This document shows, one piece after another, positions 1-50,285 of a DNA stretch of 50,285 nucleotides. Every line of letters begins with the position of its first letter. The stretch's first letter is position 1. The stretch is from the IMG/VR virus record IMGVR_UViG_3300043313_001828, positions 1 to 50,285 of that record, one strand, 5' to 3'. This DNA is from a virus. The translations under genes and the position numbers were made by a program. The notes beneath the pieces were generated by a model that was not told the origin of the DNA, did no database searches, and saw nothing but the letters and a program-made list of their open reading frames with translations.

Positions 1-86
1 TGGAGGACATTGAAGTTCCAGTCAGTGTGCGTGATGAGGTAGCCGTCGCTGCGGGCTGTCTGGAGTGGGGTGGGCTTGGTCGTCAT
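1..86 (-). CDS. Tail fibre paralogue 3, N-terminal part (cut by window start)
   Basis: Minus-strand ATG at 84-86 overlaps the TGA of the upstream fibre gene (ATGA), indicating translational coupling. The 28 visible codons begin MTTKP and reach a TDWN motif, matching the N-terminus of the fibre at 47687-48643. The reading frame continues exactly into the open frame entering the window at 50285: 86 + 838 nt is 308 codons, encoding 307 aa. I infer one gene interrupted only by where the circular sequence was opened. Likely role: distal tail fibre or receptor-binding subunit. Confidence 0.75.
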   Translation of the reverse strand, partial: MTTKPTPLQTARSDGYLITHTDWNFNVL

Positions 87-1054
87 GGGTTGTACTCCAG
101 CGTCAGCTTCCCGTTCGTCTCGAACGTGTCATTGCCCGTGAGGTTGGCTTGCACCTCGTACCGGAGTCCTTGCGTCGTGACGTTGGCAGTGGCAGGCGTC
201 CCGGCGACATTGCTCATGCTCCCAGCGGTGCGCGTGACGGTGGGCGCTCCCGGCATCACGGCGGGGAAGACGACGTTGATGTCATGAAACTCGTTGGCGG
301 CACTACTCCGGAAGCGGGCAGTGGGATGGACCACCTGATAATACCGAGCGCACCGCAAATCCTCCTCGGCCTTGGCACGTGCCTGGAAGCTCGTCGGAGC
401 GACCGGGCCAATGGTGGCATAGCAGTTGTCGATGATGAAGTTGTTCGTGCCCGTGTTGATGATAATCGCCAACTGGAGGAGGGTGGCATTGCTCGCGATC
501 GTCCGGGAGACATTCAACGTCGTCAAGACGTTGTTCCCCGTCGCGCTGCTGTCCGTCGCACCGGAGCTATCGGAAATGCGGATGAACGCCGCCCCGTTGA
601 TGCTCGTCAGCACACGGGCAAAGAAGCGCACCGTCCGTCCGCGGTACTCGGCAAAGTTCTCCACGTTCTGAAAGATGATGGCAAAGCCGGCGGCGACATG
701 CGTGTACGTGCCCGTCGCCTGATATTGCGACCCCGAGCCCGTGTCCTGTGCGGCGGCGCGGCTAATGGTGATCGTGCTGGCACTCAGGGTGAGGCCCCAG
801 CGGTCCGCGGTGTAGCCGCTCGTGAATGGGCCATTGCCCCGCTGCCAGTTCTCGAAGCCGCCGTTGACCAGGATATTGGGCCACGTTCCTGCCTGCCCGG
901 TGATCGCGCTCGGCGGGATCTTGTCGGGGTTGTTCCCGTGCATGACCTCGTCAATGTAGAACGCGGCCTGGAGGCCGTCACGGTTCCAGTCCGTGACGCT
1001 GACCACGTCATTGTCAACTCGATTCGCACTCAGGACGGGCCGACTTGTAGGCAA
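83..1054 (-). CDS. Tail fibre / receptor-binding protein (paralogue 1)
   Basis: 323 aa. A short N-terminal region with a VTDWN motif is followed by a conserved NGGFENWQRGNGP block that all three fibre paralogues share, then a beta-rich Ser/Thr/Asn-rich body resembling a carbohydrate-binding jelly roll, including a shared 'NFAEYRGRT' segment. The C-terminal RYYQ...FRS block is also shared. It lies downstream of the minor tail protein and HNH A in the late operon. The likely start is TTG at 1054 behind AAGGCGG. Fibre function is inferred from position and paralogy; no catalytic motif was seen. Confidence 0.75.
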   Translation of the reverse strand: MPTSRPVLSANRVDNDVVSVTDWNRDGLQAAFYIDEVMHGNNPDKIPPSAITGQAGTWPNILVNGGFENWQRGNGPFTSGYTADRWGLTLSASTITISRAAAQDTGSGSQYQATGTYTHVAAGFAIIFQNVENFAEYRGRTVRFFARVLTSINGAAFIRISDSSGATDSSATGNNVLTTLNVSRTIASNATLLQLAIIINTGTNNFIIDNCYATIGPVAPTSFQARAKAEEDLRCARYYQVVHPTARFRSSAANEFHDINVVFPAVMPGAPTVTRTAGSMSNVAGTPATANVTTQGLRYEVQANLTGNDTFETNGKLTLEYNP

Positions 1055-1102
1055 AAATCACCGCCTTTCGGCATTGGAATGGCCTAAACGCAGTTGCTAT
1101 GG

Positions 1103-1157
1103 TAGAATGGAGGCGGACAAACAAATGCCCCGCGACCGCTGTGAACGGTTTTGGGGC
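1103..1157 (+). promoter_or_regulatory. HNH A leader: extended -10 promoter and stem-loop
   Basis: An extended -10 (TGG then TAGAAT, 1103-1108) has no good -35. About 18 nt downstream is a stem-loop at 1127-1157: outer stem GCCCC/GGGGC, internal loop gcg/ttt, inner stem ACCG/CGGT and a 7-nt loop. The SD GGAGG follows at about 1169. The layout recurs in front of six other HNH genes here with different but complementary stem bases. Confidence 0.6.
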
Positions 1158-1180
1158 GACACATCACGGAGGTACCCGCG

Positions 1181-1687
1181 ATGCCCAACCAGTATACCCC
1201 TTCAACGTTCATCGAACGCGCCTGCCAGCAATGCGGCACACTGTTCTCTGTCAAGCCGTCCCGCGTTGCACGCGGCGCGGGAAACTATTGCTCCCGCTCC
1301 TGCCTAGCGCAGTCGCAGCGGAAGAGGATAGATACCCAGTGTGAGCATTGCGGAAAGCCTATGCAGACCGCGCCACATCTCCAAAGACGATTCTGCTCCG
1401 TGGAATGCAGAATCGCGCACCTTGTCGGAGCCGCACATCCAAGCTATAGGGGTGCCACCTATCCGAACAGGTTGGGAGAACTCAATACCTTCCAGTATCG
1501 AGCGTGGCGAACGGCGGTCTACGAACGCGACGGATATCTTTGCCAAGAATGCCGTCAACCCGGCAAGAGACTCAATGCGCACCACATCGAGCGATGGAAG
1601 GACAATCCCGACCTCCGTTTCGACGTGAGCAACGGCGTCACCCTCTGCGTGGATTGCCATCGCAACGCTCATCGCAAGAGAAAGTGA
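1181..1687 (+). CDS. HNH homing endonuclease A with zinc-finger N-terminus
   Basis: 168 aa from ATG 1181, chosen for GGAGG 8 nt upstream. The N-terminal half has two CxxC...C..C knuckles (CQQCG / CSRSC and CEHCG / CSVEC), probably Zn-binding DNA-contact modules. The C-terminal half is an HNH nuclease: WRTAVYERDGYLCQECR, then LNAHHIERW and CVDCHRNAH, so metal-binding Cys and catalytic His are present. It lies on the plus strand, antisense to the late operon, and stops 8 nt from the convergent minor tail gene. It is a close relative of HNH J at 48771. Expected to nick or cut a phage target to spread its own gene. Confidence 0.9.
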   Translation: MPNQYTPSTFIERACQQCGTLFSVKPSRVARGAGNYCSRSCLAQSQRKRIDTQCEHCGKPMQTAPHLQRRFCSVECRIAHLVGAAHPSYRGATYPNRLGELNTFQYRAWRTAVYERDGYLCQECRQPGKRLNAHHIERWKDNPDLRFDVSNGVTLCVDCHRNAHRKRK

Positions 1688-1695
1688 ATGGAAGT

Positions 1696-2988
1696 TCAAT
1701 ATGTTAATACCGTCCCCGTGCCGAGCGGCGTATGTCCCAGTAGCCAGGGCACCGGACTCGTCTGCCGCTGGTCGCTCAGTTGCAGCGTCACCGTGTGGCC
1801 GGCGATGTCGGCCAGAATGTCGTGCTGGATGCCCTCGATGAACATCATCCGGTCCACGCCCATGTGCGCGGGCTCGCGCTTGACGACGTGGACGGTATTG
1901 CCAAGCTCCAGTGCGAAGAGCGCATCCCAGAACGGGAGTCCTGCCGGGCTGGCATCACCGTCGATGGTGACGGAATGGAGCCGCGCTTGCGGCGTGCGAT
2001 AGGCAGCCAGGAGCGCGTCCGCGAGACAGGCAGCCCGACCAGGGCCGAGGAGGGGGAGGGAGAAGTCCTTGCTGAACAGTCCGAAATAGGTCTGGCTATT
2101 CGTGTCCTCGGCAGTTTGCACACCCTCCTCAGGCACGCCGGTCGCATTCACGGTCACACGGTTCACGAGCGATTGCGTGTTCATGTCATAGTCGAATGAA
2201 TCCGGTGCATAGGGCACCACCTGCGGCACGGGCGCGGTGTTCAACCCCGGCTGGTCGAGGACGTAGCTGGCATTGAACGCGCCGGGACTTTGCCAGCGGT
2301 CATAGCGATTCTGGTAGGTGATGGCACCGTCCCGTGCGTGGAAGACCGCGCCGCGCGTGGCTTCGGTGAGATCACTGAGTGCTTGGGTCGCGGCCACGTT
2401 CACGTAGTCAATCGCCTGGACGGTCTCATAGGAGTTGATGAGGTTGTACGAGAGCGGGAAGCCGAAGCTGCCGACGGCCGCCACGATTGCCGCGAAGGTG
2501 TTGAAGTCTGCCTGGGCGATCTGCGCGAGGGTGATGTTCGTGCGGGCTGCTCTCCCAAGCCAGTCAATGCAGCTCAGCTGCACATTGCCGTCGGCGGGGC
2601 CGTTATCGACGGGCTTGATGCTGTCAATGAAGCCATAGAACAGTGACGCCCAGGGCGCGTTGGCAGCATACTTCGCGCTGATTCTCACTTTCCGCATCGG
2701 CAGGACGTTCGGGTAGTTGAGGCTACTGCCGTAATCGGGGGAGAACTGCCCGTTGGCATTGTTCATGAGGATGGTCGCGGTGCCGGTCTCCATGACGCCG
2801 CTCTCATCGTTGCGGCCGCGTTTGATGCTGGCGCTGATGAAGCCGCTGACCGCCGCCATCGGCAAGTCATTCGGCACGCCCTGGAGGATGGTGCTATGTC
2901 CCAGGTGGGACGTGCCGAGTACCCAGCCCGCGCCGGCATTGGTGATATTCATCTCCACCCGGTAGAGGGGATAGAGCGGCAAGGCCAT
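1696..2988 (-). CDS. Minor tail protein (distal tail / baseplate hub type)
   Basis: 430 aa, directly downstream of the tape measure gene, where siphophages of Gram-positive-type hosts encode the distal tail protein or hub. It is beta-rich. The N-terminal half contains 'SASIKRGRNDESG' and 'FYGFIDSIKPV', typical of minor tail proteins that open with a phage tail-tube-like fold. No enzyme motif was seen. The last codons are AT-rich compared with the gene body and abut HNH A, so the 3-prime end could have been replaced during cassette insertion; no remnant was found. Confidence 0.75.
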   Translation of the reverse strand: MALPLYPLYRVEMNITNAGAGWVLGTSHLGHSTILQGVPNDLPMAAVSGFISASIKRGRNDESGVMETGTATILMNNANGQFSPDYGSSLNYPNVLPMRKVRISAKYAANAPWASLFYGFIDSIKPVDNGPADGNVQLSCIDWLGRAARTNITLAQIAQADFNTFAAIVAAVGSFGFPLSYNLINSYETVQAIDYVNVAATQALSDLTEATRGAVFHARDGAITYQNRYDRWQSPGAFNASYVLDQPGLNTAPVPQVVPYAPDSFDYDMNTQSLVNRVTVNATGVPEEGVQTAEDTNSQTYFGLFSKDFSLPLLGPGRAACLADALLAAYRTPQARLHSVTIDGDASPAGLPFWDALFALELGNTVHVVKREPAHMGVDRMMFIEGIQHDILADIAGHTVTLQLSDQRQTSPVPWLLGHTPLGTGTVLTY

Positions 2989-3003
2989 GCCAGTACTCCT
3001 CGC

Positions 3004-6000
3004 CTATTTCAAGCCGAGCGGTCCTGTTCGACGCTGCTTTGCCAGGAAGCCTTTGTGCAGCGTATCCACCAGTTGTCCCTCAGTGATGACGCTGCCCGCG
3101 ACCTCGACGGTGATGTGGTAGGTGTCTCCGCCAGCGATGCGGCTCCCGGCTCTGTCGAGCGGAATGACGGCCTCCTGCGGATGGAGATGATAGACCCCCT
3201 CGGTTACGGTGATGCCGCCCGTGCGAAGCTGCTGAATCGGTGCCCAGCCTGCCGTGTTCGCGGAGAACTGCGCCGCCTGACTGATGACGCCGATTCCCCA
3301 CGGGCCAGTGCTGATTGCCTGTCCGGGGAGTGGCCCGTTGAGGTCAATGTGCCCGAAGGGAAGGCCGGACCAGTATTGCGCCGTGCCGGGTGGCCCAAAG
3401 CCGGGATGGAGGAGCCCACGGGCTTGCAGGGAGAGGGCTTCCTCGCGGGCACTGTGCGCGCCGGAGCGTCCCAGCCCCAGGACGCCACGCAGATTGTCCA
3501 TGAATCGCAGACACCAGCCGTCCCAGGTCGCTCCGTCCCCACTGAGCATGCCCAGTGCCGCGCGGACCGCTTCATTGCTACCGCCGAAGCCGTCCATCAG
3601 TTTCTTGACGAGGTCGCTGATCGAGTCCTTTGCGAGATCAACGACCTTGCTTGCCAGCCCCTTGCCGAAGCCCGCGAACCCGGCAGGCAAGTCGAGACCG
3701 ACGCCGAACTTCTTCAACGCGGCCTCGAAGAGCGCGCCGCCGCCGTCCTTCACGGCACCGGAGAGGACGTCATAGACCCCGCCGAGGCCGGTCACGTCCG
3801 CGACGGTCTTCACGAAGCTGCCAACATTCGGGAAGTCGCCGTGACCGAGCAGGCGTCCCTCCTCGTCAATCGCGTTCCCCTGCTTGCCGCGATTCCGGAA
3901 CCAGTCAGCCATCCCCGGCATGGCTCCACCCTGGCCAACGCCACCCGCTGCATTGCCGCCGCCGCCGAGACTCGGTGTGCTCGTGTCGGCGTTTATGCTC
4001 GGGATGCTGATCGCGAAGACGTCCTTCCCGGCAATCGCCTGGGTGACGGTGTTGATCGCGGTCTTCAACGTCGTGAGGAAGGCGGTAATCCGGGTGCCGA
4101 TAACGTCAAACGGCTTCATGAAGGGCGCGACAAAGGCCGCCGCTGCCTGCGGCAAGGTGTGGGTGGCAAAGTCCGTGATCCATCCCTGGATCCCCTTGCC
4201 GATCAAGAGGAGTTGCATCTCCAGCCCGTTCGGATTGGAAGGATCGAGGATGTCCTTTGCCCAGCCCATGAATGCCGGCACCCAGGTCGCAATGGCCTTG
4301 GCAATCTCCGGCACGGCGTCCGTCACGACCCAGACGCTGATCTTTGCCAGGAGGTCCTGCAGGCCGATGAGGAGCTTCGGCCAGACGGTGATCGCCCAGG
4401 CAGCAAACTCCCCGGCCCAGCCGGCCATTTTGACGGTCAGGGTCGGGATTTGCTCCGCGACCCACTTGACCATGTCCGCGAAGAGGAGTGCAAGCTCCTT
4501 CAGGAGTCCGGGGATTTTCGGCGCGACCCAGGCGACAAACTCGCCGCCCCAGGCGACCAGCTTGCCGGGGAGTTCCTTGGCACGCTCCCCGATCCAGCCA
4601 AAGAGCTTGAGGGACAGCTCCCCCAGCTCCTTCAAGAGTGGCGGAATATACGGCGCGACCCAGGCAACAAGCTCCTCACCCCACTTCAGGAGGAGGAGGC
4701 CGATCTTGCCGACCGTTGTCAGGAGGAAGGCTTCCAACTGGATGTAGAGCTTGCCGATCTCCTCCAGTAATCCGGGGATCTTCGGCGCGATCCAGTGGAC
4801 GAACTCGTCGCCCCATTTCAGGAGTTTGTCACGAACCTCCGGCGCCTTACTGAGAAGCCACTCATAGAGCTTCGCGGCCAGTCCGCCCAGTGCCTCGACC
4901 ATCGGGCCGATGTGCGGCTTGATGAAGTCAACGAACTGCTCCCCCCACTTGATCAGCTGCGCGCCCACTCTCGGGGCCTGCTCACCGAGCCAGTCAATCA
5001 GCCGTTTGACGGCGTCCAGGATGGGGCTGAAGATGTCCTCAGCGACCTGCTTGATCGCTTCCTTCCGTCCAAAGAGCGTGTCCACGATTTTGAACTTCGT
5101 GATCTCGGCGCGGATCCAGGTCTGCGCGGACTTGATCGCCTCGCCGAAGAGTGGCCCGAGCCGCTTCTGCAACTCGCCACCGATCTGCGATCCAAGCAAT
5201 CCGCCGATCAAGGCTCCGGCAGGGCCGAGGACCGCGCCGCCGATTGAGCCGCCGATGGCCCCGCCGATCAACTGCCCGAAGTGCTGCTTGATGAAGTTTA
5301 TGGCACCCTGGACGATGCTCTCACCGACCTTCATGCCGAGTGCAATGAACTTGTCACTCGCCGTTTCTTCCTTGACGCCCGCGTCAAGTCTGCCGAGGCC
5401 GGTGCCGATTCCCCCCTCAGCCCCGCCCGGAGCTCCGGCTGACCGTGAGCCTGCCTCACCGCGGACCGCGCCGCCGCTCCCCACGGGCTGCGTTCGTAGG
5501 CCGGGACCGTAGTTCGTTGGCAAGCCCCCGGTCTTCCCGGCTGCAGAGCCACCGGCCGCCTTCTTTTGCTCCGCTTCCAGCTGCTGCTGGGCTTTTAGCG
5601 CGTCCTGAAGCGGTTGCAGGGCGTCCTTGATCTCCTGCCCGATCTGATGCCAGTGGGCCTGCTGCCGCTCCAGGACGGAGCGCTGCCGGTCCAGAATGTC
5701 GTACTGCTGCTGGAGCGGATCGATCTTCTCCTGCTCCTCCTTCTTCAGCTTCGCGATCTTCTCCTCCAGTGGCAGGGCCTGGAGGTCTCGGGCAAGAGCG
5801 AGTCCCTTTTCACGGAGACCGATCGTATCCTGCTCCTGCTTATTTTCGTCGATTTTGGACTGAAAGACGGCCTTACGCTGATCGATCTCATTTTTCACCT
5901 GATCGATGCGTGCCTGGAGCGCGCGGCTGGCGTCCGTGTCGCCGTCCTTCTCGGTGCGCTGGCGCTCGCGTAGACCGGCAATCTCATCATTGATCTGTGA

Positions 6001-7803
6001 CCGGCGTCCCTCGCCCTCCTTCCCTGTGGGCACACCGCGCAACTGGCCCTGGAGCGTGGCAATCCGGTTCTCCACGGTCCGGTCAATGGGAGCCGTTCGC
6101 GTGCCGCGCTGCTGGGCAGTGAGCGCGCTGAGAGATGACTGGAGTCCCTTCAACGTCGGGTCGCCCGCCATCTGCTGCGCGAGTTGATTATTGGCGATTT
6201 CCAGCTCCAGGTCGCGCCGTTTCGCCGTCCAGTCCACCACGTCCTTCAACGTGTCAACCTGTCGTTGGAGCGGGTCGATCTGCTGGTCATAGGCATACTT
6301 GATGTCGTCGATTTGATCCTTCAGGATTGACTGGGCATCCTGAATATCGGTGATATGCTCGGCGATGGAGCGCGTCACGTCGTCCACGCCCTCAGCGGCA
6401 ACCTTCAACTCATCCATGCTCAGCGTGCCGCTGCGAATCGCCTCGGTCATCGCCTTGAAATCGACGCTCAGACCCGCGCCCGCCGTGCTGCTCGTCAGTG
6501 CGCCGCTGAGCGTGGCAAAGACACCACCGGCAACATCAGAGACCCCGCCACCCTCCACGGCCTGCTTCATCCCATCGAGGAATGCCTGCATCGTCTTCGC
6601 GCCACCCTCAAGGATGCCGGAGAGCGGTCCCTTGGGGGGCGGTGACTTGCCGATAAAGTAGTCACTGATATAGCCGGTAATGTCATCGAGCGCGCCGGAG
6701 AGGACACCGGTCGCGGCGTCATACATCCCCTTCACGAAGGTGATGATGAAGTTGGCGCCGCCGTCATGCCCGTCAAGGTTGAAGACGCTGAGGATTTTCT
6801 CCTTCATATCGTCCAGGAGGCCGGAGATGCCGCCGTCCTGGAAGAGCTTGAAGAAGCCCCGGACGGCGTCTGCCGCCCGCTGGGCCGCGCTGGACACGGT
6901 TGCGACCCAGCGTTCAAATCGCTCCGTTTGCAGGAAGTCCGCGAACTTGATTGCCCCCTCAGAGATGAGGTCAAAGAAGGGCTTGAAGGCACGCGCACCG
7001 GCGCTCTGGAGCGTGTCCTGGATGGTGGACATGGCACCGTTGAACGTGCGACTCTGCGCGCCCATCACATCACCGAAGCGACCGGTGTAGGTCTCAAAGG
7101 CGGCAATGAAGTCCTGGCTCGACAGGATGCCCTTCTTTGCGTCCGCGGCGATCTGCTCTGTCGTCCGTCCACTCTGCTGGGCCATGATCGCGAAGACGTC
7201 ATTCACCTTGACGCCCGCTTCCGTCAGCTGCAGAAGCTCGTCGCCCGATACCTTCCCCTTCGCCTGCATCTGGCCGAGCGCGATGGTGAGGCGATTGATC
7301 TGTTCCGTGCTGCCGCCCATGAGCGCGGCCTGATTGCCGACTGCCGTCAGGAGGGGAAGTACCTGCTCGGCGGAGAAACCAAAGGCTAGCATCCGCTGGG
7401 ATGCCGTGGTCAGCTCACCGAACTTGAAGGGGGTCTTGTTGGCAAAGTCCGAGAGTTGACGCAGGAAGACGTCAGCCTGCTTGGCACTGCCGAGCATGTT
7501 CGTGAACGCGGTGCGATTCTGCTCCAGCTGGGCGTTGAAGTCAATGAAGCTGCCCTTGACCGCGCCCATGACATTGCCGAGCGCGTTCATTGCCGCGTGC
7601 AGGGCAGTGATCGCGAGTGTCAGGCTGACGACGGTGCCCAGGTGCTGCTTGAGTCCCGCGAGTGCGCCGCCGAGCGTCCCCAGTCCCTTGCTTGCCTCGT
7701 TCCCGGCACCCTTCAAGGTGTCCAGGGAGCGCGTCGCATTCTGCAGGACAGCGCTGGCCTCGTCCTTTGCCCGGACGGTGATTTCTGCGGCACTTCCGGG
7801 CAT
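3004..7803 (-). CDS. Tail tape measure protein with C-terminal hydrolase-like domain
   Basis: 1599 aa, setting tail length and probably helping DNA entry. The N-terminus (AEITVRAKDEASAVLQN) and the region to about residue 250 match the TP901-type core. Residues about 500-750 are charged coiled coil. About 870-920 is a Gly/Ala-rich hydrophobic stretch (GGAIGGSIGGAVLGP). About 940-1185 holds tandem Trp-rich repeats. Around 1420-1500 is a WC...GHID pattern like a CHAP/NlpC-type module, resembling the second domain of the endolysin here. The start ATG 7803 has GGGAGGGG just upstream. It follows the chaperone frameshift ORF, the usual order. The C-terminal 55 residues are paralogous to the small gene at 10918. 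Confidence 0.92.
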   Translation of the reverse strand: MPGSAAEITVRAKDEASAVLQNATRSLDTLKGAGNEASKGLGTLGGALAGLKQHLGTVVSLTLAITALHAAMNALGNVMGAVKGSFIDFNAQLEQNRTAFTNMLGSAKQADVFLRQLSDFANKTPFKFGELTTASQRMLAFGFSAEQVLPLLTAVGNQAALMGGSTEQINRLTIALGQMQAKGKVSGDELLQLTEAGVKVNDVFAIMAQQSGRTTEQIAADAKKGILSSQDFIAAFETYTGRFGDVMGAQSRTFNGAMSTIQDTLQSAGARAFKPFFDLISEGAIKFADFLQTERFERWVATVSSAAQRAADAVRGFFKLFQDGGISGLLDDMKEKILSVFNLDGHDGGANFIITFVKGMYDAATGVLSGALDDITGYISDYFIGKSPPPKGPLSGILEGGAKTMQAFLDGMKQAVEGGGVSDVAGGVFATLSGALTSSTAGAGLSVDFKAMTEAIRSGTLSMDELKVAAEGVDDVTRSIAEHITDIQDAQSILKDQIDDIKYAYDQQIDPLQRQVDTLKDVVDWTAKRRDLELEIANNQLAQQMAGDPTLKGLQSSLSALTAQQRGTRTAPIDRTVENRIATLQGQLRGVPTGKEGEGRRSQINDEIAGLRERQRTEKDGDTDASRALQARIDQVKNEIDQRKAVFQSKIDENKQEQDTIGLREKGLALARDLQALPLEEKIAKLKKEEQEKIDPLQQQYDILDRQRSVLERQQAHWHQIGQEIKDALQPLQDALKAQQQLEAEQKKAAGGSAAGKTGGLPTNYGPGLRTQPVGSGGAVRGEAGSRSAGAPGGAEGGIGTGLGRLDAGVKEETASDKFIALGMKVGESIVQGAINFIKQHFGQLIGGAIGGSIGGAVLGPAGALIGGLLGSQIGGELQKRLGPLFGEAIKSAQTWIRAEITKFKIVDTLFGRKEAIKQVAEDIFSPILDAVKRLIDWLGEQAPRVGAQLIKWGEQFVDFIKPHIGPMVEALGGLAAKLYEWLLSKAPEVRDKLLKWGDEFVHWIAPKIPGLLEEIGKLYIQLEAFLLTTVGKIGLLLLKWGEELVAWVAPYIPPLLKELGELSLKLFGWIGERAKELPGKLVAWGGEFVAWVAPKIPGLLKELALLFADMVKWVAEQIPTLTVKMAGWAGEFAAWAITVWPKLLIGLQDLLAKISVWVVTDAVPEIAKAIATWVPAFMGWAKDILDPSNPNGLEMQLLLIGKGIQGWITDFATHTLPQAAAAFVAPFMKPFDVIGTRITAFLTTLKTAINTVTQAIAGKDVFAISIPSINADTSTPSLGGGGNAAGGVGQGGAMPGMADWFRNRGKQGNAIDEEGRLLGHGDFPNVGSFVKTVADVTGLGGVYDVLSGAVKDGGGALFEAALKKFGVGLDLPAGFAGFGKGLASKVVDLAKDSISDLVKKLMDGFGGSNEAVRAALGMLSGDGATWDGWCLRFMDNLRGVLGLGRSGAHSAREEALSLQARGLLHPGFGPPGTAQYWSGLPFGHIDLNGPLPGQAISTGPWGIGVISQAAQFSANTAGWAPIQQLRTGGITVTEGVYHLHPQEAVIPLDRAGSRIAGGDTYHITVEVAGSVITEGQLVDTLHKGFLAKQRRTGPLGLK
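4250..4990 (-). repeat. Tandem Trp-rich repeats inside the tape measure protein
   Basis: About six imperfect repeats of roughly 40 residues, each with a core like 'KWGEEFVAWVAPKIPGLLKE'. They encode amphipathic helices with regularly spaced Trp. Tape measure proteins often carry such repeats, and their number would alter tail length. Boundaries are approximate. Confidence 0.7.
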
Positions 7804-7819
7804 GGGCCCCTCCCATCAA

Positions 7820-8040
7820 TCATTTCGTCTTGGGCTTGTAGTGCTGCGCTTCCAGCCCCCACATGGCGACGGTGCGCCAGAAGCTGTCGAGATTGATGGG
7901 GTCCTCCAGTGCGCGCTCGACGACATACGGGGCAAGCCCGTATCGCTCACAGTAGGCGTCAATGATGGCGATGCGCGGCGCCACGCCGTTCTTGTCAGCC
8001 CAGTACCACTCTAGGAGCGCCGCGCGTTCGTAGGGGTCAG
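7820..8040 (-). CDS. Tail assembly chaperone C-terminal extension (-1 frameshift product)
   Basis: Immediately after the upstream chaperone stop (8011), the -1 frame is open from before 8040 to a TGA at 7820-7822. It encodes a protein-like tail of about 70 aa (ERAALLEWYWADKNG ... YKPKTK) with no well-placed start codon and SD. Chaperone followed by a -1 extension and then the tape measure gene is the classic G/GT arrangement of lambda-like tails. The slip site is uncertain; the C-run in ACCCCT at 8032-8037 is a candidate but not a textbook heptamer. Coordinates mark the open extension, not a separate gene. Confidence 0.65.
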
Positions 8041-8721
8041 CTTGCCGCGCTGGGCAGCGATCGCCGTGAGGATGACGGTCTGCAGCTCCCCTTCCGTGAA
8101 GTCCCAGAACTCCTGGCTGTCCGGTGGGAGCAGCACGCCGTCCATGTCGGGGATGTCATGCTCCATGACGATCTCCCCTTTGTACCGATTCAGCTCACCC
8201 ATTGCCGCGTCATAGGCGACTTGCCGCTTCTCCTTCTCGGCAGTGCGCCGCTCCCGCTCTCGGAGGCGGCGATTGACTTCATTGACGCGGGCCTGCCGCT
8301 CGGCAGCTGAGATGCCGTACTCCTCCGGGTCGAGGGAGTAATCGTCAATCGCCAGTGCCGGGTCATCCGGGTCAATCCGTGGATCGTCCGGGGAGCGAAT
8401 ATTCCCGATCCGCTTCTGGAGGTCATTGAGCAGCTTGTCGGGCGCGTTCACCCAGGCATGGATGTGCCAGCCGTCGTACGGTGCCGGGAGCGTGATCCAC
8501 ATGCACCGCTTGGGGAAGTTGCGTATCGGCGGCGGCTCCCCGCCAAAGGACTTGACGGTCTCGGTGCCCTCCGGTGGCGCATTCGGGTCGCGCTTTCGCG
8601 TGGTCCGTGCTGCGTCCTCCGGGGGGCGCTGGATCGGGGTCACATTGCGGGGCGGCTGTCCGGGCACAGGGTCGGGATCGGTCGCCGGGTCCCATGCGCC
8701 GATCCCTCGTTCCTCCGTCAT
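8011..8721 (-). CDS. Tail assembly chaperone (G-like)
   Basis: 236 aa from ATG 8721, chosen for AGGAG upstream and because the sequence before it is not protein-like. The N-terminal 60 residues are Pro/Arg-rich and disordered. The centre is charged helix (NRRLRERERRTAEKEKR). The end, 'EFWDFTEGELQTVILTAI', resembles chaperones that bind the tape measure. It lies between tube and tape measure genes, with a -1 frame extension at its end. Identification rests on synteny. Confidence 0.75.
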   Translation of the reverse strand: MTEERGIGAWDPATDPDPVPGQPPRNVTPIQRPPEDAARTTRKRDPNAPPEGTETVKSFGGEPPPIRNFPKRCMWITLPAPYDGWHIHAWVNAPDKLLNDLQKRIGNIRSPDDPRIDPDDPALAIDDYSLDPEEYGISAAERQARVNEVNRRLRERERRTAEKEKRQVAYDAAMGELNRYKGEIVMEHDIPDMDGVLLPPDSQEFWDFTEGELQTVILTAIAAQRGKLTPTNARRS

Positions 8722-8741
8722 GCACTGTTCTCCTGTTCCTG

Positions 8742-9737
8742 CTACGTCCAGGCCGTGGTGCGTCCGTTGATCACGGTGAAGCGCACCGGCCACCCGTTTG
8801 TGGGATCCCGGACGTAGCCGTAGTTGAATCGATAGACCTTCGTGTTCGCATCCTCAGGAGTCAGGTCAACGACCTCCCAGACGCCGGGAATGTCGACATT
8901 GACCGTGAGCTTGGCTGCTGCCGAGCCGACGATGATATTGTTGCCGAACTGGAGTCTGACGAGCCGCTTCGTCGCCGCGTCCCAGTTCTGATACTCGGCG
9001 TAGCCTGCGGCGTTCGCCTCGAACGTGAACTGCCCCGTGATTTCAATCGCCCCGATCGTCACCTGTCCCGTCGAGACGGTGTCATCACCGTAGTACTTCC
9101 GGCCCAGGTTATTGTTGATCGTCAGGTCAGCGGCAATGAGGGTGTTCGAGAGGAGCGTCGTGCCTGCCGTGGCTCCGAAGGCGTCAATGTAGATCGCGGT
9201 TTCCCAGCCCGCGATAGTGTCCGGGACGCGCTCAGTCAGGGCGGGCGTCATGCCGCCGCCCATCACGATCGCGTCCTTGCCGAACAGGTCGGCCTGGACG
9301 GTGATGTCAGAATCGACGCCCGCGCCGCGCTGGATGCGCAGCTGGTTGACGTAGACGCCTGCCGATTGCCATGCCCGATAGCCGTCGTACCACTCCAGGG
9401 TGCCGCTATCCAGGGTAGTTCCCGGCGTGAAGACCCAGGTGGAGGCACCGAGGGTCGTGGTCGGTGTGACGGCACCCTTGATGCACATCAGGAGGAGTTC
9501 AAGGATCTCATTGGCCCCGAGCATCATCGAGACGCTGCCCGCCGCCGTCACGGCACGGGTCTTCGCGTCCACGATCTGGTCTCGCGTCCCCGTGCTGGCC
9601 GGGACACGATTCACCGTCCGGGCACGGGTGAGGTTGCTGTCCGGCATGAAGTATTCACGCCGCGTGGCCGCCACAGGAGTGCCGTAGACGGTCTCCTTGC
9701 CGGCCTGAAAAAACTTCCGCCAGCTCTCGCCGCTCAT
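8742..9737 (-). CDS. Major tail (tube) protein
   Basis: 331 aa. The opening 'WRKFFQAGKETVYGTPV' is the usual start of siphophage tube proteins, followed by 'LELLLMCIKGAVTP' and a beta-rich body with 'ITGQFTFEANAAGYAEYQ'. It polymerises as stacked hexamers around the tape measure. It is preceded by SD GGAGC 7 nt from the ATG. A rho-independent-type terminator sits between it and the upstream gene, so its expression may be adjusted at that point. Confidence 0.88.
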   Translation of the reverse strand: MSGESWRKFFQAGKETVYGTPVAATRREYFMPDSNLTRARTVNRVPASTGTRDQIVDAKTRAVTAAGSVSMMLGANEILELLLMCIKGAVTPTTTLGASTWVFTPGTTLDSGTLEWYDGYRAWQSAGVYVNQLRIQRGAGVDSDITVQADLFGKDAIVMGGGMTPALTERVPDTIAGWETAIYIDAFGATAGTTLLSNTLIAADLTINNNLGRKYYGDDTVSTGQVTIGAIEITGQFTFEANAAGYAEYQNWDAATKRLVRLQFGNNIIVGSAAAKLTVNVDIPGVWEVVDLTPEDANTKVYRFNYGYVRDPTNGWPVRFTVINGRTTAWT

Positions 9738-9761
9738 CGGTATGCTCCTTCGCTATGCACG

Positions 9762-9790
9762 AAAAAGGCCGCTGCCCGATGGCGCGGCTC
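9762..9790 (-). terminator. Rho-independent-type terminator ahead of the tube gene
   Basis: In the minus direction a GC-rich stem (GCCGCGCC / GGCAGCGGC, one bulge) with a short ATCG loop is followed directly by five T. It lies between the 70-aa gene (stop 9820) and the tube gene (start 9737), inside the late operon. It probably attenuates transcription or separates messages. Confidence 0.7.
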
Positions 9791-9819
9791 AGAGGGGTAC
9801 GACGGTTTCGGGGGTAGTG

Positions 9820-10032
9820 CTAGGGTCTCTCGACTGCCTTCTTCGGCTCATCCTTCGCGGGCGCCTCTTTCGGCGCTTCCACCTTCTGATAGATCGGTGA
9901 AGCGCGCACCGTGGCCCGCTGCTCCTTGTCGAGCGCCTCCCAATCCGACTCTGTGAGATTCTTCGCCGGAATCGAAGAGTGGTGGGCCAGCATCGGATCG
10001 CCGCCGATGTACCGATACACAACGTCAGACAC
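9820..10032 (-). CDS. Small tail-region protein; 5-prime end apparently replaced by HNH B cassette
   Basis: 70 aa from GTG 10032 with AGGAG upstream. It is hydrophilic: 'YRYIGGDP', a 'LTESDWEALDKEQRATV' helix and a Lys/Glu/Pro-rich tail. Small proteins with a KYTGDDP-type start are common next to head-tail connector genes. Its first 17 codons have a diverged second copy at 10854-10907 on the far side of HNH B, so this start was probably supplied by the cassette. Function unknown. Confidence 0.7.
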   Translation of the reverse strand: MSDVVYRYIGGDPMLAHHSSIPAKNLTESDWEALDKEQRATVRASPIYQKVEAPKEAPAKDEPKKAVERP

Positions 10033-10043
10033 TGCGTTTCTCC

Positions 10044-10082
10044 TTTCCAGAGGCGATATCCTCGTGTATAATATGCGCGAGG
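10044..10082 (+). promoter_or_regulatory. HNH B promoter with hairpin over the -10
   Basis: TTTCCA (10044-10049), a 17-bp spacer and a perfect TATAAT (10067-10072). An inverted repeat CCTCG/CGAGG (10060-10064 / 10078-10082) encloses the -10 box. This leader lacks the two-tier stem-loop found before the other HNH genes. Confidence 0.6.
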
Positions 10083-10104
10083 ACGTTTACGAAGGGGGCG
10101 GGAT

Positions 10105-10857
10105 GTGACACTGATTGAGACGATATGCAAAGGCTGCGGACAGCCCTTCTTGCACCACAGAGACAACAGCCATGTGCGTAAGTTCTGTAGCAGCAGGTGT
10201 TACGGCCACTGGCTACGCGAGAACCTTGTGATAAGTGCCGAGACACGTGCGAAGATCAGCGCGACTACCACTGGTAAGCCGAGGCCGAATCAACAGCGGA
10301 AACTCACCACGAACTGTGAGCAATGCGGCAAACCATTCACCTTTCCGCCGTCACAGAAACGCCGCTTCTGCTCAAAGACATGTTCCGGGAAGTGGCACTC
10401 ACTCCACGCAGCCGAGGTAAACAATCACTTTCGCGGGAAGAAAGCTCATAACGCAAAAGAGTACGTTGCGCTCATCTGTCCCACCTGTGGCACTACGTAT
10501 CACGCCAAGCCATCGCACGCACATCGCCGGCGTTATTGTTCATATGGCTGCATGGCCGAGGCATATACGGAAATGACGGGCGAACGAAGTCCGTCATGGC
10601 GTGGCGGGACGATCAAATACTACGGCCCTTCGTGGCGTAAGGTATCGCGGATGCTCCGCAACAAGTACCCCGGTTGCCAACAGTGCGGCAAGACTCGTGA
10701 GGAGAACGGACGCGAACTTGACGTACATCACCTTGTCCCGTTCCGCACATTCGGCGTCGCTCGACATCTTGAAGCCAACGATCCCGCCAATCTCCTCGTA
10801 CTCTGCCACACCTGCCACATGGAAATGGAAGTGGAAATGCGCCAAGCAGGTGGTTAG
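10105..10857 (+). CDS. HNH homing endonuclease B (NUMOD3 plus zinc knuckles)
   Basis: 250 aa from GTG 10105 behind a GGGGGCGGG purine tract. Order: zinc knuckle (CKGCG...CSSRC), a NUMOD3-like helix (SAETRAKISATTTGKP), two more CxxC/CxxxC knuckles (CEQCG...CSKTC; CPTCG...CSYGC), then an HNH core (CQQCGKTREENG, LDVHHLVPFRTFG, LLVLCHTCHM). Metal Cys and catalytic His are intact. It is antisense to the late operon, and its TAG overlaps the TAA of the truncated gene copy at 10854. NUMOD and HNH modules are typical of phage homing endonucleases. Confidence 0.9.
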   Translation: MTLIETICKGCGQPFLHHRDNSHVRKFCSSRCYGHWLRENLVISAETRAKISATTTGKPRPNQQRKLTTNCEQCGKPFTFPPSQKRRFCSKTCSGKWHSLHAAEVNNHFRGKKAHNAKEYVALICPTCGTTYHAKPSHAHRRRYCSYGCMAEAYTEMTGERSPSWRGGTIKYYGPSWRKVSRMLRNKYPGCQQCGKTREENGRELDVHHLVPFRTFGVARHLEANDPANLLVLCHTCHMEMEVEMRQAGG

Positions 10858-10907
10858 TGGGCCTGCTCGGGGTCTTTGCCGGTGTACTTGTAGGCGATGT
10901 CTGCCAT
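10854..10907 (-). pseudogene. 17-codon remnant of the 9820-10032 gene's 5-prime end
   Basis: ATG at 10907 with TAGGAGG 6 nt upstream encodes MADIAYKYTGKDPEQAH and then stops. It aligns with MSDVVYRYIGGDPMLAH at the start of the intact 70-aa gene beyond HNH B. Its intact SD shows it is the old translation start, cut off when HNH B inserted. It may still be translated as a short peptide. Confidence 0.75.
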
Positions 10908-10917
10908 GGTATGCCTC

Positions 10918-11139
10918 CTACTTGAGTCCGAGCGCGCCGTTCCGCCGCCGCTTTTTCAGCAACGCCTGATGGATGGCGTCGACCAACGCATCCGGAGATG
11001 ACAGAGCGCCGTGAATGTGGATATGGATCTCCTGTGGCTGTTCACGTGGAGCGAGGATGCCGAGCGGCACAACGAAGCCATCCATCTCACCGAGCCTGAA
11101 CGGTTGCCTGACGACGCCACCTGTCGCCACCTTCGCCAT
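10918..11139 (-). CDS. Small tail protein paralogous to the tape measure C-terminus
   Basis: 73 aa, SD GGAGC. The last 45 residues (IHIHIHGALSSPDALVDA ... RRRNGALGLK) align with the extreme C-terminus of the tape measure protein (YHITVEVAGSV ... RRTGPLGLK), including the identical LGLK end. The stop TAG doubles as part of the next SD. It lies between the tail terminator and tube genes. I infer that it occupies the same binding site as the tape measure C-terminus or is a duplicated tail-tip module. Function unknown. Confidence 0.7.
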   Translation of the reverse strand: MAKVATGGVVRQPFRLGEMDGFVVPLGILAPREQPQEIHIHIHGALSSPDALVDAIHQALLKKRRRNGALGLK

Positions 11140-11166
11140 GCGGAAGCTCCTTTGTCAACGTTGGGA

Positions 11167-11616
11167 CTAGTACGCGAGGGTGGTGGTGTAATCCTCGACC
11201 ACCCGCAGTTCCCACACGCGCTGCCTGCGTACGACGCTCCCCATCTGGATATAGGCAGGCGCACTCTGCGATGCCATCGTCGCGCTATGGACGGTGCCTT
11301 GTCCGAGGGATTGGTCGCCGTGGAATGCCCCCTCAATGGCATCGCACAGGCTGAGAAACAATGCCTCCGAGGGGTCGTCAGGAGTGCGCACCCACAGACG
11401 CACCTGGAGATAATGCGTGCGGCGCATCAAGGTACCCGCGCGTAGCTCGTCCTCAGGGTAGAGATGAAGCACGTAGGCATCCACATCCTGCGTGGCGACC
11501 AACGTGAACGGTGCCGCCTTGCCAAACACCACATCGGGTGTGACGATCCCCGCACACTGGATCGTGAGGCGATTCTTTGTCGCATCCACGATAGTGTTTA
11601 GCGGCAATGCGACCAT
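11167..11616 (-). CDS. Tail terminator / tail completion protein
   Basis: 149 aa from ATG 11616, which overlaps the preceding stop as TGATG. It has a mixed alpha/beta pattern with 'LMRRTHYLQVRLWVRTP' and 'LCDAIEGAFHG', typical of siphophage tail terminators that cap the tube. Its order (closure protein, gp10-like, this gene, tube) matches head-tail connector clusters. Assigned from position and general sequence character. Confidence 0.6.
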   Translation of the reverse strand: MVALPLNTIVDATKNRLTIQCAGIVTPDVVFGKAAPFTLVATQDVDAYVLHLYPEDELRAGTLMRRTHYLQVRLWVRTPDDPSEALFLSLCDAIEGAFHGDQSLGQGTVHSATMASQSAPAYIQMGSVVRRQRVWELRVVEDYTTTLAY

Positions 11617-11978
11617 CAAATTACCTCGCCGTGGATTGACGACCTCAGATAGCCAGTAACCACATGGACAAGTGCCTGGGCGCGGGTCTCAAGGAGTTGT
11701 GCGCCGGTTTGGAGATTGCGCCGCAGCGCGGTCGTGTCGCCTGTCTCAATAACCTCAACGATGCCCTCGGCAACGAGTGCCGCGATTTGGTCAGCGGTCT
11801 GCGCTGCGGCGGGTTCAAGATACGGCCGCGCGGACATGCGAGACGTACCCTTCTCGACAAACTCCGCATAGGGTGCGTCCGCATGGAGGCGGATGCCCGC
11901 CGATGAGATTGCCTGCCCAGCCGCGTTGAGGTGTTGGATAAGATCATCCAACCCGACTAAGGTGATGGAGACGGACAT
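11616..11978 (-). CDS. HK97 gp10-like head-tail connector protein
   Basis: 120 aa. 'ISLVGLDDL'-type start (SITLVGLDDLIQHLN), then 'ADAPYAEFVEKGTSRMSARPYLEPA', a strong signature of HK97 gp10-like / minor tail completion proteins (Y..FVE.GT..M.A.P.L.PA). The ATG follows the upstream TAG directly, and the stop overlaps the next ATG, so three connector genes are translationally coupled. Confidence 0.8.
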   Translation of the reverse strand: MSVSITLVGLDDLIQHLNAAGQAISSAGIRLHADAPYAEFVEKGTSRMSARPYLEPAAAQTADQIAALVAEGIVEVIETGDTTALRRNLQTGAQLLETRAQALVHVVTGYLRSSIHGEVI

Positions 11979-12344
11979 CTACTGCCCCTCGGTGGCGAGG
12001 ACGCGGTTCGAGGGGCAGTAGCTACCCGCGAGATCGCCCATGACGGTAAAGATGCGCCCACGCAAGCCGACGCTCGTAGTATCTGCCTTCATACGCACCT
12101 GCCAGCCGGGTGCCACGTCCGTCCCAACGGGAAGCGAGATCGTCCACTGGCCAATCACCTCCGGACGATCCGGCGCGGTGAATGACAAGGGAGCGCCGGG
12201 CGATGCGGTGACACGGCACATGACGCTGGATTGCATGACGGCGCGGGGGGTGGCGGCGTTATAGAGATCGCAGGTGTCGGGCATCCCCGACTCGGCATGT
12301 GCCCGCATCACGCCCAGGCGCGCAGTGAAGGTCGGATTCGCCAT
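11979..12344 (-). CDS. Head closure / stopper-type connector
   Basis: 121 aa, mostly beta with 'MPDTCDLYNAATPRAVMQS' and 'WTISLPVGTDVAPGWQV', resembling the small stopper proteins of actinophages that bind beneath the adaptor. In order it follows the adaptor (13307-13729), interrupted by HNH C. Function from synteny and fold impression. Confidence 0.6.
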   Translation of the reverse strand: MANPTFTARLGVMRAHAESGMPDTCDLYNAATPRAVMQSSVMCRVTASPGAPLSFTAPDRPEVIGQWTISLPVGTDVAPGWQVRMKADTTSVGLRGRIFTVMGDLAGSYCPSNRVLATEGQ

Positions 12345-12368
12345 CGTCGTTCACCCCTTTGACTGCGA

Positions 12369-13217
12369 CTACCGCGGCCACCGCCCTCCATAGGGATTGC
12401 CGAGCATCGTCCACAACGGCTTGTCATGCTTGCGGCAGTTGCAGGAGAGGCAGGCTGGTACAACGTTACTCATCGTGTGGTGACCGCCTCTCGCGATAGG
12501 AATCAGGTGATCTTGCGTCAACGTCACACCCTCCGCTCCGCAATAGGCGCATACGTGGTTGAAGTATTCCTTCACCTCCTGCCATTGCTTCGGGGTGAAG
12601 TCGTTCACCGGCACGCCCCGCAACTTTGCCCGCCGTCGCTGAGTATAGGGAATGTCATAACCGGGGTGCGCTTGACGGTGCCTGCGCTGCGTTGCCTTTA
12701 GCCGTTCGGGATGCTCCGTACGATACTTGGCAAGGGAAGCGCAGCGCGGTTCAGGATTCTCTGCGTACCGCCTGCGAGCCGCTGCGTTAATCTCATCGCG
12801 TCGCTTTGCGTAACGAGCATTCCGGTGCGCTTGCACGCGATCAGGATTCTCGTCTTGCCAACGCTTGACGCGCGCCACGATCTTTGCCGAGTTTTCCTTC
12901 CGCCACGCCTTAGATTCTTCGGTATGTGCCCAATAGTAAGTCCGACCTTCTGCCTGAATCCGTTCTAGATTCGCGGCCCGGTATTGCGCGCGCTGCTCTC
13001 GATGCCCTTCGTTGTACTTGCGGCGTCGCTCCTGCTCACGCTCAAGGTTTGCGTAATAGTGGGCTTTGCGCAGGAGGTTCTTGCAGTCCTTGCACCACGA
13101 TTCGTAACCAGAGGATGTGACAGAGAATCGTGCGATGGGACGCATCTCTTTGCACTTCGTGCAGCAGCGCATTTCAGGCGGCGGCATGAGGGATGGCTGA
13201 GTGTATACTTCGTCCAT
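12369..13217 (-). CDS. HNH homing endonuclease C
   Basis: 282 aa from ATG 13217 with GGAGG 6 nt upstream. The N-terminal Cys cluster (CCTKCKEMRPIARF...WCKDC) is a zinc-ribbon. A long basic helical region follows with repeated R-x-x-N-P/x-E units, probably for DNA contact. The HNH core is HVCAYCG, LTQDHLIPIARGG, NVVPACLSCNCRK. The C-terminal LGNPYGGRWPR copies the end of the upstream adaptor protein (LGNPYGRFRQ), so the last codons are probably the adaptor's old 3-prime end captured by the cassette. Same strand as the operon, with its own promoter. Confidence 0.9.
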   Translation of the reverse strand: MDEVYTQPSLMPPPEMRCCTKCKEMRPIARFSVTSSGYESWCKDCKNLLRKAHYYANLEREQERRRKYNEGHREQRAQYRAANLERIQAEGRTYYWAHTEESKAWRKENSAKIVARVKRWQDENPDRVQAHRNARYAKRRDEINAAARRRYAENPEPRCASLAKYRTEHPERLKATQRRHRQAHPGYDIPYTQRRRAKLRGVPVNDFTPKQWQEVKEYFNHVCAYCGAEGVTLTQDHLIPIARGGHHTMSNVVPACLSCNCRKHDKPLWTMLGNPYGGRWPR

Positions 13218-13242
13218 CGGACACCTCCAACGTGTTCGATGC

Positions 13243-13302
13243 GCCCCGGCGGTGTTCGAAGCACCAAAGGGGCATTTGCGTGATTCCAATGGGCTAAGTA
13301 TA
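13243..13302 (-). promoter_or_regulatory. HNH C leader: promoter and two-tier stem-loop
   Basis: Minus-strand extended -10 TGC-TATACT (13297-13302) with TGGACG 17 bp upstream. The stem-loop at 13243-13273 has outer stem GCCCC/GGGGC, 3-nt internal loops, inner stem GGTG/CACC and a 7-nt loop. It has the same geometry as the HNH A leader, but its inner stem bases differ in a compensated way. GGAGG follows about 20 nt later. Confidence 0.65.
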
Positions 13303-13306
13303 GCAT

Positions 13307-13729
13307 CTACTGGCGAAACCGTCCATATGGGTTTCCTAGGAATTTACTCGCGTTTCGATCTGCCCCCCACGCATTCGGCGGTGGTTCGGGCGCGGTTGTC
13401 GTCAGGACGCCCGAGGCGACGCCCAATGAGCTGACAATCTTTTCCTGCCGCGCGATTTCCGCGTCAACCTGCGCATACATGTCGCTGAGGTTCTTCGCTC
13501 GCCCTGAGAGGCGTTCGCTGTGCTCGGCGTGAATGTCGTAATCCGCCTCATCGCGCCGCGTTCCCATGAGGATCGTAATCCCCGAACGCTTCGTGTACAG
13601 GTAGACGAGGTAGTTGGACCGTCCCGGCGTACTGTGCGCCTGCCAGAAGGCGGGGAGTTGCGTCGCCAGAACGCCATCGGGATCGCCTAACTCCGCGATG
13701 ATCATCGCTTCCGTGAATGTGGCACTCAT
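13307..13729 (-). CDS. Head-tail adaptor (connector) protein
   Basis: 140 aa. It starts 'FTEAMIIAELGDPDGVLATQ' and has a helical C-terminal half (LSDMYAQVDAEIARQEK). It follows the capsid and a small acidic protein, the position of gp6-like adaptors. The final codons, from AGTAAATTCC onward, are markedly AT-richer than the rest and encode LGNPYGRFRQ, duplicated at the end of HNH C. I infer this 3-prime end was supplied by the cassette. Confidence 0.6.
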   Translation of the reverse strand: MSATFTEAMIIAELGDPDGVLATQLPAFWQAHSTPGRSNYLVYLYTKRSGITILMGTRRDEADYDIHAEHSERLSGRAKNLSDMYAQVDAEIARQEKIVSSLGVASGVLTTTAPEPPPNAWGADRNASKFLGNPYGRFRQ

Positions 13730-13747
13730 CAGGCGACCCCTTCGTGG

Positions 13748-14005
13748 TTAGTGGGCTGGTGGCGCGGCGGGCGGCTTGGCCGGTGGCTCCGGTGGCTCTA
13801 CCGGTTCCTCCTCATCCTCATCGGGCGCATCGGCGGGGACGATGGCACCCACGTCAACGAGGCGCTGGATATCGAGGCCGTCAAGGTCTTTCTCAGTCAG
13901 GCGGTCGCCCTCGCTCCAGTCGTCGACCTTCGTGTGGGCAACGCGGTATTCTTGCGGCTTCTTTTCCGCCTTCGCCTTCGGGGCGTCATCCTTCGGTGCT
14001 GGCAT
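13748..14005 (-). CDS. Small acidic Pro-rich protein after the capsid gene
   Basis: 85 aa from ATG 14005 with AAGGAG upstream. A Lys-rich start is followed by a folded-looking centre (YRVAHTKVDDWSEGDRLTEK) and a Glu/Pro-rich tail ending PPEPPAKPPAAPPAH. Position between capsid and adaptor suggests a head accessory protein. Unrecognised otherwise. Confidence 0.6.
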   Translation of the reverse strand: MPAPKDDAPKAKAEKKPQEYRVAHTKVDDWSEGDRLTEKDLDGLDIQRLVDVGAIVPADAPDEDEEEPVEPPEPPAKPPAAPPAH

Positions 14006-14053
14006 AATGGGATACTCCTTCACTCGCTCAGTAGTCAGCGGTCAGCCACACGA

Positions 14054-15067
14054 TCAAATGGTCATGATGACGATGGAGCCAGGATAGAAGATCACTGGCC
14101 CGCCGTTCATACCATCGTGGACCTCGATCGTCCTCGGCACCTTCTCTTCGCCGCGGTCGATCACCTTCTGATAGACACCGGGGCCAAGGTCGGGGTTGTT
14201 AGCGTTACGGGTGAGACGGAACGCGCCAATGCGCTGCCCACCCGTGCGCTTGCCGACGAGCACCACCTTGTTGTTCGGCACGTAGAGAACGAAGGTGCCT
14301 GTGTCGTCAAGGTAGCCCTCATCGTAGATCGTGATGGAGGGCAGGCCTTCCATGTTGAGGACGCGGTTCACGTCCGCGAGTCCCGCGATGGTGCCGAGGC
14401 CACTCGGACGCCGCCCGAAGAGGTCATTCGCGTTCGTGTTGCTCATCAGGCTATTGAACGTGGCGCGATTCATCACCGCTGTCGCGTCCGTCCCGAACGA
14501 GACGCCCTTCCCACGGGAGAGCAACTGCACGGAGCGGAAGTTCGCCAGGGGAACAGCGGTCGCGCTTGTCGCCCACGTGACACCCGCCGTGAAGGTCTGG
14601 GTGGTGTAGGAGTCCGCGACGCGCACCACGCCGTCCTCGCCGGCGACGGAGAAGGTGCCGGACGCGAGGAGTGCCCAGATGACCTGCTCCTGGCGATCGA
14701 GGCGGCGGCCCATCAGGCGCTCCTGCTCCGCCATGACGAGATCGGACACGTCGATCGGTGTGCCGAAGGTGCCGAGACGCCGGCGGCGGGTCAGGTCGTT
14801 CTCATCGAGGACCGAGAACTCACCGTAGACACCGGGCGACATCAGGTACTTCTTGCTGCCGACCTTCTTCACCCGGGGCGGCTCGCCATTGAGGCCACGG
14901 ATTGCCTGGAGGCCCGTCCAGTTGTCCATCTGCTCCCATTCGAGCAGGTGGTTGTCGGACTCCTCGAAGGGCATGATCGTAAAGCCGAGCCGGTTCTCGA
15001 CCATGCGCGGGGTCTTCTCTTGCGCGATCAGCGTCAACTCCGCCGATGACGGGAATGCGAACGACAT
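14054..15067 (-). CDS. Major capsid protein (gpE-like family)
   Basis: 337 aa. 'RRLDRQEQVIWALLASGTFSV', 'RSVQLLSRGKGVSFGTDATAVMN' and the C-terminal 'YPGSIVIMTI' fit the Phage_cap_E (lambda gpE-like) HK97-fold capsids. SD GGAGC lies 7 nt before ATG. It follows the decoration gene, as in lambda (D then E). It forms the icosahedral shell after protease-driven maturation. Confidence 0.88.
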   Translation of the reverse strand: MSFAFPSSAELTLIAQEKTPRMVENRLGFTIMPFEESDNHLLEWEQMDNWTGLQAIRGLNGEPPRVKKVGSKKYLMSPGVYGEFSVLDENDLTRRRRLGTFGTPIDVSDLVMAEQERLMGRRLDRQEQVIWALLASGTFSVAGEDGVVRVADSYTTQTFTAGVTWATSATAVPLANFRSVQLLSRGKGVSFGTDATAVMNRATFNSLMSNTNANDLFGRRPSGLGTIAGLADVNRVLNMEGLPSITIYDEGYLDDTGTFVLYVPNNKVVLVGKRTGGQRIGAFRLTRNANNPDLGPGVYQKVIDRGEEKVPRTIEVHDGMNGGPVIFYPGSIVIMTI

Positions 15068-15114
15068 TGCAATGCTCCTTTGTCATGCCGCCCGCAGAAC
15101 CGGGCAACGAAACA

Positions 15115-15135
15115 GGGCGGCCGGCGCGGCCGCCC
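15115..15135 (-). promoter_or_regulatory. GC-rich hairpin between decoration and capsid genes
   Basis: Minus-strand stem GGGCGGCC/GGCCGCCC with a short GC loop, followed by TGTTTCGTTG, a weak T tract. It lies in the gap just upstream of the capsid gene SD. It may be an attenuator, mRNA-end stabiliser or processing site; no true terminator tail. Confidence 0.45.
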
Positions 15136-15161
15136 CTCAGATCAGTGTGTGCTGGCTATCT

Positions 15162-15884
15162 TCATCCAAATCTAACGGTTCCTGTCCCAACGGTGCCGTT
15201 CAGCAGCCGCCCCGCCATCAGCGTCAGGGCATTGGCATCGAGGCCGCTCAGGTCTTCGCATCGGAAGGTTCCCGAGATGAAGGCAGGAACGCTCTTGCGC
15301 GTCTCGCCGAAGTCTTGCCCGCCATAGGTGATGTTGCCCGATGCGTCGGTGGACGCCGCGTAGGCAAGGATCACCTTCGGAATCTGACTGCCATCGGTCG
15401 CGACGGCGGTGTACTGCTTGTAGGTGCCCGCTGGCCCCGCCGTACCGGTGATCGTGGAGGCGTCCGTGATTGTGCCACCTGTCACGCCCGCGCCGCCTAC
15501 CGTGAGTACTGTGGGGCGCGGGCCATTGATGGTCGAGGTCAAGGTGAAGGCGGTCGGAGTAGTGAAGGTGCCGCCCGTGGCGATATAGCCGAGCGGGCCG
15601 GGAGTCGCGGCAAGCATCGCGGCCGTCAACTGGGCCGCCGTCGCGTTGTAGGCGATGGCAGCGGTCGTGTTCGTGCCATCACTGAGCGTGAACGAACCAG
15701 CAGAGAGGGCACCGGAGGCGGTGAGCGTGTGGGTGGCGGTCGTGCCCGCGAGTTCACCGAGGATCGTGCCCTTGATGTACGAGACCGATGCGGGCAGGTT
15801 GACGGTGATCTCGCGGGCGTCTTCGGGGTCAATGTACGGTTCCAGGCGGAGATTATTGAACGTTGCAACGGGTGCAGTCGGCAT
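15162..15884 (-). CDS. Head decoration protein (lambda D-like) with inserted domain
   Basis: 240 aa from ATG 15884 (GGAG 7 nt upstream); an ATG 6 nt earlier is too close to the SD. The outer parts match gpD-like proteins: 'SYIKGTILGELAGT' at the N side and 'GETRKSVPAFISGTFRCEDL', 'LMAGRLLNG' at the C side. Between about residues 53 and 140 lies an extra Thr/Gly-rich beta domain (AAIAYNATAAQLTAAML), a recurrent surface repeat module. gpD trimers stabilise the filled head; the insert would project outward. Confidence 0.75.
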   Translation of the reverse strand: MPTAPVATFNNLRLEPYIDPEDAREITVNLPASVSYIKGTILGELAGTTATHTLTASGALSAGSFTLSDGTNTTAAIAYNATAAQLTAAMLAATPGPLGYIATGGTFTTPTAFTLTSTINGPRPTVLTVGGAGVTGGTITDASTITGTAGPAGTYKQYTAVATDGSQIPKVILAYAASTDASGNITYGGQDFGETRKSVPAFISGTFRCEDLSGLDANALTLMAGRLLNGTVGTGTVRFG

Positions 15885-15926
15885 TGCCATGCTCCTTTCA
15901 GGGGCAACAGACGAAACGAATATTTC

Positions 15927-16478
15927 CTACTTGGTGGCGATGATCGTCTGACCGAGGGCCGTCTTCGCGAGGAGCTCCTTCCGCCGCTCCGCCGTCATCT
16001 CGCCGGGCTTGGCGGACTGGCTGCGATTGTTGAAGAGCGCCTGCGCGTCCGCATCGGTCAGCAGTTCCTCCGTGAGCACATGCGGCGGCCGCGCGGCGAA
16101 GCGTGCCTTGAGCGCATCCACACGGGTGCCGGTCTTCTCCTCCGTGCCGACCGCGAATGTGACCGTGCGCGGGTGGGCGGCGTCATCGTCGGCCGCGTCC
16201 GTGAAGGCGGCGATCAGGGACGCCTTCTCCGCGGGCAGGGCGCGCTTGGCGGCGATCTCAGCGTCCGCGAATACCGCAGCTCTCTCCGCAAGGCGCTCCT
16301 TCTCCATCGCGGCGATGCGTGCCATCAGCGCGACCTTCTCCGGATCCGGGACAGCGTCGACTTTCGGCGCCTCCGCCTTCGGAGGATCGGCGGCGAACTG
16401 CGCCGTATCGCCCTCGCCCTCGCCGGCCAGCCATGCCATGAACTTCTCCATCCGCGTCGGTGCCTTCGTGTCCGTCAT
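15927..16478 (-). CDS. Scaffold protein from an in-frame internal start (Nu3-like)
   Basis: Within the protease frame, AAGGAG is followed 6 nt later by an ATG at 16478 (MTDTKAPTRMEK...), giving 183 aa of helical, Ala/Glu-rich sequence. The SD and spacing are as good as those of real starts nearby. The arrangement copies lambda Nu3 inside gene C. Inferred from the SD and domain boundary only. Confidence 0.55.
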   Translation of the reverse strand: MTDTKAPTRMEKFMAWLAGEGEGDTAQFAADPPKAEAPKVDAVPDPEKVALMARIAAMEKERLAERAAVFADAEIAAKRALPAEKASLIAAFTDAADDDAAHPRTVTFAVGTEEKTGTRVDALKARFAARPPHVLTEELLTDADAQALFNNRSQSAKPGEMTAERRKELLAKTALGQTIIATK

Positions 16479-17255
16479 GCCCGGCTCCTTGCTCATCTGA
16501 GCACTTGCGGGGCACGTCGCCCCTAAACTCACCGCGTGATCATGCACCGCCTGTACGGCGTCCTGATCGGCCTTGTTGTGTCGCTTGCCCGCGAACTCCG
16601 CATAGGCACCGAAGAGCGCGGCATCCGCGACCCGTGGATTGAGGACGAGGCCGTTCTTGGCAATCCGCTTCGTCGCACGGTCGAAGGCGAGCGACACTTT
16701 GAGCGCCGCGCCACCGATCGTGTCATTGAGCCACTTCGGAATCGCGACCGTGCCCATCAGGGACGTCCCATCCTCTGCCATCTCCACCGCGCGCAGCTCC
16801 CCGAGCTTGCCATCGAGGATGGAGGGGCGGTGTTCGATGTCATTGGGAACGGGGGTGAAGGCAGCGACCACCGCTTTCGCCTCATCTGCCGTGAGGGAGA
16901 ACGCCTTATCGGGGTACTCGCCTATCTCAAACACCTTCCCGCGGCGAATAACGAACTCGCCGTCATCGGTGCCATCGCCAATGGAAAACGCGGCCATCTC
17001 CGCGACCTTCACATAGGTCGTCTTCGCAGTGACTTCCGTCGGTTGCCCCCACGTCACATCGCCACTCGCAATCGTGTAGGTCCGCTGATAGAGCGCGCTG
17101 TCATTGCCGCTATATGTCACCGTGGCATCATCAAAGTCGCGCAGCCAGAGATAGGCATCGCGGCCACCGAAGTCCTCTTGCAGTTCGGCTTCGAGGAACT
17201 GGCGAAGGTCGTTGTAGGTATAGCCCTCGGGCAGGCTGAATCGTGCGTGAGGCAT
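15927..17255 (-). CDS. Prohead protease with C-terminal scaffold domain
   Basis: 442 aa, SD GGAG. Residues about 75-240 look like a DUF2213/Mu-I-type capsid maturation protease: 'VPNDIEHRPSILDG' carries the likely catalytic His, and 'GAALKVSLAFDRATK' a likely Ser. The C-terminal 180 residues are Ala/Glu-rich helix typical of scaffolds. It sits between portal and decoration genes as in lambda C/Nu3. An in-frame internal start probably yields scaffold alone. Confidence 0.75.
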   Translation of the reverse strand: MPHARFSLPEGYTYNDLRQFLEAELQEDFGGRDAYLWLRDFDDATVTYSGNDSALYQRTYTIASGDVTWGQPTEVTAKTTYVKVAEMAAFSIGDGTDDGEFVIRRGKVFEIGEYPDKAFSLTADEAKAVVAAFTPVPNDIEHRPSILDGKLGELRAVEMAEDGTSLMGTVAIPKWLNDTIGGAALKVSLAFDRATKRIAKNGLVLNPRVADAALFGAYAEFAGKRHNKADQDAVQAVHDHAVSLGATCPASAQMSKEPGMTDTKAPTRMEKFMAWLAGEGEGDTAQFAADPPKAEAPKVDAVPDPEKVALMARIAAMEKERLAERAAVFADAEIAAKRALPAEKASLIAAFTDAADDDAAHPRTVTFAVGTEEKTGTRVDALKARFAARPPHVLTEELLTDADAQALFNNRSQSAKPGEMTAERRKELLAKTALGQTIIATK

Positions 17256-17264
17256 GGCAATCTC

Positions 17265-17426
17265 CTATTGCGTCAGCAGCAGGCCGAGACTGACGAAGAA
17301 GAGCGCAAGCGTCAGGACGCGCGGATGCCACGCCGCGAACGGTTCTCCCGCCCAGCCGAGGAGGAAGGCGAGGGCGAGGATAATCGCCGCGATGGCGAAG
17401 CAAATGCCAGCTTTGGTCGTACTCAC
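17265..17426 (-). CDS. Small two-helix membrane protein
   Basis: 53 aa from GTG 17426, overlapping the portal stop as GTGA and preceded by GAAGGAG. Two hydrophobic segments (ICFAIAAIILALAFLLGW and VLTLALFFVSLGLLL) suggest an inner-membrane hairpin. Its position between portal and protease is unusual for a membrane protein. Function unknown. Confidence 0.65.
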   Translation of the reverse strand: MSTTKAGICFAIAAIILALAFLLGWAGEPFAAWHPRVLTLALFFVSLGLLLTQ

Positions 17427-18919
17427 GGGTTCGTCTCCTTCTGCCCATCGGGTGCCCTCTGGGCGGGTGGCGGTTGCTGTGGTCCATCCTGCGCGCCGGG
17501 CTGCGTCATCACCGACGGTTGCGCCGCACGCTGCTGCAACTGGATCAAATCCCCCTCGGAGCGCGCGCCCATGCCGAGCATGCGATCCGCTTCGGGCAAC
17601 TGCGACGGGCTGAGGGTGTAGCCGACGCTCGAGAATGCCTGGATCATCGCGTTGACATCCTGCGCCTCTACCGCGCCAAGGGAGGCCGTCGGCACCAAAT
17701 GGTCGGCATTGGCGAAGTTGTAGCGAACCAGGGGGGTGAGGATGTCGCGACGGAGCATCCGGCAGACCCACTCTTTGTACTCGAGGATGATCTGTCCCAG
17801 GATGTCCTGATGCACAGCGGCCTGCGCCCGCGATGCGTGCTTCCCCTCATTGATTGCCAGCGTCTGGACGATGACGGCCTTCGCCATCTCGCTGTTGAAG
17901 AACTCGAACGCCGCGAGGTAGACATCGCCCCCGGTGCCCGCCTGCGGCTGAATAGCGGTCAGAGTCGCGCCGAAGGGGAGGACGATGTACGAGCCGTTCT
18001 GAAAGCCCGCGACCGCCGTGCCCAGGTATTCCTGCGCCGTCATCATCACCGTGCCCGTGCTCGTCGCCACGGGGACATCCTGCGCACTCTCTCCCACCGT
18101 CGCGACAACGGACGGGGTGGCGAACTGCGCGAGATACCGCTGGTAACTGAGGAGTGCTTGCACTTTGAGATTCCACGCGCCATAGGCGGGACGCAGGACC
18201 GAGCGGCCGCGCGGATCGCCGTCCTGCGGCTCGTGGGTGAGGACGGCGAACTTCTCGCGCGGCAGGATGTTCGGGATGTCCTTCGGGTCGCTGGAGACCG
18301 CCGAGGGGATGATGCCGATCGCCTGTCCGGGTCGCTGGCCGAGGAGGCCGATCACATTGTTGAACGGGTCGACGAGGAATGCCGTCGACCGTCGCGGCTT
18401 GACCTTCAGGGCGGTGAGGACGAGTTGATTCTCTCGCAACGCATAGATCTGTTCCGCGACCTTGCTGCCCATTGTCAACGCATCGAGGAGATTGCGCAGC
18501 ACATCCTCGATCGGCGTCGTCAGGTTCGCCATCACCTCTGTGCAGAAGTCCTTGATCTCCTGGGCCTGTTTGAAATCCGCCTCCGCTTCGTCCGCGACGG
18601 GCGAGGCGAGCGAGACGCCCTCGCTGAGGATGGCGGACTTGAGGAGGCGCATGATCGCGGCAATCTGCCCGTCGCGCTGCATCCGCTCGTAGATGTCGTC
18701 CGAGAGTTCGGACGTGAGATCGTCGATCGCGTGCGGCAGCGTGCGCAGGACGTTGCCCGCGAGATAGCGTGCGTTGGCAACATACTCATCGGTGGCGACG
18801 GCGCGCAACTGGACAACGTTGCCTGCTTTGCCGGGCATCGTCGTGCCGCTACCGGTCTGCGGCGACACGCTCCCGACGCGCACGGTGGATGTGATGTCCT
18901 TCGGCTTCGCTGCGGGCAT
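17423..18919 (-). CDS. Portal protein (DUF935 / Mu gp29-like)
   Basis: 498 aa. 'YERMQRDGQIAAIMRLLKSAIL', 'DALTMGSKVAEQIY' and 'FAAFEFFNSEMAKAVI'-type motifs are characteristic of DUF935 portals, and the C-terminus is Gln/Pro-rich. It forms the dodecameric ring through which DNA is packaged, and lies just after terL. The gap upstream is filled by the nested palindromes, leaving AGGATG 9 nt before ATG as its SD. Confidence 0.85.
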   Translation of the reverse strand: MPAAKPKDITSTVRVGSVSPQTGSGTTMPGKAGNVVQLRAVATDEYVANARYLAGNVLRTLPHAIDDLTSELSDDIYERMQRDGQIAAIMRLLKSAILSEGVSLASPVADEAEADFKQAQEIKDFCTEVMANLTTPIEDVLRNLLDALTMGSKVAEQIYALRENQLVLTALKVKPRRSTAFLVDPFNNVIGLLGQRPGQAIGIIPSAVSSDPKDIPNILPREKFAVLTHEPQDGDPRGRSVLRPAYGAWNLKVQALLSYQRYLAQFATPSVVATVGESAQDVPVATSTGTVMMTAQEYLGTAVAGFQNGSYIVLPFGATLTAIQPQAGTGGDVYLAAFEFFNSEMAKAVIVQTLAINEGKHASRAQAAVHQDILGQIILEYKEWVCRMLRRDILTPLVRYNFANADHLVPTASLGAVEAQDVNAMIQAFSSVGYTLSPSQLPEADRMLGMGARSEGDLIQLQQRAAQPSVMTQPGAQDGPQQPPPAQRAPDGQKETNP

Positions 18920-18934
18920 GGGCGATCATCCTGT

Positions 18935-19099
18935 TTGGAAACCCTTTGCCGATCCTTGACCCGATGCACGAGTGGAAGACCCTTTGCATGTGACAGTACC
19001 GGCTGTACACGGCAAAGGGTCTTCCAACCGTCTCTCAGCGGTACGCGGCATCGGGTCAAGGATGTAGCGTCTCCACGCTCACATGCAAAGGGTTTCCAA
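18935..19099. repeat. Three nested palindromic elements
   Basis: Three perfect inverted repeats sit one inside another. Outer arms are 18935-18949 / 19085-19099 (TTGGAAACCCTTTGC), middle 18952-18967 / 19048-19063 (ATCCTTGACCCGATGC), inner 18973-18987 / 19012-19026 (TGGAAGACCCTTTGC). The inner loop ATGTGACAG...CTGTACACG matches the loops of the elements at 25746 and 32397. The middle and outer loops are similar sequences split by the next insertion. They fill the whole terL-portal gap. Confidence 0.9.
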
Positions 19100-21781
19100 C
19101 TACTGGCGAAAGGCGGCGGTGGGGCGGGCGTTGCCGGAGATAGCGACAGCAGATGGCGGCTGGCGGATCACAAGGAACGCCTGCACCACCGCATCCCCGG
19201 CGTCCGTCGAACGCTCCAACCGCTTCGCGATCTGCTCTTTGGATTCGATCTGTATCTTGCCGTTACTGGCAACTTTCCAGTGTGGCGCGGTCAAGTCTCC
19301 CGTCAACACATCATCCGGTGGCAGCGCCACCGTTGGGCCATAGGTAGGGTCAAGACGCTCTCGCATCCCCCACCAGACTTCGGCGCGCATATTGATGAAT
19401 CCGAGCTCGCCCGTCCGGTCGGTCGCGTCGGAATGCTCGGAGGCGATGAAGGAATGAATCCGCTCGCGTTTGAACATCTCCCGAAGACGACTGACGACGC
19501 CCGCACCGATTCCGATGCCATCCACCACCGCGTAGGCTTTCGGGTGACGATTCAGGAGTCCCGCCACTCTCCCTGCGGTCTCCATCGTCTCCTCTTTGGC
19601 CGTGTAGCGCAGGGTGTCGATGGAATCGCCGTAGCGGGGCGCTTGTACGGTCCTATCAGTACCGCTATCTGAGACATCTACACCAACACAAGTGAGAACA
19701 TCGCTACCAGGCTTGCCCGCATCTTCCCACTGACGCCAGCGGTCATTGGCGGCCTCGACCCACGCGAGGGGAATGACGCCATCCTCATCGGATGATGCGA
19801 ACTCGCCTTCGACGCGGTTCTGGTAGACCGCCGAGTCCTCGCCCCATTGCCGCTTGCGCTGCTCGGCCCACTCCGACGAGATGCGCCCTGCACCTATCGC
19901 CTCTTCTTTTGTCACCCGCCGCACATGCCAGTCCTCATAACCGGGCTTGCGCGATTGGATGTCATAGAAGCGACCCTGCGGTTCGCCGGGCGTCGAGTTG
20001 GCGATCGCGAACGCCTCGCGCGGCGTATCCTCACCCGCGCCGGAGAACGCGCCCTCCGCCGCGTCGAAGGTCTCGGCGGGAATCGTCTTTGACTCGTCGA
20101 AGAGGTAGAGGAGCGCATCGGCGTGCGCCCCCTCGATCGTCGCCACATTGTTCGATGCGACCGCGAACGCCTCACCCGTCGCCAGGCGGAGCGAGAGCGT
20201 GTGCAACTCGGTGCGTCCGCTATACGGCGACCGACCGATCAGGTCCCACCGGAGCGAGCGCGCCCACTTGTGCACCTCCGGCCAGAGGAACTTGGTCAGT
20301 TGCCGCCAGGCGGAGGCGGTCGTCGGCAGCTTCCAGTCCTCGCCGTCCCGGGTGAGCGCGAACCAGTGGATCACCCACGCGTCGAAGGCGGTGTTGTGCT
20401 CGACAAACTCGGTCAGGAATGTCTCGACGCCGGGCACCGTGATCGCCACCGTGGGCTGATTCTCAATGACGCGAAGCGATGAGACACGCTCCCATGCGAG
20501 GTGTGTTGGCAGGTTCGCGCCGCGCCACTTTTGTTGCTCTTTGACTGACCGCGACCGACACTGCGCCGCGAGTGCGTCAACCTGCGTCTCTTTGCCGAAG
20601 ATGCCGACATGCTCGGTAAAGCGCAGGATGTTGGGGGCATCGTGGATCGCGACGGTATGTGCCGCCCCGAACCGTCGCTCCCCGGCGTGCGTCCACGCGG
20701 TTTTCTTTGTCCGCGTCTCTGCATGGACACCGAGACGCAAGAGCGCACGCGACGTGTCCCGTGCGAGCATCGCGCTTGTCGTCGTGAGACCGATCTCATT
20801 TCGTGCTTTGCCGCTCGTGCCGACACCGGAATGCGCCCAACCATCGCAGGCGAATAGCCGCGAGATGAACATTGCCAACTGCCGGTTGTCCAACCGCCAC
20901 ACCCATGCAGGGAAACACTTGTCGTGTGCTCCGACGCCGCGCATCCCCCATGCGCTCACAAGATCGCGAACCGGATTCTTGTACTTCCCCGAACCACGAA
21001 TACCCTTGGTGACGATTCGATAGTCGTACCGATCTATGTACCGCAGTTCAGCACCGAGCGCATCGCAACACGCGCGAATCTCGTCCAGACTTGCGCCTTC
21101 GACTTGCGTGATCCGTAAATTGCCGCCTGTCGTGTTGCCGTCACCGATCAGGTATGCCGCGAGTTTGATCGCCTCATCGCTCATCGCCAGTGGTTCACAC
21201 GTCTCGGTACCGAGATAGACCGCAACCGCTGAACCGATGGTTAGTTCGCCCGCCGCGATCCATGACCCTTCGGGCCGCAGTCGCATGCTGTATTCCGGCT
21301 TGCTGTAACGCAACGGCGTCGTATCTGCCCAGAGCGGATGATTGAGCGTCCGCGTCAGCACTCGGCCCTTATCGGTCGTGATCTCCACCACGTCGCGCGC
21401 ACCGTTATCCCACGCATGAGCGCGGGCGGTGACGACCCGCAAATCCTTGTCCACCGCCAGCACGTCGAACGACTTGCCGATCAGTTCATGGGCTTCAACT
21501 ATGCTCCCGTCCGCGAGTCTCATGCCATCATTATAACATACGCACTTACCGATGCCGTGCGGGCCGCGAAACGAGATGCGCTGGTAGCGGATCAGATCGT
21601 CCAGTAGCTCGAGCTGGTAGTCGGTCGGTCCCTTCCCCTTCGGGAAATGGATGCAGTCGAGGACGAAATCGACGGCGCTATCCCGGTACTTCTCCTGGAA
21701 CTCCCGGTACGGCTCCGTCTTCGCCGTCAGTGCCGCCAGCCGTGCCGCTTCCCGCTGTTCCTCTTCCGTCCGCCGGCGCAT
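19100..21781 (-). CDS. terL: Terminase large subunit, split by an intein
   Basis: 893 aa from ATG 21781; the frame is open to 21913, but earlier starts overlap terS by more than 200 nt. ATPase and nuclease motor that packages DNA. The Walker A motif GPHGIGK is interrupted after its Lys by a 384-aa intein; splicing would join it to T-AFDAWVIHWF. Walker B is LLYLFDE. Nuclease motifs are GVDVSDSGTD, VDGIGIGAG and STDAGDAVV. Thr is the +1 nucleophile. Without splicing the P-loop would be broken, so packaging depends on the intein. Confidence 0.9.
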   Translation of the reverse strand: MRRRTEEEQREAARLAALTAKTEPYREFQEKYRDSAVDFVLDCIHFPKGKGPTDYQLELLDDLIRYQRISFRGPHGIGKCVCYNDGMRLADGSIVEAHELIGKSFDVLAVDKDLRVVTARAHAWDNGARDVVEITTDKGRVLTRTLNHPLWADTTPLRYSKPEYSMRLRPEGSWIAAGELTIGSAVAVYLGTETCEPLAMSDEAIKLAAYLIGDGNTTGGNLRITQVEGASLDEIRACCDALGAELRYIDRYDYRIVTKGIRGSGKYKNPVRDLVSAWGMRGVGAHDKCFPAWVWRLDNRQLAMFISRLFACDGWAHSGVGTSGKARNEIGLTTTSAMLARDTSRALLRLGVHAETRTKKTAWTHAGERRFGAAHTVAIHDAPNILRFTEHVGIFGKETQVDALAAQCRSRSVKEQQKWRGANLPTHLAWERVSSLRVIENQPTVAITVPGVETFLTEFVEHNTAFDAWVIHWFALTRDGEDWKLPTTASAWRQLTKFLWPEVHKWARSLRWDLIGRSPYSGRTELHTLSLRLATGEAFAVASNNVATIEGAHADALLYLFDESKTIPAETFDAAEGAFSGAGEDTPREAFAIANSTPGEPQGRFYDIQSRKPGYEDWHVRRVTKEEAIGAGRISSEWAEQRKRQWGEDSAVYQNRVEGEFASSDEDGVIPLAWVEAANDRWRQWEDAGKPGSDVLTCVGVDVSDSGTDRTVQAPRYGDSIDTLRYTAKEETMETAGRVAGLLNRHPKAYAVVDGIGIGAGVVSRLREMFKRERIHSFIASEHSDATDRTGELGFINMRAEVWWGMRERLDPTYGPTVALPPDDVLTGDLTAPHWKVASNGKIQIESKEQIAKRLERSTDAGDAVVQAFLVIRQPPSAVAISGNARPTAAFRQ
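20393..21544 (-). mobile_element. LAGLIDADG intein in terL Walker A
   Basis: 384 aa, starting Cys (CVCYNDGMRLADG) and ending VEHN before Thr. Block B TRTLNHPLW carries the conserved His, and block G ends in the usual His-Asn. Two DOD motifs, LAAYLIGDGN and ISRLFACDG, mark a probably active homing endonuclease. The first codons include an AT-rich TTATAATGATGG stretch unlike the flanking terL DNA. P-loop insertion is a known favoured intein site in terminases. Confidence 0.92.
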
Positions 21782-22184
21782 CCACTCCAGTTGATCCGCC
21801 TCTGGCCATAGGTGCCGAAGCCGCAAGGAAGGCGGCAAGGTCGAGCCTGACCCCCTGCGTCTCCGATTGGAGGTACTTGAGCCAGTCGAGGATGTCTTTG
21901 TCGCTCTGGACATCCTCGTCGTCCTTCACCCGCTGGGCAATGATGCGCTTGACGAGGCGGACCCGCGCGGCTCGACTACCAAGGCCGACCATAAAGGTGA
22001 GCTTGTCCACCTCAGCGGAGAAATCCGGGTGCTGCATCCACCGCGAAACGGTCTTCTCGTTAATGTCCAACGCCTCGGCGACCGCGCGCTGCGTCTGCCC
22101 ATCCGCGAGGGCAATGGCGGCAAGGGTTCGCGTCTCCGTCCACTTGAACGGTTGGTGCTCCTGCGGTGCCTCATTTTCGGACAT
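21678..22184 (-). CDS. terS: Terminase small subunit
   Basis: 168 aa. The N-terminal helix-turn-helix (IALADGQTQRAVAEALDINEKTVSRWM) is typical of DNA-recognising TerS proteins, followed by a helical oligomerisation region (LGSRAARVRLVKRIIAQRV). The Gly/Pro-rich tail lies in the part that overlaps terL by about 100 nt or more in another frame, so the true end or the terL start deserves checking. First packaging gene of the late operon. Confidence 0.75.
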   Translation of the reverse strand: MSENEAPQEHQPFKWTETRTLAAIALADGQTQRAVAEALDINEKTVSRWMQHPDFSAEVDKLTFMVGLGSRAARVRLVKRIIAQRVKDDEDVQSDKDILDWLKYLQSETQGVRLDLAAFLAASAPMARGGSTGVDAPADGRGTAGSGTAGGTDGEDGAVPGVPGEVPG

Positions 22185-22205
22185 CGTTTGGACATTCCTC
22201 AGCCG

Positions 22206-22421
22206 CTACGTGGGCAGATATTTTGCCCGAATGAGCTCCGCCAGCGTCACTTCCAGCCGTTGTCGAGCGCCGCGGCGGATCGGTTGCCTGCGCGCCTCGT
22301 AGGACGCACGTGGGGTATGCGCCCGGCGCCGCTTCGGTGTCCCCTCGGCACGCGCGATCGCGGCGGTGGCCGTGGGATCCATACGCGGGACCGTCAGCGG
22401 AGGGGCGTAAATGGCTGCCAT
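22206..22421 (-). CDS. Small basic protein upstream of terS
   Basis: 71 aa from ATG 22421 with GGAG 6 nt upstream. Arg-rich: 'RRRAHTPRASYEARRQPIRRG', ending 'EVTLAELIRAKYLPT'. First gene after the late promoter and terminator. The charge suggests nucleic-acid binding; no family recognised. Confidence 0.55.
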   Translation of the reverse strand: MAAIYAPPLTVPRMDPTATAAIARAEGTPKRRRAHTPRASYEARRQPIRRGARQRLEVTLAELIRAKYLPT

Positions 22422-22452
22422 CGATCGCTCCGTTGTGAGGACGACAGACAAC

Positions 22453-22473
22453 AAAAAAGCACCTGATTGGTGC
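22453..22473 (-). terminator. Terminator in the late-operon leader
   Basis: Minus strand: perfect stem GCACC/GGTGC with a 5-nt AATCA loop followed by TTTTTT. It sits about 26 nt downstream of the promoter -10 and ahead of the first late gene, so late transcription must read through it or be attenuated here. Confidence 0.8.
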
Positions 22474-22498
22474 GCTGGTCACAGTTTCGGTTGATGAT

Positions 22499-22527
22499 AG
22501 GATAAGTTTCTTCGCCGCACATGTCAA
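22499..22527 (-). promoter_or_regulatory. Probable late promoter
   Basis: TTGACA (22522-22527), a 17-bp spacer and TATCCT (22499-22504) on the minus strand, reading toward terS. The -35 is perfect and the -10 is 4 of 6. It is followed at once by a rho-independent terminator. Confidence 0.65.
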
Positions 22528-22537
22528 GATTGCGCGT

Positions 22538-22568
22538 TTGACAAGGTATGGCGGGCGATTCTTGTCAA
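22538..22568. promoter_or_regulatory. Inverted repeat, possible operator upstream of the late promoter
   Basis: TTGACAAG (22538-22545) and CTTGTCAA (22561-22568) form a perfect 8-bp inverted repeat centred about two helical turns apart. It lies just upstream of the late promoter -35 and contains a TTGACA on each strand, so it may be an activator or repressor site. Confidence 0.5.
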
Positions 22569-22591
22569 GGGCTTTCCGAAAACACCACTTC

Positions 22592-23028
22592 CTACAACTC
22601 CCAATCCTCCAGGTCGGCCACCTGCTCTCGCATCTCATTGTACGTCTTGCGCCCTTGCTGCCCGTACCGCTCCACCGTCTCGTCCGAGAGGTGATAGTAT
22701 GCCGCTACTTCCTCCACAGTGGGGTATCGCTTCTTTGGCTCCTGCGTCGCGGGGTGCGGGCGGAAGATGCCGCGCTCGTCCTCGACCCAGCCGAGCTCGA
22801 GGGCGACGAAGACACGCCAAGTCTGCCTGGGTAGAGCACGCTTCGTGGCCGCGAGCAGATGGACCTCACGTCGGTCGTCCACGCGGTCCATCAGGTTGCG
22901 ATGCACGTCCGAGATCGTCACCTTGCGATGATCCTCCTGCTCGTACTCGTGCTGCTCGACGCGCTCATTCGTGATCGCCATCAGCCGTCGCACCATGTTG
23001 GCATCCACGCCCCTCCCGTTACCCGCCA
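22592..23028 (-). CDS. Putative DNA-binding protein at the end of the early operon
   Basis: 145 aa, last gene before the late promoter. The N-terminal part is charged helix (MAITNERVEQHEYEQEDHRK). The C-terminal part, 'YPTVEEVAAYYHLSDETVERYGQQGR', reads as a helix-turn-helix. The start ATG 23028 overlaps the preceding small gene. Position directly upstream of the late promoter makes a late-gene activator an attractive but unproven idea. Confidence 0.5.
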
Positions 23029-23147
23029 TCGCCCCCACCATCCTCTTCTCCCGGCTTTGGCGGCAGCGCCGCGCCCCACCGCCGTTGCTCTGGAACGGGC
23101 ACCGAGCCCGCGTGCTGGAGAATGCTCTCTCGGTCAGGTTGCGGCAT
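23019..23147 (-). CDS. Small Gly/Pro-rich ORF coupled to its neighbours
   Basis: 42 aa: [18 protein letters not shown]..., ending in a Gly/Asp run. Its ATG overlaps the preceding stop as TGATG, and its TAA overlaps the next start. The tight coupling supports translation; the composition gives no function. Confidence 0.45.
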   Translation of the reverse strand: MPQPDRESILQHAGSVPVPEQRRWGAALPPKPGEEDGGGDGG

Positions 23148-23425
23148 CACTGCAATCCTTCCTGTCGCTCCAACTCCTCCCGAAATGCGTCCGCCCGGAT
23201 GCGGCGCGCCGTCTCGATCGCCATGCTGCCCTGAGGGCTCCCGGGGTCGGGCAGCGCCGCGGGTGCGGACGCGGACTCACGGCACATCGCCGTCACCGCG
23301 AGCGCCACGACGATGAGCGTCAGGGCGACGCCGAGCCGCGTGTCGAGCCGCCACGTCCGATAGAGCGCGTATCCACTCGCACCGAGGGCGACGAGCGATG
23401 CCAGGCCATGAATCCGCTTACGCAT
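23147..23425 (-). CDS. Small membrane protein
   Basis: 92 aa from ATG 23425, overlapping the end of HNH D. Two hydrophobic helices ([14 protein letters not shown] and [16 protein letters not shown]) are followed by a charged C-terminal helix ([18 protein letters not shown]). Possibly an early superinfection-exclusion or host-takeover membrane protein; unproven. Confidence 0.6.
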
Positions 23426-23987
23426 GACCGATCTCCTCCCAAAGGGGCAGCGTGGGCGCATTCACCGCATCGCCGTGATCGTCCGGGAAGTTCAGGATCG
23501 CAAACTCCCCATGGATGCGTCGCGCCGCCGCGTCGTAGGCGCGAGCAGCCTCCTCGCGCGTGGTGAACGTGCCAAGCCGCACGATGCGATTGTTTACCGA
23601 GATGCTCGCCCGCCACTTCCCGCCCCTCGGAACTGACCCCACGCCGCGGAAGCCGCTCTTTGACGGCTTCTTCCGAGCATTGGCTGCGTTTTGCGTCCGA
23701 TCTGCCAGACGGATGTTGCACCTGCGGTTGTCGAGCCCGTCGTGGTTCTCGTGATCCACCAGCACGCCCGGAGGCGCGCCGAGGAGAAAACGGTGCATCC
23801 GCATCGTCTGCGGCTTCGGCGATCCGGGAACGTGGAACCACGTCGCCGCATAAAACCCGCCGCATGCACTGTTGGCGGGATAGGGGCTCCACCGATATTT
23901 CGACACGCGCTCGTAGTCCTCTTCGTCAATGAGCGCAAAGAGCCCGGGATACTTGCGGCTGTGCAGGGGAATGCGGACAATGCCCAT
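23418..23987 (-). CDS. HNH homing endonuclease D with AP2 domain
   Basis: 189 aa from ATG 23987 with GAGGAGG 6 nt upstream. The HNH core ([34 protein letters not shown]) precedes an AP2 DNA-binding domain ([33 protein letters not shown]). The AP2 and HNH combination is typical of phage homing nucleases. The last 15 residues ([14 protein letters not shown]) look like a relict end of the upstream TGT-like gene rather than nuclease. Close relative of HNH F. Confidence 0.92.
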
Positions 23988-24015
23988 CTCAGGCCTCCTC
24001 GGAAGGTCTGGGCGC

Positions 24016-24099
24016 GTCCCGGACGGTTGCAGCCGTGTTACCGGGACATCGCAGCGATTTGACTGTCCCCATTGTCGCATTTTCCGCTCCGCTTTACAA
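24016..24099 (-). promoter_or_regulatory. HNH D leader: promoter and two-tier stem-loop
   Basis: Minus strand: TTGTAA (24094-24099), 17-bp spacer, extended -10 TGC-GACAAT (24071-24076). The stem-loop at 24016-24047 has outer stem GTCCCGG/CCGGGAC, inner stem ACGG/CCGT and a 6-nt loop. The promoter overlaps the stop codon of the upstream gene. Confidence 0.65.
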
Positions 24100-24720
24100 G
24101 CAGTTTGGCGCATCGCAATCGCCTAAATCCAACATCGGAGAGTTGATGCGGGCCATCCATCTGCGGATTTCCGGTACGTAGCGGGACGGCCGATATTTGA
24201 TCGTCGTGCCGTCCGCGCTCTCGCAGCCGAGGCCGGCGGCATAGGCGAGGCGCTGCCATGAGTTCACCCGGCCCATGTGCAGCCACTTCCCGTGCGCCAA
24301 CGCATCCGCTGCCGCCTGCCGGCCCTCGTCGCCCAGCTTGAATGCGTCGTCGCCGCCCATGAGGACCGCATCGAATGCATCCCACTCGATCGGATCGGGC
24401 TGCCAGCCGTTCTGCGCCGCGAGGGCGACCCGATAGCCCAGCGCGCGGATGCGCGGCAGCATCGATTCTGAGCGCAGCCAGGTGAAGAAGGCGCTCCCGA
24501 CGACGTCCGGGGCGACGGCGAAGAGGCAGCCCGCCCGGTCGCGCCCATCGAGCCAGGTGAGGAACGCGTCATCACCGACGTAGCGGTCACCGAAACAGCC
24601 GTTGTCGGCCGCCCACGGCATCCCCGCGGGGACGGCCTTGGATGACGCCGGCGAGAGCATCATGCCGATGCCGGGCACGTCATGGAGGCGGCGGTGCGCG
24701 GTGCCGGTGAGATACAACAT
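24094..24720 (-). CDS. DpdA/TGT-like protein (possible DNA 7-deazaguanine transglycosylase)
   Basis: 208 aa from ATG 24720 (TGATG overlap with HNH E). Motifs [56 protein letters not shown] and GCESADGT match a phage family related to tRNA-guanine transglycosylases, some of which (DpdA) place 7-deazaguanines in phage DNA to block host nucleases. No other queuosine genes are present, so a precursor would come from the host. The last 17 residues are AT-rich and probably cassette-derived. Assignment from memory of the motifs; moderate confidence. Confidence 0.5.
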
Positions 24721-25244
24721 CAGCGCCATGACCTCCCATGCACGATGTCGCCTATCGTCGAGGGCCAGACGCTAAACTCAGCCGCCAAGTCCTTTTCCAT
24801 TTCGCCTGCCTCGCGCCGGCGTCGAATCTCCTCCACTTGCGCGCGGGTCAACTTCGCCCCTTGATTGCGCTCCCCGATAGCGCCATTCGCGCGGCCCTTC
24901 TCTTGGCAGTCGAGCCGATTGTCTGCATTCGTCCCCGTGAAGAAGTGCGCGGGGTTGACGCATTTCCGGTAGTCGCAGCGGTGGCAAACGTTCAGGCCAT
25001 CCGGCACGGGGCCGTTGGCAATGTGGTAGGAAACGCGGTGTGCTAACCGGGTCGCGCGCGTGCCATCCGTCTGCGAGCCGACGATGAACATGCCGTATCC
25101 ATTGGGGTTGATATACCCCGTCCACTCCCAGCAGTGACCGAGTTCGGGGCAATGCGCGGGGATCGGGCCGTCTTTGTTGACCTTCGCGAAGAAGCGCGCG
25201 AGTAGTGACGGCGTGACGGCAAAATGGGTAGACTTGGAATGCAT
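24720..25244 (-). CDS. HNH homing endonuclease E with C-terminal HTH
   Basis: 174 aa from ATG 25244, SD GGGAGG. HNH_3-type core: CWEWTGYINPNGYG, RLAHRVSYHIANGPVPDG, CHRCDYRKCVNPAHFFTG, with invariant NADNRLDCQEKGR. A C-terminal helix-turn-helix follows (LTRAQVEEIRRRREAGEM ... VWPSTIGDIVHGRS), probably for DNA recognition. Its TGA overlaps the ATG of the TGT-like gene. Same family as HNH G, H and I. Confidence 0.92.
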   Translation of the reverse strand: MHSKSTHFAVTPSLLARFFAKVNKDGPIPAHCPELGHCWEWTGYINPNGYGMFIVGSQTDGTRATRLAHRVSYHIANGPVPDGLNVCHRCDYRKCVNPAHFFTGTNADNRLDCQEKGRANGAIGERNQGAKLTRAQVEEIRRRREAGEMEKDLAAEFSVWPSTIGDIVHGRSWR

Positions 25245-25274
25245 CTCAGACCTCCCGTGTCTGGGTGCCACGTC

Positions 25275-25350
25275 GGGGGGTGCTGGTAACACCGCCCCGG
25301 CATTCGTATTTCGCTCAGCCCATTGTAGCATTTTCCGCCCCTTCTCACAA
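25275..25350 (-). promoter_or_regulatory. HNH E leader: promoter and stem-loop
   Basis: Minus strand: TTGTGA (25345-25350), 17-bp spacer, extended -10 TGC-TACAAT (25322-25327). The stem-loop is at 25275-25298 with GGGG-c-GGTG pairing CACC-CCCC around a 7-nt loop. The sequence GGGGCGGAAAATG before the -10 is shared with HNH F and nearly with HNH D. Confidence 0.65.
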
Positions 25351-25408
25351 ACGATTTAGGCCATTGTGACGCTCTAAAGTCACACCGTACCCGCGCCCGC
25401 CTTGCCCT

Positions 25409-25735
25409 TTACGCCAGCGCCTCGACGACGAGCACGACGCCCGCCTTCTCGTGATGCGTCACCGTCATATCGACGAAGTTCGGCTCGCACACCGCCCACA
25501 TCGCCGCCCTGAGCGCGACCGCCAGCCCTTCCGCCGTGATCGGCTCCGCCGTCAACTCCTTCACTTTGGCGGCGAACCATTCGATCGTCACGCAGGTCAC
25601 GTCCGGCTCGTACGTCGCCTCGATGTCGAAGGCGCACGTGTCCTCGACGAGCGCGCACCGGCCCGGCACGGCCTGCATTTTGAGCGTCGCCTGACTGATA
25701 CCCGGATTCTTAAATGTCTCGATGATTTCTGTCAT
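25409..25735 (-). CDS. Conserved-looking early protein, unknown function
   Basis: 108 aa, SD AAGGGGG. Features 'IEWFAAKVKELTAEPITAEG' and 'AALRAAMWAVCEPNFVDMTV', an alpha/beta protein of ordinary composition. It lies between a palindromic element and the HNH E cassette. Not recognised. Confidence 0.6.
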   Translation of the reverse strand: MTEIIETFKNPGISQATLKMQAVPGRCALVEDTCAFDIEATYEPDVTCVTIEWFAAKVKELTAEPITAEGLAVALRAAMWAVCEPNFVDMTVTHHEKAGVVLVVEALA

Positions 25736-25745
25736 CGTTCCCCCT

Positions 25746-25802
25746 TCGGTTAACCCGATGCCGTGTACCGCACTCCACGGTCACATGCATCGGGTCAACC
25801 GA
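25746..25802. repeat. Palindromic element, copy 2
   Basis: Arms 25747-25761 (CGGTTAACCCGATGC) and 25787-25801 (GCATCGGGTCAACCG) pair with one mismatch. The core, read on the minus strand, is ATGTGACCG...CGGTACACG with inner stem ACCG/CGGT. It lies in the short gap between two early genes. Same family as 18935-19099 and 32397-32451. Confidence 0.85.
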
Positions 25803-25803
25803 T

Positions 25804-26277
25804 TCATCGCGGCGGGTAGCCAAATGCTGCCTGCACCGGTTTCGGCTGCTCGCTCGGCGTGCCGCGGACGCGCAAGGCGCGCTCGACGTAGGTGAGCGCC
25901 CGTCCGTCGGCGATCATGTCTGTCGTCACGCGGATGACGAGCCATCCGAGAATGGCCGCCGTTGAGTGCTTTTCGCAGTCGTTCTCGACGCCCGCCCCGC
26001 GCACATGCGCCCCCTGGATCCACGTGCCGCCGTCGATGTCGATCGCGACCTTCACGCTCGGATATGCGAGGTCGTACCGCCACTGCCGCGCCGGCGCCGC
26101 GAACCGGTGTTGCCGCACTGGCTCGGACAGCCCAGCCTGGTGTATCTGGCCGAAGAGTGAGTCTTCGAGACACGTGCAGACCCTGTGCCCACATGTCCGG
26201 CAGGGTGCCTTCGGATTGCGCGGCAACCGGTCGTGCTGCGGGGCATTCGGGATGTCGGCGAGCGAGATGCTGGGCAT
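25804..26277 (-). CDS. Putative PD-(D/E)XK / Vsr-like endonuclease with zinc motif
   Basis: 157 aa from ATG 26277 (TGATG overlap with HNH F). A CRTCGHRVCTC zinc motif is followed by a nuclease-like core: 'WRYDLAYPSVKVAIDIDGGTW' and 'ENDCEKHSTAAILGWLVIRVT', with Asp and Glu/Asp residues placed as in Vsr/DUF559-type restriction folds. Common in phage replication clusters. The N-terminus duplicates the fragment at 26981, so its 5-prime end probably came with HNH F. Confidence 0.65.
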   Translation of the reverse strand: MPSISLADIPNAPQHDRLPRNPKAPCRTCGHRVCTCLEDSLFGQIHQAGLSEPVRQHRFAAPARQWRYDLAYPSVKVAIDIDGGTWIQGAHVRGAGVENDCEKHSTAAILGWLVIRVTTDMIADGRALTYVERALRVRGTPSEQPKPVQAAFGYPPR

Positions 26278-26762
26278 CAGGATTCGCCCTCCGAGAAGTT
26301 GAGTCGCGCGAACCGACCGAAATACTTGAGCGCCGCCGCGTCATATGCGCGGGCTGCTTCCTCGGCGGTGCTGAATCTGCCGAGGAAGATGAGCTTTCCG
26401 TCCACCCTGATACTCGCTTGCCACGCGCCGCTCCCCCGCTTATGCCGCGAGACCCCCTTGAAGCCGGATGTACCGCTCCGATTCGCGCTCCTGTTGTGTC
26501 CGTTTTGTCGGGGTGTGCACACGCGCAGGTTCTCGCGACGGTCGTCGAGCGTGTTCCCGTTGCGATGGTCAACGAACGCGCCCGGGGGATCGCCCATGAG
26601 AAAGCGGTGGAGGCGGACCGTTCGGGTGCCGTCGCGCCGTGCCGCGTACCAGTTGCCGCTGCCTTCCTTCGCATGCCATCGATAGCAGAGCACGCGCTCC
26701 GCATCGTCCGCGTCAATGATGGCGACCTTGCCATGTGTGAGGGGTACGCATACAGTAGCCAA
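26277..26762 (-). CDS. HNH homing endonuclease F with AP2 domain
   Basis: 161 aa from TTG 26762, chosen for AGGAGG 6 nt upstream and because the homologous region with HNH D begins here. HNH core: 'VRLHRFLMGDPPGAFVDHRN', 'GNTLDDRRENLRVCTPRQN'. AP2 domain: 'SGFKGVSRHKRGSGAWQASI', '[18 protein letters not shown]'. The frame remains open upstream into a remnant starting GTG 26981, so a longer fusion could also be made. Confidence 0.92.
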   Translation of the reverse strand: MATVCVPLTHGKVAIIDADDAERVLCYRWHAKEGSGNWYAARRDGTRTVRLHRFLMGDPPGAFVDHRNGNTLDDRRENLRVCTPRQNGHNRSANRSGTSGFKGVSRHKRGSGAWQASIRVDGKLIFLGRFSTAEEAARAYDAAALKYFGRFARLNFSEGES

Positions 26763-26790
26763 ATCGGACCTCCTAAACAGGTTCGATGAC

Positions 26791-26871
26791 GCCGGGCGGT
26801 GGCTCCAATCACCGTTCCGGCATTCGCTATTTATCTGCATAGATTCTACCATTTTCCGCCCCGCTGTCATA
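26791..26871 (-). promoter_or_regulatory. HNH F leader: promoter and stem-loop
   Basis: Minus strand: TATGAC (26866-26871), 17-bp spacer, extended -10 TGG-TAGAAT (26843-26848). Stem-loop 26791-26821 has outer GCC/GGC and inner CGGTG/CACCG with loop ATTGGAGC. Most of the leader, down to CGAACCT and AGGAGG, is nearly identical to the HNH I leader 20 kb away. Confidence 0.65.
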
Positions 26872-26876
26872 GCGTT

Positions 26877-26981
26877 TTTCCGCATTGGGAAGCCGCACTT
26901 CGGGCATGGCGCTTTCGGGAGGCGCGGGCGCTTGTCCTTCGGTATCGCCTTCACGATGTCCTGCAGCGACAGGCTGACCAC
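26877..26981 (-). pseudogene. 5-prime remnant of the 25804-26277 nuclease gene
   Basis: From GTG 26981 (GGAG upstream), the first 35 codons (MVSLSLQDIV ... PRLPKAPCPKCGFPMR) align with the N-terminus of the intact nuclease beyond HNH F (MPSISLADIP ... PRNPKAPCRTCGHRVC). Similarity ends where the HNH F upstream region begins. The frame runs on without stop into HNH F. Confidence 0.75.
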
Positions 26982-26992
26982 GGCATCGCTCC

Positions 26993-27637
26993 TCAGACTT
27001 CCGGTTCGCTTTCGTCCGCCGTTTCGTCCTCGGTATCGTCCTCGCCCTCCGGTGCCGCCTCGTCAACTGGATCCGGTGCGGAGTAGAGCGGCAGCGGCGC
27101 CTGAGCGAATGCCTTCTGCGCCCGGCGCAGCGTGCGGTTCCACGGCCCCATCACCTCGACCGTGCGCATGAAGGTGGAGACATCCGGGGCCCGGATCTTG
27201 AACTTGTCTTTCTCCGAGTTGTATTCGATGTGGTACAGGAGATCGAACACCAGCGCGCGCATCTCCCCGGGTGTGATCTGCGCGAGACGGCAGTTATCCG
27301 CCGCGACCCAGATCGTGAACTCGGTTTCGCTGTAGTAGATCGCGATCGCCGGTGTGCGCTGGCACATGCCGAGCTGCGCGCCGCCGTCCTTCATGCCGCC
27401 CTTCATCCGCCACAGGTAGTCGATCTTCGCCATGTCGTGCCGCGGGAAATCGCCCGGGAACTCGAAGATGAGATCCTTCGCGATCTTGGCGATCTCCGGC
27501 GCCTCGAGGAACTCCCCGCCCTCGAACTGGCTGTCGTCGGGCACCTTGAAAGGTCGCTGGAGCGCGAAGCCGTCGTCCGTCGTCGGGTTCGCGTTTGCCG
27601 TGTCAGTCTCGTCCTGGGTGATCGTGTCCACTGCCAT
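26993..27637 (-). CDS. Phage metallopeptidase-like protein with degenerate active site
   Basis: 214 aa. 'FPGDFPRHDMAKIDYLWRMK', 'GGAQLGMCQR', 'ALVFDLLYHIEYNSEKDKFK' and 'STFMRTVEVMGPW' resemble the putative phage metallopeptidase family, in which the helix normally carries an HExxH motif. Here the first His and Glu positions read F-D; only the last His remains. So it is probably a non-catalytic or regulatory homologue. The C-terminus is very acidic. It lies in the replication operon. Confidence 0.55.
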   Translation of the reverse strand: MAVDTITQDETDTANANPTTDDGFALQRPFKVPDDSQFEGGEFLEAPEIAKIAKDLIFEFPGDFPRHDMAKIDYLWRMKGGMKDGGAQLGMCQRTPAIAIYYSETEFTIWVAADNCRLAQITPGEMRALVFDLLYHIEYNSEKDKFKIRAPDVSTFMRTVEVMGPWNRTLRRAQKAFAQAPLPLYSAPDPVDEAAPEGEDDTEDETADESEPEV

Positions 27638-27677
27638 CCTCTACCGCTCCCTTTCGTGCCTTCCGGCTACCGATCTG

Positions 27678-28079
27678 CTATGCCGTTCTTACGAGCGCCC
27701 ATCGCTCGCGCGCCGCCGCCACTTTCGCTTCCCAAGCGGCCACCACCGCCGGATCGCCCTTGTTCGGGCACGCCTCCCAGGCACGTGCCGTGTGCAATCG
27801 CATCACCGCCTGCTCGTCCGGAGAGGGCAAGGCGCGCAGGTGGTACGGCGTCTGTGCCTCGTCCCGCAGCGTCCGCATCTCGTCCGCGAAGCGCCGGAGC
27901 GTCCCCGGCAGCGGAAAGTGCTCCTCCTCGCGCATCGCCCGGTGCACCGTGGCGCGGTAAATGTCATCGGGCATGTCGCTCAGGGATGTCCACCACAGGT
28001 CCTTCGTCTCCTGTGCGATCTCCTGCCGGTAGTGCACCTGCATGAGCGCCATTCCCCGTGCGTACGTCTGGGGTGCCAT
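27678..28079 (-). CDS. Helicase loader-like protein
   Basis: 133 aa from ATG 28079 with GGAGG 9 nt upstream. Helical: 'YRQEIAQETKDLWWTSLSDM', 'YRATVHRAMREEEHFPLPGT', like small loader/inhibitor proteins (G39P/DnaI-N type) encoded next to phage initiators. Its start overlaps the 3-prime end of the initiator gene by about 115 nt in another frame. Assigned from pattern and position. Confidence 0.5.
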   Translation of the reverse strand: MAPQTYARGMALMQVHYRQEIAQETKDLWWTSLSDMPDDIYRATVHRAMREEEHFPLPGTLRRFADEMRTLRDEAQTPYHLRALPSPDEQAVMRLHTARAWEACPNKGDPAVVAAWEAKVAAARERWALVRTA

Positions 28080-28935
28080 TGCCTCTTTCCTCCATCGCCG
28101 CGTACCGCGCGGCGTCGGCCTCGACCGATCCGAGAATGCGGGCGTTCTTCGCCTCCGCCCGTTCGAGGCTCGTCGTGGGTGAGCCACGGGCCCCGCGGCC
28201 CGTAGCGGGCGCGGGTGCCCTCTGGGCGGCATGGGCAGCATCGCGTTTCAGGTAGTCCCGCGCCCACGCTCGCAGGTCCGGCAGCCAGTCGGCACGGCTG
28301 CGCCCCTCCGCCAGTCGGCGGTCCGCCCACTGCGGGATGATTTCGCTCGCCAGCTGTTCGGGCGTCGTCCCGATGGCCGTGGCCTGGGTGGCGAGGTCGG
28401 CGTCAGAAAGCTGAGGAAAAGCCGGGGCGAACCGCTCGCTCGCGCGCGGGCGCTCGCGTGTGGGTGCGCCCGCGGGGGAGTTAATCTCTCTCTCTGGTAT
28501 TCTTAATGGGTCTTGTTCAGTGGGTCTTGTTAATTGGGTCTTGTTCCGGTCTCGGAGCGGAACTAGTTCCGGTCTCGGAGCGGAACTAGTTCCGGTCTCG
28601 ATTTGAGACTGGTTCTGATTCGAGACTAGTTCCGGTTTGGGACTAGTTGAGACCGTGACAATGTGATAACAGTTGCTCGCCCGCTTGCCTGACGTGATCG
28701 TCACGAGGCCCGCGTCAACGATTTTCTTGATCGCGGTCGCCACTTGGCTCCGGCCGCAGCCGAGCTCGCTTTGCAGCTTGCTGTACGAAGGCCAGGAGTC
28801 GCGCTCGCCGTTCGCGTGGCGCACAATGCAGGCATAGACTGAGAAGGCCGTCATGCCGATCTTCGGCAGATATTCATCAATGACCTCGTTATCGATGTGA
28901 AACCAGCCGCGTTCGCGATCGTCTACGATCCTCAT
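27964..28935 (-). CDS. Replication initiator / winged-helix DNA-binding protein
   Basis: 323 aa from ATG 28935. The N-terminal winged helix (MTAFSVYACIVRHANGERDS, SYSKLQSELGCGRSQVATAI) is the type found in phage replication initiators. The middle is low-complexity, encoded by the iteron-like DNA at 28508-28655. The C-terminal domain is helical (LPDLRAWARDYLKRDAAH). As with lambda O, the origin is probably inside this gene. Confidence 0.65.
   Translation of the reverse strand: MRIVDDRERGWFHIDNEVIDEYLPKIGMTAFSVYACIVRHANGERDSWPSYSKLQSELGCGRSQVATAIKKIVDAGLVTITSGKRASNCYHIVTVSTSPKPELVSNQNQSQIETGTSSAPRPELVPLRDRNKTQLTRPTEQDPLRIPEREINSPAGAPTRERPRASERFAPAFPQLSDADLATQATAIGTTPEQLASEIIPQWADRRLAEGRSRADWLPDLRAWARDYLKRDAAHAAQRAPAPATGRGARGSPTTSLERAEAKNARILGSVEADAARYAAMEERGNGTPDVRTGNGAHAGALPAGDRTGDEGPVVDIPERHAR
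28508..28655. repeat. Iteron-like repeat array inside the initiator gene, candidate origin
   Basis: Three GGGTCTTGTT repeats (28508-28517, 28522-28531, 28535-28543 approx.) are followed by two direct copies of a unit of about 23 bp containing the palindrome GGAACTAGTTCC (28559-28570, 28582-28593), then further half copies (ACTAGTT, GAGAC) to 28655. The region is AT-richer than its surroundings. Placement in a rep gene is the lambda-type origin layout. Confidence 0.6.
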
Positions 28936-28997
28936 TGACCCACCCGGCCCTTCCACAGACAAAACGGCGCGGGCCCCGCGACCCGCGCCATAGCGAC

Positions 28998-31190
28998 CTA
29001 GCTCTGTGCTGACTCGCCCTCCGGTCCCGCCTCGCGCACGATGGGCGCGCCGTCGCCCGTGTACGCGACGACGAGCCTGCCCTCGAAGATGCCGATCAGT
29101 TGGTCGTAGTCTGCTTTTGTGAGCACGTAGAGGGAGACCTCGCCGCGGGCCGGGTCGAGCTTGTCCGGATGGAGGAGGTGCATCGTTTCGCGCTTGGCGT
29201 CCTTGGTCCAGCCCTCATCACTGCCGGTCGCCCAGAAGAGGGCGATCTGCTGCGCGTTCGGCTTCCACGGCTCGATGCGCTCCGCAGGCGGCGCGGGCAC
29301 GGGCTCCGATTGCGATGGAAGGGGTGCCGATGGGGTGACCACGCCTGTGCTCCTCACCTCCTGGCGTCCGGTGATGATGAGCTCTTTCGCCTGCTCCAGC
29401 GTCAGGCTCTCGATGTGATCCACGCCCAGGGCGGCGAGTCGGTCTGCCAGCGGATAGCCCTTGTCAGCGAGCGCGCGCAGCTGGGCGTGCTGGTGGAGAT
29501 TGGAGCGTGCAGGCGTGGGTGGTGCGGCGATCTTCCCGTCCACGATCTCACCGGCAGCGATCGCCGCGGGGCGCACGGCCGTCGCACGCCGGGGCCGCTC
29601 CTCGTTCTCCGCCTGCCCCATCTCCTCCTCGGTGTAGATGCCCCGCGTCTCGTTCGGGAAGGCGGCCCGGATTGCCTGACTCTCGGCGCAGTTGCCGCAG
29701 AGCATTGAGAAGCCGTGCCGACGTACCACGATCACGCCGGAGGGAACCGTGACGCACCAGACGCGCCCGCCCGCGTTGGGCTGCAACTCAAGGCCTGGGT
29801 GCTTGCGCGTGGTCGTCTGCGGATTCGGGTTGTGATACTCGCGACCCCATCGCACCACGGGAATATCGTCACGCCCGCTGATGGTGACGTGGTAATTCGG
29901 CTGCGCGCTGATGTCTGACCAGCGCGCGGTGCGCTGGCTGACCGCGTACCCCGCGATGACCGCAGCGAGCTCGAAGGCCTCGATGTGATCGGGCCGTGAC
30001 GAGTAAAAACGCCGGACGCCCGTTCGCTTGTTCGTGCTGCCGTCGAACGCGACCAGTGTATCGATCAGCAGCCGCGCCTGGTCACGGTTGAGGGAGAGCA
30101 CCGCATCCCGACCGATGCGCTTCCCCTCATCGCAGAGGTACGCAACTGCCGCGCGCGGATAAGAGAATCGCATCTTGTCCAGCCGCGTTGTGATCGTCCG
30201 CGCCGGCGTGACGGCCACCGCACCTGCCGCAGCGCGGCGCGTCTCTGCGATGTAGCTGCCGATCTCGCGGAGTCGCGCGACCTTTCCGGGACGCGATACC
30301 TCCACCGCGATCGTCCTGCCCGGGCGATCAGTGCCGTCCGCGAGGTAGGCGGCACTGATGGCAATCTCCGTATCCGTCACCGGTGCGGCGGATTTGAGCG
30401 TCGTGACGAGACGCGGGATGCGAAACATGGCGCGGGTGCGCGCCCGCTCGTACATCACGCCCGCCTCGATCTTCCCTGCCGTTGTCACCATGTCGTGATT
30501 CGGCGTGACGCTGAAATTCAGATCGTCACTGTCGAGCGTCACCATGTCGCCGTTGTACGCTTGCACGAAGGGGCGTGCATTCGTCGGTTCCAACCCCCTA
30601 GCCGTCACTTGCAGCACGCGCCCTGTCACCGCGTTGAAGGGTTGGAACCCCTGATCCGTGAGGACTTCCGTGTCCTCGCTGAAGCACTTGGCGAGCATGT
30701 GATCCGGCATCTTCTTCCAGAGCGAGACCGGGTTGCCCTCCCGGTCGGTCTGGACGAAAGCGTCGTAGCGGACCGTCGCCCAGAGGGTTTCTGACCAGTC
30801 CGTGCGTTTGACGCCGACACGCGCGGCGACGGGCGGATCGCTCTTCAGCCAGACATCGGTCCAGACACCGTCCGCGCCGCACCAGTACGGCCCGATCCTG
30901 CCGGCATATATACCTGTCCGCTCGGCGATCAACCGGTACCCATTGATCGACGTCTGGATCCGCAGAGCTTCCTCCCAGTTGCCCTGCGCGTTCTTCACCC
31001 GTTGCTTGATGGGATAGAACTGCTTGTCGAAGAGCGAGAGGCCGGTGCGTCGCTCCACCGCGGCGACGAAGTCCAGTTCGACGTCCGTCAATCCCGGTGC
31101 GATGCCGTTCCGGATTGCCTGGAGCTCATCGCCGAAGACCTCGGCGGCGAGCGCGCCGGCCTCGCGAGTGACCAGTGCGTCACTTGCCAT
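28998..31190 (-). CDS. recT: RecT/Bet-type single-strand annealing protein, split by an intein
   Basis: 730 aa precursor, SD AAGGGAC. The N-extein (FDKQFYPIKQRVKN, SINGYRLIAERTG) and the junction MLAK-CAESQAIRAAFPNE are classic Bet/RecT sequence. The C-extein adds a long linker and a region 'ALFWATGSDEGWTKDAKR'. It anneals single strands in phage recombination. Splicing of residues 169-500 would leave a protein of about 398 aa; unspliced it would lack a continuous annealing core. Confidence 0.85.
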   Translation of the reverse strand: MASDALVTREAGALAAEVFGDELQAIRNGIAPGLTDVELDFVAAVERRTGLSLFDKQFYPIKQRVKNAQGNWEEALRIQTSINGYRLIAERTGIYAGRIGPYWCGADGVWTDVWLKSDPPVAARVGVKRTDWSETLWATVRYDAFVQTDREGNPVSLWKKMPDHMLAKCFSEDTEVLTDQGFQPFNAVTGRVLQVTARGLEPTNARPFVQAYNGDMVTLDSDDLNFSVTPNHDMVTTAGKIEAGVMYERARTRAMFRIPRLVTTLKSAAPVTDTEIAISAAYLADGTDRPGRTIAVEVSRPGKVARLREIGSYIAETRRAAAGAVAVTPARTITTRLDKMRFSYPRAAVAYLCDEGKRIGRDAVLSLNRDQARLLIDTLVAFDGSTNKRTGVRRFYSSRPDHIEAFELAAVIAGYAVSQRTARWSDISAQPNYHVTISGRDDIPVVRWGREYHNPNPQTTTRKHPGLELQPNAGGRVWCVTVPSGVIVVRRHGFSMLCGNCAESQAIRAAFPNETRGIYTEEEMGQAENEERPRRATAVRPAAIAAGEIVDGKIAAPPTPARSNLHQHAQLRALADKGYPLADRLAALGVDHIESLTLEQAKELIITGRQEVRSTGVVTPSAPLPSQSEPVPAPPAERIEPWKPNAQQIALFWATGSDEGWTKDAKRETMHLLHPDKLDPARGEVSLYVLTKADYDQLIGIFEGRLVVAYTGDGAPIVREAGPEGESAQS
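29691..30686 (-). mobile_element. Intein in the RecT gene
   Basis: 332 aa from Cys (CFSEDTEVLTDQGF) to GN just before Cys of the C-extein. Block B is SVTPNHDMVT. The end VVRRHGFSMLCGN has Gly in place of the usual penultimate His, a variant known in some phage inteins. AAYLADGT and LVAFDGST are LAGLIDADG-like and somewhat degenerate, so endonuclease activity is uncertain. Confidence 0.88.
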
Positions 31191-31278
31191 GTGTCTGTCC
31201 CTTCTTGATCTCTGTGTCCTCCGCGGCCTGTGCCGTCAGCCGGGCGAGGCGCGTCCAGCGCCGTCCTATTCTTGCCAT
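31180..31278 (-). CDS. Possible 32-aa basic ORF
   Basis: ATG 31278 lies inside the end of HNH G, with GAGGG 5 nt upstream. MARIGRRWTRLARLTAQAAE... ends at a TGA overlapping the RecT start. Overlap at both ends and a basic start suggest translational coupling, but it may be a chance frame or a remnant of the gene that HNH G entered. Confidence 0.3.
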   Translation of the reverse strand: MARIGRRWTRLARLTAQAAEDTEIKKGQTHGK

Positions 31279-31850
31279 GCAATCCCTCGCACAATGAGAT
31301 TGACGCGGCGTTGCGTGACGCCGTACGCCCTCGCCAGCGCGCGCTCCGTGAATCGGCCGGTGGCATGACTCGCACGGATCTCCCGTACGGCCTCCCACGT
31401 CAGCTTCGCCGCGGGATGATCGACGCCCCGGACAATCTTCTCGGGATGCGTGCGGACGCCGCTGCGGTCGCCGCAGGGCCGGCATTCCGGATGCATGTGC
31501 ATGCCGTGGCGTTCGCCCTGCGCGTTGCGCCCCTTGGCGATCATGTCCGCCTTGTTATCAGCGTCCGTCCCCAGCCAGAGGTGTCCCAGCCGGGGATGGC
31601 GGACGCCGTTCACTTCGTACCAGCCCGCATCGTCGTTCCGCACACACGCGGGGTTGTCGCAGGTATGGAGCACCTGCAAGCCGTCGGGTATCGGCCCGCA
31701 CCGGAGTTCCCATGCTGCCCGATGCGCCCGTACCGACTCGCCGTTGCGACTGATGCGCCCATACCCGTTGCCGATCGTGCAGCCCGTCCAGAGCCAGCAC
31801 GTATCCGTCTTGTCCACCGCCGCCCAGAACCGCATTGCGAACGCTGTCAT
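31266..31850 (-). CDS. HNH homing endonuclease G with C-terminal HTH
   Basis: 194 aa from ATG 31850, overlapping the upstream stop as TGATG. HNH_3 core: CWLWTGCTIGNGYGRI, VRAHRAAWELRCGPIPDG, LHTCDNPACV, LGHLWLGTDADNKADM. A short insertion lies between CDNPACV and HLWLG. The C-terminal HTH is AAKLTWEAVREIRASHATGR ... GVTQRRVNLIVRG. Unlike most cassettes here, it lacks its own promoter and leader and relies on operon transcription. Confidence 0.9.
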   Translation of the reverse strand: MTAFAMRFWAAVDKTDTCWLWTGCTIGNGYGRISRNGESVRAHRAAWELRCGPIPDGLQVLHTCDNPACVRNDDAGWYEVNGVRHPRLGHLWLGTDADNKADMIAKGRNAQGERHGMHMHPECRPCGDRSGVRTHPEKIVRGVDHPAAKLTWEAVREIRASHATGRFTERALARAYGVTQRRVNLIVRGIAWQE

Positions 31851-32143
31851 CACTGGAGCGTCCCTTCCCGTGCGATCGAGGCGCGCATACGCGTCAGCAA
31901 CTCGGCCAGCCGCTCGACGAGCAGCGACCCCGCTTCGCAATCCTTGAGCACCCACCGCTCACCCTTCGTCACGAGATCGAGGAAGGTGCCGAGCTCCGTC
32001 AGTGCCTCGCCGCGGAGCCGCGCTTGCAGGTCCTGCTCCTGCTCGACGGGATTCTGGATCCCGTCCCAGTGCGCACCCAGCGTCCGATCCCGGTACCAGT
32101 TCGTGTCCGTCGGCTGCGGCCCGGCCGGTTCCTTCACGCCCAT
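31850..32143 (-). CDS. Hypothetical early protein
   Basis: 97 aa, helical: 'EQEQDLQARLRGEALTELGT', 'LLVERLAELLTRMRASIARE'. An early-operon small protein coupled to HNH G. No family recognised. Confidence 0.55.
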   Translation of the reverse strand: MGVKEPAGPQPTDTNWYRDRTLGAHWDGIQNPVEQEQDLQARLRGEALTELGTFLDLVTKGERWVLKDCEAGSLLVERLAELLTRMRASIAREGTLQ

Positions 32144-32367
32144 GGCATGCGTCCGGCATGTGCGAGGATGACGGCGACGACGAGCGTGATGAGGCCGATC
32201 ATGGCAATGGCTGACAGCCCGAGCACCATCCGGGTCGTGTGCGCTGGCGCGGGTTCGCCGTCGTCGTACCCGGCGCCGCCCGCATGCGCGATCGCGGCCG
32301 GTCGCCAGCCGGTCGCCGCGTCGATGTCGGCCTGGGTGAGGGTGCGCGCCCTATCGTTCATACTCAT
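32134..32367 (-). CDS. Small single-pass membrane protein
   Basis: 77 aa from ATG 32367, overlapping the preceding TGA (ATGA). N-terminal 'TLTQADIDAATGW', then one C-terminal transmembrane helix (MVLGLSAIAMIGLITLVVAV) ending AGRMPWA. Tail-anchored topology is likely. Function unknown. Confidence 0.55.
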   Translation of the reverse strand: MSMNDRARTLTQADIDAATGWRPAAIAHAGGAGYDDGEPAPAHTTRMVLGLSAIAMIGLITLVVAVILAHAGRMPWA

Positions 32368-32615
32368 CGCTGCACCCGCCCACGCGGTCCGGCGAGTGAT
32401 GAACCGTTTGCATGTGACCGTTCATTGCGGTACACGGCAAACGGTTCATCATGCACTGGCGGCGCGATCGTCCAGGCGAGGAGACGCGCGGCGTGCGCCG
32501 TCACCATCCCCGGTGTCACCTCATTGATCGGCACGTCGTACCACTCCGCGGTCAGCCGAATCAGTTCGGCGTCCGGCGATTGCTTGTTCGGTTGTTCCTG
32601 GTCGTCCCATATCAT
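32364..32615 (-). CDS. Small early protein whose 3-prime end contains a palindromic element
   Basis: 83 aa from ATG 32615 (ATGA overlap with the preceding gene). The N-terminal 55 residues look normal ('LIRLTAEWYDVPINEVTPGM'). From about residue 55 the codons are the palindromic element at 32397-32451, read as HDEPFAVYRNERSHANGSS, followed by a basic tail. The element appears to have inserted and extended or replaced the C-terminus. Confidence 0.55.
   Translation of the reverse strand: MIWDDQEQPNKQSPDAELIRLTAEWYDVPINEVTPGMVTAHAARLLAWTIAPPVHDEPFAVYRNERSHANGSSLAGPRGRVQR
32397..32451. repeat. Palindromic element, copy 3
   Basis: Perfect 15-bp arms TGATGAACCGTTTGC (32397-32411) and GCAAACGGTTCATCA (32437-32451) around ATGTGACCG...GCGGTACACG with inner stem ACCG/CGGT. 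The core is nearly the same as in the copies at 18988 and 25762; the arm sequence differs. Confidence 0.88.
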
Positions 32616-32893
32616 GCAGCTGCCTCGCAATCTGCGTCGAGGACGCGGGCGTCCCAGACATCCCACGCATTGATGGTGTGCTCGATGCCGTTCTCGCTGG
32701 CGACGCGGATCCACTCGCGCCCGACACCCACGACCGCGACAACACCCGCGCACTCCGCGTCCTCGTCGTCGAGCCAGACAAGCTCGACCGGCAGGCGCTG
32801 CGCTCGTGCAGCCTTCGCCAGCATGCGCAGGCAGAACGGCGGGTCGGTGTGGCGGTAATGGCTGATTTCTTCCTTGACTACGCTGGTGGCCAT
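32612..32893 (-). CDS. Hypothetical early protein
   Basis: 93 aa from ATG 32893 with GGAAG upstream. 'MATSVVKEEISHYRHTDPPF', 'LPVELVWLDDEDAECAGVVA'; alpha/beta with an acidic C-terminus. Unrecognised. Confidence 0.5.
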   Translation of the reverse strand: MATSVVKEEISHYRHTDPPFCLRMLAKAARAQRLPVELVWLDDEDAECAGVVAVVGVGREWIRVASENGIEHTINAWDVWDARVLDADCEAAA

Positions 32894-32921
32894 TGGTACA
32901 CTTCCTTCGATCTCCACAAGA

Positions 32922-33227
32922 TCAATCCGCCGCGACCGGTTGTTCAGAACCGTTCGTCGGCATGTCCTCCAGCGGTTCGACCGCCAGCACGTTGTTGTGC
33001 AGGTCGCGCAGGTTCTCCCTGAGTTGTCGCCAGTACGAATCCGTGATCCGACCGTGGGCCAGAATCTGCCGCGCCGTGCGGTCGATCATCTCCGCGGATT
33101 CCGTCATCACCAGTTCCGCCGCGTGCAGCCTGAGCACGTCCAGCGGCAGGTGCATCAGCCGCATCTGTCGGCCGATTTCCGCAATGGCGTCGTTCGCGAC
33201 TTGGATTGCGGGCTTTCGATATGCCAT
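32922..33227 (-). CDS. Hypothetical early protein, first gene of the early operon
   Basis: 101 aa with GGAG before the ATG. Helical: 'AIAEIGRQMRLMHLPLDVLR', 'YWRQLRENLRDLHNNVLAVE'. First gene after the 33228-33446 gap, and so probably among the earliest transcripts. Unrecognised. Confidence 0.5.
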   Translation of the reverse strand: MAYRKPAIQVANDAIAEIGRQMRLMHLPLDVLRLHAAELVMTESAEMIDRTARQILAHGRITDSYWRQLRENLRDLHNNVLAVEPLEDMPTNGSEQPVAAD

Positions 33228-33261
33228 CTCCTCCCCTCACCCCCTTCCTTCCCGCAGTCGA

Positions 33262-33304
33262 GGCGTCCGTGGACGCCCGGTCAAAACGATTGCGATGCAT
33301 CGCA
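33262..33304. promoter_or_regulatory. Two perfect palindromes upstream of the early operon
   Basis: GGCGTCC-GT-GGACGCC (33262-33277) can form a hairpin, and TGCGATGCATCGCA (33291-33304) is a perfect 14-bp palindrome of operator size. They lie in the 219-bp gap between the XRE gene and the early operon; no convincing protein-coding ORF was found in that gap. Confidence 0.45.
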
Positions 33305-33446
33305 TCGCAGCTATCGGCTATAGGGTGAGCGCGCGTTATGCGGATAGTCGTCATCGTGTGGGAGATGATTCGATGCCAAACCACCTGCTCCTCGCGATTG
33401 CCGAGACATACACGTGGCGCCGGGCCGCTTGTGGTGATGATCACCA

Positions 33447-33719
33447 TCACTGGTTCCCACCTTCACACATCGTATCGCGTATTTCAGTACGCACATCATC
33501 CAAAAAAAAGAGCACCTCCGGTTCGCAGCCCAGCAGCCGTGCCGCGGCATCGAGGAATCCGCGTGTCGCCGAACGGCGGCCCGACTTAATCTGCCGCACC
33601 GTGTTGATGGAGTACCCGACTTCGCCCGCGAACCACGTGAGCTTTCGCCCCTCGCGTTCGAGTCGCGCGAACAGTGGCGCCGGGTTCATTCGCTGCTCGT
33701 GCTCGATCATCGTCGCCAA
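33447..33719 (-). CDS. XRE-type regulator (Cro-like)
   Basis: 90 aa from TTG 33719, with GGAGG 5 nt upstream. 'KLTWFAGEVGYSINTVRQIKSG' is a helix-turn-helix; 'RSATRGFLDAAARLLGCEPE' completes a five-helix repressor fold. It is transcribed from a near-consensus promoter, divergent from the other repressor gene, as expected of a Cro or early regulator. Confidence 0.75.
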   Translation of the reverse strand: MATMIEHEQRMNPAPLFARLEREGRKLTWFAGEVGYSINTVRQIKSGRRSATRGFLDAAARLLGCEPEVLFFLDDVRTEIRDTMCEGGNQ

Positions 33720-33750
33720 TGTGCCCTCCTATGCGCGTACTTTGCAATGC

Positions 33751-33779
33751 ATTATGCGGCCCGTATTCGCAGTTGTCAA
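33751..33779 (-). promoter_or_regulatory. Early leftward promoter
   Basis: TTGACA (33774-33779), 17-bp spacer, CATAAT (33751-33756) on the minus strand. Just downstream is GCGCGTACTTTGCAATGC, whose GCGTACTTTGC core recurs in the rightward promoter at 36284-36312, suggesting a shared operator. Confidence 0.75.
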
Positions 33780-33864
33780 CCTTTTCCTGTGCATTTGCGC
33801 TACGTTGTGCGTAGCGAACGCATGGGCCTGGGCGATTGCATCAGCGCCAAGGGGCAGAAAAACG

Positions 33865-34230
33865 ATGGCGAAGGACGCCGCGGACACCGGCAACCGCTTT
33901 GGGGAATGGCTCAGAAACGAGCTGAGTAGGCATGAGTGGTCGCAGCGGATGCTGGCGGAGAAGGTTGGCGTCTCGTCGGGCGTCGTCTCACGCTGGGTGC
34001 GCGGCCTCGACATCCCGAGTTCGCCGAGCATCATCGGGATCGCCGCCGCGTTTAAGGTGCCGGCGCAGGTAGTCATGAATCAGATCGGCTCGGCCCAGAG
34101 CGCCGAGCAGCACGATTTCTGGACCATGCTCTCGAGTGAGCTTGACACCGAGGATTTACGCGATGTGCAGGACTTTATCGACTATAAGCGTGCGCAAGCC
34201 AGGAAACGGAAAATGGACGCGAAGTCATAG
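33865..34230 (+). CDS. XRE-family phage repressor
   Basis: 121 aa from ATG 33865 (AAGGGG upstream). HTH: 'WSQRMLAEKVGVSSGVVSRW', then a short C-terminal helix region ('ELDTEDLRDVQDFIDYKRAQ'). It has no LexA-type autoprotease domain, and an ImmA/IrrE peptidase follows, so induction probably uses peptidase cleavage of this repressor. Divergent from the Cro-like gene. Confidence 0.8.
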   Translation: MAKDAADTGNRFGEWLRNELSRHEWSQRMLAEKVGVSSGVVSRWVRGLDIPSSPSIIGIAAAFKVPAQVVMNQIGSAQSAEQHDFWTMLSSELDTEDLRDVQDFIDYKRAQARKRKMDAKS

Positions 34231-34252
34231 CATTCGCACCGAGGGGTGACGG

Positions 34253-34693
34253 ATGGAGATCAGCATCGCCTGCGCGAAGGCGGTTCGCCGCCTCACCGGT
34301 CCCGGTCCACTCGACGCTGAGGCCGTGTGCGCGCTCTATGGCGTCGAGGTTGACACCTGGCACTTTCGCAAAAACCTGGAAGCGCTCTACGCGTCCGGCA
34401 GCATTGCCGTGAAGCTGGGTCTCGCCCGCCCGGTTCGCGAACATCGCATCCTTCACGAACTCGGCCATCACCTGATACATGGTGACCACTCCGGCGTCCG
34501 TTTCTGGAGCACGCGCGATGCGCAAATGCTCTCGAAGGCCGAGCATCAGGCGGAGATGTTCGCCTATTTCGTCGCGTTGCCGTCGAATGAGCTGGCGGTG
34601 CTCCTGCGCGGGCGTGTCGAGATCGAGGAGATCGCGAGCCGCTATACGCGGACCGAGGAATGGGTCCGCGAACGCATCCGCCTCGAGGGCTAA
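34253..34693 (+). CDS. ImmA/IrrE-family metallopeptidase
   Basis: 146 aa. The zinc motif HELGHHLIHG is intact, with a downstream 'EHQAEMFAYFVALPSNE' supplying the third ligand region. This family cleaves the repressor encoded just upstream (ImmR/ImmA pairs). It follows the repressor by 22 nt and precedes the integrase gene, a typical lysogeny module. Confidence 0.9.
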   Translation: MEISIACAKAVRRLTGPGPLDAEAVCALYGVEVDTWHFRKNLEALYASGSIAVKLGLARPVREHRILHELGHHLIHGDHSGVRFWSTRDAQMLSKAEHQAEMFAYFVALPSNELAVLLRGRVEIEEIASRYTRTEEWVRERIRLEG

Positions 34694-34700
34694 CACTGAG

Positions 34701-36209
34701 ATGGGGATCGCCCGCGGCTATGTGCGCGTTTCGACGCGGAAACAAGAGGCCGGTGTCTCGCTCGACACGCAGCGCGACGCAATGCGCGAATACGCGGCCG
34801 AACACGCCCAGACGCTCACGCTGTACGAGGATGTGGAAAGCGGCCGCAATGTCAACCGGCCGGCCTATCTGCGGCTGTTGAGCGATCTGCGCCCGGGCGA
34901 CGTCGTCCTCGTGTGGAAGCTCGACCGCGCCGGCCGCAACGCCGAGGAAGCGTTGCGGTTCCGCCGCCTCATCCAGGAGCGGGGCGCGCGGCTCATCTCG
35001 ATCACCGAGCCGGGAATGCAGGAACCGCTCCTCTACGGCGTCAACGCCGTCTTTCACGAGGAGTTCTCGCGCGCCCTCGCAGCGAAGGTCGTCCCAAATA
35101 TGGAGCGTGTTGTCACGATCGAGCGGCGCTGGGTCACGAAAGCGCCGCACTGGTATCGACTTGATGTCAAGCCACGTGTCGGCAAGCAGCGCCGGGTATT
35201 CTCAGAAGGGGAAGGGCGACTCGTCCCGAACGAAGACTATCCCGGACAGGCCCAGGAGTGCTGGGAGATGCTCCTCGCGACGAATAGCATTTCCGGCACC
35301 GCCGCGGCGTTCGATCTCACGTATACGAAGCTCGCGCGCATGATCAATAGTCCGGCGTATGTCGGCGATACCCTCTGGCGCGGGATCCTCGTGACCGGCA
35401 CGCATCCGGCGATCGTCCGGCGCGAGACGTGGGAAGCGGTTCGCACGCAGCGACTGGAGAATCCGTTTCCGTCGCCGCGTCGCACGGAGGGGCCGCGACT
35501 CCTCACGGGCTACGTCTTCCGGGCCGATTCCCAGCATCGGATGTATCACCGTGTCCGCAACGAGCACACACCGTATGCCCGCCCCTACTACAAGACGGCC
35601 GATGTCGTCCCTCGCCCTCCACATGCGGCAATCCCTGCGGATGAACTGCATGAGGCAGTGATCACAACACTCAAGACGCTCGACCTCTCGCCCGCGGAGG
35701 TGCGGACGCTCGAGCGCGATGCGCGGCGCGCGGTCCGCACCGACCCACATGCGAAACGGCGCGCGCAGCTGCAGCGTCAGCTGATCGAACTGGAAGCCGA
35801 GCGCGATGCTGCGACACGCGCACTCCTCCGCGGCGCAATCACCGACGCCGAGCGTGCCCGGGCGCGCGAGCGGCATGACCGCGAGGAGGTCGAGTATCGG
35901 GCAGGACTCGCCGCGTTACCGCCGCTGCCGGATGTCGAAGACGTACAGATCCGTTCCCGCGGCCGGATCGGCATCGCGCACCTGATTGATGAACTCTGGC
36001 GCCAGTTCAACGGTACCGATGCTGAGATTGCGCGTCGCGCCATGTATGACATTCGCGAGCTGCTGCGACTGTATGTGCGCCGGATCGAGGTATGGGGCGC
36101 AGAAAACGAGGGGCGCTTCGGCGGAGACCAGGCAGTGTGGCGTCGCGATCATCCGCCCCGTATTCATATCGTTTGGCGCGATTCGCCTAGCAATAACGAG
36201 GAATCGTAG
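34701..36209 (+). CDS. Large serine recombinase (integrase)
   Basis: 502 aa. The catalytic domain begins YVRVSTRKQEAGVSLDTQRD (nucleophile Ser in VRVST), with 'VLVWKLDRAGRNAEEALRFR'. The recombinase domain and a coiled coil rich in Arg/Glu (QRQLIELEAERDAATRALLR) follow. The region expected to hold a four-Cys zinc ribbon (TGYVFRADSQHRMYHRVRNE) lacks Cys. Integrates phage DNA; attP should lie close, but no site could be assigned. Confidence 0.85.
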   Translation: MGIARGYVRVSTRKQEAGVSLDTQRDAMREYAAEHAQTLTLYEDVESGRNVNRPAYLRLLSDLRPGDVVLVWKLDRAGRNAEEALRFRRLIQERGARLISITEPGMQEPLLYGVNAVFHEEFSRALAAKVVPNMERVVTIERRWVTKAPHWYRLDVKPRVGKQRRVFSEGEGRLVPNEDYPGQAQECWEMLLATNSISGTAAAFDLTYTKLARMINSPAYVGDTLWRGILVTGTHPAIVRRETWEAVRTQRLENPFPSPRRTEGPRLLTGYVFRADSQHRMYHRVRNEHTPYARPYYKTADVVPRPPHAAIPADELHEAVITTLKTLDLSPAEVRTLERDARRAVRTDPHAKRRAQLQRQLIELEAERDAATRALLRGAITDAERARARERHDREEVEYRAGLAALPPLPDVEDVQIRSRGRIGIAHLIDELWRQFNGTDAEIARRAMYDIRELLRLYVRRIEVWGAENEGRFGGDQAVWRRDHPPRIHIVWRDSPSNNEES

Positions 36210-36283
36210 GCTGAATCAGATCATTCGGCGTACCCACCAATACAAAACAGCCTAAGCGGTCGCGTGGATTGCACACGAAAACG

Positions 36284-36312
36284 TTGACAAGTCGCGTACT
36301 TTGCTATACAAT
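36284..36312 (+). promoter_or_regulatory. Strong rightward promoter of the accessory operon
   Basis: TTGACA (36284-36289), 17-bp spacer, TACAAT (36307-36312). The spacer contains GCGTACTTTGC, repeated at the early leftward promoter, and ATGCGTAC follows the -10. Likely repressed in the lysogen by the same regulator. The transcript has about 80 nt of leader before the first gene. Confidence 0.8.
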
Positions 36313-36400
36313 ATGCGTACTGAGATACGTGTTCTATCTCATAGATTGCCCCCGCAATGCATCACCATCGCGAGGGCGAGCAACCAAAGGAGTTAGCCCT

Positions 36401-36811
36401 ATGGTCGCCAGCGCACAGTACATCACCCACACCTTCACGGCAACCGTCAGCGTCCAGATTCCGCGCACCATCACCGCGGACACTGACCCGCAGACCGTCG
36501 AGCACGCGCTCCACGCCTTCTACCGTCGCGCACACGATGAGATGCAGCACAGCGGCGGCCTTTTCCCCTTCGATTCGCTGAAGATCGTCGCCGACGCGAT
36601 GGCCGACAGCGGTGCGGTCACGTGCGAGTACACCAACGATGCGGGCATCACGCGGGCGCGCACCCTCTTCCCCTACTCCATCCACCTTACCGACGCACGC
36701 AAGATCGAAGTCAAGGCGTACGACACGTTCCGGCAGGCGACACGCTCCTTCCGGCTCGATCGCATGCAGGGCGCGCACCTCGTGACCCTGCCCTGCGATC
36801 AGGCGGCGTAA
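36401..36811 (+). CDS. WYL-like domain protein
   Basis: 136 aa from ATG 36401 with AAAGGAG upstream. 'FRQATRSFRLDRMQGAHLV' and 'YTNDAGITRARTLFPYSIHL' resemble the ligand-binding WYL fold (…R.I.P..L....G..YL.A….R.FRLDRI). There is no DNA-binding domain. First gene of the accessory operon. Tentative. Confidence 0.5.
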   Translation: MVASAQYITHTFTATVSVQIPRTITADTDPQTVEHALHAFYRRAHDEMQHSGGLFPFDSLKIVADAMADSGAVTCEYTNDAGITRARTLFPYSIHLTDARKIEVKAYDTFRQATRSFRLDRMQGAHLVTLPCDQAA

Positions 36812-36815
36812 CGCG

Positions 36816-37100
36816 ATGCCGACACTCCGTTTCTCCACACCAACCATCGTCGCAACACCCGGCGCGCTCTCCCTCATGGGCGCGCACGGGATCGCGGGCA
36901 CCGACCTCATCCGCCGCCACTTCGCGGGCGAGTGGAACGGCCAGCCGGACAACGCCATCCGCAACGAGGAATATCTGGCGAGCGGTGAGGGGATGCTCCT
37001 GAGCGTCTTCCCCGCGGGCGACGAGACGATCTGGGTGATCTCGCACGTCGGCTACGGAGAGGACTCGTACACGACCCTCCTGCTGCCTGAGGAGTATTGA
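36816..37100 (+). CDS. Small protein common on phage/plasmid accessory regions
   Basis: 94 aa. 'LIRRHFAGEWNGQPDNAIRN', 'GMLLSVFPAGDETIWVISHV' and 'TTLLLPEEY' match a widespread small family of mobile elements ending LLPEEY, of unknown function. Second gene of the operon. Confidence 0.55.
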   Translation: MPTLRFSTPTIVATPGALSLMGAHGIAGTDLIRRHFAGEWNGQPDNAIRNEEYLASGEGMLLSVFPAGDETIWVISHVGYGEDSYTTLLLPEEY

Positions 37101-37103
37101 GCC

Positions 37104-37538
37104 ATGCGACTTGCTGATGCCCTTACCTACACCCACAAGGCCGGGTACGCGCTCCCCTCCGGGGGGTGCGTGACCGTCTGGCACGAGTTTCGGGAGGGTG
37201 TGCAGTTGCACATTCGCATCCGCCGCGGCGCTGCGGGTGAGAGCGAATGGCACTTCGCCAATACTCTGGCAGACGTACCGGTGACGATCGCCATGCAGGG
37301 CATCCACGTCCCGCCCGATGCGTGGGAGCACCGGCTCTACGTCGGGAGCACGACCGCGCCTCATAGCATCGACCGGCTGGAGATCATCAATGCCGTCGCC
37401 GCCGGGCAGGTGCCTCGCTTCTTCGCCGACCTCCTGAGCGATGCGACCCACGCGGGCATTCTGCGGGTGAAGGAGTGCGCGGAGATCGCCCGCACCGGCG
37501 CCGTTGCCGCCTGCCTGCCCCCCGTGGTGTCGGCGTGA
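37104..37538 (+). CDS. Hypothetical accessory protein
   Basis: 144 aa, close after the previous stop. 'GGCVTVWHEFREGVQLHIRI' and 'GQVPRFFADLLSDATHAGIL' suggest an alpha/beta protein. Its stop overlaps the next GTG (GTGA). Not recognised. Confidence 0.5.
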   Translation: MRLADALTYTHKAGYALPSGGCVTVWHEFREGVQLHIRIRRGAAGESEWHFANTLADVPVTIAMQGIHVPPDAWEHRLYVGSTTAPHSIDRLEIINAVAAGQVPRFFADLLSDATHAGILRVKECAEIARTGAVAACLPPVVSA

Positions 37539-37768
37539 GCGCGCCGAAGCCGGAATACACCGTCACCTGGCGCGAGAAGGGTAAGCGGCAGCAGGAGGGG
37601 CCGTTCACGGACTTCCTACAGGCCGAGGGACGCGCCCGCACGCTCTCGCGCGAGCACCGCACGCCCATCTACATCACATCCGTCGTGCATTGCTTTCATG
37701 CCCGGTGGGAAGGCGAGAAGCAAACGCTCGGAATGGCGATGCATTTGCCAATCGGTGAGGAGCCGTAG
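37535..37768 (+). CDS. Small accessory protein; 3-prime end replaced by HNH H cassette
   Basis: 77 aa from GTG 37535. The first half (EYTVTWREKGKRQQEGPFTD) has high-GC codons like its neighbours. The last third (VVHCFHARWEGEKQTLGM...) uses AT-richer codons and is duplicated as a 33-codon fragment after HNH H. I infer the original gene ended in that fragment and the cassette brought this end. Confidence 0.65.
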   Translation: MSAPKPEYTVTWREKGKRQQEGPFTDFLQAEGRARTLSREHRTPIYITSVVHCFHARWEGEKQTLGMAMHLPIGEEP

Positions 37769-38269
37769 ATGCAAACGGAGAGTAAACTGTTCGGTCTCAA
37801 TGCCGCGCAAATCGCACGCTTCTGGTCGAAGGTTGATCGGAGTGGTGGAGCGTCCGCGTGTTGGGAATGGCGCGCGCATCGCAATCACCATGGCTATGGG
37901 CAGTTCGGCACCGGAAAGCGGAGGAGCGGCAGCAAGGGGACGGCACTCGCACATCGCATTGCCTATGCGCTTTCCTATGGTGACTTCCCTGCCACGCTCG
38001 ATGTCTTGCATCGGTGCGACAATCCGTGCTGCTGCAATCCAGCGCACCTCTTCCTCGGCGATCACGACGCCAACATGGCAGACATGGCCGCAAAGCATCG
38101 CATTCCCTACGGCGAATCCCACTATCACGCAAAACTTACCGATGCTCAGACGCGGGAAATCCGCAGGCTGTACGGCTCCGGTCGCATGCTCCAGCGTGAG
38201 ATTGGGCAGCGATACGGGATCGCGCAACAGACGGTCAGCAAGATCGTCCGCGGAAAGAACCGACGATGA
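37769..38269 (+). CDS. HNH homing endonuclease H with C-terminal HTH
   Basis: 166 aa; its ATG directly follows the upstream TAG. HNH_3 core: CWEWRAHRNHHGYGQF, ALAHRIAYALSYGDFPATLD, LHRCDNPCCCNPAHLFLGDH. HTH: TDAQTREIRRLYGSGRMLQR ... GIAQQTVSKIVRGKN. It has no private promoter and is co-directional with the operon. AT-richer than surrounding genes, consistent with recent transfer. Confidence 0.92.
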   Translation: MQTESKLFGLNAAQIARFWSKVDRSGGASACWEWRAHRNHHGYGQFGTGKRRSGSKGTALAHRIAYALSYGDFPATLDVLHRCDNPCCCNPAHLFLGDHDANMADMAAKHRIPYGESHYHAKLTDAQTREIRRLYGSGRMLQREIGQRYGIAQQTVSKIVRGKNRR

Positions 38270-38367
38270 AGATCGAAACCGTGGTGCGCCGCATCTGCGC
38301 GCGCTGGGAGAACGACACGCAGACGCTCGCGCGGGTGCTGCACCTGGAGATTGGTTCGGACTTGTAG
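38266..38367 (+). pseudogene. 3-prime remnant of the 37535-37768 gene
   Basis: 33 codons, ATG overlapping the HNH H stop (ATGA). MKIETVVRRICARWENDTQT... matches the end of the gene before HNH H (VV, ARWE, QTL, HL, IG at the same spacing, both ending at once). High-GC codons match the 5-prime half of that gene, marking it as the original end, now with its own start. Confidence 0.8.
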
Positions 38368-38382
38368 GGGGAAGGAAGGGAC

Positions 38383-38631
38383 ATGGCACACCCGCCTGAG
38401 CACACCACGATCCGCACGTGTCCTGTCTGCGGCAAGGAACTCACCCTCGGCTTCATCTGGGAACCTGGAGACGAGGGCGTGGGCGTCTTCGCGGGCTGGA
38501 TCCCCGGCATCACGATCGAGGACGAAGCCTGCGCGAACCACATGACGTGGGATCAGCGCCAGGCCGTCGAGGACTCGGCACTCGCGGATGCACCGGTCGA
38601 GCCGAATCCCAACTACGAAAGGGCACTGTGA
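38383..38631 (+). CDS. Small zinc-binding protein
   Basis: 82 aa, SD GGAAGGG. CPVCGKELTLGF and CANHMTW form a probable Cys3His or Cys2/Cys-His zinc site. Acidic overall. Function unknown. Confidence 0.55.
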   Translation: MAHPPEHTTIRTCPVCGKELTLGFIWEPGDEGVGVFAGWIPGITIEDEACANHMTWDQRQAVEDSALADAPVEPNPNYERAL

Positions 38632-38987
38632 TGGAAGTCGAGATCGTCGCCTATCGCCGCACGCTGGAGAAGCCGAACCTCGGCGCATGGCCACTCATGC
38701 AGAAACTCACCCACTTCCGCGCCGAGGCACACGTGATCGACGGCATTGCGTTCGTCGAGATCGATTTCCGCTACGACGGGCTGATGTACTGCGCGCGGAT
38801 CGATGCCGAGCAGCCGAGCGACGTGCAGTGGTCGAAGCAAGTGCCCGATGACAGCGACGAGTGGGAGGAGGTCTCCGCCGAGACCGTCGCCACGATCGAC
38901 GCGGGCACGCCGCTGCCGATGAGCGACATCGATCGCTTCGCCCGCCAGTTCGCCGAGTTGCACTTCTGGAACGACGAGGAGGTGTAG
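38631..38987 (+). CDS. Hypothetical accessory protein
   Basis: 118 aa; ATG overlaps the previous TGA. 'HVIDGIAFVEIDFRYDGLMY' and 'FARQFAELHFWNDEEV' suggest a small alpha/beta protein. Acidic. Not recognised. Confidence 0.5.
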   Translation: MEVEIVAYRRTLEKPNLGAWPLMQKLTHFRAEAHVIDGIAFVEIDFRYDGLMYCARIDAEQPSDVQWSKQVPDDSDEWEEVSAETVATIDAGTPLPMSDIDRFARQFAELHFWNDEEV

Positions 38988-38989
38988 AG

Positions 38990-39322
38990 ATGACGACGGC
39001 GCCTGCCCCGTACACGTACCACAAGCTCCTCCCCGACGTTGAGCCGTGCATCACGGATGCGAACCATCGCGTCATCTGCGACATGTATGTGCGCGACGAT
39101 ATGGACGCGACCGGCGCACTCCTCGAGGCCGCACCCGATCTGCGCGACCTCGCAACACTCGTACGAGACATGCGGATGGCACAGAAGGCGTACTACGCCA
39201 AGCGAGTTCCGCCCAGCGAAAAGCGCGATCTCCTCATCGCCTCGCGCGAACTGGAGGTCAAGGTAGACAAGGCGACCGTCGCTGTCCTCGCGAAGATCGG
39301 CGGCGACAATGGCAGCCACTGA
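38990..39322 (+). CDS. Hypothetical accessory protein
   Basis: 110 aa. 'LRDLATLVRDMRMAQKAYYA' and 'SRELEVKVDKATVAVLAKIG' give a mostly helical prediction. Common in phage accessory clusters. Overlaps the next gene by 14 nt. Confidence 0.5.
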   Translation: MTTAPAPYTYHKLLPDVEPCITDANHRVICDMYVRDDMDATGALLEAAPDLRDLATLVRDMRMAQKAYYAKRVPPSEKRDLLIASRELEVKVDKATVAVLAKIGGDNGSH

Positions 39323-39608
39323 AGAACGGGCCGCGCGACTCCCCGATCGCCTGGAGCGCATCGTCGGCGAGTTCGCGGGCGAGCGTGGTGCCCGCGTCGC
39401 TGCGTACGCCCCCGTCGAGAAGCAGCGGGCCTATTTCATCCTGAGAGCACGCACCGGTAGCGAGGAGACATTGTACTTCGCTGCCCTGACCGCGGCCACG
39501 CTCCGGATCGAGCCGGTCGTCATCTCCGAGCAGCTGCCGACCCTCATGGCCGACCTGATGGCGCTGGTGAAGCGGGCGAACGACCCGACGTGCGTGGCGG
39601 TGGGGTGA
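39309..39608 (+). CDS. Hypothetical accessory protein
   Basis: 99 aa. 'DRLERIVGEFAGERGARVAA', 'RTGSEETLYFAALTAATLRI'. Starts inside the previous gene, and its stop overlaps the next ATG (TGATG). Function unknown. Confidence 0.5.
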   Translation: MAATEERAARLPDRLERIVGEFAGERGARVAAYAPVEKQRAYFILRARTGSEETLYFAALTAATLRIEPVVISEQLPTLMADLMALVKRANDPTCVAVG

Positions 39609-40078
39609 TGGCTAAGTACGCCGAGGGCACGACCGTCAAGATCGAGACGACGCAGGCGGAGATCCGGCGTGTCCTCATGAAGTACGGCGCGACTGGCTTC
39701 ATGATCGGCGAGGCTGAGCAGATGGCGCAGATCGAGTTCGAGATGCACGCCCGGCGCATCCGCTTCCGCCTCACCTACCCCGACCCGCAGGCCAGGGAGT
39801 TCCGCTACGTCGGCACGTGCACCTACCGCACGCGCACCGAGGCGCAGCGGAAGACCGCATACGACGCCGAGGTGCGGCGGCTCTGGCGGGCACTCCTCCT
39901 GACGATCAAGAGCAAACTGGAGGCGGTGCAGAACGGCATGGCGAGTTTCGAGGAGGAGATGCTGCCCTTCATCGTGCTGCCGAACAATCGCACCGTGGCA
40001 CAGTGGCTCGTGCCGCAGATCGAGCGCGCATACACGACCGGGCAGATGCCGCCCTTGCTCGGACCAGGAAGTGTGTAG
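39608..40078 (+). CDS. Conserved phage/mobile-element protein, unknown function
   Basis: 156 aa. 'EIRRVLMKYGATGFMIGEAE' and 'IEFEMHARRIRFRLTYPDP', then a helical region 'LWRALLLTIKSKLEAVQNGM', match a family frequent in phages and plasmids. Coupled to the preceding gene. Confidence 0.6.
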   Translation: MAKYAEGTTVKIETTQAEIRRVLMKYGATGFMIGEAEQMAQIEFEMHARRIRFRLTYPDPQAREFRYVGTCTYRTRTEAQRKTAYDAEVRRLWRALLLTIKSKLEAVQNGMASFEEEMLPFIVLPNNRTVAQWLVPQIERAYTTGQMPPLLGPGSV

Positions 40079-40121
40079 TGGATAGTGTCGTGCCTGTCCC
40101 CAAGGACGATTCAACGTCGTG

Positions 40122-40397
40122 CTACATCCGATCCGCGACGAGTAGCATGACGCCACCGCCGATCGTCACCAGTGCAGCGAACCAGACGACGCCCTTCCCC
40201 AGCAACCGCAGGCTGGTCCGGGGTGTCTCATACCACGCAGTCAGGCCGGCGAGCGCCCAGTTGCACGCCGCGAGGATGGCGAGGCAAAGGGCGTCGACCG
40301 CCCTCCCGTCGACAAGCTGGCGGGCAGAGAGTGCGACGAGACCGAGCGTGCCGACGAACCAGAGCAGCAAGAGGCCCGCACGCGCGTCGTTGGTCAT
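40122..40397 (-). CDS. Small integral membrane protein, opposite strand
   Basis: 91 aa from ATG 40397 (alternative TTG or GTG starts lie within 15 nt of an AGGAGG). Three hydrophobic segments: LLLLWFVGTLGLVALSA, LCLAILAACNWALAGLTAW, VVWFAALVTIGGGVMLLV. It is the only minus gene within the plus operon, so it may be an independently expressed lysogenic conversion (moron) gene. Function unknown. Confidence 0.5.
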   Translation of the reverse strand: MTNDARAGLLLLWFVGTLGLVALSARQLVDGRAVDALCLAILAACNWALAGLTAWYETPRTSLRLLGKGVVWFAALVTIGGGVMLLVADRM

Positions 40398-40535
40398 ATT
40401 GGGCAAGCCCACTCGCCTCCTTGTGCCAGGGTGCAAGGCTATCGCGCACATCGTATGAGACAAGGTGGACACCTAGCCATCGCCATCGTCGAGCGCGGCT
40501 GAGAATGTATTCAGCCCCGTGGCAAGGAGGACTCT

Positions 40536-40949
40536 ATGCTCTTCACGCCCGCACTCGTCGCGAAGATCCTCGCGGGCGAAAAGACGCAGACGCGCCGTGT
40601 CGTAAAGCCAGTCTTTGAGCGGTGGCCGATCGAGCACGTCGGTCTGCGACCGATCTCCTCAGTACGGCGCAACGGCCGCTATCTCTGGCGAGTTGGTCGC
40701 GTCTATGCGGTCCAGCCGGGCCGGGGCAAGCACGCCGTTGCCCGCATCCGCATCACCGCGATCCGCTACTGCGCGCGGGCGGGGGACATCTCCGAGGCGG
40801 ATGCGCGGGCGGAGGGGTTCGAGAGTGTCGCGCAGTTCCGCGAGGTCTATGCGAAAATCAACGGCGCGGCGGCGCTGGAGCGGCCGTGTTGGGCGCTGAC
40901 ATTCGCGGCGGTGAGGTTAGATGGCCGATCAACCAACTCGAATTCCTGA
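40536..40949 (+). CDS. ASCH-domain protein
   Basis: 137 aa, SD AAGGAGG. 'MLFTPALVAKILAGEKTQTR' is the hallmark start of ASCH proteins (F.....ILAGKKTQTRR), followed by 'VYAVQPGRGKHAVARIRI' and 'CWALTFAAV'. The PUA-like fold suggests RNA or modified-nucleotide binding. Frequent in phages. Confidence 0.75.
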   Translation: MLFTPALVAKILAGEKTQTRRVVKPVFERWPIEHVGLRPISSVRRNGRYLWRVGRVYAVQPGRGKHAVARIRITAIRYCARAGDISEADARAEGFESVAQFREVYAKINGAAALERPCWALTFAAVRLDGRSTNSNS

Positions 40950-41214
40950 TAACGACGAAATAATCGAAGCGACGACAATCAGACTCACTCGCGGGTGGCA
41001 TCTCGGAACCGAAATCGGCAGTGGGACCTTCGGCAGAGTATGCGAAGCCGAAGGTGAGGACGGCACAGATGCCGCCATAAAGCTCATAAGGAAGATCCCG
41101 GGCGCGGACCGCGAGATGCTGTTTGGATCCGTTACCGGCGCCAACATCATCCCGATGCTTGACTCCGGCGAGTGGGAATCTTTCTACGTCATTGTCCTTG
41201 CCCCCGTCCGCTGA
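40921..41214 (+). CDS. Truncated Ser/Thr kinase N-lobe
   Basis: 97 aa. 'GWHLGTEIGSGTFGRVCEAE' is a kinase glycine-rich loop and 'TDAAIKLIRKIPGADREMLF' holds the ATP-binding Lys. The protein ends near 'ESFYVIVLAPVR', at the hinge; no HRD or DFG motif is present here or in other frames just after. It overlaps the ASCH gene by 29 nt. Either a relic or a small protein that binds kinase partners. AT-richer than its neighbours. Confidence 0.65.
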   Translation: MADQPTRIPDNDEIIEATTIRLTRGWHLGTEIGSGTFGRVCEAEGEDGTDAAIKLIRKIPGADREMLFGSVTGANIIPMLDSGEWESFYVIVLAPVR

Positions 41215-41292
41215 GATTGATTCGTCTAGTGGCAGTATGGCACACGAGGCAAACGATGCACCCGCAAGAATGCCCGCAAAAGTCGCGCGGTT

Positions 41293-41324
41293 AAACGCAA
41301 AGAGCCCGCCCCGAACGTCCGGGC
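41293..41324 (-). terminator. Possible terminator of the late operon
   Basis: Minus strand: stem GCCCG/CGGGC with an 11-nt loop, followed by TCTTTGCGTTT. It lies just after the holin gene, where the leftward late operon meets the rightward accessory operon. A second inverted repeat (GCATCC/GGATGC, 41323-41343) is adjacent. No T-run is perfect. Confidence 0.4.
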
Positions 41325-41389
41325 ATCCTCAATCGAGGGATGCTCAGACGCCGGGACGGGTGCGAGGAGGGGGATGGGGTAGAGGTGTG

Positions 41390-41776
41390 CTAGGGCAGAC
41401 GCGAGACCGCGCGCTCGTCGTCGGGATCGGGCGGCGTGGCCGGCGGCACGAGGAGTTCGGTGTTGAGCTTGAGTTCGTGCACGGCGCTCTCGATCAGGCT
41501 CGTGATCTGCGCGTCCGTCAGGGTGATGCCTGCCTGCTTCGCGAGGGCGACCACCTGACTCTTCGCGGCGCTGAACTTGTCGGTGCCGCCCCAGCCCGTC
41601 CGGCTGGCGATCTGCTCGACCGCCTGCACCGCGATGCCCGCGATCGTCATGCCGAGCGCGAGCTTGTCCTTCGACACGTGCTTGGCGAGCCAGAGCGCGC
41701 CCGCGGTAATGAGCCAGGTGGTTGCAGCGCCCACGATGGTCACGACGGCGCTGCCGACGATTTCATTGACGTTCAT
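41390..41776 (-). CDS. Holin (LL-H family-like)
   Basis: 128 aa from ATG 41776 (GGGAG upstream). An N-terminal transmembrane helix (VVTIVGAATTWLITAGALWL), then 'IAVQAVEQIASRTGWGG' and 'GITLTDAQITSLIESAVHEL', the pattern of LL-H-type holins. Directly downstream of the endolysin. Forms membrane lesions releasing the endolysin. Two DnaA-box sequences precede its SD. Confidence 0.7.
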   Translation of the reverse strand: MNVNEIVGSAVVTIVGAATTWLITAGALWLAKHVSKDKLALGMTIAGIAVQAVEQIASRTGWGGTDKFSAAKSQVVALAKQAGITLTDAQITSLIESAVHELKLNTELLVPPATPPDPDDERAVSRLP

Positions 41777-41786
41777 CGGGTCTCCC

Positions 41787-41817
41787 TGTGGATAACTTCC
41801 GTATTTTCTGTGGATAA
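41787..41817. promoter_or_regulatory. Two consensus DnaA boxes
   Basis: TGTGGATAA at 41787-41795 and 41809-41817; on the minus strand both read TTATCCACA, a perfect match to the DnaA-box consensus, same orientation, 22 bp apart. They lie in the 61-bp gap between endolysin and holin genes. Confidence 0.75.
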
Positions 41818-41837
41818 GCCTGTGTACGGACGGTGGA

Positions 41838-43100
41838 TTACGCTGCCTTCGGCCACTCCTCCGGGAAGAGCGCCACAACATCCCACGGGTCCGCGTCCGT
41901 CGTCACCGCGAACCAGCCGCGCTGGAACCGCTGTGCGAGCCGACCATCGGGCAGCGTGATCGCGGGTGCCTTCGCGAATCCCATCTGTGCATAGCCAAGA
42001 CCGGTCTGGTAGCGTTCAAGGAAGTCAAACCGCGCCCATAGCTTCTCATCCAGCGGCACGGGACCGTTGGGGTTGCTCGGTTGGATGTAGACGGGAGGAG
42101 GCGGCGGCACGACCGGAGTGCTCGGATGCGTCTCTCCCGCGACACCTGGGACCCGTGCCCAGCCCATCACCCCTGGCGTCTGCATCCCCCAGTTGCGATA
42201 GCCGATGCCGGTGCCGTCCGTCAGGGTGCCAAGGAGCATCCCCTTCTCCTTGTCCCAGAAGCCGATATGCCCGTCACCGAAGCCGTCACCATCGCCGTCC
42301 ACCGCGTAGAACGACGGGCCGAAGATCACGTGTGCCCCATGCTCGGGCTCGCCGCTCGTCTGGAGGAGTCCCTGTGCTTGATAGGCATGCCCCTTCGCGG
42401 TGGCGCTGCCCCGGTGGGGGATGGACAGGCCAAGATGCTCCGGCACGCGCTCCGCGAAACTCTCGCACCAGAACGCCCACGGATGGACGCCATTTACCGG
42501 ATCCGTCTCGATGGTGCTGAACGCCTGCCCGATGAGCGTGCGGGCGTAGGCGATAAGATCCGATCCATACACCTCGTTAGCCACGGTGCTGTCTCCTTCC
42601 GGTGGGTACGCGGTCAGATACTGCCGATAGTACGTCGCCTTTGGGTGCTGCTCGCCGGCGTCCGCGAGGGCGAGGCCAGGATTGCCGCGCGTGTAGTACC
42701 AGGCAGCACGATTGAGATCACCGCCCGCCACGTTCAGCACGTAGGTGATGTTGTCCGCGAGGGTGAGCCAGAAGTCCGTCCACGTTGCGAAGGAGCAGTA
42801 GGGCTTGCCCCCCTCATTTGCGGGACCGATCGGCCCTGCGGTAGCGCGGCTCTGACCGACGTAGTAGATGCCGGCCGCGTTGTGGGCAGCGAGGAGGTCG
42901 CTACTGATGTCGGTGGCTTGCCGGTTCTCCGAGCGCGTCCAGGCGAGGAGCACGCGGACGTCGAGGTTGCTCTGACGGGCAGCATCGGTGACGGTGGTGT
43001 ACTGCGCGAGGAACGGACTCACCATCCCCTGCACACTGCCATCGCGGACCATGTCCGCAAACTGCGCCGCGGTGATTGGCGTGAAGGCGTAGGTTGTCAT
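41838..43100 (-). CDS. Multidomain endolysin
   Basis: 420 aa. The N-terminal 150 residues resemble a lysozyme/glucosaminidase-type domain ('VRVLLAWTRSENRQATDISS', 'AAHNAAGIYYVGQSRATAGP'). About 175-305 is a CHAP/NlpC-like amidase: HPWAFWCESFAERV (likely Cys), GHIGFWD (likely His), and a DGDGDGFGD calcium-type loop. A Pro-rich linker (VVPPPPPVYIQP) leads to a C-terminal 'LERYQTGLGYAQMGFAKAPA' region with wall-binding LGFP-like character. No signal peptide. Last enzyme of the lysis module. Confidence 0.75.
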   Translation of the reverse strand: MTTYAFTPITAAQFADMVRDGSVQGMVSPFLAQYTTVTDAARQSNLDVRVLLAWTRSENRQATDISSDLLAAHNAAGIYYVGQSRATAGPIGPANEGGKPYCSFATWTDFWLTLADNITYVLNVAGGDLNRAAWYYTRGNPGLALADAGEQHPKATYYRQYLTAYPPEGDSTVANEVYGSDLIAYARTLIGQAFSTIETDPVNGVHPWAFWCESFAERVPEHLGLSIPHRGSATAKGHAYQAQGLLQTSGEPEHGAHVIFGPSFYAVDGDGDGFGDGHIGFWDKEKGMLLGTLTDGTGIGYRNWGMQTPGVMGWARVPGVAGETHPSTPVVPPPPPVYIQPSNPNGPVPLDEKLWARFDFLERYQTGLGYAQMGFAKAPAITLPDGRLAQRFQRGWFAVTTDADPWDVVALFPEEWPKAA

Positions 43101-43117
43101 GGAGATCTCCTCGGATG

Positions 43118-43516
43118 TCAGTCGGCGATACAGGCCACCGTATCGAGCCGCACGCGTGGCTTGTCGGCGTGCTTCGCGGTGATGTGCGAGGCGGGGACGA
43201 TCTTGAAATCAACGTTGAGGCGGTAGGCCGTCACCATCCACGCGCCGAGCTTGACCTGATCACTGGCGACGCGCTGCGTGACCGCGCTCATCTCGGTTGC
43301 CCAGCGATCCGTGTCCCACTGCGCCACGCTGCCGTAGCGCGCCTCGAACTGCGCGTCCGGGAGGACAACGCTGACATCGACATCGCGCGGTTCGTCGCTG
43401 TCGAGCACCGAACCGTGCAGGTAGACCGGCGCGCCGAAGCGTATCGCGATCTGACACGCCCAGCCGTGGAGTTGCAACTTCAGACGGCGCACGCGCTCGT
43501 CGGGAGTCTCATGCAT
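43118..43516 (-). CDS. Nucleotidyltransferase-fold protein
   Basis: 132 aa from ATG 43516, with GGAG 9 nt upstream, overlapping the preceding stop. 'APVYLHGSVLDSDEPRDVDV' fits the NTase signature GS...DxD, and a later Asp lies in 'YRLNVDFKIV'. MNT-like small nucleotidyltransferases can act in toxin-antitoxin systems; no HEPN partner is adjacent. Role in the late operon unknown. Confidence 0.6.
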   Translation of the reverse strand: MHETPDERVRRLKLQLHGWACQIAIRFGAPVYLHGSVLDSDEPRDVDVSVVLPDAQFEARYGSVAQWDTDRWATEMSAVTQRVASDQVKLGAWMVTAYRLNVDFKIVPASHITAKHADKPRVRLDTVACIAD

Positions 43517-43895
43517 CGACCAATGCTCCATCACGCAGCCACCCGTGCCACTCCCCTTCATAGTTGATCGAGGGGTTGGCAGTGACCTTCGGCGGTATGC
43601 CCGTGCGCGTCCAGCCGGGACCGCCGCCAGACGAGGGATGGTCGATAGGCCAAAGGATTCCCCGCTCCTCATCTGCACCGTTGCGCCCTGGTAGCTTCAC
43701 CACGAGACAGCGGCCGTCAGGGCGCTTGCAGGTGTCGGGATGACGACAGCCATCGTCATAGAACATCGCCCCGATGGGCATGGTCTTGAAGGTGTATTCG
43801 CCTCCGTCCGGGCCGCGATAAATGGGATACGTCCCGTTCCCGTCATCATGCGGACGGTGACCGGCTTGCTCGAGCATGATGCATTGCCAGGCCAT
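43509..43895 (-). CDS. DUF6527-like phage protein
   Basis: 128 aa. 'MPIGAMFYDDGCRHPDTCKR', 'PDGRCLVVKLPGRNG' and 'NYEGEWHGWLRDGALV' match a common phage protein with a PGAM.........LVVRLP..........HG.L pattern. Cys and His pairs suggest metal binding. Late-operon location; function unknown. Confidence 0.55.
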   Translation of the reverse strand: MAWQCIMLEQAGHRPHDDGNGTYPIYRGPDGGEYTFKTMPIGAMFYDDGCRHPDTCKRPDGRCLVVKLPGRNGADEERGILWPIDHPSSGGGPGWTRTGIPPKVTANPSINYEGEWHGWLRDGALVDA

Positions 43896-43978
43896 CAGGA
43901 GCCTCCTTCAATGCCAGTGCCCAAGGCATACTTTTCGGGAAAAACGCGGCGAAATCTGCGGGAGTGTCTGTACCCTTC

Positions 43979-44221
43979 CTAGGTGCCTTCCTCGGTGTCT
44001 TCGATGCGGTTCTCGACCTGCTGCACCCGCGCCTCAACCTCGACCAGCTTGTCTCGGAGCATCTGCAACGCCTGCCCCGCCGCGTTGATTGCCGCGTCGT
44101 TACGCGGGCCGCGTGCGTCGTGCTTCACCTCAGCGATGATGGTGTCAAGCGCCCCATACCCCTTCTCGATCTCGGCAAACTCGTCGCTGGGAAGGTCGGT
44201 CGTGTTCTGCATCTTCGCCAT
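43979..44221 (-). CDS. Small coiled-coil protein
   Basis: 80 aa, C-terminal heptad region 'QMLRDKLVEVEARVQQVENR'. Late operon, between DUF6527-like and a small wHTH gene. Possibly a structural accessory protein. Confidence 0.5.
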   Translation of the reverse strand: MAKMQNTTDLPSDEFAEIEKGYGALDTIIAEVKHDARGPRNDAAINAAGQALQMLRDKLVEVEARVQQVENRIEDTEEGT

Positions 44222-44266
44222 CGTTAAGTCCTTTCAGGAATGCCCGTAGACGTCACCAGTGCCACG

Positions 44267-44476
44267 CTACGGCGTCTTCTTCTCTAGCAGGGCTCGCTCC
44301 CCCTCCGGCGTGATCTGCACGATGTCGCCGCCCAGGAAGCGCAGGTAGCCGCGCCGTTGCAGGCTGGCGAGGACCGCGCGCTTCACTCCCAGGTCGCGTT
44401 CTTTGGCAGTGTTGTATTTTCCTTTGAGCTTGAGCAGCACGGCACGTTCATCATTGGTCATGTTCGGATCGTCCAC
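44267..44476 (-). CDS. Small winged-helix-like protein
   Basis: 69 aa. 'DLGVKRAVLASLQRRGYLRF' and 'GDIVQITPEGERALLEK' read as a winged-helix (LxxLxxxGYL...ITxEGxxAL). Could be a late transcription modulator. Its SD is inside the upstream small gene. Confidence 0.5.
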   Translation of the reverse strand: MDDPNMTNDERAVLLKLKGKYNTAKERDLGVKRAVLASLQRRGYLRFLGGDIVQITPEGERALLEKKTP

Positions 44477-44479
44477 GCG

Positions 44480-44566
44480 CTACCTCCTGTGCTTCCACCA
44501 GTCCCATACGCCCCACAGCAGGCATCCCGTAGCCAGTCCGAGCATGAGAACATCGGAAAAGTGCAT
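44480..44566 (-). CDS. 28-aa membrane peptide
   Basis: ATG 44566 with GGAAA upstream. One hydrophobic helix (VLMLGLATGCLLWGVWDWW) ending KHRR, so N-out/C-in topology by the positive-inside rule. Lies within the lysis region; could be a small holin or antiholin-like peptide. It was found in a gap of about 100 bp left by other genes. Confidence 0.5.
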   Translation of the reverse strand: MHFSDVLMLGLATGCLLWGVWDWWKHRR

Positions 44567-44576
44567 CGCGGGTTTC

Positions 44577-45275
44577 CTATGTGTCCTGCTTCGGCTTGTT
44601 GTCCACAACGATCCGCTGCTCCGGTATGCGCAAGGTGGCTTCTATCTCCACAGTCGGCTCCTGGATAGCGGGCGCTGCATCCACGTGTGTGGCGGCCTCG
44701 GTGACGCCGATGCGCTCCTCGTGATCTGCCCGCTGCTCGGCGGCCACATCCGCGCGGTCCTGACTCTCATCGGCGCGGTGCTCCGCCACATCCGCCCGTG
44801 CGACTGCCTCGCGTGAGAGGGCTTCGCTGCGATCATTGCGCCGCTCTTCTGCCGACACCCGCTCCTCGACCGCGCTTAGGCGGAGGATGACATCCTCACG
44901 CTGCTCCGCCGCCGCCGTCCATTGCAGCGTGCCGACGCGCACCAGGCCAGTGAGCACGCCCGCCTCGAAGATCACCAGGAGGGCGCGCACCCCGGCGCGA
45001 TAGACGAAGGGAAGCACGAGGGGCAACCAGCCGAATGTCTGCGCCGCGCCGACGCCGAAGACGATGCCGAGCGTGGCGAACAGGCCGAAGAATTCCCAAC
45101 CCAAGAGGTCAGGCTTTCGCCACGGGAAGATGAGCGCGAGGCCCATCGAAAGAAACAATATGGCCGACAGGACGATCAGCGCCCTACTGACGGCCGACTC
45201 AGGAAGCAGGATCACGGCGATGACGATCAGACAGGCAATGATGGTACGGAAGAATACGCCCCTTCTAGTCACCAC
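44577..45275 (-). CDS. Membrane protein with long C-terminal coiled coil
   Basis: 232 aa from GTG 45275 (AAGGGG upstream). Four hydrophobic helices in the first 120 residues (FRTIIACLIVIAVILL; ALIVLSAILFLSMGLALIF; FFGLFATLGIVFGVGA; LPLVLPFVYRAGVRALLVIF), then repeated charged coiled coil (RADVAEHRADESQDRADVAA). Possibly a holin/spanin-like or phage receptor-blocking membrane protein. Confidence 0.55.
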   Translation of the reverse strand: MVTRRGVFFRTIIACLIVIAVILLPESAVSRALIVLSAILFLSMGLALIFPWRKPDLLGWEFFGLFATLGIVFGVGAAQTFGWLPLVLPFVYRAGVRALLVIFEAGVLTGLVRVGTLQWTAAAEQREDVILRLSAVEERVSAEERRNDRSEALSREAVARADVAEHRADESQDRADVAAEQRADHEERIGVTEAATHVDAAPAIQEPTVEIEATLRIPEQRIVVDNKPKQDT

Positions 45276-45498
45276 GGTTCTGCCCCTTGTCATCGCTCTC
45301 CACGGGTGCGAAGAGGCGGGATGTAAGGTAGTTCGCCCGCCGCTCCAAGTCAAGGAGGCGTCGTGCCCGCCGTTTGTAGTCTTCTTCCCATTCCACATGC
45401 AGCCGCTCACATGCCGCGACCTCATCATCGGAAAAGAGCGGAACAGGCAGAACCCCCTCCTGCCTGCGACGGAAGAGCCGTTCGAAGATGCCGCTCAT
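45265..45498 (-). CDS. Small charged helical protein
   Basis: 77 aa. 'MSGIFERLFRRRQEG' then 'WEEDYKRRARRLLDLERRAN'. Overlaps both neighbours by a few bases. Probably a cytoplasmic partner of the adjacent membrane proteins; unproven. Confidence 0.5.
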   Translation of the reverse strand: MSGIFERLFRRRQEGVLPVPLFSDDEVAACERLHVEWEEDYKRRARRLLDLERRANYLTSRLFAPVESDDKGQNRGD

Positions 45499-45809
45499 AC
45501 CTTTGCTGCTTTCTCTGCCGCTGCCGCGACGCGTTCCCCGACGCCGAGCAGGGAGTTCGAGAGATCCCGTTCCTTCGCCATGTCCTCGCGGTATTGTCTG
45601 CGCAACTCCACAATCTCGGCGTGCAGCTTGCCGTTTTCCGTGCGCAACTCCGTGACGAACTCATCGTGCGCGCGGTCGGTGCGTTGCAGCAGGAGTTGCG
45701 CGACTCTGCCGAGCGCGAGAAACAATGCCGAGACCGCCGCAACTAACATTGTAATTATGTATGGGCTGTCGGTGGCGGCAGCAATGACAGGAACGCAGTG
45801 GTCATGCAT
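45495..45809 (-). CDS. Holin-like protein: one TM helix plus coiled coil
   Basis: 104 aa from ATG 45809 (GTG at 45812 possible) with AGAGG upstream. TM helix 'IITMLVAAVSALFLALGRVA' is followed by a long coiled coil (LHAEIVELRRQYREDMAKER). The topology suits a second holin or spanin-like protein in the lysis region. Confidence 0.5.
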   Translation of the reverse strand: MHDHCVPVIAAATDSPYIITMLVAAVSALFLALGRVAQLLLQRTDRAHDEFVTELRTENGKLHAEIVELRRQYREDMAKERDLSNSLLGVGERVAAAAEKAAKV

Positions 45810-45934
45810 CACATCGTTCCTCTTAGCCGAGGGTGGACACGGAGATTGCTCGCCAGATTGGCGCGTGCTGGTGCCGTTGGTGTTGCTGGCACTTGTCGTG
45901 GCGATACTCGTCGCAGATTCCGCATCCCAATGCG

Positions 45935-46420
45935 CTAGGGCCAACCCCCGCACGATTCACGGAGTTTATGCGCACGCTCTCGCTGCCTGGCGGCCCTGCA
46001 TGCACGGCAACGGCGGGCAACGCGCCCGTCCGGTCGGTGTTCGAGATAGGTGTTCTCCGGGGTGAACGCATGCCCGTGCTTGCAATGCGTCTGCTTCTGC
46101 CCGTGGGTTCTGCCCTTCGCCGCCGTGTCCCTGTTATTGTCCGCTACCGTCCCTAAGAAGAGATGTGCCACTTCATAGCAGGACGGATTGTCACATTTAT
46201 GAAGCACCCATTGGCCATCAGGAATCGGACCGTTGGCTTGCTCCCAGACGAGGCGGTGAACCCTGACGAGTTTGCCGTTCTTCCCGCCATACTGGCGCAG
46301 GCCGTACCCGTCTCTGTCTCTTGCTTGCGCCCATTCCTTGCACGGAACGCTTCGCCAATCGTCTGCGGGGTTGTCGGTGAGGGGGAACGCCAACTGATGC
46401 ACGCGTGCTACACTCGCCAC
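45935..46420 (-). CDS. HNH homing endonuclease I with zinc ribbon
   Basis: 161 aa from GTG 46420 with AGGAGG 6 nt upstream. HNH_3 core: CKEWAQARDRDGYGLRQY, VRVHRLVWEQANGPIPDGQW, LHKCDNPSCYEVAHLFLG, VADNNRDTAAKGR. The C-terminal zinc ribbon is CKHGHAFTPENTYL...CRACRAARQ. The final ESCGGWP resembles the end of the upstream SGNH protein (WGCGSHP), suggesting a captured gene end. Confidence 0.9.
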   Translation of the reverse strand: MASVARVHQLAFPLTDNPADDWRSVPCKEWAQARDRDGYGLRQYGGKNGKLVRVHRLVWEQANGPIPDGQWVLHKCDNPSCYEVAHLFLGTVADNNRDTAAKGRTHGQKQTHCKHGHAFTPENTYLEHRPDGRVARRCRACRAARQRERAHKLRESCGGWP

Positions 46421-46449
46421 GTCGAACCTCCTAGATAGGTCTCGACAAC

Positions 46450-46506
46450 GCCGTTCGGTGGCTCCAATCACCGGGCGGCATTCGCTATTTGACTGCCTAC
46501 ATTATA
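46450..46506 (-). promoter_or_regulatory. HNH I leader: promoter and two-tier stem-loop
   Basis: Extended -10 TGC-TATAAT (46501-46506, minus strand). An inverted repeat TAGCCCAT/ATGGGCTA (46514-46533) covers the -35 region and the upstream stop codon. Stem-loop 46450-46479 has outer GCCG/CGGC and inner GGTG/CACC with loop ATTGGAGC. Nearly identical leader to HNH F. Confidence 0.65.
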
Positions 46507-46530
46507 GCAGATTTAGCCCATTGGGATGGG

Positions 46531-47205
46531 CTAGGGATGAGATCCGCAGCCCCAGTATTTCGCCGGGTTGATCGCCTTCAAGAACTGGCTCGTGTAGTAC
46601 GCCTGGGCAAAGTTGCTCTTGGGATGCACGCCGTCCCAGCCGTACGGGATGCCAATCCAGTAGACCGGCATCCCCGTCATATCAACGTAGGTTGCCCCGT
46701 ACTGCTCTGCCTTCGCCTTGTTCACATCCTCCAGCCCCTGCCACACGGCCTGGAAGTCCTGCGCCCAGTTGAACGGCGGGGGCTTGACGCTCTGCTGCCC
46801 CTGGGCTGCGAGTGGGGTCATGCCGACGACGATGATCTGTGTCGGCTGCACGGCCATTGCGAGGATCGCGGTCATCATCGTATCCCAGGCAGCCGCGTAG
46901 GTGGTCGGGTTATTGAGGTCATCGGCATAGAAGAAGTCATTCGTGCCGTACTCGATGATTAGCTTGGCGGGCGTGTACGGCACGATGCGGACGGGGACGC
47001 CCGTGGCGCCGCTGTTCCCGGTGATGGTTTGCAGCGTGGTGCCGCCGATTGCGCCTCGGGTGAGGTCGGCCGGGCTGACTCCCTTGCCGACCCGCGTCCA
47101 GCCCATAACGTTACAGACGCCGTCAAACCAGCGACCGCCGCCATAGATGGTTGGATCCATCGTGCTGTCGCTGACGCTATCCCCGTAGACTTCAGCCGTC
47201 GGCAT
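46531..47205 (-). CDS. SGNH/GDSL-type hydrolase
   Basis: 224 aa from ATG 47205. Block I 'VYGDSVSDS' has the Ser nucleophile. 'IIEYGTNDFF' supplies the block III Asn, and 'YGWDGVHPKSNFAQ' the catalytic Asp and His. It sits after the fibre genes, so probably a virion or tail-associated esterase that deacetylates surface polysaccharide. The extreme C-terminus may be cassette-derived (see HNH I). Confidence 0.8.
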   Translation of the reverse strand: MPTAEVYGDSVSDSTMDPTIYGGGRWFDGVCNVMGWTRVGKGVSPADLTRGAIGGTTLQTITGNSGATGVPVRIVPYTPAKLIIEYGTNDFFYADDLNNPTTYAAAWDTMMTAILAMAVQPTQIIVVGMTPLAAQGQQSVKPPPFNWAQDFQAVWQGLEDVNKAKAEQYGATYVDMTGMPVYWIGIPYGWDGVHPKSNFAQAYYTSQFLKAINPAKYWGCGSHP

Positions 47206-47674
47206 CGGCTGCCTCCTGCGGCAGTTGCTCGGCAAAGCGCATCGCCAGATCAAGGAACTGCTGGCGCGTCATGGGCGGCTCCTCCGGCTGCGGTCGCTCC
47301 TCCGGCGGCACATAGGGCAGGACGGGAGCCGCGTGCCGCTCGCCGTCATCGTTCAAATGCCAGTGCCCGCCCAGTCGCTCCACATGCCCGCGGACCTCCT
47401 CCACCGCTCGCGCACGCTTCTTCTTGCCGTGATGGACGCGGTGCGCGACGTGGAGTGCCTGGGCGCCGGGATCCCCATGCACGGGGACGTAGACGGTGTG
47501 CCGCCCGTTCTCATCTTCCACCTCGGGACTGACGAGGAGCGTTTCGTCCAGCCCCAGTTCCGGGTGCCCCGCGACCAGGGGAGGATGCGTCCAGTCAGCG
47601 ATGGTGAATGTATGCTCTACGCCGTCATGTACCATCGTCGCCTTGCCGTGCTTGTCAAGGTCCGTGAACTGCAT
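47192..47674 (-). CDS. Tail-fibre-adjacent protein, unknown function
   Basis: 160 aa, SD GGAGGAG. 'TMVHDGVEHTFTIADWTHPP', 'HVAHRVHHGKKKRARAVEEV', then a Pro/Glu-rich linker and helix 'TRQQFLDLAMRFAEQLPQEA'. Between fibre and SGNH hydrolase genes; possible fibre chaperone or connector. Confidence 0.55.
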   Translation of the reverse strand: MQFTDLDKHGKATMVHDGVEHTFTIADWTHPPLVAGHPELGLDETLLVSPEVEDENGRHTVYVPVHGDPGAQALHVAHRVHHGKKKRARAVEEVRGHVERLGGHWHLNDDGERHAAPVLPYVPPEERPQPEEPPMTRQQFLDLAMRFAEQLPQEAADADG

Positions 47675-47686
47675 CGCTCGCTCCTC

Positions 47687-48643
47687 CTAGAACGTGATCG
47701 TATCAACGATGAGCGTCGCTCCGGTGATGAACGTGTCCGCGTTGGCCGCGCTCCCGACGACGTCGATCGTCGCGAAGGTGTCGCTGAAGTTGGTCACGGT
47801 CGGATTGGCGAGGAGGTTGGCTTGCGACGATCCTGTCATGTCAACGATGGGAGCGGCGGGAATCCCGTTCATACGGATGAAGGGGATCGTGAACTGGTGA
47901 TGCTCATTCGTGCTATTGGTACGGAAGCGGCAGTTGAACGGCAACTTCTGGTAACGATGGCGAACGCGAAGCCACTCCTCTACCGGGTCGAGCGGCACGT
48001 AGGGCACGGGCCCCGGCGTTTGGGTGAGCATGAAGTTGTCGAGGTAGTAGGTGGCATTCTGCTGCGCCACGAAGCCGACATAGATAATGCTCGCGTTGCT
48101 GGCAATCACGCCCGTTGCCGTCAGGGTCGTGAAGGCTCCCAGCGCGGTGACCTGCCCGTTGTAGATATTGAAGTCATCCTGGAGGAAGACGTAGCCGGAC
48201 GCGGCCGCCGCGCCGATCACACGCCCGCTCACACTGAGTTGCTTACTGCGGTACTTCTCCACTTCAACGGTGATTTGATAGATGGTCGCTCCGCTGCCGT
48301 TGCTGTCAAACTTCAGGCTCGTGGCGCTGCCGTCCACCGTGCCCGTGTCTCGCGTGCTGTGCCCACCCAGGACGATCCAGCCGTCCGCTCCTGCCTGTGC
48401 CTGTGCCGCGCTCCCATCAATGGGGCCATTGCCGCGCTGCCAGATTTCAAAGCCTGGGTTGGTGAGGATATTCTTCTCGTACTGCGGCACCTGGGAGAGC
48501 GCGGCGCCAACGATCTTATCGGTATTGGTCCCCAGGAGCATTTCCTGGGTGTAGCGCCCAAAGTCCAGGATGTTGTTCCAGTCCGTCGTCGTCACCTGAT
48601 CATTCACGGCACGGTAGGTGCCCAGGCTAGGTTTGGTGGTCAA
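47687..48643 (-). CDS. Tail fibre / receptor-binding protein (paralogue 2)
   Basis: 318 aa from TTG 48643 behind AAAGGGGG. MTTKPSLGTYRAVNDQVTTT opens as in paralogue 3. NPGFEIWQRGNGP and the C-terminal RYQ..PFNCRFRTNS block are shared with the other two. The middle is diverged beta-rich sequence. Multiple fibres with conserved ends and variable cores suggest receptor diversification. Confidence 0.75.
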   Translation of the reverse strand: MTTKPSLGTYRAVNDQVTTTDWNNILDFGRYTQEMLLGTNTDKIVGAALSQVPQYEKNILTNPGFEIWQRGNGPIDGSAAQAQAGADGWIVLGGHSTRDTGTVDGSATSLKFDSNGSGATIYQITVEVEKYRSKQLSVSGRVIGAAAASGYVFLQDDFNIYNGQVTALGAFTTLTATGVIASNASIIYVGFVAQQNATYYLDNFMLTQTPGPVPYVPLDPVEEWLRVRHRYQKLPFNCRFRTNSTNEHHQFTIPFIRMNGIPAAPIVDMTGSSQANLLANPTVTNFSDTFATIDVVGSAANADTFITGATLIVDTITF

Positions 48644-48667
48644 AATCGCACCCCCTTTATCCTATTG

Positions 48668-48746
48668 TTGTGCGGTAAACTCGGATGGGTTATAATGAAG
48701 TCGTTGCCAACGAAATGCCCTCACGTTGCTCTAACAGCGTGAGGGC
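48668..48746 (+). promoter_or_regulatory. HNH J leader: promoter and stem-loop
   Basis: TTGTGC (48668-48673), 17-bp spacer, perfect TATAAT (48691-48696). Stem-loop 48717-48746: GCCCTCACG / CGTGAGGGC, 9 bp, with a 12-nt loop. AAAGG lies about 12 nt from the ATG. It starts with the same GAAATGCC as the other leaders. Confidence 0.65.
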
Positions 48747-48770
48747 GCACACCGGAAAGGTGAGTTTCCG

Positions 48771-49490
48771 ATGCCAGCCAAGGGTAGCATCACCGTCCCC
48801 AAGGTGGAATGTCAGTGTGCGCGTTGTGGCAAGACGTACTTCGTCTGGCCCTCCATACTCGCTGCTGGGCGGAAGAGGTATTGTTCTCGCGAATGCGCAC
48901 GGGAAAGCCAGAAAAAGCCTGACGGTGAACGATTCAAGACAACCGTCGCCTTCACCTGCGGGCACTGTGGCGTGACGTTCTATCGGCCCCCATCCTCCCA
49001 TGCCAAGCATTGCTCTCGCACGTGCTCACGCGCCGTGCAAGTAGGTGAGCGCGCCCCTCGATGGCGCAACGGCCATTCATTGCCCCACACGTGGACGCGC
49101 GTGGATCGCACCTGCGAGCACTGCGGCAAGACGTTCCACGTCAAGGCATCCGCCGTTCGCTATTCAGGTGCGCGCTATTGTTCCGTCAAGTGCCATAACG
49201 ACGCGCGCCGCTTGCCCGATGTGGAAACCCATCGGTTGCGCGGCTCTTACCGCTATGCCGCTTGGCGAACCAAAGTGGTGACGCGCGACCGCTACACGTG
49301 CCAGCGATGCGGGCAGACGCGGGGCAAACTGAACGCGCATCACGTCAAGCCGTGGGCGAAGCACCCCGAACTTCGATTCGATGTGTCGAACGGCATCACC
49401 CTCTGCATTCCCTGCCATCGCGCCGTCCATCGCGGCGATAACTGGGCCTACGGCTCACTGACCAGTGTGAGCGTGTCTTCGATGCTATAG
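48771..49490 (+). CDS. HNH homing endonuclease J with multiple zinc knuckles
   Basis: 239 aa. Three CxxC...CxxxC knuckles (CARCG/CSREC, CGHCG/CSRTC, CEHCG/CSVKC), then HNH: WRTKVVTRDRYTCQRCGQ, LNAHHVKPWAKHP, CIPCHRAVH. The last 17 codons overlap the 3-prime end of the convergent fibre gene by 43 nt. Close relative of HNH A; both sit among fibre paralogues, antisense to them. Confidence 0.92.
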   Translation: MPAKGSITVPKVECQCARCGKTYFVWPSILAAGRKRYCSRECARESQKKPDGERFKTTVAFTCGHCGVTFYRPPSSHAKHCSRTCSRAVQVGERAPRWRNGHSLPHTWTRVDRTCEHCGKTFHVKASAVRYSGARYCSVKCHNDARRLPDVETHRLRGSYRYAAWRTKVVTRDRYTCQRCGQTRGKLNAHHVKPWAKHPELRFDVSNGITLCIPCHRAVHRGDNWAYGSLTSVSVSSML

Positions 49491-50285
49491 GTGTCGGTCG
49501 TCGTATTCGTGGCAACAATCTCAGCGCGGCACGCGTCCGCGTTGATGTCCGCTGCCGAGTAGCCGGTGACGTTGTTCCGTGTCCCCGCCGTGATCGTCAC
49601 CGTGGGCGCCGCCATCATCCGCACGGGATAGATGACGGTCGTGTCACGAAACTCGGTGGCCTGGAGCGTGCGGAACCGCTGGCTGCTGACCACCTTCTGA
49701 TAGTGGCGCAGACAGCGTTCAAGCTCCTGATCGGGCGGGAGAGCAACATAGGTCAGACCCGTCACACTGCCTTCCACGACGATGGCATTATCTGCCGCGA
49801 ACGCGGTGCTGCCGGAGACAGAGTCAAAGATTATCTGTGCCCAGCCAGTCGTGGGTGCATTATTGAAGGTGAGTGTGCATTGCAAGAGGGTGAACTGCCC
49901 CGCCACACTGCGTGAAGACTGCGCCCCGGCAATGCCGTCATACAACTGCATGTATGCGCCGCCACCTGTCGCGCAATAGACGAGCGCGGAAAAGGTGAGC
50001 GTCCTGCCGGCATACTCCGCAAAGTTCTCGATCTTGTGGACGAGCTGGCAGTTTCCCGTGCTGACCTGGGTATAGGTGCCGCTCGCCATGTACTTACTAT
50101 TGGGCACGGTGGCCGCGCCCTGGCTGACACTGATGGTGCTGGTGGCATTATTGAGAAACCAGCCGTCGGCAGTGAGCGCCCCGTTCGTCGTGAATGGCCC
50201 TGGGCCACGCTGCCAGATCTCGAAACCACCATTTGTCAGGAGGTTGTCATAGTAGCCCTGGACGCCCAGGACGCTGCCAATGGCA
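49448..50285 (-). CDS. Tail fibre paralogue 3, main part (cut by window end)
   Basis: Open frame enters at 50285 and ends at TAG 49448. It contains NGGFEIWQRGPGP, 'KIENFAEYAGRTLTFSALVY' and the C-terminal 'LRHYQKVVSSQRFRTLQATE' block shared with the other fibres. The missing first 28 codons are at 86 to 1, in matching frame. Same likely receptor-binding role. Confidence 0.8.
   Translation of the reverse strand, partial: AIGSVLGVQGYYDNLLTNGGFEIWQRGPGPFTTNGALTADGWFLNNATSTISVSQGAATVPNSKYMASGTYTQVSTGNCQLVHKIENFAEYAGRTLTFSALVYCATGGGAYMQLYDGIAGAQSSRSVAGQFTLLQCTLTFNNAPTTGWAQIIFDSVSGSTAFAADNAIVVEGSVTGLTYVALPPDQELERCLRHYQKVVSSQRFRTLQATEFRDTTVIYPVRMMAAPTVTITAGTRNNVTGYSAADINADACRAEIVATNTTTDTYSIEDTLTLVSEP

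Follow-up and report, generated by a model that had tools for sequence, protein, structure and literature searches.

We describe here a new family of mobile hairpin elements, of which about 30 phage contigs together carry about 75 distinct copies and for which no phage counterpart was found in the literature searched. The elements are about 54-59 bp long, and several dispersed copies are present in the longer contigs. We consider it fairly probable that they are non-autonomous mobile DNA elements, each consisting of one perfect hairpin, for which we propose mobilisation in trans combined with template switching. The carriers are phage contigs, in which portal, capsid and RecT genes are found, and not organellar DNA.

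The window, by which we mean the whole stretch of DNA analysed (50,285 bases), is a virus record whose genes include those for a portal protein (17423-18919), RecT, HNH endonucleases and a serine recombinase. The gap between the portal gene and the preceding gene is almost entirely taken up by a nest of three elements, and two intact elements lie further along:

18935-19099, minus strand: outer element, with perfect 15-bp arms at 18935-18949 and 19085-19099
18952-19063, plus strand: middle element, with perfect 16-bp arms at 18952-18967 and 19048-19063 (ATCCTTGACCCGATGC)
18973-19026, plus strand: inner intact element, with perfect 15-bp arms at 18973-18987 and 19012-19026
25746-25802, minus strand: intact element, with 16-bp arms containing one G.T mismatch
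32397-32451, plus strand: intact element, with 15-bp arms

An earlier note on this DNA had reported three perfect inverted repeats of 15, 16 and 15 bp lying one inside another, and our analysis recovered them in that order. Its two other matches to the inner core within the window are the intact copies at 25746-25802 and 32397-32451, and the splits that it had described in the middle and outer cores could be located precisely. The core of the outer element is split by the middle element at a position that we call site A (CG^GTAGCG), with 1 nt of the core missing, while the inner element sits exactly at site B of the middle core (ACGAG^ACCGTCTCTCAGCGGTACGCG). The core of the inner element reads ATGTG-ACAG-TACCGG-CTGT-ACACG, that of the 25746-25802 element ATGTG-ACCG-TGGAGTG-CGGT-ACACG, and that of the 32397-32451 element ATGTG-ACCG-TTCATTG-CGGT-ACACG. 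The pattern GCATGTGA-N6-20-GTACACGGC, which represents this core, matches the window at three places (18986+, 25760- and 32410+) but none of 100 shuffles. Folding as single-stranded DNA, one of the checks that had been proposed, gave strongly negative z scores for the three intact copies (-9.0, -6.7 and -7.9) and for the 165-nt nest (-14.6). The 25746-25802 element lies 1 bp from the end of the adjoining gene call. The small ORF call at 32364-32615, which runs across the 32397-32451 element, is doubtful, because its match in G011 also overlaps an element.

Further copies, for which the earlier note had asked, were collected by a pattern scan of IMG/VR, which returned 39 stretches, four of them (L008, L036, L037 and L038) chance matches without complementary arms and the others carrying the element; two more scans brought in further variants and contigs. 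The collection held 69 unique entries, or 68 after a spurious entry from G029 was dropped, and a later tally over all loci gave 74. A covariance model built from 60 copies distinguishes the members, which score at least 43 bits on the proper strand, from other sequences. It detected no element in G029, a phage related to that of the window, whose portal protein is 41% identical. No true copies were found in 84,980 bacterial and archaeal genomes: the exact pattern had 0 matches in the genome contigs, and the 11 matches to a relaxed pattern all had non-complementary arms. A covariance search of 6 genomes only, which is weak as a test, was also empty. The window locus had no match among phage and plasmid records, and no true copy was found in those compared with the nest. 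In some copies from G010 (L053:13718-13803 and L055:7398-7483) and G018 (L062:6318-6403), the core is enlarged to 54 nt and a further small hairpin lies within it (in G010, GACGCAGGC...GCCTGCG); this may belong to a second hairpin family that inserted in the loop. In another carrier phage, L065:3221-3398 is a run of TGGCAGAATCTGCC-type palindromes, whose relation to the hairpin core is not evident.

The consensus fold consists of an arm of 15-17 bp ending in TGC/GCA, three base pairs of the form YGW/WCR, a bulged G, an inner stem of 4 bp and a loop of mostly 6-8 nt. Between the arm and the YGW/WCR pairs, an unpaired purine (A) faces an unpaired CG. The structure computed by RNAalifold is the same as that read from the covariation. 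The YGW/WCR pairs vary as TGT/ACA, CGT/ACG, CGA/TCG and TGA/TCA, and the inner stem as ACCG/CGGT, AGCG/CGCT, ACAG/CTGT, ACGG/CCGT, ACTG/CAGT and others, so that the inner-stem covariation seen by the earlier note in five copies is real and extends to a much larger set. The named structure pairs 98.0% of cells, as against 69.0% in shuffled alignments and at most 42% when the structure is slid, and 352 cells are double-changed versus 93 after shuffling. The covariation score is 0.702 (0.153 shuffled, at most 0.164 slid), a value that none of 500 shuffles reached. Both sides change at 19 of the 23 pairs, the remaining four being invariant. The register GTG/CAC, preferred by the DNA energy model for the core, was rejected, since the covariation fits YGW/WCR instead. 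In columns 9-11 of alignment A3, changes from C-G to G-C are far commoner than changes from C-G to T-A (at columns 9 and 10, 21 G-C versus 2 T-A), a pattern that would fit a need for strong pairs regardless of strand.

The arms are almost free in sequence. The 59 distinct arms differ on average at 6.1 of 14 positions, yet within elements 944 of 952 arm pairs are Watson-Crick. Their outer ends are variable, and the proposed tendency to end in ACCCnnTGC did not survive the larger sample: TGC is the sole constant part, and the three bases that precede it are CCC, GGG or mixtures. The invariants lie in the core, namely the bulged G21, the unpaired C41 and one G-C pair, with A17 and G42 present in at least 90% of copies. 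We read the covariation, together with the conserved unpaired bases, as a sign that the element is probably recognised in its folded form, and the selection on a folded form for which the earlier note had argued is upheld by this larger set.

Element-free alleles, which that note had suggested looking for, were found, some of them in phages 99-100% identical. Taken with the further copies, they mean that neither of the outcomes named by the note as refuting its reading was obtained. The 56-bp element at L011:515-570 is absent, with an exact junction, from L005, L010, L041, L030 and L019, the flanks being 99.5-100% identical. The element at L009:5103-5156 has an exact empty site in L033, L026 and L024, and that at L090:474-530 has one in L057. 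In L124, L049 and L021, 2-3 bp of the target were lost, and in L018 one base was gained at the insertion. The whole arm-core-arm unit is thus cleanly present or absent, either exactly or with 1-3 bp of target lost, and none of the full and empty sites compared had a target duplication. At many more gene pairs than those with exact empty sites, the intergenic gap in relatives is smaller by one element length (60 to 9-16, 64 to 8-9 and 63 to 11 bp). G010 carries identical 54-bp copies at 49852 and 53325, in opposite orientation and with unrelated flanks. No target motif was seen beside the arms, where base composition is near flat. At L059:16621-16853, two near-identical elements (TTGGATCACCCGATGC) lie about 120 bp apart beside a duplicated stretch, which was possibly produced by element-mediated duplication.

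With respect to the asymmetric box (ATGTG...ACACG), copies are found with the inner stem-loop facing either way. Flipped loop pairs include CCAGAA/TTCTGG, CACTCCA/TGGAGTG, TCTCCA/TGGAGA and CCGGTA/TACCGG, and near-matching loops numbered 37 after reverse complementing versus 32 in the same orientation, with only 1 after reversal and 0 after complementing. Template switching between inverted repeats makes the arms identical and inverts the spacers (PMC8604942). In our reading, the flips and the perfect arms point to folding of the DNA into a hairpin or cruciform in vivo as it replicates. Both traits show hairpin formation rather than transposition chemistry, and template switching without a dedicated enzyme could suffice to produce them. 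Such switching might even have made and spread the palindromes by itself, with neither dedicated recognition nor transposition, and perfect arms, strict pairing and inverted loops are indeed its known products (PMC8604942; PMC8794818). We regard this as unlikely. Neither arm is present at the empty sites, an observation that excludes copying of the arms from the target at insertion and means that the palindrome was not built from local sequence. Moreover, unrelated phages show little or no variation in the unpaired bases and in TGC/GCA, and identical 54-bp copies occur at unrelated sites.

Nesting recurs in other carriers, at the following places:

G018, 17537-17701: nest with two insertions
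G018, 19284-19423: nest
G018, 23354-23466: nest
G018, 24765-24877: nest
G016, 2794-2909: nest
G016, 17751-17864: nest
G011, 2930-3039: nest
G017, 5981-6090: nest
L097, about 3154-3268: nest, with the insertion in an arm

Most nested insertions fall at a few core positions. Site A lies beside the CG, lacks 1 nt of the core every time and receives arms starting with ATCCTT or ATCTTG; site B, which separates the box from the inner stem, receives TGGAAG or TGGAGA arms; and site C, opposite site B, receives GGGAA arms. This association between arm type and site may reflect a target preference, or composite elements moved as a unit. About 10 insertions (by hand count) are in cores, which make up 0.3% of all DNA (P about 1.6e-13), and the enrichment is weaker against the 2.7% share of cores in non-coding DNA (P about 3.5e-5), both values assuming independent copies, although G016:2812 and G018:17555 may be one locus by descent. 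Elements insert preferentially into each other's core. The earlier note had proposed repeated insertion of the element into its own loop: insertion into its own kind stands, but the loop is not the main site. In the window the nested insertions lie not in the terminal loop but at the junctions of box and inner stem in the core, the inner element at ACGAG^ACCG and the middle one next to the CG dinucleotide. One insertion, G018:24790, is in a loop.

An HUH (Y1) transposase acting on folded single-stranded DNA was considered as the mobilising enzyme, in which case the palindromes would be REP/REPIN-like or derived from IS200/IS605. REP/REPIN sequences mobilised by TnpA-REP are small palindromes too, recognised as folded DNA through a functionally needed bulge (PMC8266576, PMC3733652); in E. 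coli REP the bulge must be unpaired for TnpA-REP activity (PMC8266576), and the absence of target duplication also suits such an enzyme. However, REP/REPIN sequences belong to prokaryotic chromosomes and carry a GTAG or CGTC tag, with conserved stem positions in E. coli (PMC8266576, PMC3733652). TnpA-REP reads the tetranucleotide together with these stem positions, whereas the arms of the phage hairpins are free, and neither a GTAG/CGTC tag nor a fixed target tetranucleotide was seen in their near-flat flanks. The Y1_Tnp profile had no match in the 23 carrier records, which are possibly fragments, although a control search was positive in 5 of 14 genomes. We think this origin improbable, although a Y1 enzyme might act in trans. 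The Phage_integrase profile matched 3 of the 23 records and the HNH_3 profile 8, and no protein cluster is common to all carriers. An autonomous long version with a gene between half-elements was sought and not found within 8 kb in the contigs examined. Given that the carriers have no candidate enzyme in common, the mobilising enzyme may be host-encoded. As to the identity of the host, portal and RecT relatives are distant, and the third query, a ParB/methylase-like gene, was uninformative.

The conserved, covarying fold would also be expected of a structured RNA, such as a hairpin at phage transcript ends that serves in termination, processing or regulation, with selection acting on the RNA fold. 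The location of the elements fits as well, with 49 of 64 copies between genes or at gene ends, where 72% of random placements fall inside genes. Orientation does not, since 33 copies lie with the nearest gene and 31 against it. RNA helices usually tolerate wobble pairs, but only 4 G.U cells occur outside the outermost pair, as compared with more than 330 double changes. The near absence of wobble pairs and the lack of bias to gene direction favour a DNA rather than an RNA form. In addition, the asymmetric conserved internal loop would give a different RNA from each strand, several copies have cores interrupted by insertions, the elements show exact presence/absence polymorphism, and no Rfam covariance model matched at gathering thresholds. 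A structured RNA is thus a very unlikely explanation.

Integron attC sites offer an analogy, and only that: their folded strand is recognised by a tyrosine recombinase through extrahelical bases, which the conserved unpaired bases within a variable stem recall (PMC3053210). The attC sites move cassettes lying between two sites and not the hairpin, while here the hairpin itself moves, and a phage integrase is present in so few of the carrier records. The attC recombination boxes lie at the outer ends of the hairpin, which in the phage elements are free in sequence. That the elements are attC-like sites is accordingly hard to credit. An assembly artefact or chance palindromes can be all but dismissed, since, even though nearly all sources are metagenomic contigs, one fold and core recur across many separate IMG datasets, overlapping contigs carry identical copies, the covariation is far above its controls and the shuffles lack the core pattern.

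For a non-autonomous mobile hairpin, we propose the following course. The element would extrude as a hairpin or cruciform, probably while the phage replicates, and a trans-acting protein, from the host or another phage, would recognise the bulged core (R17, G21 and C41-G42) and excise or copy the hairpin. Its flush paired ends might then be joined into a break or gap, a step that would lose 0-3 bp. Template switching inside the hairpin would keep the arms complementary despite sequence drift, and would invert the inner loop. Nicking or opening of core bulges by the same protein may draw new insertions to resident cores, giving nests like that of the window. The elements are most likely selfish and found at gene junctions because insertions there are survivable in compact genomes. 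More tentatively, the family may represent a transposable element whose definition lies almost wholly in its fold: its termini would have no fixed sequence, its self-complementary arms would be nearly free, a few unpaired core bases would be recognised, and the folded strand would be moved by an enzyme with structure-guided self-targeting. If this were true, the chemistry would be distinct from that of the DDE, HUH, tyrosine and serine recombinases and of retro-elements.

Concerning known systems, no named family with this core appeared in the literature searched, and the earlier note had known of none. The phage hairpins show neither the target site duplication nor the conserved terminal inverted repeats of a DDE-derived MITE. 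They share with organellar mobile hairpins their short (10-100 nt) dispersed repeats, presence/absence polymorphism and nesting. The short palindromic repeats of Volvox carteri mitochondrial and plastid DNA are, in the part of their description drawn on here, intergenic hairpins of about 50 nt, believed to be selfish and often nested, with loops (5'-TAAA-3' or 5'-TTTA-3') that are reverse complements of each other (PMC2670323). The phage hairpins resemble them, as far as that part goes, in size, intergenic position, nesting and inverted loops. The Volvox repeats belong to eukaryotic organelles, however, and the same part of the description contains no conserved bulge, unpaired bases or empty-site series (PMC2670323). 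In the repetitive, mobile hairpin elements of sponge mtDNA, the stems are conserved and the loops vary (PMC2800124), whereas in the phage family, conversely, compensated changes make the stems variable around a fixed core. The double-hairpin elements of Allomyces mtDNA are mobile and, as cited in PMC2800124, reported without flanking duplications; the phage hairpins, mobile and lacking target duplications, are alike in this. Yeast mitochondrial GC clusters (GC42) are short palindromes that are mobile, show presence/absence polymorphism, and merge and shuffle, but they differ in having a conserved sequence and flanking AG or ACT repeats that look like target duplications (PMC4478555). By analogy, the phage hairpins appear to work like organellar mobile hairpins, the nearest kind, although we do not file them as members, and there is a real chance that their mechanism is new.

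Although the mobile hairpins of mitochondria and chloroplasts were first described decades ago, there is no agreement on how they move. The phage family provides a compact system in which swap mutants could test whether the fold alone is the mobile unit, owing to its exact empty sites, sharp fold, invariant unpaired bases, replaceable arms and inverted loops. The hairpins are also a source of very short and precise insertions at gene junctions, which ordinary annotation misses.

Other features of the window deserve mention. The RecT homologue (28998-31190, minus strand, 730 aa) has its RecT match split between residues 21-173 and about 499-549, which suggests an intein or another large in-frame insertion in the annealing protein. 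A 937-aa ORF (19100-21913, minus strand) directly before the portal gene contains a LAGLIDADG_3 domain at residues 345-437 and, judged by its position, is perhaps a large terminase with an intein. Overlapping palindromic repeats (GGTCTCGGAGCGGAACTAGTTCC) cluster at 28540-28643, a possible operator or origin whose relation to the hairpin family is not evident. Finally, six HNH_3 endonuclease matches, a high load for one phage record, and two AP2 domains are spread over several places between 23682 and 46264.
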